A stretch of DNA of 64,000 nucleotides from Bacillus sp. DTU_2020_1000418_1_SI_GHA_SEK_038 (GTDB lineage Bacteria > Bacillota > Bacilli > Bacillales > Cytobacillaceae). This document shows positions 1 through 64,000 of this stretch, piece by piece; the stretch's first letter is position 1; every line of letters begins with the position of its first letter. A program made the translations under genes and the position numbers. The notes under the pieces were generated by a model. That model saw only the letters and a list, made by a program, of their open reading frames with translations. It was not told the DNA's origin and searched no databases. The stretch spans positions 1,116,001-1,180,000 of the forward strand of contig NZ_CP135435.1 of NCBI RefSeq assembly GCF_032341175.1, in the 5' to 3' direction.

Positions 1-76
1 ATGGTTAAATAGTCTGTAAGCAAATATCTTATAATTGCAAAACTGTTCAAAATTCCACACAAGCAGGGGGAAGCAT

Positions 77-1282
77 ATGATTAAGGAAAGGCTTTGGACG
101 AAGGACTTTATTATCGTTTCTTTGATCAATTTTTTATTAACGCTTGTATTTTTTTTATTGATTGTAACGATTGCTCCTTATGCTGTTGAAAAATTCGATG
201 CCTCAACGAGTATAGCAGGGCTCGTATCAAGTATTTTTATTATTGGTGTTTTGATTGGCCGGTTAGTAACAGGACGTAAGATTCAAGATGCAGGGAGTAA
301 GAAAGTTTTATTTACGGGTTTGATTTTATTTATTATCACAACGGCCTTATATTTTGTTGCCGTTCATTTACCGTTATTGTTACTGAATCGATTTCTGCAT
401 GGAATAGCGCTTGGGGTTGCTAGTACGGCTACGGGAACGATCATTGCCCAAATTATTCCGAAAAATAGGCGAGGGGAAGGGATTGGCTATTATAGCTTGA
501 GTTCTATTTTAGCTTCTGCCATTGGCCCTCTAGTGGGAATTCAACTTACACAATATGGGGATTATTCAATGGTTTTTATATTTAATTTAATACTATCTAT
601 CTTTTGTTTATTCATATCCTTTACTTTGAAAATACCAGTTTCTCAATCAATGAAGGGAAATCTTGAAAAAGCTGGTCAGGGCTTTAAAATTTCTAACTTC
701 CTTGAACCAATGGTTATACCCATTTCAATTGTTGCCCTTGTCATTGGTTTTTGTTATTCAGGTGTGATGTCATTTCTCACTTTTTACACGAAGGAAATTC
801 AATTAGTTGAGGCTGGGAGCTTCTTCTTTCTTGTATATGCCATCATTATTATTATTTCAAGACCTTTTACAGGTCGATTAATGGATCTAAAAGGGGCAAA
901 TATTGTTGTCTATCCTTGCCTCATCATTTTTTCAGCAGGAATGGTCCTATTTAGCCAAGCGCATAGTGGATTCGTTTTACTATTGGCGGGTGTCCTTATT
1001 GGCTTAGGATATGGAAACTTTAATTCTATTGTTCAGGCAACAGCAATAAAAATCACTGTGCCTCATCGTTTAGGATTAGCTACATCAACTTATTTTATTT
1101 TATATGATTTAGGTCTTGGAGCAGGGCCTTATTTGCTTGGATTCCTCGCTCCAATCATTGGCTACCGGGGACTTTTTTTAGCGATGGCCATGGTAGTCTT
1201 ATTATCTATTATTCTGTATTACTTCCTGTATAGCAGAAAGGAAAGAGAGATCTACCAAAGCATTGCAAATAGAACTGCTTAG
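77..1282 (+). CDS. MFS transporter
   Basis: Probable major facilitator superfamily efflux permease of 401 residues with about 12 hydrophobic segments. The loop after the second segment carries GRLVTGRKIQDAGSKK, the typical MFS G-x-L-a-D/G-R-x-G-R/K-r loop, and a second copy (GRLMDLKG) follows in the second half. I placed the start at the ATG at 77, because AGGGGGAAG lies just upstream; the longer reading from 35 has no comparable ribosome binding site. Substrate is unknown. A second, unrelated MFS gene follows after about 90 bases on the same strand. Membrane location and transporter fold are secure, the substrate is not. Confidence 0.85.
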   Translation: MIKERLWTKDFIIVSLINFLLTLVFFLLIVTIAPYAVEKFDASTSIAGLVSSIFIIGVLIGRLVTGRKIQDAGSKKVLFTGLILFIITTALYFVAVHLPLLLLNRFLHGIALGVASTATGTIIAQIIPKNRRGEGIGYYSLSSILASAIGPLVGIQLTQYGDYSMVFIFNLILSIFCLFISFTLKIPVSQSMKGNLEKAGQGFKISNFLEPMVIPISIVALVIGFCYSGVMSFLTFYTKEIQLVEAGSFFFLVYAIIIIISRPFTGRLMDLKGANIVVYPCLIIFSAGMVLFSQAHSGFVLLLAGVLIGLGYGNFNSIVQATAIKITVPHRLGLATSTYFILYDLGLGAGPYLLGFLAPIIGYRGLFLAMAMVVLLSIILYYFLYSRKEREIYQSIANRTA

Positions 1283-1370
1283 CAGGAATTCATTATTTAG
1301 TATCGGCTGACTCAATAGTTACGTTTTCATTCATCGAGTTGAATAATTAAATCTAAGAAGGTGCTTATAA

Positions 1371-2657
1371 GTGCTGGCGAAAGAATTAGATCCAAACGAG
1401 TATTATATAGAGTCACCCGAAGAGTTAAGAAAATTATATAAACGAGTGTTGTTTGTTGTCAGTCTATCACAAATTTTTGGTGGGGCTGGACTTGCGGCAG
1501 GTGTGACTGTAGGGGCTCTCTTAGCTCAACAAATGCTGGGAACGGATGCCTATGCTGGAATTCCCTCTGCATTATTAACTTTAGGGTCAGCCGGAGCCGC
1601 TTTAATCGTAGGAAGGCTTTCACAAAGATACGGACGACGTACTGGTTTAGCGACAGGATTTATGGTTGGTGGATTAGGAGCTATTGGCGTAGTGGTTGCT
1701 GCGATGTTGAATAGTGTGATCCTTTTATTTGCGTCTCTCGTAATCTATGGTTCAGGAACTGCGACAAATTTGCAAGCCCGTTATGCTGGAACGGACTTAG
1801 CTGATAAGAATCAACGAGCAAAAGCGATAAGTACAACGATGATGATGACAACATTTGGAGCGGTTGCCGGTCCGAATTTAGTAGGAATTATGGGGGAATT
1901 TGCACTTTTCATTGGTGTGCCAGCTCTTGCCGGACCATTTATTTTAGGGGCTGCAGCCTTTAGTTTGGCAGGGCTTGTCCTTTTTATCATGTTGCGTCCT
2001 GATCCATTAGAGATTGCGAATAGGATTGCCATTTATAAACAAGCAAATGGGCATGAAAAGAAAACAGATTCCTTTAACACAGGAAGTAATAAAAGTGGAC
2101 TTTTGGTTGGTGCGACTGTGATGGTTTTAACTCAAATAGTCATGGTTGCCGTTATGACGATGACACCCATCCATATGAAACATCATGGGCACAGTTTATC
2201 TGATGTGGGAATTGTGATTGGATTTCATATAGGTGCTATGTATCTCCCTTCACTTGTAACAGGGATCCTTGTTGATAAAATCGGCCGAACAGCGATGAGC
2301 ATCGCTTCAGGTGTTACACTGTTATTCGCTAGTTTATTAGCCGCTTTTGCACCGGGTGATTCCATGATTCTATTAGTCATTGCTCTTTCTTTACTTGGAT
2401 TAGGGTGGAACTTCGGCTTAATTAGTGGCACCGCCCAAATCGTTGATTCAACAGAGCCTTCCACACGTGCAAAAACTCAAGGGACACTTGATGTCAGTAT
2501 TGCTTTAGCAGGCGCTTCTGGGGGAGCTCTTTCAGGAATGGTAGTAGCAAGTTCAAGTTTTACGATATTATCTTTAAGTGGAGGACTATTATCACTAGCT
2601 CTTATCCCTGTTGTGTTTGGGTATCGCAGGTACAAAAATAATGCGGTTTTAAAATAA
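1371..2657 (+). CDS. MFS transporter
   Basis: Second MFS permease, 428 residues, with a soluble N-terminal stretch of about 25 residues and then roughly 12 hydrophobic segments. The motif GRLSQRYGRRTG after segment two and DKIGRTAMS in the second half are MFS signature loops. The start is GTG, preceded by AAGAAGGTG at a workable distance. It is not a close paralogue of the preceding MFS gene, since the loops and lengths differ. No regulator is adjacent and the substrate is unknown. Confidence 0.85.
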   Translation: MLAKELDPNEYYIESPEELRKLYKRVLFVVSLSQIFGGAGLAAGVTVGALLAQQMLGTDAYAGIPSALLTLGSAGAALIVGRLSQRYGRRTGLATGFMVGGLGAIGVVVAAMLNSVILLFASLVIYGSGTATNLQARYAGTDLADKNQRAKAISTTMMMTTFGAVAGPNLVGIMGEFALFIGVPALAGPFILGAAAFSLAGLVLFIMLRPDPLEIANRIAIYKQANGHEKKTDSFNTGSNKSGLLVGATVMVLTQIVMVAVMTMTPIHMKHHGHSLSDVGIVIGFHIGAMYLPSLVTGILVDKIGRTAMSIASGVTLLFASLLAAFAPGDSMILLVIALSLLGLGWNFGLISGTAQIVDSTEPSTRAKTQGTLDVSIALAGASGGALSGMVVASSSFTILSLSGGLLSLALIPVVFGYRRYKNNAVLK

Positions 2658-2828
2658 ATCCCCCCTTAAAAAGGCACGGTTAATAACAAACGGTATGGAA
2701 TTCTATTGTTATCTTAAATAGATTATATATTTGCTGTCATTCACAGAAATGACAGAACAGCCCTTGCTGCACAGTATGTTGGGGTGCTTCACGATATTCA
2801 TATAGGTATGAAACACGAATGGAGAATA

Positions 2829-2866
2829 CAAAAAAGGGGAGCAGAATAAAATTTCTACTCCCTTTT
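2829..2866 (-). terminator. Rho-independent terminator
   Basis: Read on the minus strand this is AAAGGGAGTAGAA, a short AT loop, then TTCTGCTCCCC and a run of T. It sits just beyond the stop of the DUF3231 gene and would end its transcript. Confidence 0.6.
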
Positions 2867-2882
2867 ATCAGGTGAAAATTAA

Positions 2883-3395
2883 TTAACAATCTTCTGCTTT
2901 ATAATGATGTAAAGGTGGTGGAATAAGCCATCCTTTTTCTTTATTTAGACGGAGAACTTTAGCTCCAAGTGCTGCCTTTTGAATATGAAACTGGCCAAAC
3001 ATCATTGCAATATCTTCTCGAATGGATTGCCCCATTATTGTACTGCACGCTACTAATCCTGCAGCAATGCTCATTGAAAGGCCAGCAGCTATTTCAGGAT
3101 CTGCAAAACGTGCCCCAACAGGAATATCCTCTAAGCAAGCATTAGGTCTTTCTGGAGGTGTTGGAGGTAATCCAACTCCATTCGCTTTTAACAAAGCTTC
3201 AATCTGTTTGATTTCTTGTTGTCCTCCTTGAATGGCCTCCTCAAGCAATTTCTGTAAATCTTCATCACCAGCATGATTTAGGTGAGTTTGATACCCTGCA
3301 ATTGCCCCTTTAGCCGTTAAAAGAAACGACCAGGTGCTAAATACTTCCCCATAATGCATAGGTTCATCTGTTGGATTTCCACTTAATATTCCCAT
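2883..3395 (-). CDS. DUF3231 family protein
   Basis: 170-residue protein resembling the DUF3231 family of Bacillaceae, helical proteins related to ferritin-like and spore-coat CotF-like folds. It shows the alternating amphipathic helices expected of this family, for example around YGEVFSTWSFLLTAKGAIAG and the AAGLSMSIAAGLVACSTIMGQ segment. The ATG at 3395 is chosen because GGAGG lies 6 bases upstream; a longer reading to 3419 lacks a site. Single gene with its own terminator. Function is unknown; a spore or stress-linked role is only inferred from the family's distribution. Confidence 0.75.
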   Translation of the reverse strand: MGILSGNPTDEPMHYGEVFSTWSFLLTAKGAIAGYQTHLNHAGDEDLQKLLEEAIQGGQQEIKQIEALLKANGVGLPPTPPERPNACLEDIPVGARFADPEIAAGLSMSIAAGLVACSTIMGQSIREDIAMMFGQFHIQKAALGAKVLRLNKEKGWLIPPPLHHYKAEDC

Positions 3396-3568
3396 TTTAA
3401 TCCTCCTAATCAAATTCATTTATAGTGCCTCCTTTCGCCAAAGCACATGTTTTTATCATTCGCCTTTCGCAGGTTATTCATTCATTTTTTTGTGGCTTCG
3501 AAATAAAGCTCGATCATTATGTTGACAATAAAATTAGATCAGAAATCCTGTTTTAAAAAATAAACAAA

Positions 3569-3596
3569 AAACGGGAAACAATTTCTAATCCCGTTT
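3569..3596 (-). terminator. Orphan hairpin with minus-strand T-run
   Basis: AAACGGGA and TCCCGTTT form an 8-bp stem. On the minus strand a T-rich run follows immediately, as in an intrinsic terminator, yet no minus-strand gene ends here. It may be a leftover of a lost gene, or a structure in the uppP leader. Confidence 0.4.
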
Positions 3597-3636
3597 CGTC
3601 TGTTAAAATGAAAAGGAGACTTATTGGGAGGGTAAA

Positions 3637-4452
3637 ATGGGAGAAACAGATTTTATATTCATAATCAAAATGATTTTAATTGGGATAGTGCAAGGTTTTA
3701 CAGAACCAATTCCCGTATCGTCTAGTGGACACGTAATGATTGTCAGTGAGATTTTAGGGCTTGGTGAACAAGGTCTTACCTTTGCTATATTAACAAATAC
3801 AGCTTCACTGCTTGCAATCCTTTATATTTACAGACAAGATATTGTGAGACTTACTGCTAATTCAATTCGTTATTTAAAAACGAAAAATCAGAGCTATAAG
3901 AGTGACTTTCGCTTTGTTTGCTTTATTATCATTGGTACTATTCCAGCAGGAGTTCTTGGGATTTTATTAAATGACTTTATCGCAGAAAATGTTAGTATGG
4001 CTACCATTGCGGTGATGCTCTTCGTCACAGGAATTGCCTTGTGGTTCATTCGCAATATGAAAGGAACAAAAGGCGAGAGTAATATTAAGATTAAGGATGC
4101 GTTCATTGTTGGTTTAGGGCAGGCTGTCGCCTTAACACCAGGGATTAGTCGTTCAGGTGCAACGATTATTTCATCAATTGCTGTTGGAATGAAACAAGAT
4201 ACGGCACTTCGATTTTCATTTATGTTGTATATTCCAGTGAGCCTCGGAGGCGTTATACTTGGTTTTTCCGATTTTTTAAATGAACCAAATAAAGCAGACT
4301 TAGCAATTCCATATTTAGCTGCATTTGTTGCCACACTTTTAATGACCTATTTTGCGATGAAATGGTTTATGGGAATAATGAAAAATGGAAAGCTCGTTTA
4401 TTTTACATATTATTGTTTCATTGTCGGGGCATTACTTCTTATTTTCTTCTAA
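3637..4452 (+). CDS. uppP: Undecaprenyl-diphosphatase (UppP/BacA family)
   Basis: Integral membrane phosphatase that recycles undecaprenyl pyrophosphate to undecaprenyl phosphate, the lipid carrier for peptidoglycan. The 271-residue length is normal. The first signature reads GFTEPIPVSSSGH (family form GxxExxPVSSSGH) and the second is PGISRSGATI; these hold the catalytic Glu, Ser and Arg residues. About eight hydrophobic segments are visible. The start has GGGAGGG just upstream. It stands alone between a DUF3231 gene and an acetyltransferase. Bacilli often carry several uppP copies, and extra copies give modest bacitracin tolerance. Confidence 0.93.
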   Translation: MGETDFIFIIKMILIGIVQGFTEPIPVSSSGHVMIVSEILGLGEQGLTFAILTNTASLLAILYIYRQDIVRLTANSIRYLKTKNQSYKSDFRFVCFIIIGTIPAGVLGILLNDFIAENVSMATIAVMLFVTGIALWFIRNMKGTKGESNIKIKDAFIVGLGQAVALTPGISRSGATIISSIAVGMKQDTALRFSFMLYIPVSLGGVILGFSDFLNEPNKADLAIPYLAAFVATLLMTYFAMKWFMGIMKNGKLVYFTYYCFIVGALLLIFF

Positions 4453-4457
4453 AAGGA

Positions 4458-4496
4458 TTAGGCGCTTTCCTGTAACAAGGATCAGCGCTAATTTTT
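4458..4496 (+). terminator. uppP terminator within a dispersed repeat
   Basis: TTAGGCGCT and AGCGCTAA pair around a 17-base loop and are followed by a T-run. The sequence belongs to a repeat family seen again near 10.67, 18.37 and 19.8 kb. Confidence 0.55.
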
Positions 4497-4587
4497 CATT
4501 ATAGGGCCACTAAACGGGCCATAGCAATTGTACCTATTTTAATATCTATTTTAAGTAAAGGGCAAAATTAATTTGGAGGGGTTTGAT

Positions 4588-5022
4588 ATGTTAAAAGAGG
4601 CGATATTACCGGAAGCAAAAGAAGCTGCTCAACTTGCTTTATTGCTTTGGCCAGGTCACACTTTAGAAGAATTTATACAAGAAATGACGCATCTTATTGC
4701 TCAGCCTGACGCAATTGTTATTTTAGCTTATCATGAAAGCGAAGCAATTGGGTTTGCACAATGCCAACTGCGATATGATTATGTTGAAGGGACTAGTTCA
4801 AGTCCGGTAGGATATTTAGAGGGACTTTACGTAAAAGAGGCTTTTCGTAAACAAGGCTTTGCTAAAAATCTAGTTAATGCTTGTGAGAAATGGGCTAAGA
4901 AAAAAGGTTGTCACGAGTTTGCTAGTGACTGTGAATTAGAAAATGAAGAAAGCTTAGCAATGCATCTTAAATTGGGGTTTAGTGAAGCAAATCGTATTAT
5001 TTGTTTTAAAAAGATGTTATAG
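4588..5022 (+). CDS. GNAT N-acetyltransferase, aminoglycoside 6'-type
   Basis: 144-residue GCN5-related acetyltransferase. Core motif A is visible as YLEGLYVKEAFRKQGFAKNL, with the acetyl-CoA loop (R-K-Q-G-F-A). The C-terminal CELENEESLAMHLKLGF is typical of proteins annotated as AAC(6')-type. Such chromosomal homologues often have no proven resistance activity. The ATG at 4588 is preferred over an upstream TTG at 4573, since GGAGGGG sits 7 bases before it. It is a single gene. Confidence 0.8.
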   Translation: MLKEAILPEAKEAAQLALLLWPGHTLEEFIQEMTHLIAQPDAIVILAYHESEAIGFAQCQLRYDYVEGTSSSPVGYLEGLYVKEAFRKQGFAKNLVNACEKWAKKKGCHEFASDCELENEESLAMHLKLGFSEANRIICFKKML

Positions 5023-5109
5023 GGACAGACGAGAAGGTAATTTTTCTACTGTAATCACTATTAGGGAAAGTGCATCGAAGCCCAGCTTTTTTAAACCGAG
5101 CTTACAAAT

Positions 5110-5277
5110 CTATTTTTTTTGCAGTTGTCCTGTTGCTCTATCTAATTTTTCTTCAATTCTATCTAATTGTTCCTTTCTCTTCTTTGAAGAACGAACAAAA
5201 AATACAATACCTACAATGATTACGATAGGAATTAAAAGTGCAAATAACTGAAAAATAATGTCGCCAATATTCAACAT
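5110..5277 (-). CDS. Small single-pass membrane protein (DUF4083-like)
   Basis: 55-residue ORF on the minus strand with a good site (GAGGTGA) before its ATG. It begins MLNIGDIIFQLFALLIPIV, has one transmembrane helix to about residue 28, then a charged helical tail SSKKRKEQLDRIEEKLDRA. This layout and sequence resemble DUF4083 small proteins of Bacillus. The amphipathic tail is probably cytoplasmic and may form a coiled coil. It is short, but start, ribosome site and composition all support a real gene. Function is unknown. Confidence 0.7.
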   Translation of the reverse strand: MLNIGDIIFQLFALLIPIVIIVGIVFFVRSSKKRKEQLDRIEEKLDRATGQLQKK

Positions 5278-5657
5278 TTTTATCACCTCACCCTTAGATT
5301 ATTATACCATTGATCGCTAGTATGGTCCTTGTAAAAGACTGTACTTAAATTTTAGACACAGTTTAGTTTATGAAATTGTTAACATTTTAATAGAATTATT
5401 TACTTTTAGGAGGATCAAATTAGACCGGTTCCTGTCACTCTCCGATAAGTTAGATGCCGGAAACAGCAAATGGGAACTCTTTATTATTGTAATTAACACC
5501 TGCCTTCTTACACAACAAAGCATGTTACTCATTCTGTTTAAATATAATGAATGGGTATATATGTTTTTATTAATTAAAATTTCTCCAAAAAATTAAAGCT
5601 AAAAAAAGTTTGTTTTGGTAGAAATTTTTCTAAAAATAGATGATAGGTGGTAATGAA
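5278..5657. other. Intergenic region, 380 bp
   Basis: AT-rich spacer between the small membrane protein and the S9 peptidase. It holds an AGGAGG at about 5408 with no start codon behind it. The minus strand also holds a short coherent stretch ending HALLCKKAGVNYNNKEFPF with no usable start, possibly a gene remnant. No clear promoter or RNA structure was seen. Confidence 0.4.
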
Positions 5658-7541
5658 ATGGATGAAATAAGTCTAGATCCTTATCTGCATGTTCTTACGG
5701 TGAAAAATCTTGAATACGAACCAAATGGAAAAAAGATAAGCTTTATCTGTGATTATACGGGATTGCCACAGGTATGGGAGTATGATGGAGAAAATAGGGA
5801 GCTTGCCCAATCCTCTTTTACTAAGGAAGGAATCACATTCATAAAATATGTTACTGGTACATCGGATTTGATTATTGGGATGGACGTTTCCGGAAATGAG
5901 AGGGAACAGCTTTACTTATTAAAGAAGGATGGAGAGCTGATTGCCCTGACAAACTCCCCAGAACATGTTCATTTGTATGGTGGAAGCTCTCCAGATGGAA
6001 AATGGATTGCTTGGTCTAGCAATCGACGAAATCAAGCATTTTTTGATATTTATATCCAGAATCTTGAGACTCTCGAAATCTGCCTCGTTTTTGCCCAAGA
6101 TGGGGCGTTTTCTGTTCTGAAATGGTTTCCCGATGGGCATTCATTATTGGTTAGAAAAACAAACACTCCCCTTGATCATGATTTAGGAGTGTTATCACTA
6201 TTAACTGGAGACATGAACTGGATAACAGAACATTCGGGAGAAGCAAGCTTTAAGAATGTCCATTTTAATAAGGATCGAGATCATATTTATCTGTTATCAA
6301 ACAAAGACCGTGAATTTTTTGGGCTTGCATGTATTTATTTACCTACTAAACAATTCACTTGGCTGGAGCAGGGAGAGTGGGATTTTGAAGGGCTAGCCAT
6401 GAATGAGAAAAAAAATCAATTAGCTTTCACGATCAATGTAGGGGGGATCTCCAAAGGGTATTTACTAGATTTAGATATAAGTACCCTTTATACATGGGAA
6501 ACACCAATGGGTGTGATCTCCAATCTCAAATTTTCACCAAAAAACCAAAAGCTCCTCTATATATTAAACGGGCCTGCACACCCATCTGATATATGGGCGC
6601 TTAACCTAGAAACCCTCAAGGCAGAACAGCTTACACATGTTTCTCACATTCCAATACTTAAGGGAAAATTAATTGAGCCTGTGCAAATATTCTATCGTTC
6701 TTTTGACAACGTTCAGATCCCCGCCTTTTACTATAAACCGAAACCTGCGCTTAAGAAAATGCCGGTTGTCATATATATTCATGGTGGCCCGGAAAGTCAA
6801 AGTCGTCCCGTTTACAATCCCCTTTTCCAATATTTTTTAAACCGAGGTTATGCAGTGGTGGCTCCAAATATTCGCGGCAGTACAGGTTATGGAAAGACGT
6901 ATACCCATTTAGATGATGTTCGTAAACGGATGGATGCTGTGAAAGATCTAATTTATTTAGTGGAATGGCTTAAAGGAGATATCCATGTTGATACTGGTAA
7001 GATAGCGGTTATGGGAGGCAGCTATGGTGGATTTATGGTTCTTTCCGCCATTAGTCACTATCCTAGTTTGTGGGCGGCTGCGATTGATATCGTTGGAATC
7101 TCAAGCCTGAGAACCTTCCTAAAAACTACAAGTCCTTGGCGTAAGAGGTTTAGAGAGGCTGAATATGGAACGGTTGAAGAAGATGGGGAATTTTTTGATC
7201 AAATCGATCCATTGAATCATGCAGATCAAATCACCTCTCCCCTTATGGTGATCCATGGAGTTAATGACCCGCGTGTCCCAATTGAAGAATCTGAGCAGAT
7301 TGTGAATAAACTAAAGAAACGAGATCATCCTGTTACGTATATTCGTATTGAAGATGAAGGTCATACGTTTTCAAAACTAAAAAATAAAATTTATGCATAT
7401 TCCGAGTTGGCTGACTTCCTTGAAAAACACATTGGAAATAATCAGCATTACTCTGTGGTAACAAACAAACAAACAAACAAACAAACAAACAAACAAACAA
7501 ACAAACAAACAAACAAACAAACAAACAAACAAACATCCTAA
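5658..7541 (+). CDS. S9 family peptidase with repetitive NKQT tail
   Basis: 627-residue prolyl-oligopeptidase/acylaminoacyl-peptidase type serine hydrolase. Residues 1 to about 350 form a beta-propeller-like part (WSSNRR, SPDGKW repeats). The C-terminal alpha/beta-hydrolase domain has HGGPE, the nucleophile elbow GGSYGG (Ser455), Asp537 in GVNDPRVP and His569 in EDEGHTF. The start at 5658 has AGGTGG upstream; an in-frame ATG at 5640 lacks one. It probably cleaves short peptides in the cytoplasm. The last residues are a run of Asn-Lys-Gln-Thr encoded by a tetranucleotide tract, after the catalytic domain, so activity should not depend on it. Confidence 0.9.
   Translation: MDEISLDPYLHVLTVKNLEYEPNGKKISFICDYTGLPQVWEYDGENRELAQSSFTKEGITFIKYVTGTSDLIIGMDVSGNEREQLYLLKKDGELIALTNSPEHVHLYGGSSPDGKWIAWSSNRRNQAFFDIYIQNLETLEICLVFAQDGAFSVLKWFPDGHSLLVRKTNTPLDHDLGVLSLLTGDMNWITEHSGEASFKNVHFNKDRDHIYLLSNKDREFFGLACIYLPTKQFTWLEQGEWDFEGLAMNEKKNQLAFTINVGGISKGYLLDLDISTLYTWETPMGVISNLKFSPKNQKLLYILNGPAHPSDIWALNLETLKAEQLTHVSHIPILKGKLIEPVQIFYRSFDNVQIPAFYYKPKPALKKMPVVIYIHGGPESQSRPVYNPLFQYFLNRGYAVVAPNIRGSTGYGKTYTHLDDVRKRMDAVKDLIYLVEWLKGDIHVDTGKIAVMGGSYGGFMVLSAISHYPSLWAAAIDIVGISSLRTFLKTTSPWRKRFREAEYGTVEEDGEFFDQIDPLNHADQITSPLMVIHGVNDPRVPIEESEQIVNKLKKRDHPVTYIRIEDEGHTFSKLKNKIYAYSELADFLEKHIGNNQHYSVVTNKQTNKQTNKQTNKQTNKQTNKQTS
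7461..7534. repeat. (ACAA)n tetranucleotide tract, about 18.5 units
   Basis: Seventy-four bases of uninterrupted ACAA repeat inside the 3' end of the S9 peptidase gene. Because the unit is 4 bases, each of the three plus-strand frames reads Asn-Lys-Gln-Thr in cyclic order, and a stop follows within a few codons in each frame. Slippage would therefore change tail length but not tail composition. Confidence 0.97.
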
Positions 7542-7560
7542 CTGAATGATGATAAATAGT

Positions 7561-7596
7561 AAAAAAAACAGCTGGCTTAAATGGATGGGCCAGCTG
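7561..7596 (-). terminator. Terminator of the oxidoreductase-sigma operon
   Basis: CAGCTGGC and GCCAGCTG form a perfect 8-bp stem (7569-7576 and 7589-7596). On the minus strand a run of eight T follows. On the plus strand ATTTTAC follows, so it may also end the peptidase transcript. Confidence 0.75.
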
Positions 7597-7668
7597 ATTT
7601 TACTTATTGATAGAGTGAAAACTGCGATTTAGAAATCGTTTGGAGTCTACTATTGCAAATGCCATAGT

Positions 7669-7872
7669 TTATATCAAATCCAGACAGTGGTTGGTGACTA
7701 TCTTGCATAAATACGCTTTTTTGTTTTCGATTTGTTCGCTGTTGGGGAGCTGATTAAAGGTTATAAACGCTTCTTGGACAATATCCTCTGAATCCATCAC
7801 GCTGCCTAACATACGGTAGGCTAAGGAAAAAAGCAGAGGTTGATAGGTTTGATAAAGTCCTTCCATACTCAT
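7669..7872 (-). pseudogene. Truncated ECF41-type sigma factor (SigJ-like)
   Basis: Only the first 67 residues of an extracytoplasmic-function sigma factor remain: region 2 with LAYRMLGSVMDSEDIVQEAFITF, then KAYLCKIVTNHCLDLI and a TAA stop. Full ECF41 factors are near 290 residues and carry region 4 plus a fused SnoaL-like domain; both are missing. Its ATG overlaps the stop of the upstream oxidoreductase gene as ATGA, so the pair was translationally coupled. ECF41 factors typically sit beside an oxidoreductase or related gene, which fits here. A region 2 alone is unlikely to start transcription, so this is called a broken gene. Confidence 0.8.
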
Positions 7873-9158
7873 AATTTGATTTCCTCTCTAGTATTCAATA
7901 GTTGAGAAACGGCTCGTTTAGCGCTAGCTACAGATGCATCTACGAGCAGTTCTCCATGTGAGGCCCAGTCACCAGCAACATATAGTCCCTTAATTTCAGG
8001 AACAGCAGGGCCTGGATCGACCTTTCTTTTTATATGAGGAAAGTCATGGACAACAGTCATTTTCGGCAGGAACTGTCTTATAACTAATTCATTCTGCCAG
8101 CCGGGTTGAACCATATCTAACACTTGCTCTAACTCTTGTTCATCCTTCGCTGCATCTGTTTGTGGACCCTGATACTTAAAAAGTGATATCAATTGTGTCC
8201 CATCATCACTCAAGATAGCTGGCCTTGGTTTTCCCTCCCGTGATTGGTTCGTAAAGAAAATTGGTTGATCCAATCCATAGATAAATTGGTGTTCATGTAT
8301 AGGCAGCTGGCGCAATCCAACATCTAGGCAGGCAACCGTAACAGGAATCGCTTGCTTGTTCCACGTGTCGAGTGCTGTTTGATCCGCATGGGGAACTAGT
8401 TTGTGAGAAAAGGAAGGCGGTGTAGTTAGTATAATGTTCGCTGCTTCTATTCTAGTGCCGCTTTCACATAAAATCGAGTGTACTTTTTGATCTTGATGCT
8501 CGACAGCAATCACTTTACAACCAGTAACTAGCTTCACTCCTTGTCGGACAGCAAGTTCACGCAGCTCTTCTACGAGTGTCCCCCAGCCTTTATCGAGATA
8601 CAAGACTCCTTTTAGTGAACGCTGCAGCTGTTTTAAGGCAGGACCAGCAGCGTGTAATTCAGGAGCAAGCACATAAGTGGATGTTCGGAGCAGTGCATAG
8701 AACAGGTTACGCAGCATTGGATCATGTAATTGAGTTTCAATCCAATCACGGATACTGATATGATTCCAAACGCTTGTGTCCATTTTTCCTAATTTAATGA
8801 ACCATTTTGCAAGATCTAGTTTTCCTCCCCAACTTAGGAGCGGCGTTTGAAAGAAGGAGAATGTGTTCGTTGGTAAGGGCAATATTTGTTCTTTCCACAT
8901 CCCGTAAGCATCAATAGACGGTGTGCCTCCCTCAAGCCGTAATCCGAGTTCGCGGAATGCTTCATACGCTTCGCCTTTATACAGTGCATGCGCGCCCAAA
9001 TTAAAATATACCCCCTGCTTTTTGATGGTGATGGCTCTGCCCCCCAATTGTTTTTGCTGTTCCAATATAATGGTTCGTTTCCCTGCTTTTGCTGCATAGA
9101 TCGAAGCAGTTAAACCCGCAATTCCCCCGCCTACAATAGCCACTTCATATTTTGTCAT
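7869..9158 (-). CDS. FAD-dependent oxidoreductase, phytoene-desaturase/HemY-like
   Basis: 429-residue flavoprotein of the amine-oxidase/phytoene-desaturase type. The N-terminus has the dinucleotide-binding motif VAIVGGGIAGLTASIYAAKAG and then the glutamate of ILEQQ. The C-terminus has GLYVAGDWASHG, the second FAD contact. The start is taken at the fourth codon of the longest reading, because AAAAGG lies 9 to 10 bases before that ATG. It is the first gene of a two-gene operon with the truncated sigma factor and has an ECF41-like promoter upstream. The substrate is unknown; protoporphyrinogen or carotenoid precursors are family possibilities only. Confidence 0.85.
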   Translation of the reverse strand: MTKYEVAIVGGGIAGLTASIYAAKAGKRTIILEQQKQLGGRAITIKKQGVYFNLGAHALYKGEAYEAFRELGLRLEGGTPSIDAYGMWKEQILPLPTNTFSFFQTPLLSWGGKLDLAKWFIKLGKMDTSVWNHISIRDWIETQLHDPMLRNLFYALLRTSTYVLAPELHAAGPALKQLQRSLKGVLYLDKGWGTLVEELRELAVRQGVKLVTGCKVIAVEHQDQKVHSILCESGTRIEAANIILTTPPSFSHKLVPHADQTALDTWNKQAIPVTVACLDVGLRQLPIHEHQFIYGLDQPIFFTNQSREGKPRPAILSDDGTQLISLFKYQGPQTDAAKDEQELEQVLDMVQPGWQNELVIRQFLPKMTVVHDFPHIKRKVDPGPAVPEIKGLYVAGDWASHGELLVDASVASAKRAVSQLLNTREEIKL

Positions 9159-9190
9159 GATCATCATCCTTTTTGATTATTTACAAATAT

Positions 9191-9217
9191 AACGGATGAG
9201 TGAATGATTTTGTGACA
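9191..9217 (-). promoter_or_regulatory. ECF41-type promoter
   Basis: On the minus strand TGTCACA (9211-9217), a 16-base spacer, then CGTT (9191-9194). The published ECF41 consensus, as I recall it, is TGTCACA-N16-CGTC, so all but one base matches. It lies about 35 bases before the oxidoreductase start, the expected autoregulated target of the sigma factor encoded in the same operon. Confidence 0.7.
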
Positions 9218-9468
9218 AAATGGAGGCGAAAGTTTTTTGATGGAGTGGATTGTTAGGTAATACAAACTGATTTAAGAAGCTTATTTACTGGCCCCACTAA
9301 AGAGTTTGGTAAAAGAATGGAATGAGATGCATAAGAAGTGAGTTTTAAATAGAATTTGTGAATTACCGGAGGAAAAAAATGTGGATCTTACTTCAGGGGA
9401 CATAAAATATTCGTTACTGCTGCATACTATTTTTATCAAAATATTTTAATGAATTGAGGTTTTTGAAA
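9218..9468. other. Intergenic region upstream of the ECF41 promoter
   Basis: Together with the ECF41 promoter this makes a gap of about 310 bases without a gene. It contains a fragment near 9278-9305 (GCTTATTTACTGGCCCCACT) that resembles part of the dispersed GGGCC repeat family. No coding signal was recognised. Confidence 0.35.
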
Positions 9469-9784
9469 ATGGATGAAATGAGAACTACAAATCAAGTAGA
9501 AGAAGTAAATAAACACCTTAAAGAAATTCCTAAGGAAGCCGAAGAAAGAAGAATTGAAAATCAGCCTCAAACTGGTAAAAACGAGAAAGCCATTGAGCCG
9601 TTTTAAGCCCATCAGACCTGTAGGGAAGCCTTCAGATCTGATCTGGGATACGAACGGCAAACCGAAGAATCTTGCTGACCACAAATATCATAAGCAAAAA
9701 AGGGGTTTTTTTACTCTTACGCTGTTTTATTCGTTGTTATGTCAGGAAATGTTTCAGCTGCAATATGGTTTTTGTTTCGGATGA
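9469..9784 (+). pseudogene. Frameshifted small protein gene
   Basis: A 45-codon reading from the ATG at 9469 (charged, starting MDEMRTTNQVEEVNKHLKE) stops at 9606. The next frame continues with a plausible protein segment (PIRPVGKPSDLIWDTNGKP) to a stop at 9784. A third frame from about 9706 encodes a hydrophobic segment (YAVLFVVMSGNVSAAIWFL) that looks like a transmembrane helix. Taken together this looks like one small membrane protein gene broken by one or two frameshifts, ending at the terminator at 9789. I do not recognise the family, and two separate tiny genes are also possible. Confidence 0.45.
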
Positions 9785-9788
9785 TATC

Positions 9789-9815
9789 GGCGGGCGTTAA
9801 CGCTCGCCTTTTTAT
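9789..9815 (+). terminator. Rho-independent terminator
   Basis: GGCGGGCG-TTAA-CGCTCGCC with one G-T pair, followed by TTTTTATTT. It ends the frameshifted small gene directly upstream. Confidence 0.8.
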
Positions 9816-9890
9816 TTGGTACGGAGATTGTGAAAATTGTTTCTTAATAGCTGTCTCTTTTGTATTGCTTACGTCAAAGACGTAATGCTC

Positions 9891-10577
9891 TTATTTTATA
9901 ATCTCTAACAGGCTTTCTAATTTATTTATTTCGTAAGTAGGTTTTATAGATGTATTATTTTCCTTGTACTTAGGATTGAACCAACAAGTATCAATACCAT
10001 AGTTAATTCCACCTTGAATATCAGAAGTCAACGAATCGCCAACCATTAGTACGTTGGATTTATCTGTAATCTGTAGTTTATTAAAAGCATAATCAAAAAT
10101 TTCTGTTTGTGGTTTTTGGAATCCAGTGGATTCAGAGATAATAATATGTTCAAATGTACCTTCAAACGGGGAATTATTAATTCTTGATGTTTGTACATCA
10201 GTGTAGCCGTTCGTAATAATTGCTAAGCGTTTATGCGAGAGATCGCTAATGACTTTTTCAACTCCTTGAACAAGGTGCGATTGTTCTCCAAGAAATCCCA
10301 AATAATCTTCATTGAATACAACTGCGTCAATTTCGAGTTCATGATCTAAAAATAATCTCCTAAATCTTTCTGAACCTAGTTCAACAAGGCTCATTTTCCC
10401 ATTTTCTAAATCTCTCCACAACACTTTACTAATTTCTTGGTAATTCTTCTCGTATAGCTTTAAGCTATTTAATAAATTATATTTATCAAAGACTTTATTA
10501 AAAGCTTCTTGCTCCGATTTAGTAAAGTCAAAAAGTGTGTCATCTACATCAAAAAATATAATATCGTAATTCTTCAT
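9891..10577 (-). CDS. HAD hydrolase, YjjG-type pyrimidine 5'-nucleotidase family
   Basis: 228-residue haloacid-dehalogenase hydrolase. Motif I is FFDVDDTLFDF (nucleophile Asp and acid/base Asp), motif II is AIITNGYTDVQ, Lys of motif III lies in STGFQKPQTEIF, and motif IV is MVGDSLTSDI. Length and the FDVDDTLFDF opening match the YjjG/YfnB family, nucleotidases that remove non-canonical pyrimidine nucleotides. The gene is monocistronic on the minus strand. The HAD assignment is secure and the nucleotidase activity is inferred. Confidence 0.88.
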   Translation of the reverse strand: MKNYDIIFFDVDDTLFDFTKSEQEAFNKVFDKYNLLNSLKLYEKNYQEISKVLWRDLENGKMSLVELGSERFRRLFLDHELEIDAVVFNEDYLGFLGEQSHLVQGVEKVISDLSHKRLAIITNGYTDVQTSRINNSPFEGTFEHIIISESTGFQKPQTEIFDYAFNKLQITDKSNVLMVGDSLTSDIQGGINYGIDTCWFNPKYKENNTSIKPTYEINKLESLLEIIK

Positions 10578-10660
10578 TTTTTCTCCTGCTTTTTAATTCT
10601 GTTAAGGATACTCAAAAATTATCTACTCCCTATAAATTTTCTCACACATATTATTGTTAT

Positions 10661-10734
10661 TCAAGAATAGGGCCCAATCCTTGAAGAAGGATAAGTGCTT
10701 ATTTTGCATTTAAGGGAAATATTCTTGAATAAAG
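10661..10734. repeat. Dispersed GGGCC repeat, copy B
   Basis: Contains GGCCCAATCCTTGAAGAAGG followed by ATAAGTGCTTATTTTGCATT and ends ATTCTTGAATAAAG. It aligns with copies at 4458-4507, 18371-18398 and 19791-19853. Confidence 0.55.
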
Positions 10735-10793
10735 TTTAGATTGTATAGCGAAAAATTGAGAAGAAATATACTTAAGCTAAAGGGTACTTTAGT

Positions 10794-10828
10794 GAAAAAA
10801 AAGACTGTCTTTTTGACGGTCCTTTTTT
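10794..10828. terminator. Bidirectional terminator
   Basis: AAAAAGACTGTC, loop TTTTT, GACGGTCC, then TTTTTT, with A-runs on the other side. It serves the glycine-zipper gene on the minus strand. Confidence 0.65.
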
Positions 10829-10866
10829 GGTGAGATTAACACAAGAACATTTTTGTAAAGTGCCTG

Positions 10867-11160
10867 CTACTTATTTATAGAGTTATTATTGCTCTCATCA
10901 CGATTTGTGGAAGCTGATTTGTCATCGACTTCAGCCCCCTCTACGATCTGGTTACCAATAGCACCGCCTGAAACACCGCCTATCACAGTACCAATTAGTC
11001 CAAATGGAGCACCTATCATAGCACCCGCAACGGCTCCATTAAAAGCTCCTGCTGCTTCACCAAGGTCACTCGCATCTTGATTAGCATTACTACCAGCTTG
11101 ATTTTTGCCGCTTTCTTCTACATTTCCACCAAAGTTATTGCGAACGTTACTCTGATCCAT
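10867..11160 (-). CDS. Glycine-zipper domain protein
   Basis: 97-residue protein with polar, Asn/Gln/Ser-rich ends and a central glycine-zipper: from about residue 34, GAFNGAVAGAMIGAPFGLIG followed by TVIGGVSGGAIGNQ. Small residues every four positions suggest two tightly packed membrane helices. No signal peptide or lipobox is seen. AGGAAG precedes its ATG. Similar small proteins in Bacillus are uncharacterised and sometimes labelled bacteriocin-like because of the Gly repeats. I see no immunity or export partner next to it, so a toxin role is not supported. Confidence 0.75.
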   Translation of the reverse strand: MDQSNVRNNFGGNVEESGKNQAGSNANQDASDLGEAAGAFNGAVAGAMIGAPFGLIGTVIGGVSGGAIGNQIVEGAEVDDKSASTNRDESNNNSINK

Positions 11161-11406
11161 CTATTCACTTCCTTGTTTATTAATGGGGAATATGCTAATG
11201 ATGAAAACACACCATCCCAAACATATACTACCCAGCTGAAGTAGTTTTACTCACTATATGTTGGTTTAAGATATAGTTGTCTTAACGGCAGCCATTTTTC
11301 TTCTAACGGGGGCTTTAGCACAATAGAGGCTGACCGCTTTTGGTGGTAAAGCCGCAGAACAGTTAACAATGAAATCTACTTGACGAAAGTTTAGGAAGGA
11401 AATACC

Positions 11407-11979
11407 ATGGAAAAAAACAATCAGATTTTCGCAAAAACAACAAGACTTATTTTAAGAAGATTTAGTCTTAACGACACTGATGACTTCCATTTATATCGTT
11501 CAAATTCTGAAGTTGCTAAATTTCAATCATGGGAGAATTATCAATATCACGAAGCCGAATCGTTCGTTAATGAACAAAGTAAAAATAACCCTAATCAGCC
11601 AGGTACTTGGTTCCAATTTGCCATTGCTTTAGCTGAGACTAATCAACTCATTGGAGATTGTGCACTTCATACGCTTTTAGACGAACCCCGTATTGTAGAA
11701 ATCGGGTTTACTCTTTCTCCAGGATACCAGGGGAATGGATATGCAAGTGAGGCTGTTAGTGCGTTATTGGATTATATATTTAAAGTATTAGGAAAACACA
11801 AAGTAATTGCACATACAGATGTTAGAAATAACAAGTCTATTGCTTTACTTGAATGTGTTGGTATGAGGCGAGAAGGGCATTTTTTACAAAATTACATGTC
11901 AAAAGGACAGTGGGTTGACGAATATCAATATTCAATTCTTAAGTCTGAATGGGAGAGTACCTCAAACCTGTTAATTTAA
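11407..11979 (+). CDS. GNAT acetyltransferase, RimJ/RimL type
   Basis: 190-residue N-acetyltransferase. It opens with TTRLILRRFSLNDTDDFHLY, the RimJ/RimL-family start. The acetyl-CoA binding loop is GFTLSPGYQGNGYASEAV, and the C-terminal part has TDVRNNKSIALLECVGMRREG. Family members acetylate protein N-termini, amino acids or antibiotics; the target here is unknown. AGGAAGGA is well placed before the ATG. It is monocistronic, with a weak hairpin and T-run downstream. Confidence 0.87.
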   Translation: MEKNNQIFAKTTRLILRRFSLNDTDDFHLYRSNSEVAKFQSWENYQYHEAESFVNEQSKNNPNQPGTWFQFAIALAETNQLIGDCALHTLLDEPRIVEIGFTLSPGYQGNGYASEAVSALLDYIFKVLGKHKVIAHTDVRNNKSIALLECVGMRREGHFLQNYMSKGQWVDEYQYSILKSEWESTSNLLI

Positions 11980-12069
11980 GGAAAGAAAGAGTTTTTCGTT
12001 GTGTTAAGCTGGAAAACCCATTACCGAAAGTTATAAAGTTTCACAACTCTACTTTACTTGAAGATCGTT

Positions 12070-12093
12070 GAGCTGCTTAGACGGCTCTTTTTT
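12070..12093 (+). terminator. Possible terminator
   Basis: Short GAGC/GCTC stem followed by six T, about 90 bases beyond the acetyltransferase stop. The stem is weak. Confidence 0.35.
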
Positions 12094-12130
12094 CTTGTTC
12101 AAACAAAGGGCATGTTAGTTAAATAAAGTA

Positions 12131-12177
12131 AAAAATGGCGGTTTCTGTGGCTATTGAATGTCCACAGAAACGCCGCC
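12131..12177 (-). terminator. Rho-independent terminator
   Basis: GGCGGTTTCTGTGG pairs with CCACAGAAACGCCGCC (two extra bases in one arm). On the minus strand it is followed by a T-run. It lies about 45 bases past the SRPBCC gene. Confidence 0.7.
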
Positions 12178-12222
12178 CTATTATTTTGATGACTTATAAT
12201 AATGATTAAATGAAAAAACTTT

Positions 12223-12648
12223 TTAATTGTTTGTTTGCTCTACGTATTTTTTAAAATTATTTAAAATCGCCTGCCACCCTTGTTGTTGTAACTCAATTGA
12301 ATTCGTAGTCTCGGCATCAAAAGTTTCAATTACTTCAGTTTCGTTTCCTCTGTCGATAAAAGTGATTTTCACTTTTCTTCCATCGTCTATTGTATAAGCA
12401 ATTAACTTATGTAGTTTTATTTCATTATAAACTCCTCCAAAATCGAAACCAAAACTACCATCTTTGGCTTCCATTCTTGAAATGAATTTCCCGCCCTCTC
12501 TTAAATCATTTTCAGCAAAAGGGGAGTGCCATTCATCTGAAGCAAAGTTCCATTTTGTCATATGAGTTGGTTTTGTCCAATATTCCCATACCTTTTCAAC
12601 TGGTGCTTGAACAGTTGTTTCTACTGTAATTTCCTTAGATATTTCCAT
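12223..12648 (-). CDS. SRPBCC (AHSA1-like) protein
   Basis: 141-residue START-like protein of the SRPBCC superfamily, AHSA1 branch. The opening ITVETTVQAPVEKVWEYWT with the following W-N-F-A-S-D-E-W-H-S-P and the closing QGWQAILNNFKKYVE are diagnostic. These proteins form a helix-grip fold with a hydrophobic pocket; no enzymatic residues can be named. AAAGGAGGC lies upstream of the ATG. It is a single gene; ligand and role are unknown. Confidence 0.87.
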   Translation of the reverse strand: MEISKEITVETTVQAPVEKVWEYWTKPTHMTKWNFASDEWHSPFAENDLREGGKFISRMEAKDGSFGFDFGGVYNEIKLHKLIAYTIDDGRKVKITFIDRGNETEVIETFDAETTNSIELQQQGWQAILNNFKKYVEQTNN

Positions 12649-13076
12649 TTTTATCTGCCTCCTTTTAAAATGAATAATTTAAGCGGTTTTTCCAAAAGTT
12701 ACCTTGCTATATTATAATTTATATTGAAAAGAGAATCTATTCTGAAACTTGATTAATGGATGGGTAAGATTTATTTGTTCATTGTGATGAAGGTAGCGGG
12801 TGGACAGTTATGTTAATCTGTTATATGTAAATTCTATCTAATTGTTCCTTGCATTTATATTGTTCAAGACAACACTATCTATGTAATGATTACGGAAAAT
12901 CTTTTAATGATATGACTAATACGCTATTTTCAGGCTCTCAATACCCTGAAAAAAGGTAAAAACTTTGTATTTGAAAATCGAGTTGAGCACATGCTTATTT
13001 CAACGTGTCAAAAATATAATTATACAACGATTGGGATATTAAGGAGTGTATAAAAAAGCTCGTATAAACAGTCTCA
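12649..13076. other. Intergenic region, 428 bp
   Basis: No confident gene. On the plus strand around 12947-13052 a start-less reading, TLKKGKNFVFENRVEHMLIS and on to a stop, looks like the tail of a decayed gene. I cannot assign it. No structured RNA was recognised. Confidence 0.35.
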
Positions 13077-13631
13077 TTATTGTTCAATCATTTGGTTTGC
13101 AATTTCCATAATTTCATTTTTGTGTTGTTCTTTAGGAATTTCACCATTTGTATAAGCGATATTGTAGGAGACTCCATCTGAATTGAATGATAGAGAATTA
13201 CTTGTATAATAAGCAGTTACACCACTGTTTAATTTAACCTCTTCCGAATTAGAACTATCCAATTCTTCTTCACTATTAATAGCAGTTATCATTAGAATAA
13301 TTGATTTCTCAGAATTACCTTTTGAGAAGGTTTTAAATTCAACCATCAAATTTTTGCCATCACGAGACATATCGTTAATAGTAGGTGGTTGAAAAGGCAG
13401 AGCATCGAAAGGGAGAACTTTAGGCAATTTCATTTTGAATGGAAGTGCTGTAAGTCCTTCCTTAACTGAAAGTGCTTGATAAATGATTGGCATCTTTTCC
13501 TTTTGTGTGTTTGTAAGATTATTCATTTCTCTCTCTCTTAAATTAGAAGTATCAAGAATCCTGTTTTCATTGTTTTGGCAACCAACAAGCAAAACCAAAA
13601 CAATAGTAGACACTGCTATTATTTTCTTCAC
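13077..13631 (-). CDS. Hypothetical lipoprotein
   Basis: 184-residue secreted lipoprotein. It has a lysine start, a hydrophobic stretch IIAVSTIVLVLLVGC with the lipobox LVGC (Cys around residue 18), then a polar domain. The GTG at 13631 is chosen, since GAGGG lies 7 bases upstream; the TTG six codons earlier overlaps that site. The mature part (LPFKMKLPKVLPFDALPFQP, later GVTAYYTSNSL) resembles DUF4367-like surface domains of Bacillus, but this is tentative. It is monocistronic. Confidence 0.75.
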   Translation of the reverse strand: MKKIIAVSTIVLVLLVGCQNNENRILDTSNLREREMNNLTNTQKEKMPIIYQALSVKEGLTALPFKMKLPKVLPFDALPFQPPTINDMSRDGKNLMVEFKTFSKGNSEKSIILMITAINSEEELDSSNSEEVKLNSGVTAYYTSNSLSFNSDGVSYNIAYTNGEIPKEQHKNEIMEIANQMIEQ

Positions 13632-13780
13632 AAATATACCCTCGTTCAAGTTGTTAATATTTTTTACGATTTTACTCTATAAAAGTTTCATTATCCTTTT
13701 CTTTGCATTTGATAAAATTTGAATATCCTATAAAACAACAAATTTTACGAATACAGCTTTGGAGAACACCACGTCTGGAA

Positions 13781-13840
13781 ACTAAGAAAACAATCTGTAT
13801 CATTAATAAAGGTATACAGATTGTTTTCTTAGTTTTTTTT
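13781..13840 (+). terminator. Perfect 20-bp hairpin with T-run, no upstream gene
   Basis: ACTAAGAAAACAATCTGTAT (13781-13800) is exactly complementary to 13814-13833, around a 13-base loop, followed by eight T. It reads as a strong plus-strand terminator. No plus-strand protein gene precedes it, so it may end a small RNA that begins around 13650-13750. Confidence 0.7.
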
Positions 13841-13850
13841 AAGGATAGTT

Positions 13851-13949
13851 TTAAATCGAACAGCCGTCAGGACCACAAACACCAATATCGGTTTCGCCGA
13901 ACTTTTTCAGTGTTGGTTTAATGCCTTCTTCTGCAATTTTTATACCCAC
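13851..13949 (-). CDS. Possible 32-residue Cys-rich-tail peptide
   Basis: GTG-started 32-codon reading beginning [20 protein letters not shown] and ending [10 protein letters not shown]. It starts 10 bases after the stop of the YdhR-like gene, on the same strand, so it could be the third gene of that operon. The amphipathic first half and the C-G-P-D-G-C ending look like real protein sequence. The ribosome site is weak, so it may instead be the remnant of a longer gene. I do not recognise a family. Confidence 0.4.
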
Positions 13950-13958
13950 TTTAAATAC

Positions 13959-14264
13959 TTATTCTAAAGGACCCTTCGTAATCTCCGTAAGTTTTGAATT
14001 GATAGCGAAGATCTTTCCATTCACATGAGTAATACCGAATCCCGCAAGTCTTTTCGTATGCATATCTAAATACTTTTCAGCTGTTTCTTTTGTTTCGAAA
14101 AGGTAAATGCCTCCTGCTTCCTTTGTTTCCTGATTCTCAGTCCAAATTTTCCAAATGAAGCCTTCTTCTTCATTAATACTCTTTGCTAAATCTGTAAAGG
14201 CTCCTGCCATTTCATCACCAAATGGACCATCCATGTGGAAATCTACTTGTAGTAAGTATGCCAT
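13959..14264 (-). CDS. YdhR-like monooxygenase
   Basis: 101-residue ferredoxin-like alpha/beta barrel protein of the YdhR/ABM family. Recognisable features are AYLLQVDFHMDGPFGDEM, GFIWKIWTENQETKEAGGIY, LFETKETAEKYLDMHTKRL and GFGITHVNGKIFAIN, which give the fixed family length. E. coli YdhR homologues are presumed cofactor-independent monooxygenases of aromatic or polyketide substrates. It lies 33 bases after the FMN reductase on the same strand, so the two probably form one operon. GGAGGC is upstream of its ATG. Confidence 0.85.
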   Translation of the reverse strand: MAYLLQVDFHMDGPFGDEMAGAFTDLAKSINEEEGFIWKIWTENQETKEAGGIYLFETKETAEKYLDMHTKRLAGFGITHVNGKIFAINSKLTEITKGPLE

Positions 14265-14297
14265 TGTCGGCCTCCTAAATTAATTGTGTCCTGCCTT

Positions 14298-14861
14298 TTA
14301 TCTTCTAACTGTTTTTAGAGCATTAGACCAAGCGACCACTTCATCCAACATTTTGTTTAAAACTTCTTCATGGTGAGGTGCTGGATTGAATTTCGTCATA
14401 TCTTGGAAATCTGTGAACAGACTCATATTTACGCTTGGGCCTACTACAGCCACCTTTGGAACACTTAAAATTAAACGTAAGTCATTTGTTACGGTAACGC
14501 CAAGGGTAGAACCGTAACTTACAACCCCAGCCGCTTTATGGTTCCATTCAACATATAGATAATCAATGGCATCTTTTAATCCAGATGAAACCGATTTATT
14601 ATATTCTGGTGAAACAAATACAAACCCATCAAATTCGCTAATTTTTTGTGACCAAGGTTTTGCTTCTGGTGTTTCATAATTACCTCCTGACATAATAGGT
14701 GGGATGGACTCATTGAATCTTGGAAGGTTGTAATCTTTAATATCCACTAATTCGTATTCTGCATCAGTGCGTTTATCAGCAATGGATTTTACCCATTCCG
14801 CCACGTTTAAATTTACTCGAGAATCCCGAGTACTTCCTGTTATAATACCGATTTTACCCAT
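14298..14861 (-). CDS. NADPH-dependent FMN reductase family protein
   Basis: 187-residue flavodoxin-fold reductase. The phosphate loop is IGIITGSTRDSRVNLNVAEW, and the conserved PEYNKSVSSGLKDAIDYL with the following KAAGVVSYGS is the signature of the YhdA/azoreductase-like family. It reduces FMN or quinones with NAD(P)H. GGAGGAATAGAA precedes the ATG. The next genes are the YdhR-like protein and a possible 32-residue peptide, suggesting one unit for quinone or aromatic turnover. Specific substrates cannot be told. Confidence 0.9.
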   Translation of the reverse strand: MGKIGIITGSTRDSRVNLNVAEWVKSIADKRTDAEYELVDIKDYNLPRFNESIPPIMSGGNYETPEAKPWSQKISEFDGFVFVSPEYNKSVSSGLKDAIDYLYVEWNHKAAGVVSYGSTLGVTVTNDLRLILSVPKVAVVGPSVNMSLFTDFQDMTKFNPAPHHEEVLNKMLDEVVAWSNALKTVRR

Positions 14862-15161
14862 TTCTATTCCTCCTAAAAATTCTATTAGAATAACCTTCTA
14901 ACTTAAACGTTGCATTCGTGTAGAAAGATATACTTATCTTATAAATGAATTGTAGAGCTTATTTGAAATTAACAACACCAATAATTATATGGATTTGTTG
15001 TTTATCCAACTCTTTAAAGAAATTGTTGAAAAAGTAGGAGGGAAATCAAAATGACAGCCCTTCCTTATTTAATTTCTGGGAGGAATTATCGTTTGACAAT
15101 TAAATCATGATAATATTTCATAATTTGGAAAAAGTAATGTATAGGAAAGGAGGGTTAACGA
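14862..15161. other. Intergenic region, 300 bp, with a 19-codon reading
   Basis: Divergent spacer between the reductase operon and the cupredoxin gene. It contains an ATG at 15051 behind GGAGGG that opens a 19-residue reading (MTALPYLISGRNYRLTIKS). This may be a gene-start remnant or a leader. A TTGACA lies near 15093, but no good -10 could be paired with it. Confidence 0.35.
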
Positions 15162-15551
15162 ATGTTTGGGAAAAAGTATTTAACAGGATTGGCAGTTTTG
15201 CTTGCGATGATTGTGGTTATGAGCACTTCAGGCTCACTCGGCGTATTAGCCGAATCCGGTGCCATAACACAACCCTTGGAGACGGTGAAATCGATTGAGG
15301 TCGAGTTGAACGATGATTCCTTTAATCCGAAAGTCATCACGATTCCGAATGGAACAACAACAACGTTGATATTGAAAAACAAAGGGAAGAAAGAGCACAC
15401 TTTCACAGTGGAAAAGCTGGGAATTGATGCCGAGGTCCAGCCAGGAAAGGAAAAAACCATTACCGTGAAACCGACACAGACTGGTACATATGAACTGATA
15501 TGTCGGTACCATTTCCAGGAAGGAATGGTTGGACAAGTAATAGTCAAATAA
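15162..15551 (+). CDS. Secreted cupredoxin-domain protein
   Basis: 129 residues. An N-terminal signal sequence (GKKYLTGLAVLLAMIVVMST) is followed by one cupredoxin domain. The type-1 copper ligands expected for the fold are present: His in KKEHTFTV, Cys and His in ELICRYHF, Met in EGMVGQV. The fold is like that of the copper domain of cytochrome oxidase subunit II or plastocyanin. It is probably anchored or released outside the membrane as an electron carrier or copper protein. AAAGGAGGG precedes the ATG. No partner oxidase lies nearby. Confidence 0.87.
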   Translation: MFGKKYLTGLAVLLAMIVVMSTSGSLGVLAESGAITQPLETVKSIEVELNDDSFNPKVITIPNGTTTTLILKNKGKKEHTFTVEKLGIDAEVQPGKEKTITVKPTQTGTYELICRYHFQEGMVGQVIVK

Positions 15552-15580
15552 CAAGCAAGGCCAATCAGGCCTTGCTTGTT
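15550..15580. terminator. Bidirectional terminator hairpin
   Basis: AACAAGCAAGGCC and GGCCTTGCTTGTT form a perfect 13-bp stem with a 5-base loop between two converging genes. The T-runs are weak on both sides. Confidence 0.65.
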
Positions 15581-15595
15581 AATAATGAGTTTGTA

Positions 15596-17014
15596 TCACT
15601 GAATAATTTCAAAAACAGTACCTTGGTTAAAGTCAGTCACTTTCATAGAGCCATAAACTCCTAAATATAGTTTGGTTTGATCGAGATTCGTCCCCAGACT
15701 AACATAATGAGCTGCCCCGGAACCAAAATTATAATCGGTTTGAATAACACTATAATCATTAAGTTTACCATCTGTTCTAATCCTTGTATAAGCTAATACC
15801 CCTCGAGCCGGAGACCCGGATTCTTCCTTCCGGGCAATATCAGTAAACAAGACACTTCCTGTTAAAGCGGGGATTTCATTCCCCATATAGGCTTGCACTC
15901 CTGTAAGGGCAGTTCCTCCAAATTTATCGGGTCGGGGATCACTATGAAAATAACTAGTTAAGGGCTGAAGACGACAGGCTGAATATTTTACTGCTTCATC
16001 ATAAAAAGAGATTGTTTTCTCATCCAATGACGGATTTTCAGAGCAGCCCCTTATAATCGGAGTAGGGAACACACCTTCCCACGCTCGCCAGCCAAAGTTA
16101 ATAAATCCTTCTTGGTCAACTTCGGCGTTTCTTAAAAAAGCTTGAACAAGCCTGGTAACCGGTATTGGTTTATACTGGCCGAATGAAAAAATAGACTCTA
16201 TCAAATCCTGTCCGACATTTCCCGCATATTTAATATATTGATTATTAAACCTTTGAAATGAAATGCCTGGTATATTCCGTACTCCTTTAGCCATCACCAT
16301 AAGTGTTTCCTGAATAGGTACGGGAAGTTCATTAAACCGTGTGACTACAGGTGGACTCTGAATATATGTATTTTTACCTACGTCAATTTCAATTATTTTA
16401 CCGGCGATTTCCATATCATTCTGGCTTAAATTGAATGGATCATAGCCTGATCCGCCATCTCCGTTGGTTAAAACAAGCTTTCCTGTTTCAGGTGAAAAGT
16501 TTAAGCTATTGACCCCATTGTGATTATAAAATGGTCTTCTTAAGTTAAGTAATGTCCGTTGTTTTTGAGATTGACCATTCGATTGTAAAATCCATTCTTC
16601 AACTGTATCAATATGATCATATTGAGTTTCTCTATTTGTCCACCTTACGTTTAACGTTTTGGGATCACACGGGTCAGGGGAATAAGATTCAGGAAGAGCA
16701 CCTGGACCTTGTGTTCCAGCAACTGAATAATGCAGATAAAACAAACCGTTATAATAAAATTCGGGATGAAACGCTAGCCCCAGCAATCCCCGTTCATCAT
16801 ATCCGCCACCCAAAGCTCCTAGTTTTATGACTCGCGGGCGAATATCTAAAAAAGTCCGTATCACTCCGTCTCTTATGTAAAAAATCTCCCCTACCTGGGT
16901 TGCAATAAATAATGCTTCTTTTGCGTCACCCGGAAGTATAGCTGCTTTCAAAACAGTCGGTAAATTTACCTTACTTACAATAGGCCGTAAACGAACCTTC
17001 ACCTTTGTCAGCAA
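15596..17014 (-). CDS. Glucose/sorbosone dehydrogenase-family protein
   Basis: 472-residue six-bladed propeller protein of the PQQ-dependent sugar dehydrogenase (YliI/GSDH) type. Diagnostic segments are YDERGLLGLAFHPEFYYNGL, RRPFYNHNGVNSLNFSPETG, LTNGDGGSGYDPFN and FGWRAWEGVFPTP. No signal peptide is seen, unlike many secreted relatives. The start is TTG with AAGGGGTG 7 bases upstream. Family members oxidise aldose sugars, but PQQ synthesis genes are not in the window, so activity is uncertain. It is divergent from the haloperoxidase-like gene. Confidence 0.85.
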   Translation of the reverse strand: MLTKVKVRLRPIVSKVNLPTVLKAAILPGDAKEALFIATQVGEIFYIRDGVIRTFLDIRPRVIKLGALGGGYDERGLLGLAFHPEFYYNGLFYLHYSVAGTQGPGALPESYSPDPCDPKTLNVRWTNRETQYDHIDTVEEWILQSNGQSQKQRTLLNLRRPFYNHNGVNSLNFSPETGKLVLTNGDGGSGYDPFNLSQNDMEIAGKIIEIDVGKNTYIQSPPVVTRFNELPVPIQETLMVMAKGVRNIPGISFQRFNNQYIKYAGNVGQDLIESIFSFGQYKPIPVTRLVQAFLRNAEVDQEGFINFGWRAWEGVFPTPIIRGCSENPSLDEKTISFYDEAVKYSACRLQPLTSYFHSDPRPDKFGGTALTGVQAYMGNEIPALTGSVLFTDIARKEESGSPARGVLAYTRIRTDGKLNDYSVIQTDYNFGSGAAHYVSLGTNLDQTKLYLGVYGSMKVTDFNQGTVFEIIQ

Positions 17015-17313
17015 ACTTTACACCCCTTCTTAGTTTTCTTTTTATAAGAATATGATTAGAACTGTTTTATTAACACTTCATTAGGGTTTGGAATTGCATC
17101 ATAACCTGTCATTGAGCAGTCCATGTAAGTTCTATATCCCTATCAAATAATTTTTGCACTTGAACTAGATTTTGATCTACCTCTTTTCAATTCAGGAATA
17201 AGGCTATTTCATCAGCAAGTTTGCCCCTTACAAAAGAGCTCTTGAACGCATAAGGTAAGTAAAAAGTAGGTGTACTATGTTTTAAAAAATATGTTTCAGA
17301 GAGGAGATTTTGT
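17015..17313. other. Divergent intergenic region, about 300 bp
   Basis: Spacer between the sugar dehydrogenase and the haloperoxidase-like gene. No clear promoter or structure was seen beyond the ribosome sites of the two flanking genes. Confidence 0.4.
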
Positions 17314-18228
17314 ATGGGATCATCTTGTAACAAGAATAAAAAAGATGGAAGGGATCAAAACTCTCATCCTAAATATCGAAACTTACCTCGTCTTTGGTCT
17401 GAATTATCCTATGCGGGTGAAAAGAGAGTACCACAGCCAATCGATTCCACTGCGGGTTCCTGGCCAACCTTTTTTTTAAGAAGAGATTCATCTGGTAATT
17501 TCTTAGATCCAGATGGAAATGAAATAGTCTTTGCTATTCATCATCCAGATACGATAGATTTTGAGGGGCAAGAACTAAGACAAGTACAGGAAATATTACA
17601 AAATCTCACATCTGAGCAAATTACAATCGCGGAATATTGGGGATCAGGTCCTGCGACGAAACAATGGACCCCAATTATTGATCGGTTGATTGACACATAT
17701 GGTTTGACGCCTGTTAGAGCTGCACGCCTGCTTGCTAACGTACAATCAGCTATTAATGATGCGTTTGTCGTAACATGGTATCTAAAATATCGTTGGGATA
17801 TCCCCCGTCCAAACCAGCTAGATCAAAATTTACGGACCATCATCTGTACACCAAAGTTTCCATCGTATCCATCTGGCCATGCGACCATCTCTGGTTGTGC
17901 TGAAGCAATATTAAGCTATTACTTCCCGGCAGAAACAGAAAGATTACGAGAGTTAGCTGAAGAAAATGCGATGTCACGGGTTTATGGTGGGGTTCATTAT
18001 AATCTAGATGGATTGAACGGACTTACATTAGGGAGGCAAATTGGACAAATTGTCGTCAACGAACTTCGAACCCAGCGAGACAGTGACATGTTAAGGATAG
18101 AGTTACCTGAAACAGAAGACCGCAATGCACAACTTCCCCCACCTCCATATAAACAAGTCATTCCTTTTCCAAGAGGAAGGGAATGCTCATCTTTATTAGA
18201 TCCACGGGAAGATCCGTCTGCAAGGTAA
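17314..18228 (+). CDS. Vanadium haloperoxidase/PAP2-like protein
   Basis: 304 residues with all three motifs of the vanadium haloperoxidase and acid phosphatase superfamily: K158-YRWDIP-R165-P, PSGH at 186-189, and S221-R-VYGGV-H228-YNL-D232. These bind phosphate or vanadate. Spacing matches the soluble haloperoxidase-like branch rather than membrane PAP2 lipid phosphatases, because no transmembrane helices are visible. No signal peptide is seen. It may be a phosphatase or a vanadate-dependent enzyme; sequence alone does not decide. GAGAGGAG precedes the ATG. Confidence 0.85.
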   Translation: MGSSCNKNKKDGRDQNSHPKYRNLPRLWSELSYAGEKRVPQPIDSTAGSWPTFFLRRDSSGNFLDPDGNEIVFAIHHPDTIDFEGQELRQVQEILQNLTSEQITIAEYWGSGPATKQWTPIIDRLIDTYGLTPVRAARLLANVQSAINDAFVVTWYLKYRWDIPRPNQLDQNLRTIICTPKFPSYPSGHATISGCAEAILSYYFPAETERLRELAEENAMSRVYGGVHYNLDGLNGLTLGRQIGQIVVNELRTQRDSDMLRIELPETEDRNAQLPPPPYKQVIPFPRGRECSSLLDPREDPSAR

Positions 18229-18241
18229 TTTATCCTAATTG

Positions 18242-18275
18242 AAAACCCCCTTTATGGCCTGGTGACTGGGTTTTT
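18242..18275 (+). terminator. Rho-independent terminator
   Basis: AAAACCC and GGGTTTTT arms about 20 bases apart, 14 bases after the haloperoxidase-like gene. Confidence 0.6.
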
Positions 18276-18370
18276 GTCATAGATCGCAAATTAAATTCCA
18301 TTAAAATGGAAAATAGAGAATGCTAATTACACAATTGACACAAAGGAATTAAGAAATTTTAGGTATTCTA

Positions 18371-18398
18371 ATATAGGGGCCATTCTTGAATAAAGATT
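18371..18398. repeat. Dispersed GGGCC repeat, partial copy C
   Basis: AATATAGGGGCCATTCTTGA and following ATAAAG match the right-hand end of copies B and D. Confidence 0.45.
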
Positions 18399-18477
18399 TG
18401 CGCCAGTATAAGGGCCATATTGGTGCATAAACGCACGGTAGCATAAGCATACCTATATTAAAGGGAGGTATGTTAAA

Positions 18478-19000
18478 TTGAAAAAGGTTATTATAAGTAT
18501 GCTATTAATGGTTTGTTTTGGTTTTAGTGGACTTTTTATTTTTAGTAATAACTTAGGGAACACAGTTGCACTTGCCATTTCCAAGGGCGAAAAGCAACCT
18601 AAGGACGTTTGTATAGAAGAATAAAGAAAAAAGTGGGAAGAATTTGATAAGAAGGTGTTAAAGGATATATTTAAAGGCTTTAACCTAGATTTATCAGAGT
18701 ACCAAGAAATTATCTATGATGATTTGATGTTAAAAGTAGGAGAAAATCTTAATATTCATTCTGACAAGCTTTCATTAAAATCTTTATTCATCGGTACCAA
18801 TAGTGGTACAAACAATTATTCTTAAAGAATGGCTTAGAAGGAACAGAAGGTTATATTCTTTATAAAAGAACCGACGGAAGCAATGTCAAAAAAAGTTACA
18901 CAAGATGGGTGAAGTCTGGGGTGTTATGACAGTAGATGAAAAGAAGGCAAAAAGGTTTAAAATAAAACGATTCGATTGGAGCAAATGCTCTGAACGTTAA
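18478..19000 (+). pseudogene. Decayed secreted-protein gene
   Basis: A TTG start with AAGGGAGGT 8 bases upstream opens a signal-peptide-like reading (MKKVIISMLLMVCFGFSGLF). It hits a TAA at 18622. The same frame continues as KKWEEFDKKVLKDIFKGFNL to another stop at about 18823. Two shifted frames then carry the rest: GLEGTEGYILYKRTDGSNVK and GEVWGVMTVDEKKAKRFKIK, ending at 19000. One premature stop and at least two frameshifts show an inactive gene for a small extracellular protein. I do not recognise the family. Confidence 0.65.
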
Positions 19001-19075
19001 TATCCCCAAGACAATTTATAGACATAGCTTAATGCTTGTAGCACTGACGGGGTACCAACCTAAATTTTGTTCAGC

Positions 19076-19100
19076 AAAAAAACAGCGGAAAGTCCCGCTG
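19076..19100 (-). terminator. Rho-independent terminator
   Basis: CAGCGG and CCGCTG stem, followed on the minus strand by a T-run. It lies directly after the YusG-like gene. Confidence 0.7.
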
Positions 19101-19105
19101 CTCTC

Positions 19106-19345
19106 TTAACACCAACCGCCTTCATCACAGTCGGTGTATCTAGCTTGTGGATGTTCGGTAGTTGTCACATGCTGATATATTTTTTGTTGGTCTGTTTCGA
19201 AATGATGATCCATTTGGATTGAATACCCATTAGGCAATTGAATGTTTCCGATTTTCTCATTTTCTAAGTAAAGTTCAATCTCGCCATTTTTTAATTTTCC
19301 TACTATACGGTCCGTAACGTCTATTTTCTGTTGTTTTAAAACCAT
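19106..19345 (-). CDS. YusG-like (DUF2553) small protein
   Basis: 79-residue protein resembling Bacillus YusG/DUF2553. The opening MVLKQQKIDVTDRIVGKLKN and the ending ARYTDCDEGGWC are the recognisable parts. The start at 19345 has GAAAGGA about 9 bases upstream; a longer reading to 19420 lacks a site. The protein is soluble, acidic and probably cytoplasmic. Function of the family is unknown. Confidence 0.7.
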   Translation of the reverse strand: MVLKQQKIDVTDRIVGKLKNGEIELYLENEKIGNIQLPNGYSIQMDHHFETDQQKIYQHVTTTEHPQARYTDCDEGGWC

Positions 19346-19525
19346 ATGATTCATCCTTTCAGAGAGTCTCTGGAGATAGTGTTCCCTGATTAGCCAGATT
19401 ATTATTAGGGCTTTTAGCAAAATAAGAAAGGAAAGCCTCCATATAGAAGTAAAGGGGAAGGTTTGTTCAATAAAAAGTGTAATTGTTTCTAGCTATTCTA
19501 ATTGCAATCTGTGAGGAGATTGATT

Positions 19526-19714
19526 ATGTTCGTACTTTATATGCTGTTTGCAATAGCGGGGATGGCGATATTGCTATGCGTTCTAATTTTCTTTACCTAC
19601 AAAATAGTAAGGGACAAAAAGAACGTTTACTCGTGGTTCACCTTGATAATAACACTCCTCTTTTTAGGTCTTGCCATTTGGCAATGTTTATACTTTTTTA
19701 ACATTAGACTTTAA
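19526..19714 (+). CDS. Small two-helix membrane protein
   Basis: 62 residues with two hydrophobic helices, about residues 2-24 (VLYMLFAIAGMAILLCVLIF) and 37-55 (WFTLIITLLFLGLAIWQCLY), separated by a short charged loop KIVRDKKNVYS. GAGGAG lies about 9 bases before the ATG at 19526. No family is recognised. It is divergent from the YusG-like gene, with no operon partner. Confidence 0.6.
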   Translation: MFVLYMLFAIAGMAILLCVLIFFTYKIVRDKKNVYSWFTLIITLLFLGLAIWQCLYFFNIRL

Positions 19715-19790
19715 TTTTTATTAAAGTAACAAGCTTTAGTGAAAGAAGAAATAATTGATTTTATGATTAAGTGCATATTTAATTATTCCA

Positions 19791-19853
19791 TTCAAGGGCG
19801 CATTCCTATAAGGATCAGCACTTATTTTCTATTTTAGGACCTGATTCTTGAGG
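19791..19853. repeat. Dispersed GGGCC repeat, copy D
   Basis: TTCAAGGGCGCATTCCTATA, then AGGATCAGCACTTATTTTCT, ending ATTCTTGAGG. It aligns with copies A and B. Confidence 0.55.
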
Positions 19854-19888
19854 AATGCCAATTTAAAATGAATAAAATTAGAAATAAG

Positions 19889-19915
19889 AAAAGACCAACA
19901 ACCCGTTAGTCTTTT
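19889..19915 (-). terminator. padR-chrA operon terminator
   Basis: AAAAGACCAAC and GTTAGTCTTTT form an imperfect 11-bp stem just beyond chrA. On the minus strand a T-rich stretch follows. Confidence 0.65.
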
Positions 19916-19934
19916 CGCTGATAAATATAATCAT

Positions 19935-21128
19935 TTAAATGAATGTCATAAGTGAGCCACCAATTGCTCCAGTCACCACAATAATCCAAGGAGGTAATTT
20001 CCAATACACTAACATACTAAATAAAATCGCAGCAAAAGCAAAATCAATTGGAGCTAATATGGAACTGGTCCAAATAGGTTGATAAAATGCCGAAATTAAA
20101 ATCCCAACAACTGCTGCATTCACACCCATTAATGCTCCTTCTATTTTTGGGTTGCGACGTAAAGAATCCCAAAAAGGCAATGTACCTAAGATAAGCAGGA
20201 ACGCAGGCAAGAAAATTGCTATCGTTGCAAGTAATCCTCCTTGCCACCCATCCATAACTGCACCTAGATATGCAGCAAATGTAAATAGAGGACCCGGTAC
20301 AGCTTGTGCAGCACCGTAACCAGCTAAGAATGCTTCTTCGCTTAACCATCCAGTCGGTACAAATTCACGTTCAAGTAAAGGTAAAACGACATGCCCCCCA
20401 CCAAAAACTAAAGAACCTGAGCGGTAAAAGCTATCGAACATTGCAATCCAACTTAAAGAGGTTATTTCTCTCAATATAGGTAAAAGGAAAAGTAAACCAA
20501 AAAACAAAGATAAACAGATAAGGGCAAATCCACGAGATATAGGAAAATGTATTCTTGAGTCATCACTTTCAGTATGTTGTCTATAAAGAATAAATCCAAT
20601 AATTGCTGAAATGACTATGACACCAACCTGAGTGAATGCTGTCTGCCATAAAAGCGTAACGACCAAGGCAAACAAGGCTAGAGATTTTCGTTTTAAATCA
20701 GGGGTTAGTTTTTGTGCCATCCCTAATATGGCGTGTCCTACAACGGCTACGGCTACTATTTTTAATCCGTGAATCCAACCGGCATCACCATACTCTAGTC
20801 CCTGCAAGATTAAGGCAAATATAATTAGAGCAATTACAGAGGGCATGGTAAAACCAAGAAATGATACAATTCCACCTAGTACTCCTGCTCGCATTACCCC
20901 GATTCCAATTCCTACTTGACTACTTGCCGGACCAGGTAAGAACTGACATAAAGCAACTAAATCAGCGTAACTTTTTTCATCCATCCATTTTTTTCTTTGG
21001 ATGTACTCATTATGAAAGTAGCCTAGGTGGGCAACGGGTCCCCCAAATGAGGTTAACCCAAGCCTAGTTGAAACGAGGAGGATTTCTAAAAGAGTCTTAA
21101 TATTACTTTTTTTATGATTCTGTTTCAT
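19935..21128 (-). CDS. chrA: Chromate efflux transporter ChrA
   Basis: 397-residue CHR-family permease made of two homologous halves. The first has LTSFGGPVAHLGYFHNEYI and LCQFLPGPASSQVGIGIG; the second has SLVFGGGHVVLPLLEREFV and AAQAVPGPLFTFAAYLG. Duplicated FGG and PGP motifs are the ChrA signature. It exports chromate across the cytoplasmic membrane. The padR gene lies 22 bases upstream on the same strand, so the two form one operon, probably repressed by PadR until an inducer is present. Confidence 0.93.
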   Translation of the reverse strand: MKQNHKKSNIKTLLEILLVSTRLGLTSFGGPVAHLGYFHNEYIQRKKWMDEKSYADLVALCQFLPGPASSQVGIGIGVMRAGVLGGIVSFLGFTMPSVIALIIFALILQGLEYGDAGWIHGLKIVAVAVVGHAILGMAQKLTPDLKRKSLALFALVVTLLWQTAFTQVGVIVISAIIGFILYRQHTESDDSRIHFPISRGFALICLSLFFGLLFLLPILREITSLSWIAMFDSFYRSGSLVFGGGHVVLPLLEREFVPTGWLSEEAFLAGYGAAQAVPGPLFTFAAYLGAVMDGWQGGLLATIAIFLPAFLLILGTLPFWDSLRRNPKIEGALMGVNAAVVGILISAFYQPIWTSSILAPIDFAFAAILFSMLVYWKLPPWIIVVTGAIGGSLMTFI

Positions 21129-21150
21129 TTGTTGTCACCTTCAATTCTTT

Positions 21151-21459
21151 TTAATCTTTGATTTCTTTAAATAGCTCGTATGCTTTTTTTCTTGCCTCAT
21201 CAAGCACCGTATTCCCTTTTTCAGTGGTGGTATAATATTTTCTGATTTTCCCTTCTACATTTCTATTTTCTCTTACTAAAAGTCCATCCTCCTCCATATG
21301 GTGCAGGATAGGGTAGAGAGTACCCGAGCTGATATCATAACCGTGCTCTTTAAGTTCTTCGAGCATCCATGCACCAAAAATAGGGTGTTCCTTAGCATGG
21401 TGTAAAATGTGTATATGAATAAAGCCAAGAAATAACTTACGTAATACTTTATCTTCCAT
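21151..21459 (-). CDS. PadR-family transcriptional regulator
   Basis: 102-residue winged-helix repressor. Typical PadR segments are HILHHAKEHPIFGAWMLEEL, the recognition part DISSGTLYPILHHMEEDGLL and the wing RKYYTTTEKG. The ATG at 21459 follows a near-perfect GGAGGTGATGGT; the longer reading to 21492 is not supported. It is the first gene of an operon with chrA and likely controls it together with itself, through the palindrome at 21492-21508. Confidence 0.9.
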   Translation of the reverse strand: MEDKVLRKLFLGFIHIHILHHAKEHPIFGAWMLEELKEHGYDISSGTLYPILHHMEEDGLLVRENRNVEGKIRKYYTTTEKGNTVLDEARKKAYELFKEIKD

Positions 21460-21491
21460 ACCATCACCTCCATTATAAATATCGGGGTTCA

Positions 21492-21508
21492 ATATCGTAT
21501 TTCGATAT
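21492..21508. promoter_or_regulatory. Candidate PadR operator
   Basis: ATATCG-TATTT-CGATAT, a 6-5-6 inverted repeat located immediately downstream of the padR -10 box, where a bound repressor would block transcription. Confidence 0.6.
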
Positions 21509-21512
21509 CGGA

Positions 21513-21541
21513 AGTATATAATATACTATTTTTAATTTCAA
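21513..21541 (-). promoter_or_regulatory. padR-chrA promoter
   Basis: On the minus strand TTGAAA (21536-21541), a 17-base spacer, TATACT (21513-21518). This is a good sigma-A type match placed about 55 bases before the padR start. Confidence 0.7.
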
Positions 21542-21786
21542 TGTAATAATTGATCATTTACATAATCTTTACATTTGTGTCATGTAGAAATTTTTTTCGT
21601 ATTCTGCAATCGGGCGTGTTTAAAGAGGAACGCGTCTTTTTGAATAGGATCATTTAATTAAACGAACGACAAATATAAAGTCTAATTTACTTAAGTTAAT
21701 AAGGCAGATCCTTTTGGAATGAATAAATGGAATTAAGCGTCCTAGGTGAGAATATAGTAGATAAAAACTAGGAGTGAGGAAAGCGT

Positions 21787-22608
21787 ATGTCCTTTTTAAC
21801 TGGAAAATACATTGAAGTTGATTCTGGAGTTGAGTTGTTTGTACAAGAAGCTGGCAGCGGAGAACCTATCGTGTTTATCCCCGGGTTTACATTTACAACG
21901 GAAGTTTTTTCTAAACAGGTAGAATATTTCTCAAAAACAAATCGAGTGATTGTTGTTGATCCAAGGAGCCATGGCAGATCGACAATGGTCATTCATGGAA
22001 ATGATTATGTCACCCATGGATCGGATTTACATTCGGTACTTCGGTCGTTAGATGTTAGAAATGCTACTCTTTTAGGGTGGTCTTTTGGTTGTTTAACAGT
22101 TTGGGAGTATATAAAGCAAAATGGTTTGGATAATATCAAATCCTTAATCCTTGTCGACATGCCGCCTAAGTCTTTATCTACGGAAGCTGATGATTGGGTT
22201 GAAGGGCCACTAGATGATATTTCAGCAATCTATAATTCTTATTTACGAAATTCAAGCGGACAAAGGGAGTTCATTTCAAGTTACATAACTCAAGTAATGG
22301 TGCAAAGAGAACTTGAGGAAGAGGAATTAACCTGGCTGGTTGAGCAGTCTTTAAAAACTCCCTATTATATTGCAGGCAATTTGTTTGCTTCAGGCATGTT
22401 TTCTGATTATCGAGATGAAGCAAGAAAAGCAAGCCAGACTGTTCCTACATTAGCCGTTGTAGCGGAGCATTGGGCTGATGCTGCAGTTAGTTATATAGAA
22501 CGAATGACACCGGAAACACAAACAGAAGTTCTTGGTGGACACATGATGTTTTGGGAGCATAGTAAAAAGTTCAATGAGATTGTTAACAATTTTATAAAAA
22601 AGAAATAA
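21787..22608 (+). CDS. Alpha/beta hydrolase
   Basis: 273-residue alpha/beta-hydrolase. The oxyanion region is VFIPGFTFTTEVF, the nucleophile elbow is LLGWSFGCLT (Ser), and the C-terminal His is in LGGHMMFWEH. The acid is probably Asp in AEHWADAAVS. The VDPRSHGRS segment is typical of the esterase/peroxidase-like branch. AGGAGTGAGGAA precedes the ATG. The substrate is unknown and there is no operon partner. Confidence 0.85.
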   Translation: MSFLTGKYIEVDSGVELFVQEAGSGEPIVFIPGFTFTTEVFSKQVEYFSKTNRVIVVDPRSHGRSTMVIHGNDYVTHGSDLHSVLRSLDVRNATLLGWSFGCLTVWEYIKQNGLDNIKSLILVDMPPKSLSTEADDWVEGPLDDISAIYNSYLRNSSGQREFISSYITQVMVQRELEEEELTWLVEQSLKTPYYIAGNLFASGMFSDYRDEARKASQTVPTLAVVAEHWADAAVSYIERMTPETQTEVLGGHMMFWEHSKKFNEIVNNFIKKK

Positions 22609-22696
22609 TTAATGCTTCCCGAAGTTTATCGAATGTTAAAAAGCAATTGAGAAATTGCTCGAGTTTGCTTGTACTCCCACTTATTTCTTGATTGAA

Positions 22697-22725
22697 TTGT
22701 GTTAATGGGGTACTTTTGTTATAAT
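22697..22725 (+). promoter_or_regulatory. Promoter of the leader-MFS transcript
   Basis: TTGTGT (22697-22702), 17-base spacer, TATAAT (22720-22725). It lies about 34 bases before the leader-peptide start. Confidence 0.6.
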
Positions 22726-22758
22726 GGTATCAACTTTTTAGAAATGGAGGTTTTCCTT

Positions 22759-22803
22759 TTGACAGCATCAATGAGATTAAGATTCCCATTTTTCATTCGT
22801 TAA
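22759..22803 (+). CDS. RLR-type macrolide-sensing leader peptide
   Basis: A 14-residue reading, MTASMRLRFPFFIR, starting at TTG with GGAGG 8 bases upstream. It shares M-T-x-S-M-R-L-R with leader peptides I recall from ermD (MTHSMRLRFP) and mef genes (MTASMRLR), on which ribosomes holding a macrolide stall at the Arg-Leu-Arg motif. It sits between a promoter and an intrinsic terminator in front of an MFS efflux gene, the layout of transcription attenuation. Drug-dependent stalling would be expected to favour read-through. Strong by pattern, untested. Confidence 0.8.
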   Translation: MTASMRLRFPFFIR

Positions 22804-22920
22804 TTGAATACGATTGAAGGCTCTGCCTATGTTCAGAGCAACGGGATTGGTCTGTCTATTTTTAGGAAAACCTATATTTAACGGTTATTTTAAAAGAGGG
22901 ATAAGTCTCCCTCTTTTTTT
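22804..22920 (+). promoter_or_regulatory. Transcription attenuator with intrinsic terminator
   Basis: Downstream of the leader peptide are short hairpins (GCTCTG/CAGAGC, and TAGG-AAAA-CCTA at 22864-22875). A terminator follows: AAAAGAGGGA (22892-22901) paired with TCCCTCTTTT (22908-22917) and a T-run. It lies about 90 bases before the MFS start and would stop transcription unless leader translation is stalled. I could not define the competing antiterminator by eye. Confidence 0.75.
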
Positions 22921-23007
22921 GTTGTCTTTAAAAATAAAAAGATCGGTACGGGCTTGTGAATGTAGGGAGCATTTTAAATAAATATTATAGAAATGGGTTG
23001 TTAATCA

Positions 23008-24252
23008 ATGAACACAATAAATAATGATATCAAGGAGAATTGGCTAAAGAATATTATTCTCTTTTTAAGCAGCCAGACTATCTCGCTTTTTGGATCGTCC
23101 TTGGTTCAATACGCAATCATGTGGTATATAACGCTAGAGACGGAATCTGGTGTGATGATGACTCTGTATATCATTTGCGGTTTTATTCCGACCTTTCTTT
23201 TATCTCCAGTAGCTGGGGTTTGGGCAGATCGCTACAACCGAAAAATATTAATTATTTTAGCGGATGGACTCATCGCATTGGCTACACTCATTCTGGCTAC
23301 TCTCTTTTTAATGGGATTTGATTCGATTTGGCTGCTATTTGTGATGGCTGCCGTTCGGGCTTTTGGTACAGGAATACAAACACCTGCTGTAGGAGCCATT
23401 TTGCCGCAAATAGTTCCAAAAGATAAGCTGACTAAAGTAAACGGAGCAAATGGAAGTATTCAAGCTGTTATTATGTTCATATCTCCAATGGTCAGTGCCG
23501 CTCTACTAGCAATGACTTCGATTGAAATCATATTTTTTATCGATGTCATTACGGCAGCAATTGCGATTGTGACACTACTTGCCTTTTTAAAAATCTCTGT
23601 ACATGAGAAGGCAGCGGAAAAACAAACAACAAGCTACTTTAGCGACTTTAAACTAGGGTTACAATATGTAAATAACCATGCGTTTCTAAAGAAGTTCTTC
23701 ATGTTCTTTGCCGTCTTCTTTGTATTAATGGCACCTGCAGCATTCTTGACTCCACTACAAGTTACACGCAGCTTTGGTGGTGATGTATGGCGGCTAACCG
23801 CAATTGAAATTGCCTTTTCCATTGGCATGATGGTGGGTGGAGGAATCATTGCTTCATGGGGAGGCTTTCCAAATAAAATGAAAACGTTGGGATTCGCAAG
23901 TGTGATTATGGGAGTCTGTACATTTGCGCTTGGCATCGTTCCGGTATTTTGGATTTACTTAGTTTTCATGGCCATATTCGGAATCGCCATGCCTATTTTT
24001 AATACACCAGCAACCGTTTTGTTACAGGAGAAAATCGATGAAGATTATTTAGGCAGAGTTTTTGGCGTAATGGGGATGATTTCAACCTCGATGATGCCGC
24101 TTGGAATGCTAATATTCGGTCCAATCGCAGATATAATCAAAATAGAATGGCTGTTAATAGGAACCGGTGTATTCATTATCATCCTGGCGATTCTTTTAGG
24201 CCGAAACAAAGTATTAATTGAAGCGGGGAAACCTGCACTGAAAGAATCATAA
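23008..24252 (+). CDS. MFS efflux transporter, Mef-like (DHA3)
   Basis: 414-residue MFS drug exporter with about 12 membrane segments. Family marks are SPVAGVWADRYNRKILIILA after segment two, the QTPAVGAILPQIVPKDKLTK region, and EKIDEDYLGRVFGVMGMIST, shared with Mef(A)-type macrolide exporters. The leader peptide and terminator upstream suggest induction by macrolides, so macrolides are the best substrate guess. Identity to known mef genes looks moderate, so this is probably a chromosomal relative rather than an acquired mef gene. It is monocistronic, with a terminator behind it. Confidence 0.85.
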   Translation: MNTINNDIKENWLKNIILFLSSQTISLFGSSLVQYAIMWYITLETESGVMMTLYIICGFIPTFLLSPVAGVWADRYNRKILIILADGLIALATLILATLFLMGFDSIWLLFVMAAVRAFGTGIQTPAVGAILPQIVPKDKLTKVNGANGSIQAVIMFISPMVSAALLAMTSIEIIFFIDVITAAIAIVTLLAFLKISVHEKAAEKQTTSYFSDFKLGLQYVNNHAFLKKFFMFFAVFFVLMAPAAFLTPLQVTRSFGGDVWRLTAIEIAFSIGMMVGGGIIASWGGFPNKMKTLGFASVIMGVCTFALGIVPVFWIYLVFMAIFGIAMPIFNTPATVLLQEKIDEDYLGRVFGVMGMISTSMMPLGMLIFGPIADIIKIEWLLIGTGVFIIILAILLGRNKVLIEAGKPALKES

Positions 24253-24263
24253 TTTGAAACAGG

Positions 24264-24300
24264 GAAAAAGGAACGATCCAATAGGGTTTGTTCCTTTTTC
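24264..24300 (+). terminator. Rho-independent terminator
   Basis: GAAAAAGGAAC and GTTCCTTTTTC form a perfect 11-bp stem, 12 bases past the MFS stop. Confidence 0.75.
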
Positions 24301-24386
24301 TATATTAAATGCATTTTAGCAACTTCCACTAATCAACACCCTTTGTAAATTTTAATAATAAATTATTCTATTATTCAACTGGATGA

Positions 24387-24596
24387 CTAAATCATATTGA
24401 AATGTTTAAATACTTCTCTTATATCATTTTGTTTGGATTCTGGGCAGGGATGTACCCTAGAGCTTTGAGAATATCTCCTAGCAGACACTTTTGGGTGAAG
24501 TCTACAAACTTCTTTCATGTGTGCAATCCAGCATGATTTTGCAGAATACCCATAGGTTTCTTTAACAAATTCTTGAATTTGTTTATAAGTAGCCAT
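24387..24596 (-). CDS. Small conserved protein
   Basis: 69 residues: MATYKQIQEFVKETYGYSAK, a Cys-containing WIAHMKEVC helix, and a polar end rich in Arg, Ser and Pro (SSRVHPCPESKQND). I recall near-identical small proteins in many bacteria and phages, sometimes annotated as methyltransferase-associated, always uncharacterised. The start at 24596 has AAAGGGAT upstream. It is divergent from the GIY-YIG gene, with about 107 bases between. Function is unknown. Confidence 0.7.
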   Translation of the reverse strand: MATYKQIQEFVKETYGYSAKSCWIAHMKEVCRLHPKVSARRYSQSSRVHPCPESKQNDIREVFKHFNMI

Positions 24597-24703
24597 ATTT
24601 TGCATCCCTTTTTTGGGTAATTATACAATGTTTGTAGGCATTTAACATTAGTATAGAAAGGATGCGTAAAAAAGTGTAGGTTAGTTTTAAAGGAGTGATA
24701 ATT

Positions 24704-25174
24704 ATGGAATTAAAAGCTTTTAATGAATTTTTATATTTACATAAAATATTACCATTCAAAGAAAATGAGAAGTGGAAAAAAATAACAACAGAGTACAAAT
24801 TTAAAACTAGGGAAGAGTTGAAAGTACATAATAAAGAAATTGGTAGAAAATTGAAGGAATTCGGATTTAATAAAGGTTTATACATATATGTAAATAGTAA
24901 ATCTGAAATTTTATATATTGGAAAAGGAGTTAATAAAGGTAAAGGCATTTTGGAAAGAATAAAAAGTTACAGTGAAAAAGCCTGTATTGAGGATTACGTA
25001 CCCAAAAGAAAGAGACACGAGAATTTAATGAATTTATTTAGAACAAATTTTGGAGAAATTAGCATATTTGTATACAACATAGAAAATGAATATGAAGCGA
25101 TTGCGATTGAGGCCATGCTAACAAGAGTGTTGGATCCCTTATATGTGGACAAATATCTTCAAAATAATTTTTAA
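24704..25174 (+). CDS. GIY-YIG nuclease-like protein
   Basis: 156 residues. A GIY-YIG core is visible from about residue 55: GLYIYVNSKSEILYIGKG, the family's G-[IL]-Y and Y-I-G pair, followed by an Arg-containing helix (ILERIKSY) and a Glu further on (NEYEAIAIEAML). About 55 residues precede the domain. AAAGGAGTGATAATT is a strong ribosome site for the ATG at 24704. The gene is clearly more AT-rich than its neighbours, consistent with transfer. It could be a homing-type or defence nuclease, but no partner methylase or intron is next to it. Confidence 0.65.
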   Translation: MELKAFNEFLYLHKILPFKENEKWKKITTEYKFKTREELKVHNKEIGRKLKEFGFNKGLYIYVNSKSEILYIGKGVNKGKGILERIKSYSEKACIEDYVPKRKRHENLMNLFRTNFGEISIFVYNIENEYEAIAIEAMLTRVLDPLYVDKYLQNNF

Positions 25175-25264
25175 GAAACACGAGCTAAGGCACCTTTATT
25201 CAGTTGTTTAAAAAAATACTATACAAGGAGGTGAGCTAACGCTCTAGCTCAGCCTCCATAAAAT

Positions 25265-25438
25265 CTAACGACGATGCTGGGCAAGGTCTATTACTCCTAA
25301 TACTACGTGTGCTAAGCCAAAACCAAAAACGGTATTTGCAATCATCTTATTCGAACCTCGTTTTTGTTTTAAAGCGTAACCGGCAGCAGTAACAGCTGTA
25401 CCTAATGCAGTTGGAATGATTCCTTCACGAATATTCAT
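25265..25438 (-). CDS. Small conserved Bacillus protein
   Basis: 57 residues, MNIREGIIPTALGTAVTAAG followed by a basic loop YALKQKRGSNK and a second hydrophobic stretch MIANTVFGFGLAHVVLGVID, ending HRR. Two short helices suggest a membrane-associated protein. A site resembling GGGGGAT precedes the ATG. Near-identical proteins in Bacillaceae are often mislabelled asparagine synthase. It lies just downstream of splB on the same strand. Function is unknown. Confidence 0.7.
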   Translation of the reverse strand: MNIREGIIPTALGTAVTAAGYALKQKRGSNKMIANTVFGFGLAHVVLGVIDLAQHRR

Positions 25439-25547
25439 AGTAATATCCCCCTACATCGCATTTAGTTGGTGTTTGATCACCACCATTATTGTTGCCTATA
25501 TAGGTATTAATATGCTATCTACAATGCCTTAGGGAGGCAACTTCTTT

Positions 25548-26573
25548 TTAGGTAAAATACTCTAATTTTGCTTCGGGGAAAAACTTCTCCATATAAGTGT
25601 AAAGATGTTTTTTAATATCCTCTTCTTCTTCTTTTTGATAAATATATTTACCTATTCCATATTTTCCCCATTTATATCTACGTTTTTCTTCATCTAATTC
25701 TAATTTTGTCATCGGGTAGTTTTTTTCAATTACTCTTTTTGCCGGCTTTGTAAAACGATGCTGGATAAATTCAAAGGTAAGGTCTTTCTTTGCTTCAGGA
25801 GGCAATTCAGCATCTAAACGCTCAAACATATGAAAGTATCCATCCTCCCATCCTTCATGAAGATAGATAGGTGCTACTATAAATCCAAGTGGATATCCAG
25901 CTCTTGCAACTTTTCCGGCAGCTTCAATTCTTTTTTCTAAGGGTGAAGTCCCGGGCTCAAAGTTTTTAATGATATAATCTGCATTCACACTAAAACGAAA
26001 TCTTGTTTTTCCGTTATGTTTAGCATCAAGTAAGTGATCTACATGGTGAAATTTTGTAACAAATCTTAATTTGCCGTATTCTGATTTTCCAAAATGCTCA
26101 ATGGCTCTTTTAAGAGTATGGGTTAAATGATCAATCCCTACAATATCGGATGTACAAGATGCTTCAAATCTTGTAATTTCTGGAGCACGCTCCTCCATAT
26201 ATTTGTCGGCAGCCTCAAGAATTTCCTCTACATTGACATATGTACGGATATACGGCTTACTTCCCATCGTCGTTTGTAAGTAGCAATAATGACAATGACC
26301 CATGCAGCCTGTAGCAAAAGGAATGGCATACTCTGCTGAAGGCTTCGAGGTGTCAAATTTAAGCGTTTTTCTAATCCCAACTACTAGTGTAGACTTGGCT
26401 ACCCGGTATCTTTGAAATTCGTTATCACCGGGGAGATTTCTTACTTGATTGTGGGAAGTGGTATGCCTTATCTCGATATCTGTCTTATTAAATTTCTCAT
26501 ATAGTTCTTTTCCTAAAGGATAATCTAATGCATCAGGCTCAAAATAAACAAGTTTGGGTGTAAATGGTTTCAT
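25548..26573 (-). CDS. splB: Spore photoproduct lyase
   Basis: 341-residue radical-SAM enzyme that reverses spore photoproduct (thymine dimer of UV-irradiated spores) to two thymines during germination. The 4Fe-4S motif is C90-MGH-C94-HY-C97, and Cys140 in FEASCTSD corresponds to the conserved hydrogen-donor Cys of B. subtilis SplB. Length equals the family norm. It overlaps splA by four bases (ATGA), so the two are co-translated. This is a strong mark of an endospore former. Confidence 0.97.
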   Translation of the reverse strand: MKPFTPKLVYFEPDALDYPLGKELYEKFNKTDIEIRHTTSHNQVRNLPGDNEFQRYRVAKSTLVVGIRKTLKFDTSKPSAEYAIPFATGCMGHCHYCYLQTTMGSKPYIRTYVNVEEILEAADKYMEERAPEITRFEASCTSDIVGIDHLTHTLKRAIEHFGKSEYGKLRFVTKFHHVDHLLDAKHNGKTRFRFSVNADYIIKNFEPGTSPLEKRIEAAGKVARAGYPLGFIVAPIYLHEGWEDGYFHMFERLDAELPPEAKKDLTFEFIQHRFTKPAKRVIEKNYPMTKLELDEEKRRYKWGKYGIGKYIYQKEEEEDIKKHLYTYMEKFFPEAKLEYFT

Positions 26574-26821
26574 TCCAATATCCCTTCTGAATCATATCCA
26601 TAATAATAATGATAGGCTTGGTTTGCTTCTTCTTCTGTAGTATAAACAGCCATTTCATTGGAGAGCGGATAATAAGTTTCATATAAAAACAAAGCTAATT
26701 CATCCGCTTTTTCAGGGTTATTAACAACTGCTGCTACTTGAATATTAGCTACATCTTGGGTATGGGGGTTACGATAAAAAACATAGACAATATCTCCGGC
26801 CTGATAATTTTGATTTTCCAT
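26570..26821 (-). CDS. splA: SplA regulator of spore photoproduct lyase
   Basis: 83-residue SplA-like protein: an SH3-like start (YQAGDIVYVFYRNPHTQDVA) and an acidic, Tyr-rich tail AYHYYYGYDSEG. SplA, related to the TRAP RNA-binding protein, negatively controls splAB in B. subtilis. It is the first gene of the operon, and its stop overlaps the splB start. AAGGTGATGG precedes the ATG. I looked for a sigma-G promoter upstream and found no convincing pair of boxes. Confidence 0.93.
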   Translation of the reverse strand: MENQNYQAGDIVYVFYRNPHTQDVANIQVAAVVNNPEKADELALFLYETYYPLSNEMAVYTTEEEANQAYHYYYGYDSEGILE

Positions 26822-26978
26822 TCCATCACCTTCGTTTTATTAGTCCTATTATGATTCTGCCATTCATTCTGAAAAATTATGATTTCTTAATTATGGAAAG
26901 GGATGAACATGGAGTAATAAATTTATATTTGGCTCATAATAATTTTGATTTATACAATATGAAGGAGTTGGATGTAAC

Positions 26979-27344
26979 TTGGAAATGAATTCTAGAAACT
27001 CTACTGAAGCTGCACTTATCCATTATAAAGAAGGGCTTGGAATGTTTGCCGAAAAAATGCCTGAATTTGTCAGACAGTTTAATTCGTTTACTGAAGAGTG
27101 TTTTAAAGAAGGAGCATTAACTCAAAAACAAAAACAGTTAATCGCATTAGGAATAAGTATTCATGCTCAGGATGAGTATTGTATCATCTATCACACAAAA
27201 GGATGTCTTGATCAGGGATGCTCAGAGCAGGAAATTCTTGAAGCTGTAGGTGTGACGGCGGCATTTGGTGGGGGAGCTTCCATGAGTCAAGGGGTTACTC
27301 TTGTTCAGGAATGTATAAATGAGATGAGTCATTTGAAACAGTAA
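26979..27344 (+). CDS. Carboxymuconolactone decarboxylase-family protein (AhpD-like)
   Basis: 121-residue helical CMD/AhpD-fold protein. The usual active-site region reads [20 protein letters not shown]: His and two Cys are kept, but the Cys pair is spaced more widely than in the classic CxxC of AhpD. It probably works as a thiol-based antioxidant or redox protein. The start is TTG at 26979 (AAGGAG 12 bases upstream) or the ATG two codons later. A weak terminator follows at about 27382. Confidence 0.85.
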
Positions 27345-27381
27345 AAGTGTTAAATGACAGATAACGATTTTGATAAATTTT

Positions 27382-27411
27382 AGGTGAAATCGTAAAGGTT
27401 TCATCTTTTTT
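27382..27411 (+). terminator. Possible terminator
   Basis: AGGTGAAA and TTTCATCT arms with one G-T pair, followed by TTTTT. Confidence 0.5.
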
Positions 27412-27484
27412 GTTGTATATAGGTATTTATATTTGAATAACCTTCTAGGCATTTTGTTCATACCATAATTCAGGAGGGGAAGTC

Positions 27485-28423
27485 ATGGATTCAATAGGGG
27501 TCTTTTTACATGAATTGTTAACGCTTTATGGAATTGCCATTTTGGGTTTTATCGCTAGTAAAAGCGGAATCCTGAATGAAAATGCAAATGATGTGTTAAC
27601 ACAATTGATTCTTTACATTACATTACCAGCCTTGATTTTATTTTCATTAGATATCTCATTTTCTTATACGTTAGTCAAAGAATTTTTGACGCTCATCGCT
27701 ATGTCTGTTTATATACTTGGATTATCCAGTCTTCTAGCCTTTTGGATGAGAAGGCGTTCTCAACTTCTGGAAAAACAAAAAAGTGTGTACGAAGGATTGA
27801 TCATTTTTGGAAACCAAGGATTTATCGGTTACGCAGTCATTTTTATTGTTTTTGGAAACGAAGGAATTATTTACTTAACGATGTTTAATTTATGTTATTT
27901 ATTACTTATTTGGTCGTATGGCATATACCTTTTTAGCAAAAATAATAATGTTATGGGATGGAAAAATATATTCTTGAATCCGGGGATTCTATCCACAATA
28001 GCAGGATTAGCTATTTTTTTATTGCCGATAGGCTGGCCAAGAATGGTTTCGAATGGTCTTGAAATGGTAGGAAAGATGACAATTCCTCTATCCATGATCA
28101 TAATAGGAAGTTTAATCGCTAATGTTAAATACATGTCCCTTGTTTCCGCGTTGAAAAATAGCTCACTGTGGAAAATGGCGATAGCAAAACTTCTATTGAT
28201 CCCCTTACTGTTAATCCCATTTGCTGCTTTGTCCGTACCAACTTCATTGCTGCTGATCGCTGTTATTGTGTCTGGAATGCCCTCCGCACCAACAATTTCC
28301 CTTTATGCACAAAAATATGGCGCTGACGCTTTTTTTGCGTCTTTAGGTGTTTTGCTAACCACATTGTTATGTATAATGACCATTCCGTTTCTATATTTAG
28401 TTGTAGATCTTTTAACTCATTAA
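27485..28423 (+). CDS. AEC family transporter
   Basis: 312-residue permease of the auxin efflux carrier (AEC) family with about ten hydrophobic segments in two five-helix halves. Family marks are GFIASKSGILNENANDVLTQ near the start, GNQGFIGYAV in the middle and SGMPSAPTISLYAQKYGAD near the end. Bacterial members move small organic acids such as malate or lactate. GGAGGGGAAG precedes the ATG. There is no operon partner and the substrate is unknown. Confidence 0.87.
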   Translation: MDSIGVFLHELLTLYGIAILGFIASKSGILNENANDVLTQLILYITLPALILFSLDISFSYTLVKEFLTLIAMSVYILGLSSLLAFWMRRRSQLLEKQKSVYEGLIIFGNQGFIGYAVIFIVFGNEGIIYLTMFNLCYLLLIWSYGIYLFSKNNNVMGWKNIFLNPGILSTIAGLAIFLLPIGWPRMVSNGLEMVGKMTIPLSMIIIGSLIANVKYMSLVSALKNSSLWKMAIAKLLLIPLLLIPFAALSVPTSLLLIAVIVSGMPSAPTISLYAQKYGADAFFASLGVLLTTLLCIMTIPFLYLVVDLLTH

Positions 28424-28474
28424 AATATGATAAAAGCACGATAGTAGAATGGGAATCTAAAAACAGTTATAAAA

Positions 28475-28903
28475 TTATTGCAAAAGACGATTTAAAAAAT
28501 CTACATGCTGCCTATCTTTGTCTAGCACTTCCTCAATCAATTGGCGGCTTTCTAGGTCTAGATCCCCTTTTACAATTTCTTCAGATATTTGAATCCCATA
28601 ATAATCTTCTCCTGTTAAAGCACTTTCGATAATACCTGAAGAAGTATCAGGAATCTTAAATTGACTAATAAAGCCTTGAATAGAACCAATAACCCCTTCA
28701 TCATCTACTGGCGTACCTCCGAGGTTTTGAATTCTTTCCGCAACTTTAAGGGCATGGTTCTTATGATCTTGTTGAATTCTTTGAAATTCACTTTTTATGT
28801 AAGGGTCTTTTAATTTTTGTATATGGTGCTCATAAGCATGGATCCCCATGTATTGACCCTTCAGAAATTTATTTAATGTATCTATTACATTGTTAACTTC
28901 CAT
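28475..28903 (-). CDS. Ferritin-like DUF2383 protein
   Basis: 142 residues, predicted all-helical four-helix bundle. Characteristic parts are LNKFLKGQYMGIHAYEHHIQ, QDHKNHALKVAERIQNLGGT and EEVLDKDRQHVDFLNRLL. Glu and His placed as E-x2-H pairs are consistent with a ferritin-like di-metal site, as in DUF2383/PA2169-like proteins. AAAAGGAGTG precedes the ATG. It stands next to the IS110 element, which has inserted upstream of its ribosome site. Function is unknown; a spore or stress link is an inference. Confidence 0.8.
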   Translation of the reverse strand: MEVNNVIDTLNKFLKGQYMGIHAYEHHIQKLKDPYIKSEFQRIQQDHKNHALKVAERIQNLGGTPVDDEGVIGSIQGFISQFKIPDTSSGIIESALTGEDYYGIQISEEIVKGDLDLESRQLIEEVLDKDRQHVDFLNRLLQ

Positions 28904-29053
28904 TTGTATTCACTCCTTTTTCTGTGAAAATAATCTTTTATCTGTTAGTAGGTATAGATCATTACTTGAGTGGTCATCCTAAATTTTACAATAAGAAAGC
29001 TGAGCTACCTTGTGGAGAGGTATCTCGTATATATTATTGTGGACTTGGCTATA

Positions 29054-30196
29054 CTAACTAGTTTGTAGCGGTTCTTTATATAGCTCTTTGTTGATTAACA
29101 TAGAGTAAATCGTACGAAGCATTCGATGGCCTGTGGCTACGAGTGCTTTTTTCTTTCCTCTTCTTGCTGCAGTAGACCAATATTTTAGTGCGAACCATTT
29201 ATTTCTACTTCTCGATGCAGCCCAAGCAGCTTCACATAAAGCAGATTTAATATGAGGATTCCCTTTAGTTGTACGTGTACTCTTTCTCTTTCCTGCACTC
29301 TCGTGATTTCCTGGGGATAATCCTGCCCAAGAAGCAAGGTGCTCAGATGAAGGAAACTGGCGCATATCTACCCCGATTTCTGCGATAATTACCGAAGCGG
29401 TATTTTTACTTATACCTGGTATAGACGTTAGGATAGCTACTTCCTCTTGGTAGCTTTTAAGTATCTGGTCAATTTTTTGGTCAATTTCATCGGTCAGAGA
29501 CTCCAAGTATTCAATATGCTTCCAAGACTGTCTGATTAAAAAAAGTTGATGATTGTTAATCGTTCCAAATAAGGAATCGGAAATACTTTGTTTTTTGTGT
29601 TGCATCCGTCCATGAATAGAGGATTCTACTTCTTCCTCATCTATATAGCCTTTTTCTAGAAGACGTGCAAGCAACTTTCGGCCAGACACTCCAAAGACAT
29701 CGGAGATGACGGAACTTAGCTTAATATTCGAACTCTCAAAAGTTTTTTGAATACGGTTCTTTTCAGAAGTGATATGTCCTATCCACTTTTTTCGAAGTCG
29801 AGTAAGATCCCGAAGCTCACGTATGTCTGAGGGTGGAATAAAACTTTTTTCTATCAAACCTACCCTTAACAACTTGGCTATCCATTCTGCATCACTTACA
29901 TCGGTCTTACGACCAGGGACGTTCTTAATCCTTTGGGCGTTAGCTAAGGTGATATCAAAAAAGTCTTCCAGAATATTAAACACTGGCTTCCAATAAACAC
30001 CTGTACTTTCCATCGCAAGGTGTGTAACTTGTTTTTCTTCTAGCCATTTTAAGAGACGAAATAAATCTTTTGTAAAGGTAGGGAAAGTCTCAATCTCAGT
30101 TGTTAACTCGTTATCATCGTTCCCTTTAAGTACACAAACAACAATACTTTCCGCATGAACATCTAAACCTGCACAACGTTCCAACAATACTTCCAT
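29054..30196 (-). CDS. IS110-family transposase
   Basis: 380-residue DEDD transposase. The N-terminal RuvC-like domain shows GLDVHAESIVVCVL (Asp), LAMESTGVYW (Glu) and GRKTDVSDAEWIAKLL (two Asp). The C-terminal IS116/IS110/IS902 domain has SIPGISKNTASVIIAEIGVD and LASWAGLSPGNHESAGKRKS, which includes the serine nucleophile region. Length is normal and no stop interrupts it, so it may be active. The ATG at 30196 has AGGTGG 5 bases upstream. Only one copy is present in the window. Confidence 0.95.
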   Translation of the reverse strand: MEVLLERCAGLDVHAESIVVCVLKGNDDNELTTEIETFPTFTKDLFRLLKWLEEKQVTHLAMESTGVYWKPVFNILEDFFDITLANAQRIKNVPGRKTDVSDAEWIAKLLRVGLIEKSFIPPSDIRELRDLTRLRKKWIGHITSEKNRIQKTFESSNIKLSSVISDVFGVSGRKLLARLLEKGYIDEEEVESSIHGRMQHKKQSISDSLFGTINNHQLFLIRQSWKHIEYLESLTDEIDQKIDQILKSYQEEVAILTSIPGISKNTASVIIAEIGVDMRQFPSSEHLASWAGLSPGNHESAGKRKSTRTTKGNPHIKSALCEAAWAASRSRNKWFALKYWSTAARRGKKKALVATGHRMLRTIYSMLINKELYKEPLQTS

Positions 30197-30199
30197 CAT

Positions 30200-30420
30200 A
30201 ACCACCTATTCTTAAACAAGATCATAAACAGGGAACGAGTTTGACAATAAGTATTTTTCTGTCCGTAGTCACCCGATTGCAGGTGCTCACAAAGGGTTGA
30301 ACTCCAAACTCATTCAAGCAGTTTTTGTTACAGGATCGAGGTCACCAAAAAAAGACACGCACTGAACCTGCTTATGTCATCTATCAGTATGGACGGGGTT
30401 TAAACATTTTCATGCCTGGG
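30200..30420 (-). ncRNA. Candidate bridge RNA of the IS110 element
   Basis: About 220 noncoding bases upstream of the transposase, read on the minus strand. In IS110-group elements this region encodes a bridge RNA that pairs with both target and donor DNA. Visible local pairing includes CACC-TGCAATC-GGGTG near 30272-30287. The region is free of ORFs and less AT-rich than its surroundings. The loops that would bind target and donor were not identified. Confidence 0.5.
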
Positions 30421-30555
30421 TTGGGAGTAAAATTTAATCATGTTAGTTTTTGTATATTTTCTTCTATAAATTGCAGGTTATCCCCCTTGTGAAATTTTTG
30501 TTTTTGGAAATGATAAGAAGGAAATTCAAAAGACATAAAAAAGGAGTACCAATTA

Positions 30556-30981
30556 ATGAGTAAAGATTTAAAGGAAAAAGTGCTAAAAATTATATCTGAT
30601 CATAGAACAGGTATCTTGTCATCAGTTGAAAATAATAAGCCCCATTCACGATATATGACGTTTTATAATAACCATTTAACGTTATATACACCAACAAAAA
30701 AGGATACTGAGAAAGTAGAGGAAATAGAAAAAAATCCTGCTGTTTCGGTGTTATTAGGTTATGAAAAGAATGGGCAAAGTGATGCCTATGTTGAAATTAC
30801 TGGGACAGCTGCCATTAATGATTCACAAAAATTGAAAAACCAATATTGGGATGAATCATATAAAAAATGGTTTGACAGTCCAGAAGATCCAAATTACGTG
30901 TTTCTACAGGTGCAGCCTGAAACTGTTCGTTTATTAAATATGGATGGTGAGCCGCCTCAAGAACTTACTTTAGGTAATTGA
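30556..30981 (+). CDS. General-stress-protein-26-like pyridoxamine phosphate oxidase fold protein
   Basis: 141 residues with a split-barrel flavin-binding fold. The opening VLKIISDHRTGILSSVENNK and PHSRYMTFYNNHLTLYTPTK, then VSVLLGYEKNGQSDAYVEIT, match the Bacillus GSP26/YdaG type. It probably binds FMN or a related cofactor; no enzymatic activity is established for this type. AAAAAGGAG lies upstream of the ATG. In B. subtilis the relative is sigma-B controlled; I did not find a convincing sigma-B promoter here. Confidence 0.85.
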   Translation: MSKDLKEKVLKIISDHRTGILSSVENNKPHSRYMTFYNNHLTLYTPTKKDTEKVEEIEKNPAVSVLLGYEKNGQSDAYVEITGTAAINDSQKLKNQYWDESYKKWFDSPEDPNYVFLQVQPETVRLLNMDGEPPQELTLGN

Positions 30982-31007
30982 GGAAACTGAGTCTGACTCC
31001 ATAAATT

Positions 31008-31045
31008 GGCTCTTCTTTCGATCATTTTAAAGAGAAAGAAGAGCC
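31008..31045. terminator. Hairpin at converging gene ends
   Basis: GGCTCTTCTTTC and GAAAGAAGAGCC form a perfect 12-bp stem that overlaps the 3' end of the adjacent minus-strand uvsE-like gene. There is no T-run, so termination is uncertain. Confidence 0.45.
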
Positions 31046-31987
31046 GTCAATAATTTCAACATCTTTCCTTGTTTTTACCACATCCATTAATTTAAAAAGC
31101 GCCTCATCTTTCCTCTTAGCCTCAATCATACAATCAATTTGCGGAACACTGCCTCGTATTACGTTAAGGAATCTAAAAAACATATCGATATCAACATAAT
31201 CTGAGTGATGGCGAAATGCTTTAGCACTCTTTGGACTTGATATATGCATTTTTATTGGGAGCGGGGAATCTCTCCAAGTCCCCACAACTCTATCCCAGTT
31301 GGTTTCCCAATTTGGATCTTGGTGATAGGCAAGATGGTGATGATAATCGAAAACTAGCGGGATATTCAGTTTTTCACATAAGTAAAGTGTGTCCTCTAAG
31401 GTAAAAGAAGTATCATCATTTTCAAGCATAATCATTTTTTGAATCTTTTTTGGGACGTCCATCCAATTATCGACAAAACGTTCAAGTGACATGTCGGTTT
31501 CTTTATAATTACCGCCAACATGCATGACACAGCGATGAGTCGGGTCAATCCCCATCGCCTTTAATAATAAGTAATGCAGCTTTAAGGTGCTTATTGAATT
31601 TTTCAAGATGTCCTTCTTTTTAGAATTGATGAGAACAAAGTGGTCTGGATGAAAATCAATTCTTATATTATGTGTTTTTGCAAAATCCCCAATCTCACGA
31701 AGCGGTTCTTTTAACGGTTTTATATAATTCCAATCAAGAAGCTCTTCATGGTTGGCTAAAGGAATAAGGCGAGAGGTTAATCGATAAAAATGAATATCTG
31801 ACGCTGCATTATGTTTTAACAGTCTTAGTGTATTGTGCAAATTCGATAGTGCAATACGTTCTAATTTCCGAATGGCCGCTTCCCGATCATCAATTTTCTG
31901 GAATTGGGCGAAAGTCATTGTTTGCGAAGGGGATGCATTTTTAAGTTCCATACTCATTGCGACATAGCCTAGACGTACAATCGTCAT
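31022..31987 (-). CDS. uvsE: UV DNA damage endonuclease, paralogue 1
   Basis: 321-residue UVDE-type endonuclease that nicks DNA 5' to UV photoproducts. The TIM-barrel metal ligands are seen in IDFHPDHFVLINS (His), CVMHVGGNY (His), KMIMLENDDTSF (Glu), VFDYHHHLAYH (Asp, His), KMHISSPKS (His) and CMIEAKRKD (Glu). The opening RLGYVAMSMELKNASPSQT is the family's typical start. A paralogue lies just upstream on the same strand, 42 bases away, so they are probably one operon. Confidence 0.93.
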   Translation of the reverse strand: MTIVRLGYVAMSMELKNASPSQTMTFAQFQKIDDREAAIRKLERIALSNLHNTLRLLKHNAASDIHFYRLTSRLIPLANHEELLDWNYIKPLKEPLREIGDFAKTHNIRIDFHPDHFVLINSKKKDILKNSISTLKLHYLLLKAMGIDPTHRCVMHVGGNYKETDMSLERFVDNWMDVPKKIQKMIMLENDDTSFTLEDTLYLCEKLNIPLVFDYHHHLAYHQDPNWETNWDRVVGTWRDSPLPIKMHISSPKSAKAFRHHSDYVDIDMFFRFLNVIRGSVPQIDCMIEAKRKDEALFKLMDVVKTRKDVEIIDGSSFSLK

Positions 31988-32029
31988 TCATTCCACCTCA
32001 TCAAAAATATGTCATTCTATTCTCCACGA

Positions 32030-32983
32030 TTACCATTCCACCGCTGCACCTGAAATACGTTTGATACCTCGAATGGCAGCTATTTCTTCAACAAGTCTAT
32101 GCATAGCAAGGTTCTTTTGTTTTGCTTCTATCATTATGTCAAAGTCTTGATTTAGCTCCTTGGCCATCTTTAAGAAGGGAAGGACAAAATCAAGAGAAAC
32201 AAAATCAGCATGGGAACGATAGGCTTGATCAGACTTTGGGGAAGAAATGTGGACTTTAGGTACAATATTAAAGTTTTTCCAAGTGTTAAATATACGGGGT
32301 AGATAAAGAGGGAGGTCACTCTCCTCATTATTCGCCATATAGTGATGATAATCGAGTACCATTGGAATGTTTTCCTTTTCACAAGTAGTGAGTGTTTCCG
32401 GAACATTATACGTTTTATCATCGTTCTCTAGCGTCATATGCTTCTTAATCTTTTCTGGCAATTTTTTTAGATTCTGATGGAATTGGTTTAATGATTTATT
32501 TTTATCCCCGTAGGCTCCGCCAATATGAATATTAATTAATCCGGTTTCGAGAGCATTCATGGCTCCCAGCATCTTAAAATGATAGTCCATATCTTTAACT
32601 GCATTCATTGTCACTTCTTCTCTTGGGCTTGTGAAAAGTGTAAATTGATTTGGGTGAAAGCTTACTCTAAGCTTAAATTGCTGAACTAGTTTTCCAAGTT
32701 CTTCCCATTCATTTTTGTATGGGGTAATGAAATCCCACATCACTTCCGGATGGGTTGCTAAAGGGACAAGTGAGCTGGAAAACCGATAACATTCGATTTC
32801 ATGCGCAATATTATAATGCAAAATTCTTTTCGTGTGCTGTAAATTTTGTGCTGTTACTGATTTCAGCTTTTCCATTCGCTCATCTTTTGGAAGAGTTGAA
32901 TAGCGTGCGAAAGTTACAGTTTTTGACGGACTTGCATCCCATAAGCCCAATGCATTTGCTACATAGCCGAAACGAATCTTCAT
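32030..32983 (-). CDS. uvsE: UV DNA damage endonuclease, paralogue 2
   Basis: 317-residue second UVDE copy. It begins MKIRFGYVANALGLWDASPS and has the same metal-site motifs: VSFHPNQFTLF, INIHIGGAYGDK, HMTLENDDKTY, VLDYHHYM, KVHISSPKSDQ and IMIEAKQKN. It differs clearly from the neighbouring copy along its length, so this is an old duplication. Having two copies in tandem, within 6 kb of splAB, suggests strong pressure on spore UV repair. AAGGGGAAAAA precedes the ATG. Confidence 0.93.
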   Translation of the reverse strand: MKIRFGYVANALGLWDASPSKTVTFARYSTLPKDERMEKLKSVTAQNLQHTKRILHYNIAHEIECYRFSSSLVPLATHPEVMWDFITPYKNEWEELGKLVQQFKLRVSFHPNQFTLFTSPREEVTMNAVKDMDYHFKMLGAMNALETGLINIHIGGAYGDKNKSLNQFHQNLKKLPEKIKKHMTLENDDKTYNVPETLTTCEKENIPMVLDYHHYMANNEESDLPLYLPRIFNTWKNFNIVPKVHISSPKSDQAYRSHADFVSLDFVLPFLKMAKELNQDFDIMIEAKQKNLAMHRLVEEIAAIRGIKRISGAAVEW

Positions 32984-33413
32984 CTGTTTTTTCCCCTTGA
33001 ATAAGGTTATTTATAAGAGCACAAATCGTAATTTATTTTCTGCAATAATCTATTTCTGTATACAGATTATGAGACGTTATAGCTTTTCTAGAGTTTTAAT
33101 TGTGAACCGACAGGGTTTGTTTGCGAAACTATGGAGTATATTTGCGAACCGACAGGGTTTGTTTGCGAAACTATGGAGTATATTTGCAAACCGACAGGGT
33201 TTGTTTGCGAAACTATGGAGTATATTTGTGAACCGACAGGGTTTGTTTGCGAAACTACAGGGGTGTTTGCGAACCTGCGCTATTCATTTACGAACCGGTC
33301 ATTTGTTTGCGAAACGCACTCTTCATTGCTAGTGTCTTCAATATTCAGTATAGTTTAGATAAAGATGGTAAATAAATGAAGCTGAAGATAATGAAAGGAG
33401 AGGATAGCAAAAA
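32984..33413. other. Intergenic region with tandem repeats
   Basis: 430 bases between the uvsE pair and a DUF1801 gene. It is occupied mainly by a 42-bp tandem repeat (33104-33257) and then three looser TTTGCGAAC-like units up to about 33316. Readings through it give repetitive peptides, but no ribosome site supports a gene. Confidence 0.6.
33104..33257. repeat. 42-bp tandem repeat, about 3.7 copies
   Basis: Unit begins GAACCGACAGGGTTTGTTTG and continues CGAAACTATGGAGTATATTT plus two bases. Copies start at 33104, 33146, 33188 and 33230 with very few differences; the last is partial. Each unit contains TTTGCGAA-type palindromes. There are no spacers, so it is not a CRISPR array. Confidence 0.95.
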
Positions 33414-33836
33414 ATGTATGAACTTAAGACGAAAGAAACTGATGGCAGCGTCATTGAATTTATCGAAAAAGTCGAAAACACCAAAAAGCGGAAAGATGCA
33501 TATGACTTATTGGATATCTTCACAGAAGTGACAGGTTTTCAGGCCAAGATGTGGGGGCCAAGTATTATTGGGTTCGGTTCTTACCATTATAAATATGAAT
33601 CTGGGCACGAAGGGGATGCACCGCTTGTTGGCTTTTCGCCTCGCAAAGCAAAATTCAGTCTTTATTTTAATATGAGTGAAAAAGAACGAGAAAAGCTACT
33701 AGAGAGTTTTGGGAAGCATACAACAGGTAAAGCTTGTGTTTATATCAATAAACTAGATGATATAGATGTACAAATATTAAAGGAGCTAATAAAACAATCT
33801 GTTAGCTATTTAGAGAATAAATACCCTGAAAAATGA
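33414..33836 (+). CDS. DUF1801 family protein
   Basis: 140-residue DUF1801 (YdhG-like) protein. Family marks are DLLDIFTEVTGFQAKMWGPS, IIGFGSYHYKYESG, FSPRKAKFSLYF and GKACVYINKLDDIDVQILKE. The family forms an alpha/beta fold of unknown function. GAAAGGAGAGG lies upstream of the ATG. It is the first of three small plus-strand genes (the others are VOC proteins), which may be a loose operon. Confidence 0.9.
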   Translation: MYELKTKETDGSVIEFIEKVENTKKRKDAYDLLDIFTEVTGFQAKMWGPSIIGFGSYHYKYESGHEGDAPLVGFSPRKAKFSLYFNMSEKEREKLLESFGKHTTGKACVYINKLDDIDVQILKELIKQSVSYLENKYPEK

Positions 33837-33875
33837 TTTTAAAATAAAGCCAAGTTGGTGAAAGGGAGAAAAAAT

Positions 33876-34247
33876 ATGAGTATTGGAGCATTTTCTGTTA
33901 GTTTGACGGTAAAGGATATTCATGCTTCAAAAGCATTTTATGAGAAACTGGGGTTTACTGATTTTGGTGGAAATATCGATCAAAATTGGTTAATCATGAA
34001 AAATGAAGACTGTATAATTGGCCTGTTTCAAGGCATGTTTGAAAAGAATATATTAACCTTTAATCCTGGGTGGGACGAAAACGCTGAAGAGGTAAATCCT
34101 TTTAAGGATGTAAGGGTATTGCAAGAGGAACTTAAAGAAAAGGGTATAGACTTTATTACGGAAGCCAATTTAGAAACTGAAGGCCCAAGCAGCTTTATGA
34201 TTAAGGATCCGGATGGTAATCTAATCCTTGTTGATCAGCATAGGTAG
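33876..34247 (+). CDS. VOC family protein
   Basis: 123-residue vicinal-oxygen-chelate fold protein related to glyoxalase and bleomycin-resistance proteins. Paired beta-alpha-beta-beta-beta halves are visible: FSVSLTVKDIHASKAFYEKL, then VLQEELKEKGIDFITEANLE, and SSFMIKDPDGNLILVDQHR at the end. The metal-binding residues cannot be assigned with certainty. The ATG at 33876 has GGGAG upstream; a longer reading to 33855 is not supported. Function is unknown. Confidence 0.85.
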   Translation: MSIGAFSVSLTVKDIHASKAFYEKLGFTDFGGNIDQNWLIMKNEDCIIGLFQGMFEKNILTFNPGWDENAEEVNPFKDVRVLQEELKEKGIDFITEANLETEGPSSFMIKDPDGNLILVDQHR

Positions 34248-34281
34248 AAAATAATCTTTTGAATATACTAGGAGGTTTATG

Positions 34282-34677
34282 ATGGGAAGAGTCGTTCATA
34301 TCGAGATTCATGTAAATAATATGGAAGTGGCAAAATCTTTTTATGGTGAGGTATTTGGCTGGACATTTCAAGACTGGAGCGAATATGCTGGAATGCCTTA
34401 CTTTGGGGTAGTCACTGGAAATGAAGGTGAACCCGGAATCAATGGTGCTTTAATGCAGCGGCAAAGTGCTTCACCCGAAGCGGGACAAGGCTTAAATGCA
34501 TATGTTTGTACAATTGGCGTAGAAAATTATGATGAATCGGAAGCTAAAATCCTTAACAATGGCGGAAAAGTCGCATTGCCAAAATTTGCATTGCCAGGTA
34601 TGGCGTGGCAAGGCTATTATTTGGATACAGAGGGCAATATTTTCGGACTGCATCAGCCTGATGTTAATGCCAAATAA
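34282..34677 (+). CDS. VOC family protein (glyoxalase-like)
   Basis: 131-residue VOC protein. The opening GRVVHIEIHVNNMEVAKSFY and VFGWTFQDWSEYAGMPYFGV, and the closing GYYLDTEGNIFGLHQPD, match the family often described as a bleomycin-resistance or dioxygenase-like protein. AGGAGG sits 6 bases before the second of two adjacent ATGs (34282), which I use as start. It lies 34 bases after the preceding VOC gene. Substrate is unknown. Confidence 0.88.
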   Translation: MGRVVHIEIHVNNMEVAKSFYGEVFGWTFQDWSEYAGMPYFGVVTGNEGEPGINGALMQRQSASPEAGQGLNAYVCTIGVENYDESEAKILNNGGKVALPKFALPGMAWQGYYLDTEGNIFGLHQPDVNAK

Positions 34678-34717
34678 GGTTATTAACTAGAAAAGATACA
34701 TAGAATTTACATAGCTT

Positions 34718-34761
34718 AAAAGCCTGCCCCCATTGAAAAAATGCATTGGAGGCAGGCTTTT
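34718..34761. terminator. Bidirectional terminator
   Basis: AAAAGCCTGCC and GGCAGGCTTTT arms extended by CCATT/ATTGG, with T-runs. It lies between the converging VOC gene and the MFS remnant. Confidence 0.75.
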
Positions 34762-34763
34762 TT

Positions 34764-35339
34764 TTACATTTCGGCATCAAATGTTTCCCCGCCGCGAGCT
34801 GATCTATATTTTGTAACAAAAACCATGTCTGGGAGCAAAATAACAGATACAATCAATAAAACAATCTTCATAGAGTGCTGATTTCCATCAGTGGTCCCTG
34901 TAGCAAACATAACTCCAAATAAACTAGAAGCTAGGATGTTGCCTATAAATCTAGAAGTCATAAATAATCCTGCGGCAAGGCCGCTTTCAGATCTAGAAAC
35001 CAATGAATACAGAATGGTTTGTAGACCAATGTTTAAAATTCCATTGCTTACCCCAATGATCGATAAGGTGATGAATATCCAATATAACGGAGAGTTATGA
35101 TTGATTGTCATTAAGAAAATTACCCCTAATACACCTACGATTACCCCGGAAATTAAAGGGATTCTATAACCCGATTTTTCAATCCAGCGTGTAGCAATTG
35201 GCGTAACAATGACTGCGAAAATTGAAATAGAAAGCATCATGATTGTTGTATTTAGTGGATTTAAGATCACCCCAAGTGCGACTGCTGCAATTAACAGATT
35301 TGGTCTTACTCTTCGAGAGCCCAGACTTATTACTGACAT
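34764..35339 (-). pseudogene. Internally deleted DHA2-type MFS gene
   Basis: The 191-residue reading starts like a full exporter (MSVISLGSRRVRPNLLIAAV, then LGVILNPLNTT). It then jumps directly into a late-segment sequence (ISIFAVIVTPIATRWIEKSG) and runs to a normal-looking C-terminus. The join lies near 35240. Complete relatives have 400 or more residues, so roughly the middle half is missing, with the frame kept. A working transporter is unlikely. It is called a deletion remnant, although the reading frame is open and could be translated. Confidence 0.7.
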
Positions 35340-35604
35340 GAATAATTCATTCCTTCTATAAAAAAGTCGAAATATAATCTTCAAAATTCGAAAAAAAATC
35401 TTCTAATCTATTAAATCAGTTAAACACTTGCCTTAGCTAATTAAACTAAATAGTGCTATTCAAAAGATGGGAGGAATTATTGGAATAATGGTGGAATAAT
35501 TATGAAGTAGTTTCAGTGGACATCAAGCGATGAGATCTAAAAAACGCGGAAAAGTTGACGAAAAAGAGCAATAGTTATGAAAAAAATATATAGGGGTGGG
35601 GAAA

Positions 35605-36102
35605 TTGAGAGGAAATATACATAATAAAAAGCGTGAAATTCCAGAGGAAAGTGCTTATCACTTTTTGAAAAAGGGGAAGGTGGCACATGTAGCAACGGTC
35701 GGACTCGATGGATTTCCATACGTCATTCCCTTTGTCTTTGTGTATGAAGAGGGAAAGCAGCTATATCTTCATATAGGGAACTTAAGGGAGAGTCATTTCT
35801 GGACGAACATTACCCATAACCCGCAAGTTTGCATAGAAGTAAGTGAAATGGGAGACGTCCATCCGGGTAAAAAATTTGCATGCCAATCCGCGCTCGTCTA
35901 CACAAGTGTGGTTTTATTTGGAACCATTAAGCATATAGAGGATGATAAGAAAAAAGAATGGTTCTATGACCGATTAATGGAAAAGTACGGAAACCCAGAA
36001 TGGACCTTCGAAAAAGGCTACCCAGCCCTATCGAAAACTGAATTATTTGAAGTACAGATTGATAAAATAACTGGAAAATTAAGTGAAGGATTAAGTCATT
36101 AA
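35605..36102 (+). CDS. Pyridoxamine 5'-phosphate oxidase-family protein
   Basis: 165-residue split-barrel flavin-binding protein. After REIPEESAYHFLKKGKVAHV come ATVGLDGFPYVIPFVFVYEE, YLHIGNLRESHFW and NPQVCIEVSEMGDVHPGKKF, which are typical for the family that includes heme-oxygenase-like and nitroimidazole-resistance proteins. The TTG at 35605 is chosen because GGGGTGGGG lies just upstream; the GTG at 35596 would overlap it. It is monocistronic and ends at a strong hairpin. Substrate is unknown. Confidence 0.85.
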   Translation: MRGNIHNKKREIPEESAYHFLKKGKVAHVATVGLDGFPYVIPFVFVYEEGKQLYLHIGNLRESHFWTNITHNPQVCIEVSEMGDVHPGKKFACQSALVYTSVVLFGTIKHIEDDKKKEWFYDRLMEKYGNPEWTFEKGYPALSKTELFEVQIDKITGKLSEGLSH

Positions 36103-36107
36103 CTAGG

Positions 36108-36157
36108 ATGCCTGACCCAAATGCGGTATTGCTATTATACCGGGGGTTAGGCATTTT
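36108..36157 (+). terminator. Rho-independent terminator
   Basis: ATGCCTGACC and GGTTAGGCAT arms enclosing an inner GCGGTAT/ATACCG stem, followed by TTTT. Confidence 0.75.
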
Positions 36158-36660
36158 CTGTGTAAAACAAAATTGTCGTTGGTCCAGCAGTACTTATCCT
36201 TGATGTACGGGGTAATCACAAGAGCAGAGAAATGATGAAGCCAACGACATTTAAAAACTGGATTGAATCATGAATGTTTTTCTGTGGGAAAATTAACGTT
36301 TGAACTTAAAGCAAGGTCTATCTAATTTATTTTGCGGACAGAGAATCCCTTATTTCCATAAAATCCCCACTTTTGTCGAATGAATAGGACACAGATGTCG
36401 TTATTAATGAAAAATATGAAAAAATAGCCTTCTTTTCAAGCAATAGCGGAATCAGAGTCCGATCACCTCCAGGAAAACAGCCTTTAAGGATAAATAAAGG
36501 AACGAGTGTCCCTAAGTGATAAAACCATTTCATATTTCGTAAATCCCACAACGAAACTTACATAAAAATAACTATACATACAATAGTATTTTGAAAACCA
36601 AGAAATCACTAGGTCTCTCACTAATTATCGGAATAATCACCTAATTATGAATATAGTTAA
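36158..36660. other. Intergenic region, about 500 bp, no gene recognised
   Basis: Between the PNPOx-family gene and the sstT promoter. A 74-codon minus-strand reading at 36327-36551 has no ribosome site and no family resemblance, so it is not called. No structured RNA was recognised. Confidence 0.4.
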
Positions 36661-36674
36661 TAAAAATAATAGTA

Positions 36675-36703
36675 TTGTAATATATTTTATAACACCGTAT
36701 AAT
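36675..36703 (+). promoter_or_regulatory. sstT promoter
   Basis: TTGTAA (36675-36680), 17-base spacer, TATAAT (36698-36703), about 110 bases before the sstT start. Downstream at 36773-36789 is the inverted repeat CGATAT-TTATC-ATATCG, a possible operator. Confidence 0.6.
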
Positions 36704-36816
36704 ACTTTTCATAGAAAGACAAGTGTCCTTAACGTATGGAATAATTTTGGAAATATTGAGGAATGAACAACGCGATATTTATCATATCGTAATTTTACTA
36801 CTAAGGAGGAACATCT

Positions 36817-38055
36817 ATGAAAAGCTTATTAAAGAAGTGGAATCAACTTAGCATAGTTAAACAAATAATCATAGGATTGATTATCGGTATATTACTAGCT
36901 TTGACGATCCCAGAAGCAGCAAAACCGATTGTCATTTTTGGCTCATTGTTTGTCGGTGCGTTAAAGGCAATTGCACCTGTGTTGGTACTCTTATTGGTTA
37001 TGTCGGCTATTGCTCACCACAAAAAAGGTCAGCAAACGAATATGAAATCTGTTATCATTCTTTATCTTTTAGGAACTTTTATAGCTGGCTTAATCGCTGT
37101 TATTGTGAGCTTTATTTTCCCTGTAAGCTTAACGCTTGTAAAGGGTGCTGAAGGAGTTACGCCACCGAGCGGAGTGGTTGAGGTTCTCAAAACCTTGCTG
37201 CTGAACATTGTGGATAACCCAGTGAAGGCGATTTTTAATGCGAACTATATCGGAATTTTAGCTTGGGGTATTCTACTTGGTTTGGCTTTAAGAAATGCCG
37301 CAGATTCAACTAAAACATTGATTTCTAATTTTTCTGATGCGGTTTCCAAAATGGTTACATGGGTCATTAAGCTTGCTCCGCTAGGAATTATGGGCTTAGT
37401 ATTTGAGTCCATCACGACAAGTGGATTAGATGCTTTACTAGGCTATGGAAAAATACTTGCCCTATTAGTTGGCTGTATGCTTTTTGTAGCATTTGTTGTA
37501 AATCCAATAATCGTGTTTGCGTTAATTAGGCAAAATCCATATCCACTTGTATTTAAATGCGTAAAGGAAAGCGGGATTACAGCATTCTTTACACGCAGCT
37601 CAGCTGCAAATATTCCTGTTAATATGAAATTATGTGAGAATCTTGGTTTGAATAAAGATAGTTATTCAGTATCCATTCCATTAGGTGCAACGATCAATAT
37701 GGCTGGTGCCGCTGTGACGATTACTGTTTTGACGCTTGCGGCAGTTCACACACTTGGGATTCAGGTCGATATTCCTACAGCCATTATCCTTAGCGTCTTG
37801 GCAGCTGTATGTGCTTGCGGTGCTTCAGGAGTTGCGGGAGGATCTTTATTATTGATTCCTCTAGCGTGCAGCTTATTTGGAATCCCAGCTGATGTGGCTA
37901 TGCAAGTAGTTGGTGTAGGCTTTATCATCGGTGTTGTGCAGGACTCTATTGAAACAGCCCTTAATTCATCAACAGATGTGCTTTTCACAGCAGCTGCTGA
38001 ATATAAAGAGTGGCGTAAAGAAGGAAAAACAATTGATATTAAGAAAGTAGCATAA
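36817..38055 (+). CDS. sstT: Serine/threonine:sodium symporter SstT
   Basis: 412-residue dicarboxylate/amino acid:cation symporter-family protein, SstT type. Marks include [20 protein letters not shown], the HP1-like [20 protein letters not shown], and [15 protein letters not shown], where the sodium and amino acid sites lie. It imports serine and threonine with sodium across the membrane. AAGGAGGAA precedes the ATG. It is monocistronic, with its own promoter and terminator. Confidence 0.93.
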
Positions 38056-38062
38056 AATGATG

Positions 38063-38105
38063 AAACTGTACCCTGATGTGTCCAAATATTGGGGTACAGT
38101 TTTTT
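38063..38105 (+). terminator. sstT terminator
   Basis: AAACTGTACCC and GGGTACAGTTT form a perfect 11-bp stem followed by TTT. Confidence 0.85.
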
Positions 38106-38269
38106 ACTGTATTAATAGGTAAAAACGTTCGGTTAATTATCTAAACAATGTCGATACGTTGCCAAATATCCGCTTATTATAAGTTTTGGCTAAAAAAAAT
38201 AAATAAGTTTATCAACTATGGACAATGACTAGTAGACACTTGATGGATATAATTAAGTCATAAAGAGAA

Positions 38270-38285
38270 TGTGAAAACATTCACA
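38270..38285. promoter_or_regulatory. Fnr/Crp-type box 1
   Basis: TGTGA-AAACAT-TCACA, a perfect match to TGTGA-N6-TCACA, the motif used by Bacillus Fnr. It lies 172 bases before the dehydrogenase start. Confidence 0.7.
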
Positions 38286-38366
38286 AATAACAAATAGCTA
38301 TAAATCATCAATTTAATTTCATAGGAAACATTAAAAAATGAAATTGAATATTTTTTTAGCAAAGTT

Positions 38367-38382
38367 TGTGAATTTCTTCACA
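38367..38382. promoter_or_regulatory. Fnr/Crp-type box 2
   Basis: TGTGA-ATTTCT-TCACA inside the 20-base palindrome TTTGTGAATTTCTTCACAAA. It is a second perfect TGTGA-N6-TCACA site, 97 bases after the first and 74 bases before the dehydrogenase start. Confidence 0.75.
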
Positions 38383-38456
38383 AATAGAATGTTAGATGAA
38401 TTCTTACCCAGAATACATCTGCAGAAACACAAAAAATTATTGAAGAGGTGCTTATA

Positions 38457-39440
38457 ATGGCAAAAGTTTTAGTAGCTGGAGAAATTCCACAAAAAGGTTT
38501 AGACATGTTAACTGCCAATCATGAGGTTGAAGTATTTGAAGGCAAGCAGCTGATTACAGATGCCGAATTAAAGGAGCGACTGAAAGATAAAGATGCATTA
38601 CTAAGCTTACTGTCTACACCTGTTTCAAAAGAAGTAATTGATAGGGCGCCAAATTTAAAAATTATTGCGAACTGTGGAGCAGGCTTTAATAATATTGACT
38701 TTGAATATGCAGCATAAAAATGAATTCCAGCAACGAATACACCTATTGCGTCCACTGCGGCAACAGCTGACTTAACGATTGCTTTATTATTAGCTTCTGC
38801 AAGAAGAATCGCTGAGGGTGATGAAGTATGCCGCACAGTAGGCTTTAACGGCTGGGCGCCGCTTTACTTCCGTGGGCGTGAAGTGACAGGGAAAACGATT
38901 GGTATTATCGGATTTGGACAAATCGGTCAGGCAGTGGCAAAACGAGCAGCTGCTTTTGATATGAAGGTTTTATACAGCAATATAAGACAGCAAACCCCGG
39001 AAGTAGAAAAGGCATTAAATGCGACTTATGTTTCATTTGACGAATTAGTTGTAAAATCTGATTTCATTTCGATCAATTGCTCTTACAATCCAAGTAATAA
39101 ACATATGTTCAGCACGAGACAATTTGAAATGATGAAATCAACAGCCCATTTAATCAATTGTGCACGTGGCCCAATTTTAGACGAAGCGGCACTTATTAAA
39201 GCTTTAGAAGAGAATGTAATTGAAGGAGCAGCACTAGACGTGTTCGAATTCGAACCTGAAATTGGGGAAGGTTTAAAACGATTGAAGAATGTTGTGTTAA
39301 CACCTCATATCGGAAATGCTACTTATGAAACGCGTGATGCCATGGCAGTGATGGCAGCGGAGAACATCGTGAAAGTATTAAATAACGAACAGCCTTCCTA
39401 TGTAATAAACGGTGTAGTTAGTAATACAGCTCTTGTTTAA
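38457..39440 (+). pseudogene. D-2-hydroxyacid dehydrogenase with two nonsense codons
   Basis: A 327-codon NAD-dependent D-2-hydroxyacid dehydrogenase of the SerA/GyaR type. The N-terminal catalytic part runs to FEYAA, then TAA (38715) and TGA (38721) interrupt it in the same frame. The sequence resumes with IPATNTPIASTAATADLTIA. The NAD motif GIIGFGQIGQAVAKRA and the catalytic segment INCARGPILDEAAL follow, with His in LTPHIGN. No frameshift is present. Two stops three codons apart make a functional enzyme very unlikely. GAGGTG precedes the ATG, and Fnr-type boxes lie upstream. Confidence 0.85.
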
Positions 39441-39490
39441 CCAAGTTTTTGCGTTTAGTTGTTATCATAATTGAAAAGGGGAATTTCAAA

Positions 39491-39862
39491 ATGACAAGCG
39501 CAACGATGGGAACAAATAAACGATTCTTTAAACTTGAGGAGCTTGCTCAATTTGATCATAACGAAGTGAAAAAGACAATCTTCTATGAAACAGATAAAAC
39601 AGCTGGGGCTGTATGGTGCTTAGAACCTGGCCAAGAAATTTTTAAGCATGCACATTCCACTTCAGATGATCTTTGGATTTGTATCCAAGGAACAGGGACC
39701 TTTTATCCTGGAAAAGGTGAAGAAGTTGAGATCACTAAAGGAGATCTTATCATTTCCTATCCCGGTCAACAACATGGAATGCGGAACACTGGAACCGAGC
39801 GCTTCATATGTATAGGGGTTGCGGGTCCTATTCCAATGGATTTAGTATTACCTGAAGAATAA
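39491..39862 (+). CDS. Cupin-domain protein
   Basis: 123-residue single-domain cupin. The first motif is FKHAHSTSDDLWICIQGTGT (His, His-like and acidic ligands), the second is GDLIISYPGQQHGMRNTG (His). It probably binds a divalent metal. The start at 39491 has AAAAGGGG upstream. It lies between the broken dehydrogenase and the broken formate/nitrite channel, and itself is intact. Substrate is unknown. Confidence 0.82.
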   Translation: MTSATMGTNKRFFKLEELAQFDHNEVKKTIFYETDKTAGAVWCLEPGQEIFKHAHSTSDDLWICIQGTGTFYPGKGEEVEITKGDLIISYPGQQHGMRNTGTERFICIGVAGPIPMDLVLPEE

Positions 39863-39941
39863 ATGATGCAGCAAGCTGATTTACTTAATGAAACATTTTA
39901 GTAATTCAGCTTGTTTAATAAATAATAAAGGAGTTTTTCTG

Positions 39942-40760
39942 ATGGATCTTCAGCCAATAGACCAAGCAGTTGAACTTGCCTTGAAAAAGAAACAAATCTT
40001 GAAAGATTCGGTTGTAAAATATTTGCTTAGGGCAGCTTTGTCAGGTGTTTTTGTTGGAATTGGCCTTGTCGTATCGTTCCGGTTAGGTGAAGGTTTTTTT
40101 GATATTCAATCACCAATGTCCGCACTTATGTCGTCTATTTTTTTTGGAATTGCCCTCGTGTTAATCATTTACGGCGGAGGGGAATTGTTTACTGGTAACA
40201 CGATGTATTTTACGATGAGTTCACTTAGGAAAAAAACAACCATTAAAGATACTCTGCAAAATTGACTTGCCTGCTATGGAGGAAATCTAATAGGTGCCGT
40301 GTTTTTTGCTTTCATTGTGATGAATTCCGGCTTATTTTCAAATGCAGAAAATAGCCAATTATTAATGTCTACTGCATCTTATAAAATGGATGCCTCTGCT
40401 TGGCAATTAATTTTTCGTGGAATTCTTTGTAATTTAGTAGTTTGTCTTGCCGTCTGGATCCCCATGCATGTAAAAGGGGAGGGGGCAAAAATATTTATTA
40501 TGATGTTTTTAGTATTCGCATTTGTTGCTGCAGGGTTTGAACATAGTGTTGCCAATATGGTGACATTCTCACTTGCCATATCAGTACCACATCCTGACAC
40601 TGTTACATTCATGGGTGCCATTCACAACCTGATTCCTGTCACGATTGGAAATATCATCGGGGGTGGGGTTTTTGTTGGGGCAGTATATACGTTCCTCTCC
40701 GCTCCTATTAAAAATAAACAACCACAAGTAGTAAAAGCGAAAGAAATGGAAGCAGTTTAA
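39942..40760 (+). pseudogene. Formate/nitrite transporter-family channel with nonsense codon
   Basis: A 272-codon FNT-family pentameric channel gene. AAAGGAG precedes the ATG. The first 107 codons (ALSGVFVGIGLVVSFRLGEG, then YGGGELFTGNTMYF) are followed by TGA at 40263, where a Trp is expected (TLQN-stop-LACYGGNLIGAV). The same frame then continues to the normal end. FNT proteins move formate, nitrite or related anions. The two halves are called one gene inactivated by TGG to TGA. Confidence 0.85.
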
Positions 40761-40806
40761 CGAAGATTAATAAATTTTTTTATACTTTATTTTATTAATG
40801 ACAAAT

Positions 40807-40852
40807 GGGTAGATCGATGCAGTAAAAGCTGCAAGGTCTACCTTTATTTTTT
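40807..40852 (+). terminator. Rho-independent terminator
   Basis: GGTAGA/TCTACC outer arms with an inner GCAG/CTGC stem, followed by a T-rich run, after the formate/nitrite channel remnant. Confidence 0.65.
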
Positions 40853-41043
40853 CCATGACCGAAGGTTTCCACTATAACCACAGTACGATTATTGTTTATA
40901 ACAGACAAAAATATACTAAAAAATTAGATGAAATGAATAATGATGTTTACTATGCTTTCCTGTACATTAGATATACCGGATTAATCAAACGAATAATCCT
41001 TTGTAGGAAAAAGTAAAAACAAAAAAGAATGGGGTTAAATTTA

Positions 41044-42414
41044 ATGAACGAAAATAGGTCAGCTGCTACTTTCCTTGCTGGAATTCAATGGTTGTTTTTT
41101 ATGCTGGCCAATACGGTAGTTATCCCGATAACGATCGGCCATGCATTCGATTTATCCTCCATTGAAGTGATTAGTGCACTGCAACGGTCTTTCATTTTTA
41201 CAGGTATTGCATGTATTCTCCAAGCACTAGTTGGGCATAAGTATCCTTTAATGGAAGGTCAATCTGGTATATGGTGGGGAGCTGTGTTAAGCTTAAGTGC
41301 TTCTGCCTCGACTTCTGGAATATCAGTCAGTGAGCTTGGGGGAGGTCTTGCCATTGGAATCATCATTTCTGGCGTCCTCGTTGTTGTCCTTGGGTTACTT
41401 GGACTGGGTAATATTCTAAAGCGCTTATTTACCCCTGTTGTCATGAGCACCGTATTATTTCTGCTAGCTGTACAATTAATTGGGATCTTTACAAAGGGAA
41501 TGCTAGGACTTTCTACTGGCGATCAAATTGATATACCTACGGCTAGTTTGTCCATATTTCTTGTTATTCTTGTTATTTGGATTAACGTAAAGGGACCTAA
41601 ATTTATTCGCAGCTTTTCATTATTAATTGGAATCGTAACAGGCTGGATTCTTTACGAGCTTCTTTTCCCAGCTAGTTCATCTGCCGCTGTAAAATCCACC
41701 AACCTTATTCATTTATTTCCATGGGGGCATCCGACCGTAAGCTTAGGTTTAATCATTACGGCTGTTATAACTGGATTAGTAAATACAACAAATACGATTG
41801 CAGCGATAAAAGGATTTGAACCGATGGTCGATGCAAAAACGACCGATAACCAGTATAAGAAGTCAATTATGCTGACAGGGGCCAATTCCATTGTATCGGG
41901 CTTATTCGGAATGGTGCCATACGCACCTTATGTATCAACACTTGGCTTCTTAAAGTCAACGCTAATTTTTGAGCGTGCTCCGATGATCATTGGTTCCGTT
42001 GTATTTATGTTTCTTGGTTTCGTGCCTTCCCTCAGTCAATTCTTTTCAACTCTCCCAATAAGTGTGGGAAATGCCGTCTTATTTGTAGCTTATCTGCAGT
42101 TATTTAACGGTGCAATTTCAAATTTACGCAGTATACATTTTACTACTAATACCATTTATCGAATTGCTGCACCTATTTTATTAGGGATTGCGATTATGAA
42201 TATTCCTGCTGATATGTTTGCATCGATCCCAATGTTCATTCGTCCTCTTCTTAGCAGCGGTTTATTGATGGGGATTTTATTATCCATTTTCCTTGAAAAC
42301 ACAATAAACTGGTCTAAATTAGATTGTGCCGAGAAAAGTTTAGTAAAAATAAATAAAGTTAGCTTGGAATCCAATGGGACCTCTCCCAAGGAATCTTATT
42401 TCCCATCAAAATAG
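41044..42414 (+). CDS. NCS2 purine/uracil-xanthine permease
   Basis: 456-residue nucleobase:cation symporter-2 permease with about 12 to 14 membrane segments. The substrate-site segments seen are LMEGQSGIWWGAVLSLSASA and GFEPMVDAKTTDNQYKKSIM; the second is in the region of the NCS2 signature. It imports a purine or pyrimidine base. Its position at the head of an allantoin cluster favours a purine (xanthine, uric acid) or allantoin-type compound. The start at 41044 has GGGG about 9 bases upstream; an ATG at 41029 is the alternative. It converges on a PucR gene. Confidence 0.87.
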   Translation: MNENRSAATFLAGIQWLFFMLANTVVIPITIGHAFDLSSIEVISALQRSFIFTGIACILQALVGHKYPLMEGQSGIWWGAVLSLSASASTSGISVSELGGGLAIGIIISGVLVVVLGLLGLGNILKRLFTPVVMSTVLFLLAVQLIGIFTKGMLGLSTGDQIDIPTASLSIFLVILVIWINVKGPKFIRSFSLLIGIVTGWILYELLFPASSSAAVKSTNLIHLFPWGHPTVSLGLIITAVITGLVNTTNTIAAIKGFEPMVDAKTTDNQYKKSIMLTGANSIVSGLFGMVPYAPYVSTLGFLKSTLIFERAPMIIGSVVFMFLGFVPSLSQFFSTLPISVGNAVLFVAYLQLFNGAISNLRSIHFTTNTIYRIAAPILLGIAIMNIPADMFASIPMFIRPLLSSGLLMGILLSIFLENTINWSKLDCAEKSLVKINKVSLESNGTSPKESYFPSK

Positions 42415-42439
42415 GGGAGAAGCATTCCTAATACCAACA

Positions 42440-42483
42440 AAAAGGATAGATAGCAGTATGTACTGCTTTATCTATCCTTTTTG
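42440..42483. terminator. Bidirectional terminator
   Basis: AAAAGGATAGATA with inner GCAGTA/TACTGC and closing TATCTATCCTTTTT. It separates the converging permease and pucR-like genes. Confidence 0.8.
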
Positions 42484-42491
42484 TTTCTTTT

Positions 42492-44147
42492 CTATGTAAA
42501 AATCGGCTTCATGACTAAAGCCATTCTTAAATGCAATGAGTTTTGTGGTTCATGAACGGAATACCCTAGAATATCTTCACATTTTGCAATTCGATATTTA
42601 ACAGTATTTCGATGGATATACAATTTCTTTGCTGTTACGGTTATCTCGCAATTATTTTCTAAATAAACAATTAATGTATTGGTTAAGTCTTCTTCATCCT
42701 TTGTTTTAGGATAAGAAAGCGATCTTAGCGTGTTTTCATAAAAGTTTTTTAAGTTTTCTTTCGGAATTAAATGGATCAGCTCCATTAATTGCTTTGTTTC
42801 ATAAAGGTTGATAAATTTCTTATGATATAAGTCTTCTCCCTTTTTCCATGCCTCCACAGCCTCAGAATAGGTAATGGGAATATAGGAGATATCATTTACA
42901 ATGTTCCCTACTCCAAATGATAAGGATACTTTTAATGTTGAAAAAACATCTTCTTGAAATTCCTCGAGTTTTTCCTTAATAGAGGCTATGAGATTATCAT
43001 TTGTCGTTTGAATGATACTAACAAAGTAGTCGTTCTTCATGAAAAGAATACTTTCCTTATTAATTTTTGAGATGGATTTATTAAATAGATCATATAAAAT
43101 ATCATATAAGAAATCGTAGGATTGATATTTCACATCACTAATTTCTTCCGAAAAATCATTCCTGTTCTCTTCATCAATTTTAAAAACAATACAAATATAG
43201 TTTGCTTTTTCCATTAATCCATATTGTTTTCCCCGATAGATTACCTCTTCCTTGGAGGAAATGTTTCCATCAACAAGGGAACCGAAAAAGTTATTTTCTA
43301 ATAATCGACTGCTTTCCCGGATGGCTTCATTTTTTAAGAGGGTGAAGGAAATAACAGTTGAAGCTTGTTCAATGGCCAATTGTGATGAAGGGTAAGGCAA
43401 TTTTTCAGCATTAAAGATGATAAGCAGGCTAGGATAAGGATGCCTTGTTTTTACCTGAAAGATATTAAGTGACAAAGAGGAATGATCAGAACTTGGATCT
43501 TGTATGGTAATCATCCTTTTTTCACTATATTCCTCAAGATTGCTTTTGAATATATCCACAACATTTTCTTTCAGAAGCTTCAATTTTTGTCCCTGAAAAT
43601 GCCTAGAAAATGAAACGACATCTCCCAGTGGATTAAGTAAAAGGACAGGGCACTTTAAAAAAGAGCCGAGATTTTCAATTAAAGATTGCAGATTATATCC
43701 CTTTATCATCATATCGGTAAATTTCTTATGTACATGAATGGCGTAAAACAACTCTTCAATTTTGTTATTCCATAAAAAACTTAACATTTGATGGGCGACA
43801 TTTCCTATTGTTAGGGAAGGAGGAATTTGGATAATTGGAAATTCTAATCTATTTGCTAAATCCACCACTTCTACAGGAATTTCATTGATGAATCTTTTTA
43901 GTTTAATGGCCATGCCGGCGCAAGGATGCTCACTCAATTGCTTGATGAGCTTACCAAGATTACGTGGATCATCCTTAAAGGCATAACCTGTAGTCAGTAA
44001 CAATGAATTTTCAGCTAAAAAATGTGTGACGTCTGGTGCTTCAGATATCTCAATGGATGTAACCTTCCGCTTTAGTCCCCTATGACCAGCAATTACTTTT
44101 GCCTCAAGAAAAGCATCTACAATAAATAAATCCTCAACTGTTTTCAT
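42492..44147 (-). CDS. PucR-family regulator 1
   Basis: 551 residues. Domain order is an N-terminal purine-catabolism regulatory domain (about 1-125, IEISEAPDVTHFLAENSLLL), a central domain, then a C-terminal helix-turn-helix of the CdaR/PucR type (TVTAKKLYIHRNTVKYRIAK). B. subtilis PucR activates purine degradation genes and senses pathway metabolites. It is divergent from ridA and the allantoin operon, so it probably controls them. GAGGTG lies 4 bases before the second of two ATGs, which I use as start. Confidence 0.9.
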   Translation of the reverse strand: MKTVEDLFIVDAFLEAKVIAGHRGLKRKVTSIEISEAPDVTHFLAENSLLLTTGYAFKDDPRNLGKLIKQLSEHPCAGMAIKLKRFINEIPVEVVDLANRLEFPIIQIPPSLTIGNVAHQMLSFLWNNKIEELFYAIHVHKKFTDMMIKGYNLQSLIENLGSFLKCPVLLLNPLGDVVSFSRHFQGQKLKLLKENVVDIFKSNLEEYSEKRMITIQDPSSDHSSLSLNIFQVKTRHPYPSLLIIFNAEKLPYPSSQLAIEQASTVISFTLLKNEAIRESSRLLENNFFGSLVDGNISSKEEVIYRGKQYGLMEKANYICIVFKIDEENRNDFSEEISDVKYQSYDFLYDILYDLFNKSISKINKESILFMKNDYFVSIIQTTNDNLIASIKEKLEEFQEDVFSTLKVSLSFGVGNIVNDISYIPITYSEAVEAWKKGEDLYHKKFINLYETKQLMELIHLIPKENLKNFYENTLRSLSYPKTKDEEDLTNTLIVYLENNCEITVTAKKLYIHRNTVKYRIAKCEDILGYSVHEPQNSLHLRMALVMKPIFT

Positions 44148-44375
44148 CATGCACCTCTATAAAATAGAAAAATTTTTAAAAAGAATGAAAAACTGTGTAT
44201 TTTATACAAAATAGGGGCTGTAGATTATTTATAATGGATAATGAAATTAATTATAGTTTTTAAAGTAATTTTAGTAAAGTGTTTAAGGGAATGAAAAAAT
44301 CATAAGAGGATGCGGCTTGAATTTTCTTATATTTAGTTATAACTTAGTATAGAATTACAATTTAGGAGGATTATG

Positions 44376-44756
44376 ATGGCTAGAAAGATTTATAACGCAG
44401 AGAGAGCATCTGTATCAGGACCGTATTCGCACGCGGTTGATGCTGGCGAGTTTGTATTTTTATCAGGACAAACTGCCATGAATACTGTCGGAGCAACACA
44501 AATGACAGGGGACATTGCTACACAAACGAAAGAATGCTTTGCCAATTTAATTGAAGTGTTAAAAGCGGGCAATCTTACACTTGATGATGTAGTAAAAGTA
44601 AATGTGTACCTAACAGACATGAATAATTTCACAGCAATGAATGACGTCTATAAAACATATTTTCAAGATCCATATCCTGCAAGGACATGCGTAGCTGTAT
44701 TAGCATTGCCGCTTGGAGCAGAAGTTGAAATTGAAATGATTGCCAAAAGATCGTAA
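44376..44756 (+). CDS. RidA-family deaminase/protein
   Basis: 126-residue Rid/YjgF/UK114 protein. The sequence SVSGPYSHAVDAGEFVFLSG, VVKVNVYLTDMNNFTAMND and YPARTCVAVLALPLGAEVEI (with the conserved Arg) is typical. Rid proteins hydrolyse reactive enamines and imines from amino-acid metabolism. Within an allantoin cluster a role in ureidoglycine or aminoacrylate handling is possible. The start uses the second ATG (GGAGG 6 bases upstream). It is followed by a palindromic repeat that may terminate it. Confidence 0.9.
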   Translation: MARKIYNAERASVSGPYSHAVDAGEFVFLSGQTAMNTVGATQMTGDIATQTKECFANLIEVLKAGNLTLDDVVKVNVYLTDMNNFTAMNDVYKTYFQDPYPARTCVAVLALPLGAEVEIEMIAKRS

Positions 44757-44767
44757 CGAAATTCTAT

Positions 44768-44857
44768 AAGGTGCCTGGCCCCACAATCATACCCATATCT
44801 TAAGTCTATTCTACTGAATTTGACACTAGATACTGAATCGTGGTGCCAGGCACCTTT
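44768..44857. repeat. GGTGCCTGGC palindromic repeat, copy 1
   Basis: A 90-base element with ends AAGGTGCCTGGCCCCAC and GTGGTGCCAGGCACCTTT, which are complementary over about 16 bases. Internal sequence is shared with copy 2 (CTATT, GACACTAGATA). It follows the ridA-type gene. Confidence 0.85.
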
Positions 44858-45002
44858 ACTTAGGACAGCTCCCTCATATTAACGCGCAACTTCTTTATTT
44901 ACTCCACAAAACAAATTTTCCAAAAAAATCAAACTTCAAAACTGGTGCATTTATAGCGGCTATTAATGGGATTATAATAAAAAAATGCAGGGGAGACTGA
45001 AT

Positions 45003-46337
45003 ATGTCTACTTTCGATATAATTATTAATAATGGTAAGATTGTTACAGCTGAGTCCATCGTCCAAGGTGATATCGCTATCAAGGATGGAATATTTAAAGA
45101 AATTTCTATAGACAAGCCGCTTGAGGCAGATGCTGATAAGGTCATTGATGCTAAAGGGCTGCATATTCTTCCTGGATTAATTGACACTCATGTTCATTTT
45201 AATGAACCAGGGAGAGCGGAATGGGAAGGTCTTGATACAGGGAGCAGAAGTTTAGCTGCTGGCGGAGCCACTACATTCTTTGATATGCCTCTAAATAGCA
45301 CACCTCCAACGATTAATAAGGAAAATCTTGAGATAAAAAGAAAACTTGCTGAAGAAAAATCCATTGTTAATCCTCGTTTCTGGGGTGGACTTGTTCCGGA
45401 AAATATCGAGAATTTAAAAGAACTTCATGAAAATGGTGTTATTGGTTTTAAAGCCTTTATGTCTCCAAGTGGCATTGAAGATTTTAATCATGTTGATGAT
45501 GAATCAATCTTTAAAGGAATGACCGAAATTGCTTCACTTGGTTCTATTCTAGCTGTTCATGCCGAGAGTACAGTGATTTGTGACCAGCTTGCGCAAAAAA
45601 AACAGCGAGAAGGAAAAACGTCTGCGCGGGATTTCGTGGAATCGAGACCGATCATATCGGAGATTGAAGCAGTTAGAAGAATCCTTTCTTATGCAGAAGC
45701 GACAGGCTGTAAGTTGCATATTGTCCATGCAAGCAGCCGAAAGGTAGTCCAAATAATTGAAGAGGCGAAGCGCAAGGGCGTTGATATAACAGTTGAAACT
45801 TGTCCGCATTACCTTTCTTTAACTGTTAAGGACTTAGAAGAATTGGGTGGAATGGCCAAATGCTGCCCTCCGCTTCGTGATGAAGAGGAAGTGGAAGATT
45901 TATGGGCGGCAGTTGCGAACGGCGAGATCGATGTGATCGGTTCTGATCATTCACCAGCACCAGCAGACATGAAGTTGATTGAAGGGAATTTCTTCGAAGG
46001 ATGGGGCGGTATTTCTGGTGCACAATCTACTTTGAATATTTTGTTGACAGAAGGATATTTTAAACGAAAACTACCTTTAGAAAAAATTGTTGCCTTAACA
46101 GCTACAAACCCGGCAAAATTATTTGGACTATCAACTAAAGGAACGATTGCTGTTGAATATGATGCCGATTTGACACTAGTCAATTTAGAGGAAAGCTTCG
46201 TCCTAAAGAATGAGGATTTATTTTACCGCCATCAACATTCACCATATGTGGGAAAAGCATTCAATGGAAAGGTAACAACAACAATAGTAAATGGTGAAGT
46301 TGTTTTTGAACACGGAAAAATAACTAAAGATAATTAA
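45003..46337 (+). CDS. allB: Allantoinase
   Basis: 444-residue cyclic amidohydrolase that opens allantoin to allantoate. Metal ligands appear in IDTHVHFNEPGR (His, His), GVIGFKAFMSPSG (carboxylated Lys), LAVHAEST (His), KLHIVHASS (His) and VIGSDHSPAP (Asp). These and the HFNEPGRAEWEG motif match allantoinase rather than dihydroorotase. The start at 45003 has GGGGAG upstream; a longer reading from 44985 overlaps it. It is the first catabolic enzyme of the cluster, with a terminator at 46358. Confidence 0.95.
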   Translation: MSTFDIIINNGKIVTAESIVQGDIAIKDGIFKEISIDKPLEADADKVIDAKGLHILPGLIDTHVHFNEPGRAEWEGLDTGSRSLAAGGATTFFDMPLNSTPPTINKENLEIKRKLAEEKSIVNPRFWGGLVPENIENLKELHENGVIGFKAFMSPSGIEDFNHVDDESIFKGMTEIASLGSILAVHAESTVICDQLAQKKQREGKTSARDFVESRPIISEIEAVRRILSYAEATGCKLHIVHASSRKVVQIIEEAKRKGVDITVETCPHYLSLTVKDLEELGGMAKCCPPLRDEEEVEDLWAAVANGEIDVIGSDHSPAPADMKLIEGNFFEGWGGISGAQSTLNILLTEGYFKRKLPLEKIVALTATNPAKLFGLSTKGTIAVEYDADLTLVNLEESFVLKNEDLFYRHQHSPYVGKAFNGKVTTTIVNGEVVFEHGKITKDN

Positions 46338-46357
46338 CTCTAAGAAGACGAGTAATG

Positions 46358-46387
46358 AAAGGCTAGGAGTTTTCCTTGGCCTTTTTT
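46358..46387 (+). terminator. allB terminator
   Basis: AAAGGCTAGG and CCTTGGCCTTT arms followed by a T-run. Confidence 0.6.
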
Positions 46388-46475
46388 CCATTTTTGCCTC
46401 TATAGTCAAATAGACTGAATTGGGCTTAAATAAACTATAAGGATAATTTTAATATGAAGAAAGGATTTGCAAATT

Positions 46476-48152
46476 ATGGAATTTAGAATTAAAGATTTGT
46501 TGAAATTCCCTTCTCTTAAAGATGCAGTAGTTCTAAGTGGAAAAAATCATTTGAATAAAGTGATTAAGGGAACAACTATTATGGAAGCTCCAGATATAAC
46601 TAATTGGCTTACAGGGGGAGAATTAGTTTTAACAAGTCTTTATCCCGTTCGTAATTTTAGTGAAGAGGAGCATCATCAGTTTATTGCCCAGCTAGCTGAA
46701 AAAGGGGTAAGTGTATTAGTCATAAAAATTCACCGTTTTGTTTCGGAAATACCGATGTCCATCATAAATGCTGGGGAAAAATCGGGATTGACGATCATTC
46801 AGCTTCCAAAGGAAGTTCCCTATGTTGATGTCATGTATCCAGTCATGGGAGAACTATTTAATAATCAAGTAAAAAAGCTGCAATACTACAAGGAAATCCA
46901 TGATCGGTTTACAGAATTATCTCTAGCAGATGAAGGGCTGGAAAAAATCATAAAGACGTTGGAGCAGTTGATCGGCAATCCGGTCGCCCTCTTTGATCGC
47001 CATTTTCATTGTATTGAGACAACTTTTCCTTCCCTGACAGAATTTAAAATTATTGAGAAGGTTTCCTATTATAACCAAAAAGAAGGGATAAAATTTCCGC
47101 ACTACCGACAAATCGTTAAATATCCAGCTTTAAATGGACAAAAGGGATTCCAAATCGTTGTTCCAATAGAAACGATTAATCGTATAAAAACATATTTGCT
47201 AATTGGCGAATTTAATAAGCCGCTTCAGGAACTAGATTTAATTGCGGTTGAAAATTGTGCAATCTCTTTATCTCTTGAGTTAGTAAAACAATTTGCCGTG
47301 GCAGAAGTTAATAAAAAGTTTAAAAATGATTTAATTGATGAACTGATCGGCGGAAAAGTCCAGCAGATGAATGTAGTTTTTCAAAAGGCAAATGTCATTG
47401 GCTGGGATTTAAGTGGATCATTCGCAGCGGTTCTATTCAAAATTTCCTCAGAAAAAGATACAACTACCACTGATCAGAAGGAAAATAATCGAATTCTTTC
47501 CGTTCAAAATTATGAACTGGTGTATGAAGCCATTCACCATTATTTGCCCGATGGAATTATCCGAAGCAGAAGCGACTTCGTGATTGTCCTTTGGAAAATA
47601 AGTGATGGGGACTTAAAGGCTGGCAACTGGATGGATCATATTAAAGATACGGCAAGGAAAATCCAGATTTCTATAAAAAATCAATTAAAGGACAATTCCG
47701 TTCGGATTGGAATTGGCAGTTTACAAAAAAGCATAATGGAAATTCCCCAAAGTTTTAAAGAAGCTCAAGACGCCCTAGAAATAGGAGAAATTATTGGCGG
47801 CAAAGAAGCTATTACGGTGTTTTCTGAATTAGGGATTTTTCGTCTTTTATACAAATTAAATGACTCTGCCGTCTTAAGCAGCTTTATCCCACAATCATTG
47901 CAGAAGCTGCTCCATTACCAGCATGCTAATAAGAAGGACTTATTAATAACGCTGAAAACATTTTTGGAATGTAACCAAAATGCGACAAAAACATCTCAGA
48001 TTCTTTATATACACCAGAAAACAGCTGTCTATCGTTTGGAAAGAATAAAAGACATTACCGGGATGAATTTTGAAGACCCTGAGGAAATGTTATCTGTTCA
48101 AATAGGATTGAAAATTGTCGATATACTTAATCGAAAAGAGGCTGTCTTATAA
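46476..48152 (+). CDS. PucR-family regulator 2
   Basis: 558-residue second PucR-type regulator. The N-terminal purine catabolism domain is MEFRIKDLLKFPSLKDAVVL and TTIMEAPDITNWLTGGELVL; the helix-turn-helix near the end is NQNATKTSQILYIHQKTAVY. It shares little sequence with regulator 1, so they probably sense different intermediates. The start at 46476 has AAAGGA upstream. It stands between allB and allC on the same strand. The palindromic repeat copy 2 begins at its stop codon. Confidence 0.88.
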   Translation: MEFRIKDLLKFPSLKDAVVLSGKNHLNKVIKGTTIMEAPDITNWLTGGELVLTSLYPVRNFSEEEHHQFIAQLAEKGVSVLVIKIHRFVSEIPMSIINAGEKSGLTIIQLPKEVPYVDVMYPVMGELFNNQVKKLQYYKEIHDRFTELSLADEGLEKIIKTLEQLIGNPVALFDRHFHCIETTFPSLTEFKIIEKVSYYNQKEGIKFPHYRQIVKYPALNGQKGFQIVVPIETINRIKTYLLIGEFNKPLQELDLIAVENCAISLSLELVKQFAVAEVNKKFKNDLIDELIGGKVQQMNVVFQKANVIGWDLSGSFAAVLFKISSEKDTTTTDQKENNRILSVQNYELVYEAIHHYLPDGIIRSRSDFVIVLWKISDGDLKAGNWMDHIKDTARKIQISIKNQLKDNSVRIGIGSLQKSIMEIPQSFKEAQDALEIGEIIGGKEAITVFSELGIFRLLYKLNDSAVLSSFIPQSLQKLLHYQHANKKDLLITLKTFLECNQNATKTSQILYIHQKTAVYRLERIKDITGMNFEDPEEMLSVQIGLKIVDILNRKEAVL

Positions 48153-48230
48153 GGTGCCTGGCTCCACACTATACCAACATCTAGTTCTATTTTGGACACT
48201 AGATATTGAATGGTGGTGCCTGGCACCTTT
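48151..48230. repeat. GGTGCCTGGC palindromic repeat, copy 2
   Basis: An 80-base element with ends AAGGTGCCTGGCTCCAC and GTGGTGCCTGGCACCTTT. It overlaps the stop codon of pucR regulator 2 by two bases. It shares the ends and middle (CTATTTTGGACACTAGATA) with copy 1, 3.3 kb away. Confidence 0.85.
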
Positions 48231-48543
48231 GCATTGGGCAGCCTCTTTTCGTTCCTATTGCTCCACATAAAACCCGAGAAGTAATCCGAAATTTTCCAAA
48301 ACGGGCAAAAAACTTCATAACATACGCGGGAAAATTATCTGATATAGATAAAAAAATAAAAAATCCTTAGCCATTACGTATAAAGACTAACAGGCTTAAA
48401 AGGATTAAGATTAATACATATTGGTTGTAATTACATACCGACTCAAGGTTATATAGTAGTCTAATAAAAATCTCTTAAGTCACGAGCATAATAATGACTC
48501 AAAAGACAGACCTTATAGCTAGATTGAATAATTTTTTTATTAA
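48231..48543. other. Intergenic region, about 310 bp
   Basis: AT-rich spacer before the transporter-like remnant and allC. I compared it with the purine riboswitch pattern and did not find a match. No promoter could be assigned with confidence. Confidence 0.4.
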
Positions 48544-48718
48544 TTGGAAGCGCTTTTGCTGCGCTTAGTCAAGGAACCTATTATGGACCTGCATACCGGA
48601 AAGCAGGATTTTGGTTTTTATATTGCAATTATCATTCTCTTAATTGGATTTTTCTTAGTAAATTTAAGAAAACACCAGTTCAACAGTAAATTAGAACACC
48701 TAAGAAAGGAAGGTACAT
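48544..48718 (+). pseudogene. Possible transporter C-terminal remnant
   Basis: The frame opening at 48544 carries a hydrophobic segment, FGFYIAIIILLIGFFLVNLR, followed by a basic tail, like the last helix of an MFS or solute transporter. An overlapping frame before it reads GSAFAALSQGTYYGPAYRKA. This suggests a transporter gene with a frameshift and a lost 5' part. It ends at the allC start. It may also be chance reading; no ribosome site supports expression. Confidence 0.35.
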
Positions 48719-49984
48719 ATGACAGACGGTACACAAGAAAAATCTATGTCTGCCCTTAATGGGCTGGCAGAAGAAACAAGTGGAAAACTGGATTGGTTGA
48801 GCCAGTATGGCAAAGACCCTGAAGGTGGCGTAACCAGATTATTATACTCTAAAGAATGGGTAGACGCACAGCATGCATTGAAAGAATGGATGGAGAACGA
48901 AGGCCTAGAAGCCCGTTTTGATGAAATTGGTAATTTATTCGGAACTTTAAAAGGAAAAAATACAAATGAAACCGTTCTAACTGGTTCACATGTTGATTCC
49001 GTGAAAAACGCAGGTAAATATGATGGTCCTTACGGAATTGTCTCTGGGATTTTAGCGCTAAAATATTTAAAGCAAATATACGGAGAACCGCTTCGAAATA
49101 TTGAAGTCGTATCCATGGCAGAAGAAGAAGGAAGCCGATTCCCATATGCCTTCTGGGGTTCAAAAAACATCGTAGGATTAGCTAAACGTGAAGATGTAGA
49201 AAACATCAGTGACTTTGAGGGAATCCCATTTGTTGAAGCGATGAAAAACGCAGGTTTTGGTTTCAGAGACGAAACTAAGGAGCCGCGCAAAGATTTAAAA
49301 GCATTTGTTGAGGTTCATATAGAACAAGGAAGCGTGTTAGAAACTGAAAAGAAATCAGTAGGTGTTGTACACAGTATTGTTGGTCAACGAAGGTTTACTG
49401 TTGAAATAGTTGGAGAAGCTAACCACGCTGGAACTACTCCAATGGGATACAGAAAAGATGCTGTTTATGCGGCAAGCCAAATGATTTATGAAATGATTTC
49501 GATGGCAAGAAAGGTAGGAGACCCGCTTGTTGCAACAGTCGGCAAGATTGAAGTACTTCCAAACATCGTGAATGTTGTACCAGGGAAAGCGATCTTTACG
49601 ATTGATGTCCGACATACAGATAAAGCAGCGATTGAATCCTTCACTGATCAGCTTACTGCCAAGATTAATGAAGTTTCTAGAGATCATGGTGTAGAAACAA
49701 CGATTGATATGTGGATGGATGCTGATCCGGTTCCAATGGATCAAAAGGTTGTTGAACTTATTGAGAAACAATGTAAAGAAAATGGTCTTAACTACAAGTT
49801 AATGCACAGCGGTGCCGGACATGATTCACAGATTTTCGCTCCAGTCGTGCCAACAGCTATGCTATTCGTCCCTAGCTTAAAGGGAATTAGCCATAATCCA
49901 GCAGAGTTTACAGAGCCATCAGACTTGGCTGAAGGTGTTAAAGCACTGATTGGTGCCCTTTATGAATTAGGATATAAAGAATAA
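48719..49984 (+). CDS. allC: Allantoate amidohydrolase
   Basis: 421-residue M20-family zinc hydrolase that converts allantoate to ureidoglycine, CO2 and ammonia. Metal-site motifs are TGSHVDSVKNAGKYDGPYG (His, Asp), SMAEEEGSRFPYAFWGSKNI (Glu), VEVHIEQGSVLE (His) and LMHSGAGHDSQ (His). These match AllC rather than beta-ureidopropionase. AAAGGAAGG precedes the ATG. It is the first gene of the main downstream operon (allC-allE-allD-allD-fdrA-ylbE). Confidence 0.93.
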   Translation: MTDGTQEKSMSALNGLAEETSGKLDWLSQYGKDPEGGVTRLLYSKEWVDAQHALKEWMENEGLEARFDEIGNLFGTLKGKNTNETVLTGSHVDSVKNAGKYDGPYGIVSGILALKYLKQIYGEPLRNIEVVSMAEEEGSRFPYAFWGSKNIVGLAKREDVENISDFEGIPFVEAMKNAGFGFRDETKEPRKDLKAFVEVHIEQGSVLETEKKSVGVVHSIVGQRRFTVEIVGEANHAGTTPMGYRKDAVYAASQMIYEMISMARKVGDPLVATVGKIEVLPNIVNVVPGKAIFTIDVRHTDKAAIESFTDQLTAKINEVSRDHGVETTIDMWMDADPVPMDQKVVELIEKQCKENGLNYKLMHSGAGHDSQIFAPVVPTAMLFVPSLKGISHNPAEFTEPSDLAEGVKALIGALYELGYKE

Positions 49985-50065
49985 TTGATGTTTTTATCAG
50001 CTGCGTATAATTAGGTTTCATACCTTTTATAATAAAAAATTTTCAAAAAAGAGGAGAATGTATCG

Positions 50066-50830
50066 ATGGGTTATCCAAAAGATTTGCTTTCAAGTAGATC
50101 CATAATCAAACATGGTTTATATGCTTTAATCGCACCTGAAGGTCTTGTAAATAATGTAATTCCTGGATTTGAAAATTGCACAATGTCAATTTTAGGATCT
50201 CCGCAATTAGGTGCAACCTTTGTTGATTACATCGTTACAATGCACGAAGGCGGAAAGAATAGCCAAGGCTTCTGCGGACAAGCAGATGTTGAATCCTTTG
50301 TTTATGTTTTAGGCGGAAAAGTAAAAGCTAAAGCTGACGATCAAGAATTTGTCTTAGAGGAAAGCGGCTATTTATATTGCCCGCCAGGTGTGACAATGTA
50401 CTTAGAAAACATGGAAGCTGGCGATTCACGTCTATTCCTTTATAAACAAAAATACAAACCACTAGAAGGCAAGAAGCCTTGGGTTGTATCTGGTCATTCA
50501 AACGATATTGAATACAGAGACTACGATGATATGCACAATGTTCATATTAAAGATTTATTACCAATGGATATTGATTTTGATATGAACTTCCACATTTTAT
50601 CTTTCGACCCAGCGGCAAGCCATCCATTTATTGAAACACACTATCAACAACACGGGGCATACTTACTTTCTGGTGAAGGTATGTACAACCTAGATAATGA
50701 ATGGATTCCAGTTAAAAAAGGCGATTACATTTTCATGGGACCATATGTCCATCAAGCAGCTTATGCTGTTGGAAGAGAACCTTTAACATATGTTTATTCT
50801 AAAGATTGTAATCGGGATCCAGAATTATAA
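50066..50830 (+). CDS. allE: (S)-ureidoglycine aminohydrolase
   Basis: 254-residue bicupin that releases ammonia from (S)-ureidoglycine to give (S)-ureidoglycolate. Each half has a cupin barrel: first ESFVYVLGGKVKAKADDQEF, second ETHYQQHGAYLLSGEGMYNL and MGPYVHQAAYAVG. The C-terminal half carries the metal ligands (Glu and His residues around ETHYQQH and the later His). RBS GAGGAG lies upstream. Placement between allC and allD is the natural pathway order. Confidence 0.93.
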   Translation: MGYPKDLLSSRSIIKHGLYALIAPEGLVNNVIPGFENCTMSILGSPQLGATFVDYIVTMHEGGKNSQGFCGQADVESFVYVLGGKVKAKADDQEFVLEESGYLYCPPGVTMYLENMEAGDSRLFLYKQKYKPLEGKKPWVVSGHSNDIEYRDYDDMHNVHIKDLLPMDIDFDMNFHILSFDPAASHPFIETHYQQHGAYLLSGEGMYNLDNEWIPVKKGDYIFMGPYVHQAAYAVGREPLTYVYSKDCNRDPEL

Positions 50831-50854
50831 TAATCCCAACAAAGAGGTGTCACC

Positions 50855-51907
50855 ATGAGATTAAACAGAGAGGACTTGAAAAGTCTAATCAAAACAAAAC
50901 TGCATAAGGCTGGTCTTAAAGAGGACCATGCTGAAGCAGCAGCAGAAGTGCTCGTATTTGCAGATGAAAGAGGAATTCATTCCCACGGTGCAATGCGTGT
51001 AGAATATTATGCTGAAAGAATTGCTAAAGGCGGAATTAACACGAACCCTGAATTTAGATTTGAAAAGACAGGTCCTTGCTCAGGCGTTTTCCATGCTGAT
51101 GGCGGAAATGGTCATACAGCAGCTAAATTAGCAATGGATGAAGCCATTAAAATGGCAAAAGAAAACGGTATTGCTATTGTTGGTGTGAGAGATATGTCCC
51201 ATAGTGGAGCGATTTCTTACTTTACCCATCAAGCTGCACAGGCTGATCTTATTGGACTTTCTGTTTGTCAGTCCGATCCGATGGTTGTTCCATTTGGCGG
51301 GGCTGAGCCTTATTACGGCACTAACCCAATTGCTTTTGCTGCACCAAGTTCTGAAGAAGGAAAATTCATGACTTTAGATATGGCAACAACTGTTCAAGCT
51401 TGGGGGAAAATTCTTCATGCAAGATCAAAGAATGATTCGATTCCTGATACTTGGGCAGTAGATAAAAATGGCGAACCAACGACTGATCCTTTTAATGTGA
51501 ACGCACTATTGCCAATTGCTGGACCAAAAGGATACGGGCTTATGATGATGGTTGATGTTTTATCTGGTATTTTACTCGGACTTCCGTTTGGAAATAAAGT
51601 TTCTTCCATGTACGAAGATTTAACTGAATACCGTAAATTAGGTCAGCTGCATATTGTCATTAACCCTGAATTTTTCGGTGGTCTAGGTGGTTTCAAGAAA
51701 GACATTTCGCAATCGATGGATGACTTGAATCAGATTAAACCTGCTCCAGGCTTTTCAAAAGTTTTATACCCTGGGCAAAATAATGACGTTGTAATAGCTG
51801 AATATAAGGAAAATGGCATTGAAATTGTTGATGACATTTATGAGTATTTACGTTCTGATGTGATTCATAACAATCAATACGATCACAAAGACCCATTTGC
51901 TAAGTAA
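50855..51907 (+). CDS. allD: Ureidoglycolate dehydrogenase, copy 1
   Basis: 350-residue NAD(P)-dependent oxidoreductase of the LDH2/MDHG family that oxidises ureidoglycolate to oxalurate. The catalytic His region is GVRDMSHSGAISYF. Other marks are ADERGIHSHGAMRVEYYAER and PIAGPKGYGLMMMVDVLSG. AAAGAGGTG precedes the ATG. A close paralogue follows 42 bases downstream. It is embedded in the allantoin operon. Confidence 0.92.
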   Translation: MRLNREDLKSLIKTKLHKAGLKEDHAEAAAEVLVFADERGIHSHGAMRVEYYAERIAKGGINTNPEFRFEKTGPCSGVFHADGGNGHTAAKLAMDEAIKMAKENGIAIVGVRDMSHSGAISYFTHQAAQADLIGLSVCQSDPMVVPFGGAEPYYGTNPIAFAAPSSEEGKFMTLDMATTVQAWGKILHARSKNDSIPDTWAVDKNGEPTTDPFNVNALLPIAGPKGYGLMMMVDVLSGILLGLPFGNKVSSMYEDLTEYRKLGQLHIVINPEFFGGLGGFKKDISQSMDDLNQIKPAPGFSKVLYPGQNNDVVIAEYKENGIEIVDDIYEYLRSDVIHNNQYDHKDPFAK

Positions 51908-51949
51908 TAAAATAAACAGGTAACGATGAATTTTAAGGGGTGAGAGGGA

Positions 51950-52999
51950 ATGAGATTATCAAAAGAGCAATTGCACGATTTAATTGCTACAAAGCTTAAT
52001 AAGGCTGGATTAACAGAAGATCATGCTAGCGGAGTTGCAGATGTACTTGTACATGCAGATGCAAGAGGTGTTCACTCTCACGGCGCGATGAGAGTGGAAT
52101 ATTATGCTGAAAGAATTGCTAAAGGCGGACTAAATAATAATCCAAATTTCAAGTTTGAAAAAACGGGTCCATGTACAGCGATTTTCGATGGAGATAATGG
52201 AGTAGGCCATGTGGCAGCAAAGCTTGCAATGGATGAAGCGATTAAAATGGCAAAGGAAAATGGAGTTGCTGTGGTAGGTGTAAGTAGAATCGGCCATAGC
52301 GGTGCACTTTCTTACTTTGTTCAACAGGCTGCAAATGAAAATCTAGTTGGAATTTCAGTTTGTCAATCCGACCCGATGGTTGTTCCTTTTGGTGGATCAG
52401 AGCCTTATTACGGTACAAACCCAATTGCTTTTGCTGCACCAGGCAAGGACGGAGAGCACATTACTTTTGATATGGCGACAACTGTACAGGCTTGGGGGAA
52501 AATCCTTCATGCAAGATCGAAAAATGAATCCATTCCTGATACATGGGCTGTTGACAGCAATGGGGAACCGACAACGGATCCTTTTAAAGTAAATGCGTTA
52601 GTTCCGATTGCTGGTCCAAAGGGATACGGGCTCATGATGATGGTTGATGTTTTATCAGGTATCTTACTTGGCCTTCCGTTTGGAAATAAAGTTTCTTCCA
52701 TGTACCATGATCTCACTGAGTATCGTAATCTAGGACAGCTTCATATTGTTATCAATCCTGAGTTCTTTACAGGAATTAAAGGCTTCCAAGAGGATATTGC
52801 AACAACAATGAAAGACCTCAATAACATCAAGCCGGCCCCTGGCTTTGATCAAGTTTCTTACCCTGGGCAAAGAAGTGCTGAAAGGGAAAAGAAATATGAA
52901 GAGAACGGCATTGAAATTGTGGATCATATTTATGAGTATTTGACTTCAGATGTTGTTCACAACAATGCGTTCGACAATAAAAGCCCTTTTGCAAAATAA
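51950..52999 (+). CDS. allD: Ureidoglycolate dehydrogenase, copy 2
   Basis: 349-residue close paralogue of the preceding gene, sharing most positions. The His region here is GVSRIGHSGALSYF, and the same HSHGAMRVEYYAER and PIAGPKGYGLMMMVDVLSG stretches are present. The copies differ most in the C-terminal third (for example FTGIKGFQEDIATTMKDLNN here). One may have gained a different 2-hydroxyacid substrate. GGGGTGAGAGG lies upstream. A weak hairpin after it may reduce read-through to fdrA. Confidence 0.92.
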   Translation: MRLSKEQLHDLIATKLNKAGLTEDHASGVADVLVHADARGVHSHGAMRVEYYAERIAKGGLNNNPNFKFEKTGPCTAIFDGDNGVGHVAAKLAMDEAIKMAKENGVAVVGVSRIGHSGALSYFVQQAANENLVGISVCQSDPMVVPFGGSEPYYGTNPIAFAAPGKDGEHITFDMATTVQAWGKILHARSKNESIPDTWAVDSNGEPTTDPFKVNALVPIAGPKGYGLMMMVDVLSGILLGLPFGNKVSSMYHDLTEYRNLGQLHIVINPEFFTGIKGFQEDIATTMKDLNNIKPAPGFDQVSYPGQRSAEREKKYEENGIEIVDHIYEYLTSDVVHNNAFDNKSPFAK

Positions 53000-53017
53000 A
53001 AAAGAGTTAGAAAAATG

Positions 53018-53046
53018 AAGGGTGGTCTCCGAAAGTTGCCACCCTT
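53018..53046 (+). terminator. Weak internal hairpin
   Basis: AAGGGTGG and CCACCCTT form an 8-bp stem, followed by CTTCT rather than a T-run. It lies between the second allD and fdrA. Confidence 0.45.
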
Positions 53047-53124
53047 CTTCTATGGAAAGAAAATGTTTGAATTCAAAAACACTTTCGAAAAGTAAGAAAA
53101 AAATAAAAAGAGGTGCATGAAAAC

Positions 53125-54870
53125 ATGCTTTATACTATCGTCAAACAGAATTCATATCAGGATTCAGTTAACCTAATGCTTCTTACGAATAAAATCTCAA
53201 CAATGGAAGGCGTTAACAAAGTCCAAATTATGATGGGGACTCCTGCTAACAAAGATATTTTCAAGACTGCTGGTCTTTTCACGGAAGAGCTTGAAGGGGC
53301 AGCATCCAATGATATGTGTATCGTTGTTGACACTGATTCAGAAGAAAAGATTCAAGAAGTTCTTGATGAAGTAGATAACTATTTAAGCAACCAAGCAATC
53401 AGCAACAGCAAGGAAGCTTTTGAAACTGTACGTTCATGGGATAAAGCTACGCAAGCATTACCAGGTGCGAATCTTGCAATCATCTCTACACCAGGTCAAT
53501 ATGCTGCTGAAGAAGCAGAAAAAGCACTTGATAGAGATATGCACGTTTTAATTTTCAGTGACAATGTAACAATTGAAGATGAGCGTCGCATTAAAGAAAA
53601 AGCACATGAAAAAGGTCTTCTTGTTATGGGTCCTGACTGTGGTACTGCAGTTGTTTCTGGTGTTCCGCTTGCATTTGCAAACGTTGTGAAAACAGGAAAA
53701 ATTGGTGTAATTGGAGCTTCTGGAACAGGTATTCAAGAAGTTATTACAGAAATTGACCGTTTAGGCAGCGGTGTTAGCCATGCAATCGGTACTGGAGGCC
53801 GTGACCTCAATGATAAAATTGGCGCAATTACAATGTTAGATGGTATTAAGGCTTTAGCACAACATAGCCAAACAGAAGTCATCACATTGATTTCAAAACC
53901 ACCTGCAAAAGAAGTTCGTGATGAAGTTGTTCAATTACTTCAAAGCATTTCTAAGCCAGTTGTTGCGATTTTCCTTGGTGAAGAGCCACATAACCATGAA
54001 GGAAATGTTTATTATGCAAATACACTTGAAGAAACAGCAGCTATCGCTGTTGATCTTGCAAAAGGTAATGCAATCAAACCAAATTACAATACGCTTCAAG
54101 CTGAAGTACCTGCAGTAAACTTAAAGTATGAACAAAAAACAATTAAAGGTTTATATTCTGGCGGTACGCTTGGATATGAAGCAGCTACACTTATCAGCAG
54201 AGGACTTAACCTTGGAACAACAGATCATCATGAAGACGGTTATCTTTTAAATGCTAATGGATTTGAAGTAATTGACCTTGGTGATGATATTTATACACAA
54301 GGTAAACCGCATCCAATGATTGACCCAGATACAAGAATCCAATTCTTCCAAAAAGCAGCACAAGATGAATCAACAGCCATTATTTTATTTGATGTTGTAC
54401 TTGGATATGGTTCTCATGAAGATATGGCGGGAGCTCTTATTCCTGGCATCCAAAAAATTCAGAACGCTGCAAAAGAAAATGGCAGAAACATTTACTTTGT
54501 TGGAACTGTTTGTGGTACAGATCAAGACCCACAAGATATCGATGATCAAAAAGCAAAACTAGAACAAGCTGGCGTTATCTTACGTGATAGCAATAACCAA
54601 GCAGTTTTAACTGCTTTAGCAATGCTTGATATCCAAATTGAAGAAGTACAAAAAGAAGTAGTTTCTGCTAAAGATGCTGCGAATGCTAATATTGCGGTTT
54701 CAGAGGCAATCCAAAAATTATTAACAGAAAAACCAAATGTAGTTAACGTTGGATTAAAGAAATTTACAGATGCAATTACCGCAAACGGTGGAAGAGTTGT
54801 TCAATTTGACTGGCGTCCAGTTGCAGGCGGAAATCCAAGAATGCGTAAAATCTTAAGTGTACTTCGCTAA
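53125..54870 (+). CDS. fdrA: FdrA-type acyl-CoA synthetase-like protein (oxamate carbamoyltransferase component)
   Basis: 581-residue FdrA protein, related to succinyl-CoA synthetase alpha. CoA-ligase-like marks are GLLVMGPDCGTAVVSGVPLA, IGVIGASGTGIQEV and GTGGRDLND. In E. coli, fdrA (allF), ylbE (allG) and ylbF (allH) together encode oxamate carbamoyltransferase, which converts oxalurate and phosphate into oxamate and carbamoyl phosphate. A C-terminal extension of about 45 residues, VVNVGLKKFTDAITANGGRV and FDWRPVAGGN, looks like an extra module. The ATG at 53125 follows GAGGTG. Confidence 0.9.
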   Translation: MLYTIVKQNSYQDSVNLMLLTNKISTMEGVNKVQIMMGTPANKDIFKTAGLFTEELEGAASNDMCIVVDTDSEEKIQEVLDEVDNYLSNQAISNSKEAFETVRSWDKATQALPGANLAIISTPGQYAAEEAEKALDRDMHVLIFSDNVTIEDERRIKEKAHEKGLLVMGPDCGTAVVSGVPLAFANVVKTGKIGVIGASGTGIQEVITEIDRLGSGVSHAIGTGGRDLNDKIGAITMLDGIKALAQHSQTEVITLISKPPAKEVRDEVVQLLQSISKPVVAIFLGEEPHNHEGNVYYANTLEETAAIAVDLAKGNAIKPNYNTLQAEVPAVNLKYEQKTIKGLYSGGTLGYEAATLISRGLNLGTTDHHEDGYLLNANGFEVIDLGDDIYTQGKPHPMIDPDTRIQFFQKAAQDESTAIILFDVVLGYGSHEDMAGALIPGIQKIQNAAKENGRNIYFVGTVCGTDQDPQDIDDQKAKLEQAGVILRDSNNQAVLTALAMLDIQIEEVQKEVVSAKDAANANIAVSEAIQKLLTEKPNVVNVGLKKFTDAITANGGRVVQFDWRPVAGGNPRMRKILSVLR

Positions 54871-54933
54871 TCTAAGGAATATATCTAGAGAAACCGATTT
54901 ACACGACTAATGAATTTTCAGGAGGAAAGCATA

Positions 54934-56208
54934 ATGTACGGACAATATAAAACAATTGATGAAGCAAACCGAGCAGTTATCGATAAAGTAGTATCAAGCG
55001 CACCATTTTTAACAGATGTGGTTCCTGCTAAATCTGTTATTCAAGAGTTAAATGGAAAAGTATTACTTCATGCAGGACCACCAATTAAATGGGAAAACAT
55101 GACAAGCCCAATGCAAGGATCTTGTGTAGGAGCGGCCATTTTTGAAGGCTGGGCATCAAACGCTGATGAAGCATTTGCGATGCTTAAAAATGGAGAAATA
55201 GAATTCATTCCTTGTCACCACGTTAATGCGGTTGGTCCAATGGGTGGTATCACATCTGGAAGTATGCCGGTTTTAGTTGTAGAAAATCGTGACGGCGGCA
55301 ATCAAGCATATTGTACAATGAATGAAGGAATTGGTGCAGTTCTACGTTTCGGTGCATATTCTGAGGAAGTAATTAACCGTCTTGGATGGTTCAGAGATGT
55401 ACTAGGACCTGTTATTTCAAAAGCACTTAAAGTAAAAGGCGATGGGTTAAACGTAAACGTAGCGATTGCAAAAGCAATTACGATGGGTGATGAGTTCCAT
55501 CAACGTAATATCGCTGGTTCACTTATTTTCTTAAAGGACATCGCTCCATACATTCTACAATCAGATGCAGATGAAAAAGATAAGCTTGATGTAATCCAAT
55601 TCTTAGCTGATACAGACCAATTCTTCTTAAATATTGCGATGGCAACAAGTAAAGCAGTTATGGATACAGCAAGAGAAATTCAGCATGGTACAGTTGTAAC
55701 AGCAATGTGCCGTAATGGATATGAATTCGGAATCCGTATTGCGGGTATGGGTGATCAATGGTTTACAGCACCTGTTAATACACCACAAGGCCTATTCTTT
55801 ACAGGATATGATCAAGATATGGCTTGCCCTGATATGGGTGACAGTGCGATCACTGAAACATTCGGTGTTGGCGGTATGGCTATGATCGCTGCTCCTGGTG
55901 TTACTCGCTTCGTTGGTGCAGGCGGTATGGACGATGCAGTTACCACAAGTAACGATATGATGGAAATTTGTATTGATCATAATTCTAACTTCTCTATCCC
56001 AACTTGGGATTTCAAAGGCTCTTGCCTAGGAATTGACGCAAGAAAAGTTGTTGAAACTGGAATCGAGCCGGTTATCAACACTGGTATTGCTCATAAAGAA
56101 GCTGGAGTTGGACAAATCGGTGCTGGTACCGTTCGTGCTCCATTAGCTTGCTTCGAAAAAGCAATCGATGCTTATGCAGTTAAACTTGGGTTAATTGACC
56201 CTCAATAA
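54934..56208 (+). CDS. ylbE: YlbE-type DUF1116 protein (oxamate carbamoyltransferase component)
   Basis: 424-residue DUF1116 protein closely resembling E. coli YlbE (AllG). Shared segments are LLHAGPPIKWENMTSPMQGS, IPCHHVNAVGPMGGITSGSM, ITMGDEFHQRNIAGSL and INTGIAHKEAGVGQIGAGTV. It pairs with FdrA in the enzyme that makes carbamoyl phosphate from oxalurate. The third E. coli component (YlbF/AllH) and the carbamate kinase are not downstream: a terminator follows at 56232, then a lipoprotein gene. AGGAGG lies before the ATG. Confidence 0.92.
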   Translation: MYGQYKTIDEANRAVIDKVVSSAPFLTDVVPAKSVIQELNGKVLLHAGPPIKWENMTSPMQGSCVGAAIFEGWASNADEAFAMLKNGEIEFIPCHHVNAVGPMGGITSGSMPVLVVENRDGGNQAYCTMNEGIGAVLRFGAYSEEVINRLGWFRDVLGPVISKALKVKGDGLNVNVAIAKAITMGDEFHQRNIAGSLIFLKDIAPYILQSDADEKDKLDVIQFLADTDQFFLNIAMATSKAVMDTAREIQHGTVVTAMCRNGYEFGIRIAGMGDQWFTAPVNTPQGLFFTGYDQDMACPDMGDSAITETFGVGGMAMIAAPGVTRFVGAGGMDDAVTTSNDMMEICIDHNSNFSIPTWDFKGSCLGIDARKVVETGIEPVINTGIAHKEAGVGQIGAGTVRAPLACFEKAIDAYAVKLGLIDPQ

Positions 56209-56231
56209 TTATTAATATCTTCTGTTTAAGT

Positions 56232-56267
56232 AAGCCCCTGTATGTTAAAAGCATATAGGGGCTTTTG
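56232..56267 (+). terminator. Allantoin operon terminator
   Basis: AAGCCCCTGTATG and CATATAGGGGCTT (one G-T pair) followed by TTTT. Confidence 0.85.
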
Positions 56268-56411
56268 TTGTTGGAAAATCTTTAAAGATTTTCCATTTTT
56301 GTTATAAATAATCGTATACTGTTATTAAAGCTGTTTTAACATACGCTGTTTTTGAAGACACAATGTTAAAAAAAGTGGCGTTTAATTAAAATGAGGAGGA
56401 GGGGATTGGGA

Positions 56412-57419
56412 ATGAAAAGATTTTTATCAAGTGTAGTACTTTTTGTAGTCGCCGGAATACTATCTGGTTGCACTAATCAAGCAAATGCAGACGAGGCCAA
56501 AGAATTTGCTGAATTAATGAAGCAAGTAGAGCAGCTTTCATTGGAAAATGAAGCGTTGCAAAGTATGGTGGAGGAACAAAGGAAAGAGCTAGAGGAAATG
56601 AAAGGTAATGATTTCTCAGTTATTCTTGCGAAGGATATTGTAGAATATCCACGTTCACTTTATAAGGAAACTACTCTTGATATTGATCAGGATGGAGAGG
56701 ACGAAATAATTGAACTATATGTGAATGCAGAGAAAATGGAAAATGATTTGTTTGCATGGGATGATGGACAGACATGGTTATTGGCAGTGAAAGATGGTGA
56801 GAAAACCTATCCTCTTTTTGATAATTTTGTTCAATTAGGGTCAATTGAAATGAGTACGACAACCTTCGATGGAAAACCAGGTATTGTCATGTTAGAGACT
56901 TGGCATTCTGATATTTATATTCATAAATTTACATACGATGGGGATGCGAAGGGATTTGTTAAAGAAACTTTTTATAAAAAAGAAAATATCAATCAGCAAT
57001 ACAATCCACCTGCCTCCTACGCCTTATTCAAGGACGCATACGAATTAATGGAACAGGCTTTTACCGATAAAGCGGTGAAAGCACTAGGAGCTAGCGAGAA
57101 CAATCTACAGGAATTAAAGGATCGAGCAGCTGTTTATGACCCAATCCTTGTTGACCTTAGAAGAGCACAATGGTTGTTTAAAACTGTTGGGCTGTTGAAT
57201 CCTGAACTACAAGTTTCATTAGAGAGCGCAGTTCATTTGCTAAACCAAATGGAAATAAATCCTCCAACATCAGAGCAAATGAATCAATTACGGGACATTC
57301 ATGATGTATTCAAAGCCAATGAAATCACCGATTTGATTATAGAAGAAGAGAATCGAATTCACCCAGATATCGAGGAAAAGCTTCAAAGATTGGAAGATAT
57401 TCTTAATGGAAAGAAATAA
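56412..57419 (+). CDS. Hypothetical lipoprotein with coiled coil
   Basis: 335-residue lipoprotein: MKRFLSSVVLFVVAGILSGC with lipobox LSGC, then a predicted coiled coil (FAELMKQVEQLSLENEALQS and VEEQRKELEEM), then an acidic beta-rich domain with LDIDQDGEDEIIELYV, which resembles calcium-binding or integrin-like loops. GAGGAGGGG precedes the ATG at 56412. It is probably anchored outside the membrane. Function is unknown, and it appears separate from the allantoin operon because of the terminator between. Confidence 0.75.
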   Translation: MKRFLSSVVLFVVAGILSGCTNQANADEAKEFAELMKQVEQLSLENEALQSMVEEQRKELEEMKGNDFSVILAKDIVEYPRSLYKETTLDIDQDGEDEIIELYVNAEKMENDLFAWDDGQTWLLAVKDGEKTYPLFDNFVQLGSIEMSTTTFDGKPGIVMLETWHSDIYIHKFTYDGDAKGFVKETFYKKENINQQYNPPASYALFKDAYELMEQAFTDKAVKALGASENNLQELKDRAAVYDPILVDLRRAQWLFKTVGLLNPELQVSLESAVHLLNQMEINPPTSEQMNQLRDIHDVFKANEITDLIIEEENRIHPDIEEKLQRLEDILNGKK

Positions 57420-57645
57420 TTAATTTATAGGGGAATTTGGATAGGTTAACTCGAACTCTGTCAGAAACCCTATTATTTGAAAAGTTTACAAGAATTAAAA
57501 GAACATAAATACTTTTTAATTCAATTAATGGAAAAAAACAGCGATAACTGAGGTCTAAATTAGTCATTTTTCTAAATGTTATTGACAATATGAATAAATG
57601 AGGGTAAAGTTTGTACTTAAGGAAATTGAAAAATTAAATAGTTTA
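57420..57645. other. Intergenic region upstream of the SAM riboswitch
   Basis: AT-rich spacer. TTGACA occurs near 57582, but a clear -10 at proper spacing was not decided by eye. No gene is recognised. Confidence 0.4.
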
Positions 57646-57756
57646 TCTCTTATCAAGAGTAGCTGAGGGACTGGCCCGATGAAGCTCGGCAACCGTCTAT
57701 GTAAATAGATTGGTGCTAAATCCTGCAAAACATTTATTGTTTTGGAAGATAAGAGA
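57646..57756 (+). promoter_or_regulatory. SAM-I riboswitch (S-box)
   Basis: S-box aptamer: P1 CTCTTATC/GATAAGAG, then AGAGTAGCTGAGGGACTGGC, CCGATGAAGCTCGGCAACC and later GGTGCTAAATCCTGC. These are the conserved elements of the SAM-I class. Binding of S-adenosylmethionine would favour the terminator at 57778 and switch the operon off when SAM is plentiful. Confidence 0.95.
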
Positions 57757-57777
57757 GGATTTTATGTATAAATACAG

Positions 57778-57808
57778 AAGCCTCTCTTTTTTGATAGAGA
57801 GGCTTTTT
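57778..57808 (+). terminator. Riboswitch-controlled terminator
   Basis: AAGCCTCTCT and AGAGAGGCTT (10-bp stem) followed by TTTTT. Sequence just after P1 (GAGAGG) could compete in an antiterminator. Confidence 0.85.
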
Positions 57809-57852
57809 AATATTTTCTTCTTCCAATATAACTACACAGGGGGAACCTCGAA

Positions 57853-58659
57853 ATGAAGAAGCTTGGATTGTTTTTAGCATTATTTGGAATGACATTATTT
57901 ATTGCCGCATGCAGTAAAGAAAGCGGCGGCGAACTGAACGATAAGAAGCTAGTCATTGGAGCAACGGACGGTCCGCATGCTCAAATATTAGAAGTTGTTA
58001 AAGAAGTGGCTGCAGAAGACGGACTTGAGCTGGAAATTAAACCTTTTACTGACTACGTGCTTCCAAATACAGCGTTAGATGAAGGCGACTTAGATGTGAA
58101 CAGCTATCAGCATAAACCTTTTCTTGAAAAATTTAATGATGACCATGGAACTGATTTAGTCCCAGTTGGGAAAACGATTCTTAATCCAATGGGCATATAC
58201 TCTGAAACATATAAAAGCTTTGATGACCTGCCAGACGGAGCAAAGTTCGGTTTGCCAAACGATCCGACAAATGGATCACGTGCACTCTTCATCTTACAAG
58301 AAAATGGCTACATTAAGCTTGAAGAAGGAAAAGAAGAAACAGCCTCTATTCATGATGTAGTGGAAAATCCAAAGAATCTTGAGTTCATTGAGCTTGACGC
58401 AGCACAAATTCCAAAACAATTAAGCGAAGTCGATGCTGCAGCCATTAATACAAATTTTGCAATCGCTGCGGGTCTTTATCCGAAAGAAGATGCATTTATT
58501 TTAGAATCAACAAACTCTCCATATGTGAACTATATTGTAGTTAGAGCGGAAAACGAAAACGATCCTGTTGTTAAAAAATTGGTAGAGGCTTACCAAAACG
58601 ATAAGGTGAAAAAGTTCATTGAAGAAGAATTCCGCGGATCAATCATACCTGGTTTTTAA
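57853..58659 (+). CDS. metQ: Methionine ABC transporter substrate-binding lipoprotein
   Basis: 268-residue MetQ/NlpA-type lipoprotein. The lipobox is LFIAACS. The mature part has LVIGATDGPHAQILEVVKEV, VNSYQHKPFLEKFNDDHGTD and VDAAAINTNFAIAAGL, which are typical. It captures methionine (D or L) or a related thioether outside the membrane. It is the first gene after the SAM riboswitch, so it is repressed by SAM. GGGGGAAC precedes the ATG. Confidence 0.93.
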   Translation: MKKLGLFLALFGMTLFIAACSKESGGELNDKKLVIGATDGPHAQILEVVKEVAAEDGLELEIKPFTDYVLPNTALDEGDLDVNSYQHKPFLEKFNDDHGTDLVPVGKTILNPMGIYSETYKSFDDLPDGAKFGLPNDPTNGSRALFILQENGYIKLEEGKEETASIHDVVENPKNLEFIELDAAQIPKQLSEVDAAAINTNFAIAAGLYPKEDAFILESTNSPYVNYIVVRAENENDPVVKKLVEAYQNDKVKKFIEEEFRGSIIPGF

Positions 58660-58693
58660 TTAGGTAAAGAAAGCATAGAAAGGAAAAGTCCCC

Positions 58694-59707
58694 ATGATTT
58701 TATTAGAACACGTTTCAAAATCCTTTGAGTCGAAAAAAGGGATTGTCAAAGCAGTTAAAGATGTGAATCTTCATGTGAAAAAAGGTGAAATTCATGGGGT
58801 GATCGGCTATAGCGGTGCTGGTAAGAGCACATTGATACGCTGTGTAAATTTATTGGAGAAACCTACTAGCGGAAAAGTATTTATAGGCGGCAAAGAAGCT
58901 ACTTCTTTGCCGCTCAACCAATTACGCGATGTCCGAAAAAGAATCGGCATGATTTTCCAGGGATTCAACCTCTTAAAAACAGCTACCGTTTATGATAATA
59001 TCGCCATCCCCCTTAAATTATTAGGTTACAGCAAGACGGAAACAAATGAACGTGTGATTAAATATTTAGATATTGTTGGACTGGCTGATAAACATCAATC
59101 GTTTCCAAGCCAACTTTCCGGCGGGCAAAAGCAAAGGGTCGCGATTGCACGTGCACTTGCACAGGAGCCCGAGGTATTACTAAGTGATGAAGCAACAAGT
59201 GCCCTTGATCCTGAGACAACGGATTCCATTTTGGATTTACTTTTAAAAATTAATCAAGAACTAGGGATTACTATTTTGCTGATTACACATGAAATGAATG
59301 TTATCCAAAAAATCTGTGACCATGTATCTGTAATGGAAAATGGTGAAGTTGTTGAACAAGGCTCGACAATTGATTTATTTACAAAGCCTCAGCAGCAGAC
59401 TACGAAAAAGTTCTTAAATACAATCAGTCAGCGGAAGCTGTCACCTTCATTAATTAGCCAGCTTAATGTAACCGGCAAGGTTTCCCGACTCACTTTTGTC
59501 GGAGAAAGTACAGGGCAACCGCTTCTGGCTAAAGTAAGTCAGCAATTTAAAGTTCAGCCCAATATTTTAACAGCGAATATTCTAGAATTGAAAAACGGTA
59601 TTGTCGGCAATATTGTTGTCCATCTCATTGGTGAACAGCATGATGTGGATGATTCATTGACGTATTTACAAAACCATGGTGTAGGCATCGAGGAATTGGA
59701 GGGATAA
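58694..59707 (+). CDS. metN: Methionine ABC transporter ATP-binding protein
   Basis: 337-residue ABC ATPase. Walker A is GYSGAGKST, signature is LSGGQKQRVAIARAL, Walker B is VLLSDEATSALD, and the switch His is in LITHEMN. A C-terminal ACT-like NIL domain (about 260-337, GIVGNIVVHLIGEQHDVDD) is typical of MetN and senses methionine to block the importer. AGGAAAAG precedes the ATG. It is 34 bases after metQ. Confidence 0.94.
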   Translation: MILLEHVSKSFESKKGIVKAVKDVNLHVKKGEIHGVIGYSGAGKSTLIRCVNLLEKPTSGKVFIGGKEATSLPLNQLRDVRKRIGMIFQGFNLLKTATVYDNIAIPLKLLGYSKTETNERVIKYLDIVGLADKHQSFPSQLSGGQKQRVAIARALAQEPEVLLSDEATSALDPETTDSILDLLLKINQELGITILLITHEMNVIQKICDHVSVMENGEVVEQGSTIDLFTKPQQQTTKKFLNTISQRKLSPSLISQLNVTGKVSRLTFVGESTGQPLLAKVSQQFKVQPNILTANILELKNGIVGNIVVHLIGEQHDVDDSLTYLQNHGVGIEELEG

Positions 59708-59711
59708 TATT

Positions 59712-60374
59712 ATGTCTGAATTTATTGATAAATGGTTTCCGATTGTCTGGAAATCTGTGCTGGAAACCTTCCAAATGGTTGGCGTTTCCATGGTATTCGC
59801 TATCATAATCGGTATCCCTTTAGGGGTATTGCTCGTGTTAACACGTCCTGGCCAAGCTTGGCAAAATCAATGGATCTATCAAATATTAAATCTAGTCATT
59901 AATATTTTGCGCTCAGTTCCATTTATTATTTTATTAATTTTCATTTTTCCATTTACAAAATTCATTGTTGGCACAACGATTGGCGTACAAGGTGCCATTG
60001 TTCCACTTGTTATTTACACAGCACCATATCTTGCAAGATTAGTAGAATCATCTCTTCTTTCCGTTGATAATGGCGTATTGGAAGCCTATAAGGCAATGGG
60101 AATTAAAACGAGACAAATTATTTGGCATGTAATGCTTCGTGAAGCGAGGCCATCCCTTGTCCTCGCTTTAACCATCACCATTGTCAGCTTGATTGGTGCT
60201 ACTGCGATGGCTGGACTTGTTGGTGCTGGCGGTCTTGGGGATTTAGCCTACCGTTATGGGCATTTACGCTACGAAGAAAGTGTCATGTATGCAACTGTTA
60301 TCATCCTGATTATTCTTGTACAAAGCTGTCAGTCTATTGGTAACCGTATCTCAGCTCGTTTAAAGAAAGATTGA
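59712..60374 (+). CDS. metI: Methionine ABC transporter permease
   Basis: 220-residue MetI permease with about five membrane segments. The cytoplasmic EAA-like loop reads EAYKAMGIKTRQIIWHVMLR, and TIVSLIGATAMAGLVGAGGL is the family's conserved end region. It starts four bases after metN ends, so the two are coupled. With MetQ and MetN it forms the importer. Confidence 0.94.
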   Translation: MSEFIDKWFPIVWKSVLETFQMVGVSMVFAIIIGIPLGVLLVLTRPGQAWQNQWIYQILNLVINILRSVPFIILLIFIFPFTKFIVGTTIGVQGAIVPLVIYTAPYLARLVESSLLSVDNGVLEAYKAMGIKTRQIIWHVMLREARPSLVLALTITIVSLIGATAMAGLVGAGGLGDLAYRYGHLRYEESVMYATVIILIILVQSCQSIGNRISARLKKD

Positions 60375-60390
60375 TAGGAGAGAGGAACAT

Positions 60391-61167
60391 ATGTCAAACG
60401 AACTTTATGTAGAAAAAGATGGAGCGATTGCTTCCCTCATCATCAACCGTTCTCATAAAAAGAATTCATTTACTCTTGCCATGTTTCAAAAGCTTGGCGA
60501 GTTATTAGATGAGCTGGAACAAGATAAGAGCGTGAAAGTGCTGATTATCCGTGGTGTTGATGATACAGCTTTTTCAGCGGGTGCCGATATTACCGAGTTT
60601 CTAGAAGTGCGTCTTCATGCGGAGAAGGCAAAGGCCTATAATGATTACGCCTTGGAGTCGATTGAAAAATTGTATCGGTTTTCCAAACCAACGATTGCCC
60701 TGATTAAAACATTAGCAATCGGAGGAGGACTGGAACTTGCGAACTCATGTGATTTCCGGTTTGCCTCTGCTGGGAGCAAGGTAGGAATTACAGCTGCGAA
60801 TATTGGCATTGTATACAATTTATCAAGTACAAAAAGACTTTATAATTTGATAGGCCCTTCAAAAACGAAGGAGCTGCTATATACAGCTAAGCTGATTAGT
60901 GCAGAACGAGGCCAAGAAATTGGTTTAATTGATTATGTTTACCCAATTGAAGAAATTGAGGAGAAATGCCTTGATTTTGCCGATAGAATTAAGGTGAAAT
61001 CATCTGTTGCCAACGCCGGCATTAAGAAAGTCATCCAAGCCATTATTGATGGAGAGAACGAAGAAAGTGACTATATTGAAAATGTCATTTTAGAATCATA
61101 CAGCTCTGATGATTATATGGAGGGCATTCAGGCGTTTTTGGAAAAAAGAAAACCGAATTTCTCGTAA
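60391..61167 (+). CDS. Atypical enoyl-CoA hydratase/isomerase-family protein
   Basis: 258-residue crotonase-fold protein. The first oxyanion-hole segment is TAFSAGADITEF, the second is IGGGLELANSCDFRFA. The first catalytic Glu (Glu115) is present. The position of the second, about 20 residues later, is Ala135 (KVGITAANIGIVYNLSSTKR), where true hydratases have Glu in a QPEI-like motif. Activity is therefore probably not simple enoyl-CoA hydration; decarboxylase, isomerase or another thioester reaction is possible. It lies 16 bases after metI in the SAM riboswitch operon. AGGAGAGAGG precedes the ATG. Confidence 0.88.
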   Translation: MSNELYVEKDGAIASLIINRSHKKNSFTLAMFQKLGELLDELEQDKSVKVLIIRGVDDTAFSAGADITEFLEVRLHAEKAKAYNDYALESIEKLYRFSKPTIALIKTLAIGGGLELANSCDFRFASAGSKVGITAANIGIVYNLSSTKRLYNLIGPSKTKELLYTAKLISAERGQEIGLIDYVYPIEEIEEKCLDFADRIKVKSSVANAGIKKVIQAIIDGENEESDYIENVILESYSSDDYMEGIQAFLEKRKPNFS

Positions 61168-61187
61168 GGAAAAGGAGTCTTTACATC

Positions 61188-62378
61188 ATGAATCAAGCAT
61201 TAGAAGGAATGAAAGTAATCGACCTATCACAAGTTTTAGCAGGTCCATATTGCACGATGGTTCTTGGTGATATGGGTGCTGATGTCATCAAAATTGAAAA
61301 ATATCCAAAGGGCGATGACACCCGGTTAATGGGTGCTGCGATTAACGAAGAAAGTTATATGTATATGATGGTCAATCGTAATAAACGTGGCATGTGTCTC
61401 AATTTAAAAAGTGAAGAAGGCCGCAACATATTACTTGACCTAATCAAAACCGCAGATGTTTTTATAGAAAATTATCGCCCTGGCGTAACAAAAAAATTGG
61501 GCATTGACTATGAAACATTGAAAGAAATTAATCCTGGATTAATCTACTGCTCGATTTCGGGCTACGGACAGACTGGCTCCTATAGTAAAAAGGGCGGCTA
61601 TGATATTATGGCACAAGGCATGTCAGGGCTGATGGATATGACTGGTGAAAAAGGTGGAAAGCCTGTAAAAGTAGGGATTGCCATTCATGATATCGCTGCA
61701 GCACAAACCGCCATTCAATCAATTTTAACTGCATACATCCACCGTTTAAGAAATGGAAAAGGTCAATATATCGATGTTTCCCTTGTTAATGCAGGACTTG
61801 CCTGGACTGTTTGGGAGGCTGCTGCTTATTTTGGAACAGGAGAAGTGGCAAAACGGAATGGAACAGCACACCGGGCATCTGCTCCATATCAAGGCTACGA
61901 AACCAAAGATGGTTTTATATTAATTGGAGCAGCCAATCAGAAGCTATGGGAAAATTTTTGCTTAAACGTAGTCGATAAACCTCACTGGTTAGAAGATCCC
62001 CGCTACGAAACGGTTAGCTTGAGAACAGAACATGTAGATGAACTTGAAGTCGAAATCGAGGGAATTTTAAAACAAAAAGATTCTGCATACTGGCTGAAAC
62101 TTCTTGAAGAAAACGGAATCCCATCAGGTCCGATCTATTCTTATGATCAAACTTTGAATGATCCGCATATCCTCGAACATGAAATGGTCCTTGAATATGA
62201 GCATCCTGCCGTTGGACAAATGAAAACACTTGGCTTCCCTGCTAAATTTTCCGAAACTCCGGGCCAATTAAGAATGCCTGCCCCGCTCCTTGGACAGCAC
62301 AATAAGGAGATTTTGACCGCACTAGGATATTCTGATGAAGAATATGAAGCTTTAAGAGAGAAAGAAGTTATTAAGTAA
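61188..62378 (+). CDS. CaiB/BaiF family CoA-transferase
   Basis: 396-residue family III CoA-transferase. The CoA-binding start is LEGMKVIDLSQVLAGPYCTM; the catalytic Asp is Asp168 in KVGIAIHDIAAAQTAI. Other marks are IENYRPGVTKKLGIDYETLK and SGYGQTGSYSKKGGYDIMAQ. It moves CoA between carboxylic acids such as formyl, oxalyl, succinyl or other acyl groups. It starts 20 bases after the crotonase and ends the SAM riboswitch operon. Donor and acceptor acids are not known. AAAAGGAG precedes the ATG. Confidence 0.9.
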   Translation: MNQALEGMKVIDLSQVLAGPYCTMVLGDMGADVIKIEKYPKGDDTRLMGAAINEESYMYMMVNRNKRGMCLNLKSEEGRNILLDLIKTADVFIENYRPGVTKKLGIDYETLKEINPGLIYCSISGYGQTGSYSKKGGYDIMAQGMSGLMDMTGEKGGKPVKVGIAIHDIAAAQTAIQSILTAYIHRLRNGKGQYIDVSLVNAGLAWTVWEAAAYFGTGEVAKRNGTAHRASAPYQGYETKDGFILIGAANQKLWENFCLNVVDKPHWLEDPRYETVSLRTEHVDELEVEIEGILKQKDSAYWLKLLEENGIPSGPIYSYDQTLNDPHILEHEMVLEYEHPAVGQMKTLGFPAKFSETPGQLRMPAPLLGQHNKEILTALGYSDEEYEALREKEVIK

Positions 62379-62521
62379 CGCGAAGGGGACGAATCTCTTG
62401 CTTCCAAATTTCAAAGCATCAAGGATTCAAGGAAATTCATATAAAGATCTGTAGACGAAAATTATCATAATGCAGTAAACGAAGATCGAGAACATCTAAA
62501 CTTTCATCCATAATAGTAATG

Positions 62522-62556
62522 AAAGGCAACTAACCCTTTGGGCGTTGCCTTTTTAC
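62522..62556 (+). terminator. Terminator of the SAM riboswitch operon
   Basis: AAAGGCAAC and GTTGCCTTT form a 9-bp stem followed by TTT. It is about 140 bases after the CoA-transferase stop. Confidence 0.8.
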
Positions 62557-62622
62557 GGTTCAAATAACAGAATTACAGATTTTCTGAGAAAAAAATCAGA
62601 TGCAAGCATCGATCGTATATTA

Positions 62623-63420
62623 TTAAAATATCACTTTTATTTTTACTAAATCTTGAATACTTCCATCTTTAGCACTTCTTGTAAAAACGTGAAGTTCCCC
62701 TGTACTTGCTGTAGGTGTTCTGTCAAATGGAAGCGTACTTCTAAAATTTCCATACTCTGGAGCTCCTGCATCGGCCATTGTAAAGCGCTCTTTGGAAACG
62801 ATAACTCCACGTACATCTCTTAGTTCATGATTAAGAGCGGCTTCGAATGCTCTTGCTTGTCCTTCTACTCGCTGCCCGTTAACAATTTTTGTCCCAGGAA
62901 GAGGAGTCCATACAACAATATTTCGGGAAGTTGGCAAAGGGATAAGCAAATGAAACTTTGGCCAAATAAGGTCTGCTTGATAACCGGGCCGGCCTTGATT
63001 TGCTTTGGTTATTCTTGAAAGTGAAATGCCAAATTTGCGCGAAATAGCGGAAAGCGTATCCCCAGATTGTATTTCATAGATAAACAGTGGAACCTGTAAT
63101 CGTTGATCAGGAACAATAATGTTAGGGTTAGCCAGCTTATTGATACCTGAAACTAAATCGGTAAATGTACTAAACCTCGAAGCGATCCTACTGACAGTAT
63201 CACCGGATTTGACAACATAAGATACTCTTCCTGATACTGATAGAGTTGGAACTACTAGTACATCTCCTGGAAAGATAAGCCCACGATCTGTAATGGGTGG
63301 AATTATGTGGTTTGCCTGTTCGATTGCTTGAACAGAGCTTCCAAACCTGTTGGCTATCGAAAAAAGAGTATCCCCTTTGCGAACTGTATAAATAAAAGCT
63401 TTCATCTTAATAATTGTCAA
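62623..63420 (-). CDS. LysM protein with Gmad2-like C-terminus
   Basis: 265 residues: three LysM repeats (FIYTVRKGDTLFSIANRFGS, SYVVKSGDTVSRIASRF and YEIQSGDTLSAISRKFGIS), then a C-terminal domain (RNIVVWTPLPGTKIVNGQRV, VEGQARAFEAALNHELRD) like the Gmad2 immunoglobulin-like domain of spore-germination proteins. No signal peptide is visible. The start is TTG, and AAAGGAGGTGA 8 bases upstream is a near-perfect ribosome site, which decides this start over later ATGs. It is probably a spore-coat or cortex-associated protein. Confidence 0.87.
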   Translation of the reverse strand: MTIIKMKAFIYTVRKGDTLFSIANRFGSSVQAIEQANHIIPPITDRGLIFPGDVLVVPTLSVSGRVSYVVKSGDTVSRIASRFSTFTDLVSGINKLANPNIIVPDQRLQVPLFIYEIQSGDTLSAISRKFGISLSRITKANQGRPGYQADLIWPKFHLLIPLPTSRNIVVWTPLPGTKIVNGQRVEGQARAFEAALNHELRDVRGVIVSKERFTMADAGAPEYGNFRSTLPFDRTPTASTGELHVFTRSAKDGSIQDLVKIKVIF

Positions 63421-63822
63421 TTTACTTCACCTCCTTTTTTGTGCCTTTCTCATAAGTTATGAATATTCAATTTATATGGTATAGGCAAGTTTATGATGGA
63501 TGAAAATAAAAAAGATAATTATTTTGTCAGCGATTTACGATTTGTTATTGCATTATTCTGATATTTAATTATATAAACAAAACTGAGAGGTGATTCAAAT
63601 GTCAGAAAAAGTCCGGTAAACACCAGAGAATCAATCTTTTCAGATATATAACGGAATCAGGGTCCTCATTATAAGGGAAAAGGGACACTACTGGTATTGA
63701 AGTAATGCAAAGATTCTATCGCTCAACTTTTTAAAATCGAGTAAATAGTTCAAAGAATATGAAGAATCACCAAGGTTAGCATTTAATATACTAGAAATAA
63801 AGTCTGAAGTGGGGGAGACAAA
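63421..63822. other. Intergenic region, about 400 bp
   Basis: It contains GAGGTGATTCAA before an ATG at 63600 whose reading stops after six codons. A frame-shifted continuation (KKSGKHQRINLF) suggests a broken small gene. CGGAATCAGGGTCC at about 63652 resembles CGGAATCAGAGTCC at 36448, possibly a degenerate repeat. Confidence 0.35.
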
Positions 63823-64000
63823 ATGGTTTGTTTAGGAGATGAGTTATGTTTACCATGTGGAGCTGCAATTAAAAACCGGTTTTTGAAGTCTGCTATGAGT
63901 GAGAATCTTGCAACAGTTGATCATGCGCCAACGAGGGAGTTGATTACTCTTTATGAAACGTGGGCAGAGGGTGGTTCGGGCCTAGTTATTACAGGAAACA
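63823..64000 (+). CDS. NADH:flavin oxidoreductase (old yellow enzyme family), partial
   Basis: The first 59 codons of an FMN-dependent oxidoreductase, cut by the window end. LPCGAAIKNRFLKSAMSENL and the following YETWAEGGSGLVITGN are the typical N-terminal barrel strand with the flavin contacts (family form LKNRxxxxpM and GGxGLxItg). GGGGGAG precedes the ATG. Family enzymes reduce activated C=C bonds or fatty-acid derivatives. The rest of the gene lies outside the window. Confidence 0.85.
   Translation, partial: MVCLGDELCLPCGAAIKNRFLKSAMSENLATVDHAPTRELITLYETWAEGGSGLVITGN

Follow-up and report, generated by a model that had tools for sequence, protein, structure and literature searches.

A SAM-riboswitch operon in Bacilli that unites a methionine-type importer with a crotonase and a CoA-transferase, and a possible salvage route for a methionine-shaped acid

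The S-box operon and its importer

The window (the whole 64,000-nt stretch of DNA that was analysed) contains an S-box followed by three genes of a methionine-type ABC importer and two genes for CoA enzymes (Table 1). The match to RF00162 (94.3 bits; gathering cut-off 44.4; E 2.3e-21) is the only Rfam match at gathering level in the window, and eight S-boxes above the RF00162 cut-off exist in the whole genome. The fold around the riboswitch terminator stem has a z-score of -4.8. According to the sequence folds, the 3' arm of the aptamer could alternatively pair with the 5' arm of the terminator as an antiterminator, and both the terminator and the antiterminator fold seem possible in the S-box sequence. 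Just upstream a promoter-like site was found; across the region such sites are no commoner than expected by chance (17 sites, shuffle mean 15.0). The hairpin behind the last gene, which is absent from the list of the consensus terminator scan, has a fold z-score of -3.1 and is a likely operon terminator. This arrangement of an S-box with its terminator, metQ-metN-metI, the two CoA-enzyme genes and one end hairpin had been proposed in a sequence-only reading of this DNA, and was borne out by the Rfam scan, the ORFs, the protein families and the folds. The gaps of 16 and 20 bases that it gave in front of the two CoA-enzyme genes also match the ORF coordinates.

Table 1. Features of the operon region, with positions in the window.
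Feature	Position	Strand	Basis
Promoter-like site TTGACA-17-TAAAGT, just 5' of the S-box	57582-57610	+	10/12 consensus match
SAM riboswitch aptamer (S-box, RF00162)	57647-57755	+	covariance-model match
Riboswitch terminator stem and T run	57776-57807	+	terminator scan, folding
metQ, methionine-type binding lipoprotein	57853-58659	+	ORF; Lipoprotein_9
metN, ABC ATPase with NIL domain	58694-59707	+	ORF; ABC_tran+NIL
metI, ABC permease	59712-60374	+	ORF; BPD_transp_1
Crotonase-fold protein without Glu164 equivalent	60391-61167	+	ORF; ECH_1
Family III (CaiB/BaiF) CoA-transferase	61188-62378	+	ORF; CoA_transf_3
Hairpin and T run, likely operon terminator	62516-62556	+	folding

Two MetQ/MetI subfamily models exceed their cut-offs (TIGR00363, 231.1 vs 228.85 bits; NF008049, 219.7 vs 212 bits), as does the NIL domain PF09383 in MetN (71.5 vs 24), while the MetN equivalog TIGR02314 (373 vs 499.7) and the MetQ model NF008285 (238.5 vs 374) stay below theirs. 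The methionine-binding residues of E. coli MetQ, as given in the accessible part of PMC6739813, were used as reference for the pocket, in a table that does not contain L030. R156, N213, N238, Y81 and H100 are identical in the present MetQ, and F98 and Y103 are replaced by Tyr and Phe, respectively. Thus, the three residues that hold the alpha-amino and carboxyl groups of methionine (R, N, N) are kept. A second metQ is located elsewhere in the same genome, in an ordinary metNIQ operon behind its own S-box, and therefore the importer described here is an extra one.

An atypical crotonase and a family III CoA-transferase

In hydratase-type crotonases the second catalytic glutamate handles the alpha proton. 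The two glutamates, which we take to be Glu144 and Glu164 in rat enoyl-CoA hydratase, are not both present in the protein encoded here: Glu115 is kept, and Ala135 aligns with the second. The alignment therefore confirms the atypical site with Ala135 that had been noticed in the sequence-only reading. At T134, A135, N137, Y142 and N143 the E. coli methylmalonyl-CoA decarboxylase ScpB has T, P, N, Y and N, and the site pattern of that enzyme (no Glu164, but Thr and Tyr, presumably numbered Thr132 and Tyr140) is found in the crotonase. The residue which we take to be His66 of ScpB is not kept and corresponds to Ala65. In an alignment of 70 rows (58 of 80 loci and 12 others), Glu at position 135 is always accompanied by Pro at 142; in the 26 rows with Tyr at 142, Glu never occurs at 135. 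We conclude that the second glutamate is missing because the crotonase belongs to the Tyr-site group, like the E. coli decarboxylase. At the position of the first glutamate all 14 met-linked rows have Glu or Asp, and a residual acid/base function may thus have been retained.

Scores alone do not single out the decarboxylase. The NCBI decarboxylase model NF008506 gives 153.3 bits (cut-off 257) and generic hydratase models score higher, up to 220.9 bits, also below cut-off; the identity is 31% to ScpB and 29% to the hydratase PaaF. All nearest relatives among the matches listed carry names of the enoyl-CoA hydratase kind in their sources. In a tree of 42 of the 70 alignment rows, the met-linked crotonases form one clade (support 100/99) that lies within a group of relatives whose loci lack metQNI; ScpB is on a very long branch, which makes its placement unsure. 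A plain hydratase was rejected, since active site and tree group differ. Structural modelling of the crotonase, which had been suggested as a check, confirmed the fold, while nothing beyond the fold could be gained from the model and the fold searches (an initial model with 17 sequences and pLDDT 76 was set aside). The solved structures ranked first, 4olq, 4wcz and 4k2n, have putative or family-only titles, and neither structure aligner lists methylmalonyl-CoA decarboxylase within its best 50 matches. By sequence the decarboxylase is matched with E 8.9e-31, below many hydratases. By analogy to methylmalonyl-CoA decarboxylase, the crotonase, which does not have the acid/base pair of hydratases, would catalyse a reaction via an enolate, most likely a decarboxylation.

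The CoA-transferase matches PF02515 over its full length (residues 5-372; 455.4 vs 23.3 bits). Among the matches listed no substrate-specific model reaches its cut-off; the nearest solved sequence is a succinate-hydroxymethylglutarate CoA-transferase. The met-linked CoA-transferases, too, group together (support 87/99).

A comparable described pairing is that of the E. coli Scp pathway, in which the genes of the decarboxylase ScpB and of the propionyl-CoA:succinate CoA-transferase ScpC also adjoin each other, and in which the crotonase likewise lacks Glu164 and has a Thr/Asn/Tyr/Asn site. However, the protein described here falls below the cut-off of the ScpB family, its activity is predicted, and no mutase belongs to the set. 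Moreover, the transferase is of family III, unlike ScpC, which presumably belongs to another CoA-transferase family.

Conservation of the gene set and its relatives

To follow the set in other genomes, 24 distinct loci chosen by crotonase similarity were compared (L142, L143, L148 and L150 were counted as duplicates of the genomes of L027, L028, L030 and L033). All five genes, metQ, metN, metI, crotonase and CoA-transferase, are found together in 22 of them, and an S-box above cut-off is located upstream in 17. The Rfam scan, from which L034, L112, L114, L116 and L118 were left out, detected no S-box in the other seven, and so the presence of these genes together is not tied to SAM control. 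A weak sub-gathering S-box considered in L141 was rejected, as there was none at E up to 1 in its positions 3000-7000. Loci of the Brevibacillus type have no S-box and an altered MetQ pocket. In L145 the same set stands under an S-box in shuffled order and with a second metQ within it. In two even draws, crotonases with E up to 1e-80 were present in 7 of 397 and 11 of 398 genomes, two of which were shared; in the resulting 16 genomes, metQNI beside the crotonase is intact in 15 and decayed in one. The enzyme pair is thus conserved with the importer in other genomes, although the sequence-only reading could have failed at this point, and a chance neighbourhood is ruled out. These data support that importer and CoA enzymes belong together in one S-box operon.

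In 19 of the 24 loci the set also includes a gene for an FMN alpha-hydroxy-acid oxidase. This gene of about 1.15 kb, between crotonase and CoA-transferase in relatives, had been considered as a hidden acyl-CoA dehydrogenase. Its best PDB match is lactate 2-monooxygenase with 284.8 bits (doubled lactate-oxidase constructs, which score twice, were excluded), and the next other enzyme is 4-hydroxymandelate oxidase with 260.2 bits. In the genome of the window no match to the oxidase was detected at E 1e-10. An acyl-CoA dehydrogenase was not found inside the set, the only additional genes being the oxidase and the extra metQ of L145, and the intergenic gaps in the compared loci leave no room for a DmdC-like one. 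A transaminase gene, which we take to be mtnE-like, adjoins the set in eight loci only. Compared to the S-box metNIQ (metNPQ) uptake operon of Bacillales, with which it shares riboswitch and terminator, MetQ-MetN-MetI and the methionine head-group residues, the present set is extended by the two CoA enzymes and, where present, by the oxidase.

Related pairs without metQNI have carbon-catabolic neighbours. Among 20 weaker family matches (L003-L022) a CoA-transferase is nearby in 17, within the stretch examined, and larger stretches were examined for nine of these matches. In other genomes the related pair sits with genes for the tripartite tricarboxylate transporter TctABC and for a GlcDF-type dehydrogenase; GlcD and GlcF genes were found beside it in five of the nine larger loci (L112-L116), and a LarA-like racemase gene near it in L112, L113 and L114. 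These clusters share with the present set related versions of both enzymes and the coupling to 2-hydroxy-acid dehydrogenase genes, but they differ in the transporter, in the FAD and FeS dehydrogenase subunits, in their GntR and sigma-54 regulators and in the absence of metQNI. No S-box was detected in the three that were scanned (L113, L115 and L111, the latter of the same kind without GlcDF).

A possible route to methionine and its alternatives

Based on these observations, we tentatively favour the view that the operon may encode a SAM-controlled salvage route for a methionine-shaped acid, involving the transfer of CoA and a crotonase reaction of the decarboxylase type. At low SAM levels the riboswitch would permit readthrough, as its family match and folds suggest. 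The additional importer may then take up a methionine-shaped hydroxy or dicarboxylic acid; because the MetQ head-group site is kept, this acid should have an alpha-amino or alpha-hydroxy group and a carboxyl group. The CoA-transferase could load CoA onto the carboxyl of the acid or of its metabolite, the crotonase would most likely decarboxylate the ester like methylmalonyl-CoA decarboxylase, and the transferase might recover CoA from the product, so that both enzymes would form a CoA-transfer/decarboxylation cycle. Where the oxidase is present, it may convert a 2-hydroxy acid, probably 2-hydroxy-4-methylthiobutanoate, to the keto acid of methionine, which the adjoining transaminase, presumably mtnE-like, could turn into methionine. 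Since a match to the oxidase is absent from the present genome, either another enzyme would act there or the route would end earlier. We know of no natural methylthio malonate, and this counts against the proposed route. More doubtful still is the wider proposal of an undescribed Bacilli pathway, in which methionine would be made under SAM-riboswitch control from a carboxylated or hydroxylated analogue by this cycle and subsequent 2-hydroxy-acid oxidation, and which might have been recruited from a TctABC-linked hydroxy-acid pathway by addition of a methionine-type importer.

S-box operons are used for assigning genes to methionine metabolism. The recurring set with CoA enzymes points to an undescribed way to obtain methionine or its sulfur in scarcity, and together with the oxidase it suggests a yet unnamed compound as the source of methionine in some Bacilli. 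The short gene list and the testable importer provide means to find this compound, and a genomic context is gained for a group of crotonases without the hydratase glutamate. In titles and abstract openings of the papers listed we found no description of the operon; subscription journals and supplements were outside this search, and an earlier mention is possible. The accessible part of PMC3766115 states that SAM-riboswitch genes of various kinds, from Bacillales and other groups, are likely to function in cysteine and methionine metabolism.

The sequence-only reading had suggested salvage of a thioether acid by cleavage of the dimethylsulfoniopropionate (DMSP) or methylthiopropionate type; the S-box operon uniting importer and CoA enzymes finds support, while the cleavage as stated does not. 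In such a route a 3-methylthiopropionate-like acid would be charged with CoA, the crotonase would eliminate methanethiol, and methionine would be rebuilt from it; the acid might perhaps come from the methionine hydroxy analogue if the FMN oxidase worked as a lactate 2-monooxygenase, in line with its best PDB match. The DMSP demethylation pathway DmdBCD also combines CoA activation with a crotonase on a sulfur acid, but it has an acyl-CoA dehydrogenase and a ligase, whereas the present set lacks the former and has a CoA-transferase and an atypical crotonase site. A gene behind an S-box elsewhere in the genome, which we take to be O-acetylhomoserine sulfhydrylase-like, would fit the rebuilding step, and crotonase-family proteins are required for growth on 3,3'-thiodipropionate according to the accessible part of PMC6370202. 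Plain methylthiopropionate has no alpha-amino group, while MetQ keeps the site for it, so cleavage is not supported as stated. The glutamate for the alpha proton is also missing, the crotonase site being decarboxylase-like, and a detour through methanethiol would be wasteful, as one oxidation and one transamination already give methionine. We therefore consider thioether cleavage improbable; a DMSP-type reaction is possible and less supported than the decarboxylation route.

It is very unlikely that CoA-transferase and crotonase epimerise a D 2-hydroxy acid as its CoA ester for an L-specific FMN oxidase. The set does often include an oxidase from the L-2-hydroxy-acid family, and the LarA-like gene lies near TctABC-linked pairs, but the pair present alongside LarA does not replace it, the present genome has the pair without a match to such an oxidase, and we know of no crotonase that epimerises a 2-hydroxyacyl-CoA. 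Alternatively, the CoA pair could serve an unrelated carbon source and merely share one transcript with a plain methionine importer, as the catabolic neighbours of related pairs and the Brevibacillus-type loci might suggest. This, too, seems unlikely to us: SAM control of a carbon route makes little sense, the oxidase joins the same set, and the genes stay together in 22 of 24 loci, in one of these even in shuffled order.

The S-box operon and its conserved gene set

The SAM riboswitch (S-box, RF00162) and its terminator are followed on the plus strand by metQ, metN and metI and then by genes for a crotonase-fold protein and a family III CoA-transferase, with intergenic gaps of 34, 4, 16 and 20 bases. 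Fold analysis of the sequence indicates that the 5' arm of the terminator can alternatively pair with the 3' arm of the aptamer. The sequence-only reading had described this operon correctly, and Pfam placed all five proteins in the families it had named.

Coordinates in the window and in loci from other genomes (L-numbers)
Feature	Location	Strand	Remark
SAM riboswitch	window 57647-57755	+	94.3 bits, cut-off 44.4; one in the window
Riboswitch terminator	window 57776-57807	+	downstream of aptamer
End hairpin with T run	window 62516-62556	+	from fold analysis; absent from the consensus scan's list
Row reading like an allantoin/ureidoglycolate route	window 46467-56208
Operon lacking metN and metI	L025:5808-8998		Oceanobacillus sojae; S-box, metQ, crotonase, CoA-transferase present
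Decayed operon	L154:6560-8275		metQ, metN, metI fragments, then open crotonase frame
Operon with two MetQs	L145:2283-6847		one S-box
Further metQ-like gene	L140:2605-3414		downstream of operon; altered pocket (H100 to Thr)
PCC-domain gene (PF03479)	L024:3536-4054		same place in 11 other loci
ZTP riboswitch	L028:3358-3435	-	upstream, opposite strand

We collected 24 distinct loci, including that of the window, by their crotonase (at least 52% identical to the window's) and not by its neighbours. They came from a named-genome scan and from genomes drawn evenly within the order and the class (397 and 398, E up to 1e-80), with one further genome contributed by the family search. The five genes form a single cluster in 22 loci, the exceptions being L025 and the decayed L154, in whose fetched stretch no CoA-transferase match was found. 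An S-box above the cut-off lies upstream of the set in 17 of the 24 loci scanned and was not found in L032, L141, L147 and L151-L154; by eye, a T-run hairpin was read between the aptamer and metQ in each of 16 S-box loci (all but L140). L145 retains the gene set in a changed order (S-box, metQ, metN, metI, oxidase, second metQ, crotonase, CoA-transferase). We take this conservation as strong evidence that importer and enzymes work together. The main inference drawn earlier, that a CoA route under SAM control goes with the importer, is strengthened.

The binding pocket of MetQ

Elsewhere in this genome, a metNIQ operon behind its own S-box encodes a second MetQ (43% identical), so the importer accompanying the CoA enzymes is an extra one. 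As described for Neisseria MetQ (PMC6739813), R156, N213 and N238 hold the amino and carboxyl groups of methionine, and Y81, F98, H100 and Y103 surround its thioether. The window's MetQ keeps R156, N213, N238, Y81 and H100, whereas F98 is replaced by Tyr and Y103 by Phe; these residues recur in the first MetQ of each of the 16 tabulated S-box loci and in that of L141, which is without S-box. Because the head-group residues are kept, the ligand likely carries an amino-acid or hydroxy-acid head group. In the Brevibacillus-type loci without S-box (L032, L147, L151-L153) the Arg and both Asn are also kept, Y81 is replaced by Phe and H100 by Ser or Thr, and this MetQ may take a ligand with a different side chain.

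The second MetQ of L145 has Phe at Y81, F98 and Y103; with His100 kept, its pocket stands between the two types, and the other MetQ of this locus has the S-box-type pocket. Perhaps the two supply one permease with two ligands.

The oxidase and the enzyme pair in other contexts

An FMN-dependent alpha-hydroxy-acid oxidase (PF01070) belongs to the set in 19 of the 24 loci and is not in that of the window, L023, L025, L141 and L151; the window's genome gave no oxidase match at E 1e-10. Its gene directly follows that of the crotonase in 18 loci, precedes that of the CoA-transferase wherever the latter is kept and, exceptionally, precedes the second metQ in L145. All seven aligned oxidases have the His-Gly-Gly-Arg motif, which we take to be catalytic. 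The oxidase reaches no equivalog cut-off; its best solved relative, doubled lactate-oxidase constructs left aside, is lactate 2-monooxygenase, with 4-hydroxymandelate oxidase and hydroxyacid oxidase 1 ranking behind it. In eight of the 24 loci the set has as neighbour a gene for a PRK08068-group transaminase (672.9 bits, cut-off 494), presumably mtnE. A divergent PCC-domain gene precedes the S-box in 12 loci, all with the oxidase, a co-occurrence which kinship among them may explain.

Since the CoA-transferases from metQNI loci also form one group in the tree (support 87/99), crotonase and CoA-transferase probably travel together. Nine larger loci (L110-L118) from the same bacterial family have crotonases of 39-48% identity. 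Six of them (L111-L116) combine the pair with genes for TctC, for TctA and for a hexapeptide protein; glcD- and glcF-like genes are added in five of these (L112-L116), and a larA-like gene, above the cut-off in L113, in three (L112-L114). L110 has the pair without any of these genes, and the fetched stretches of L117 and L118 gave no such CoA-transferase. On an actinobacterial contig (L034) the pair accompanies TctA and TctC. Judged by these gene neighbourhoods, the pair is coupled twice to 2-hydroxy-acid oxidation, through unrelated oxidases, and also to two unrelated transporters. We regard the S-box set as an offshoot of a TctABC-linked pathway, refitted for a methionine-shaped compound.

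In L112-L116 the order glcD-glcF-GntR-CoA-transferase-crotonase-tctC-tctA-hexapeptide protein is conserved behind a sigma-54-type regulator gene, a putative hydroxy-acid route in the same bacterial family.

Possible function

The sequence-level evidence covers the switch, the short-gap gene order, the conserved set, the MetQ pocket and the atypical crotonase site. On our preferred reading, low SAM would turn the operon on and the importer would take up a methionine-shaped hydroxy or dicarboxylic acid. CoA-transferase and crotonase would run a CoA-transfer/decarboxylation cycle, which has precedent in oxalate metabolism or in Scp metabolism (the E. coli pathway with methylmalonyl-CoA decarboxylase ScpB). 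The oxidase would convert 2-hydroxy-4-methylthiobutanoate to the keto acid of methionine, and the transaminase would take the last step to methionine. We propose this whole chain tentatively, at somewhat below an even chance.

The specific chemistry suggested earlier, cleavage of an imported thioether acid for its sulfur, is probably not right, and we consider cleavage with methanethiol release unlikely. Equally doubtful is that the CoA pair is an unrelated passenger, a view to be set against the set conserved even in L145. That the enzymes invert hydroxy acids seems more improbable still.

In the allantoin-like row elsewhere in the window, AllG has a PF06545 match; the translations presumably include a PucR-like regulator, an amidohydrolase, an AllE-like cupin, two tandem AllD-like dehydrogenases and an FdrA-like protein.
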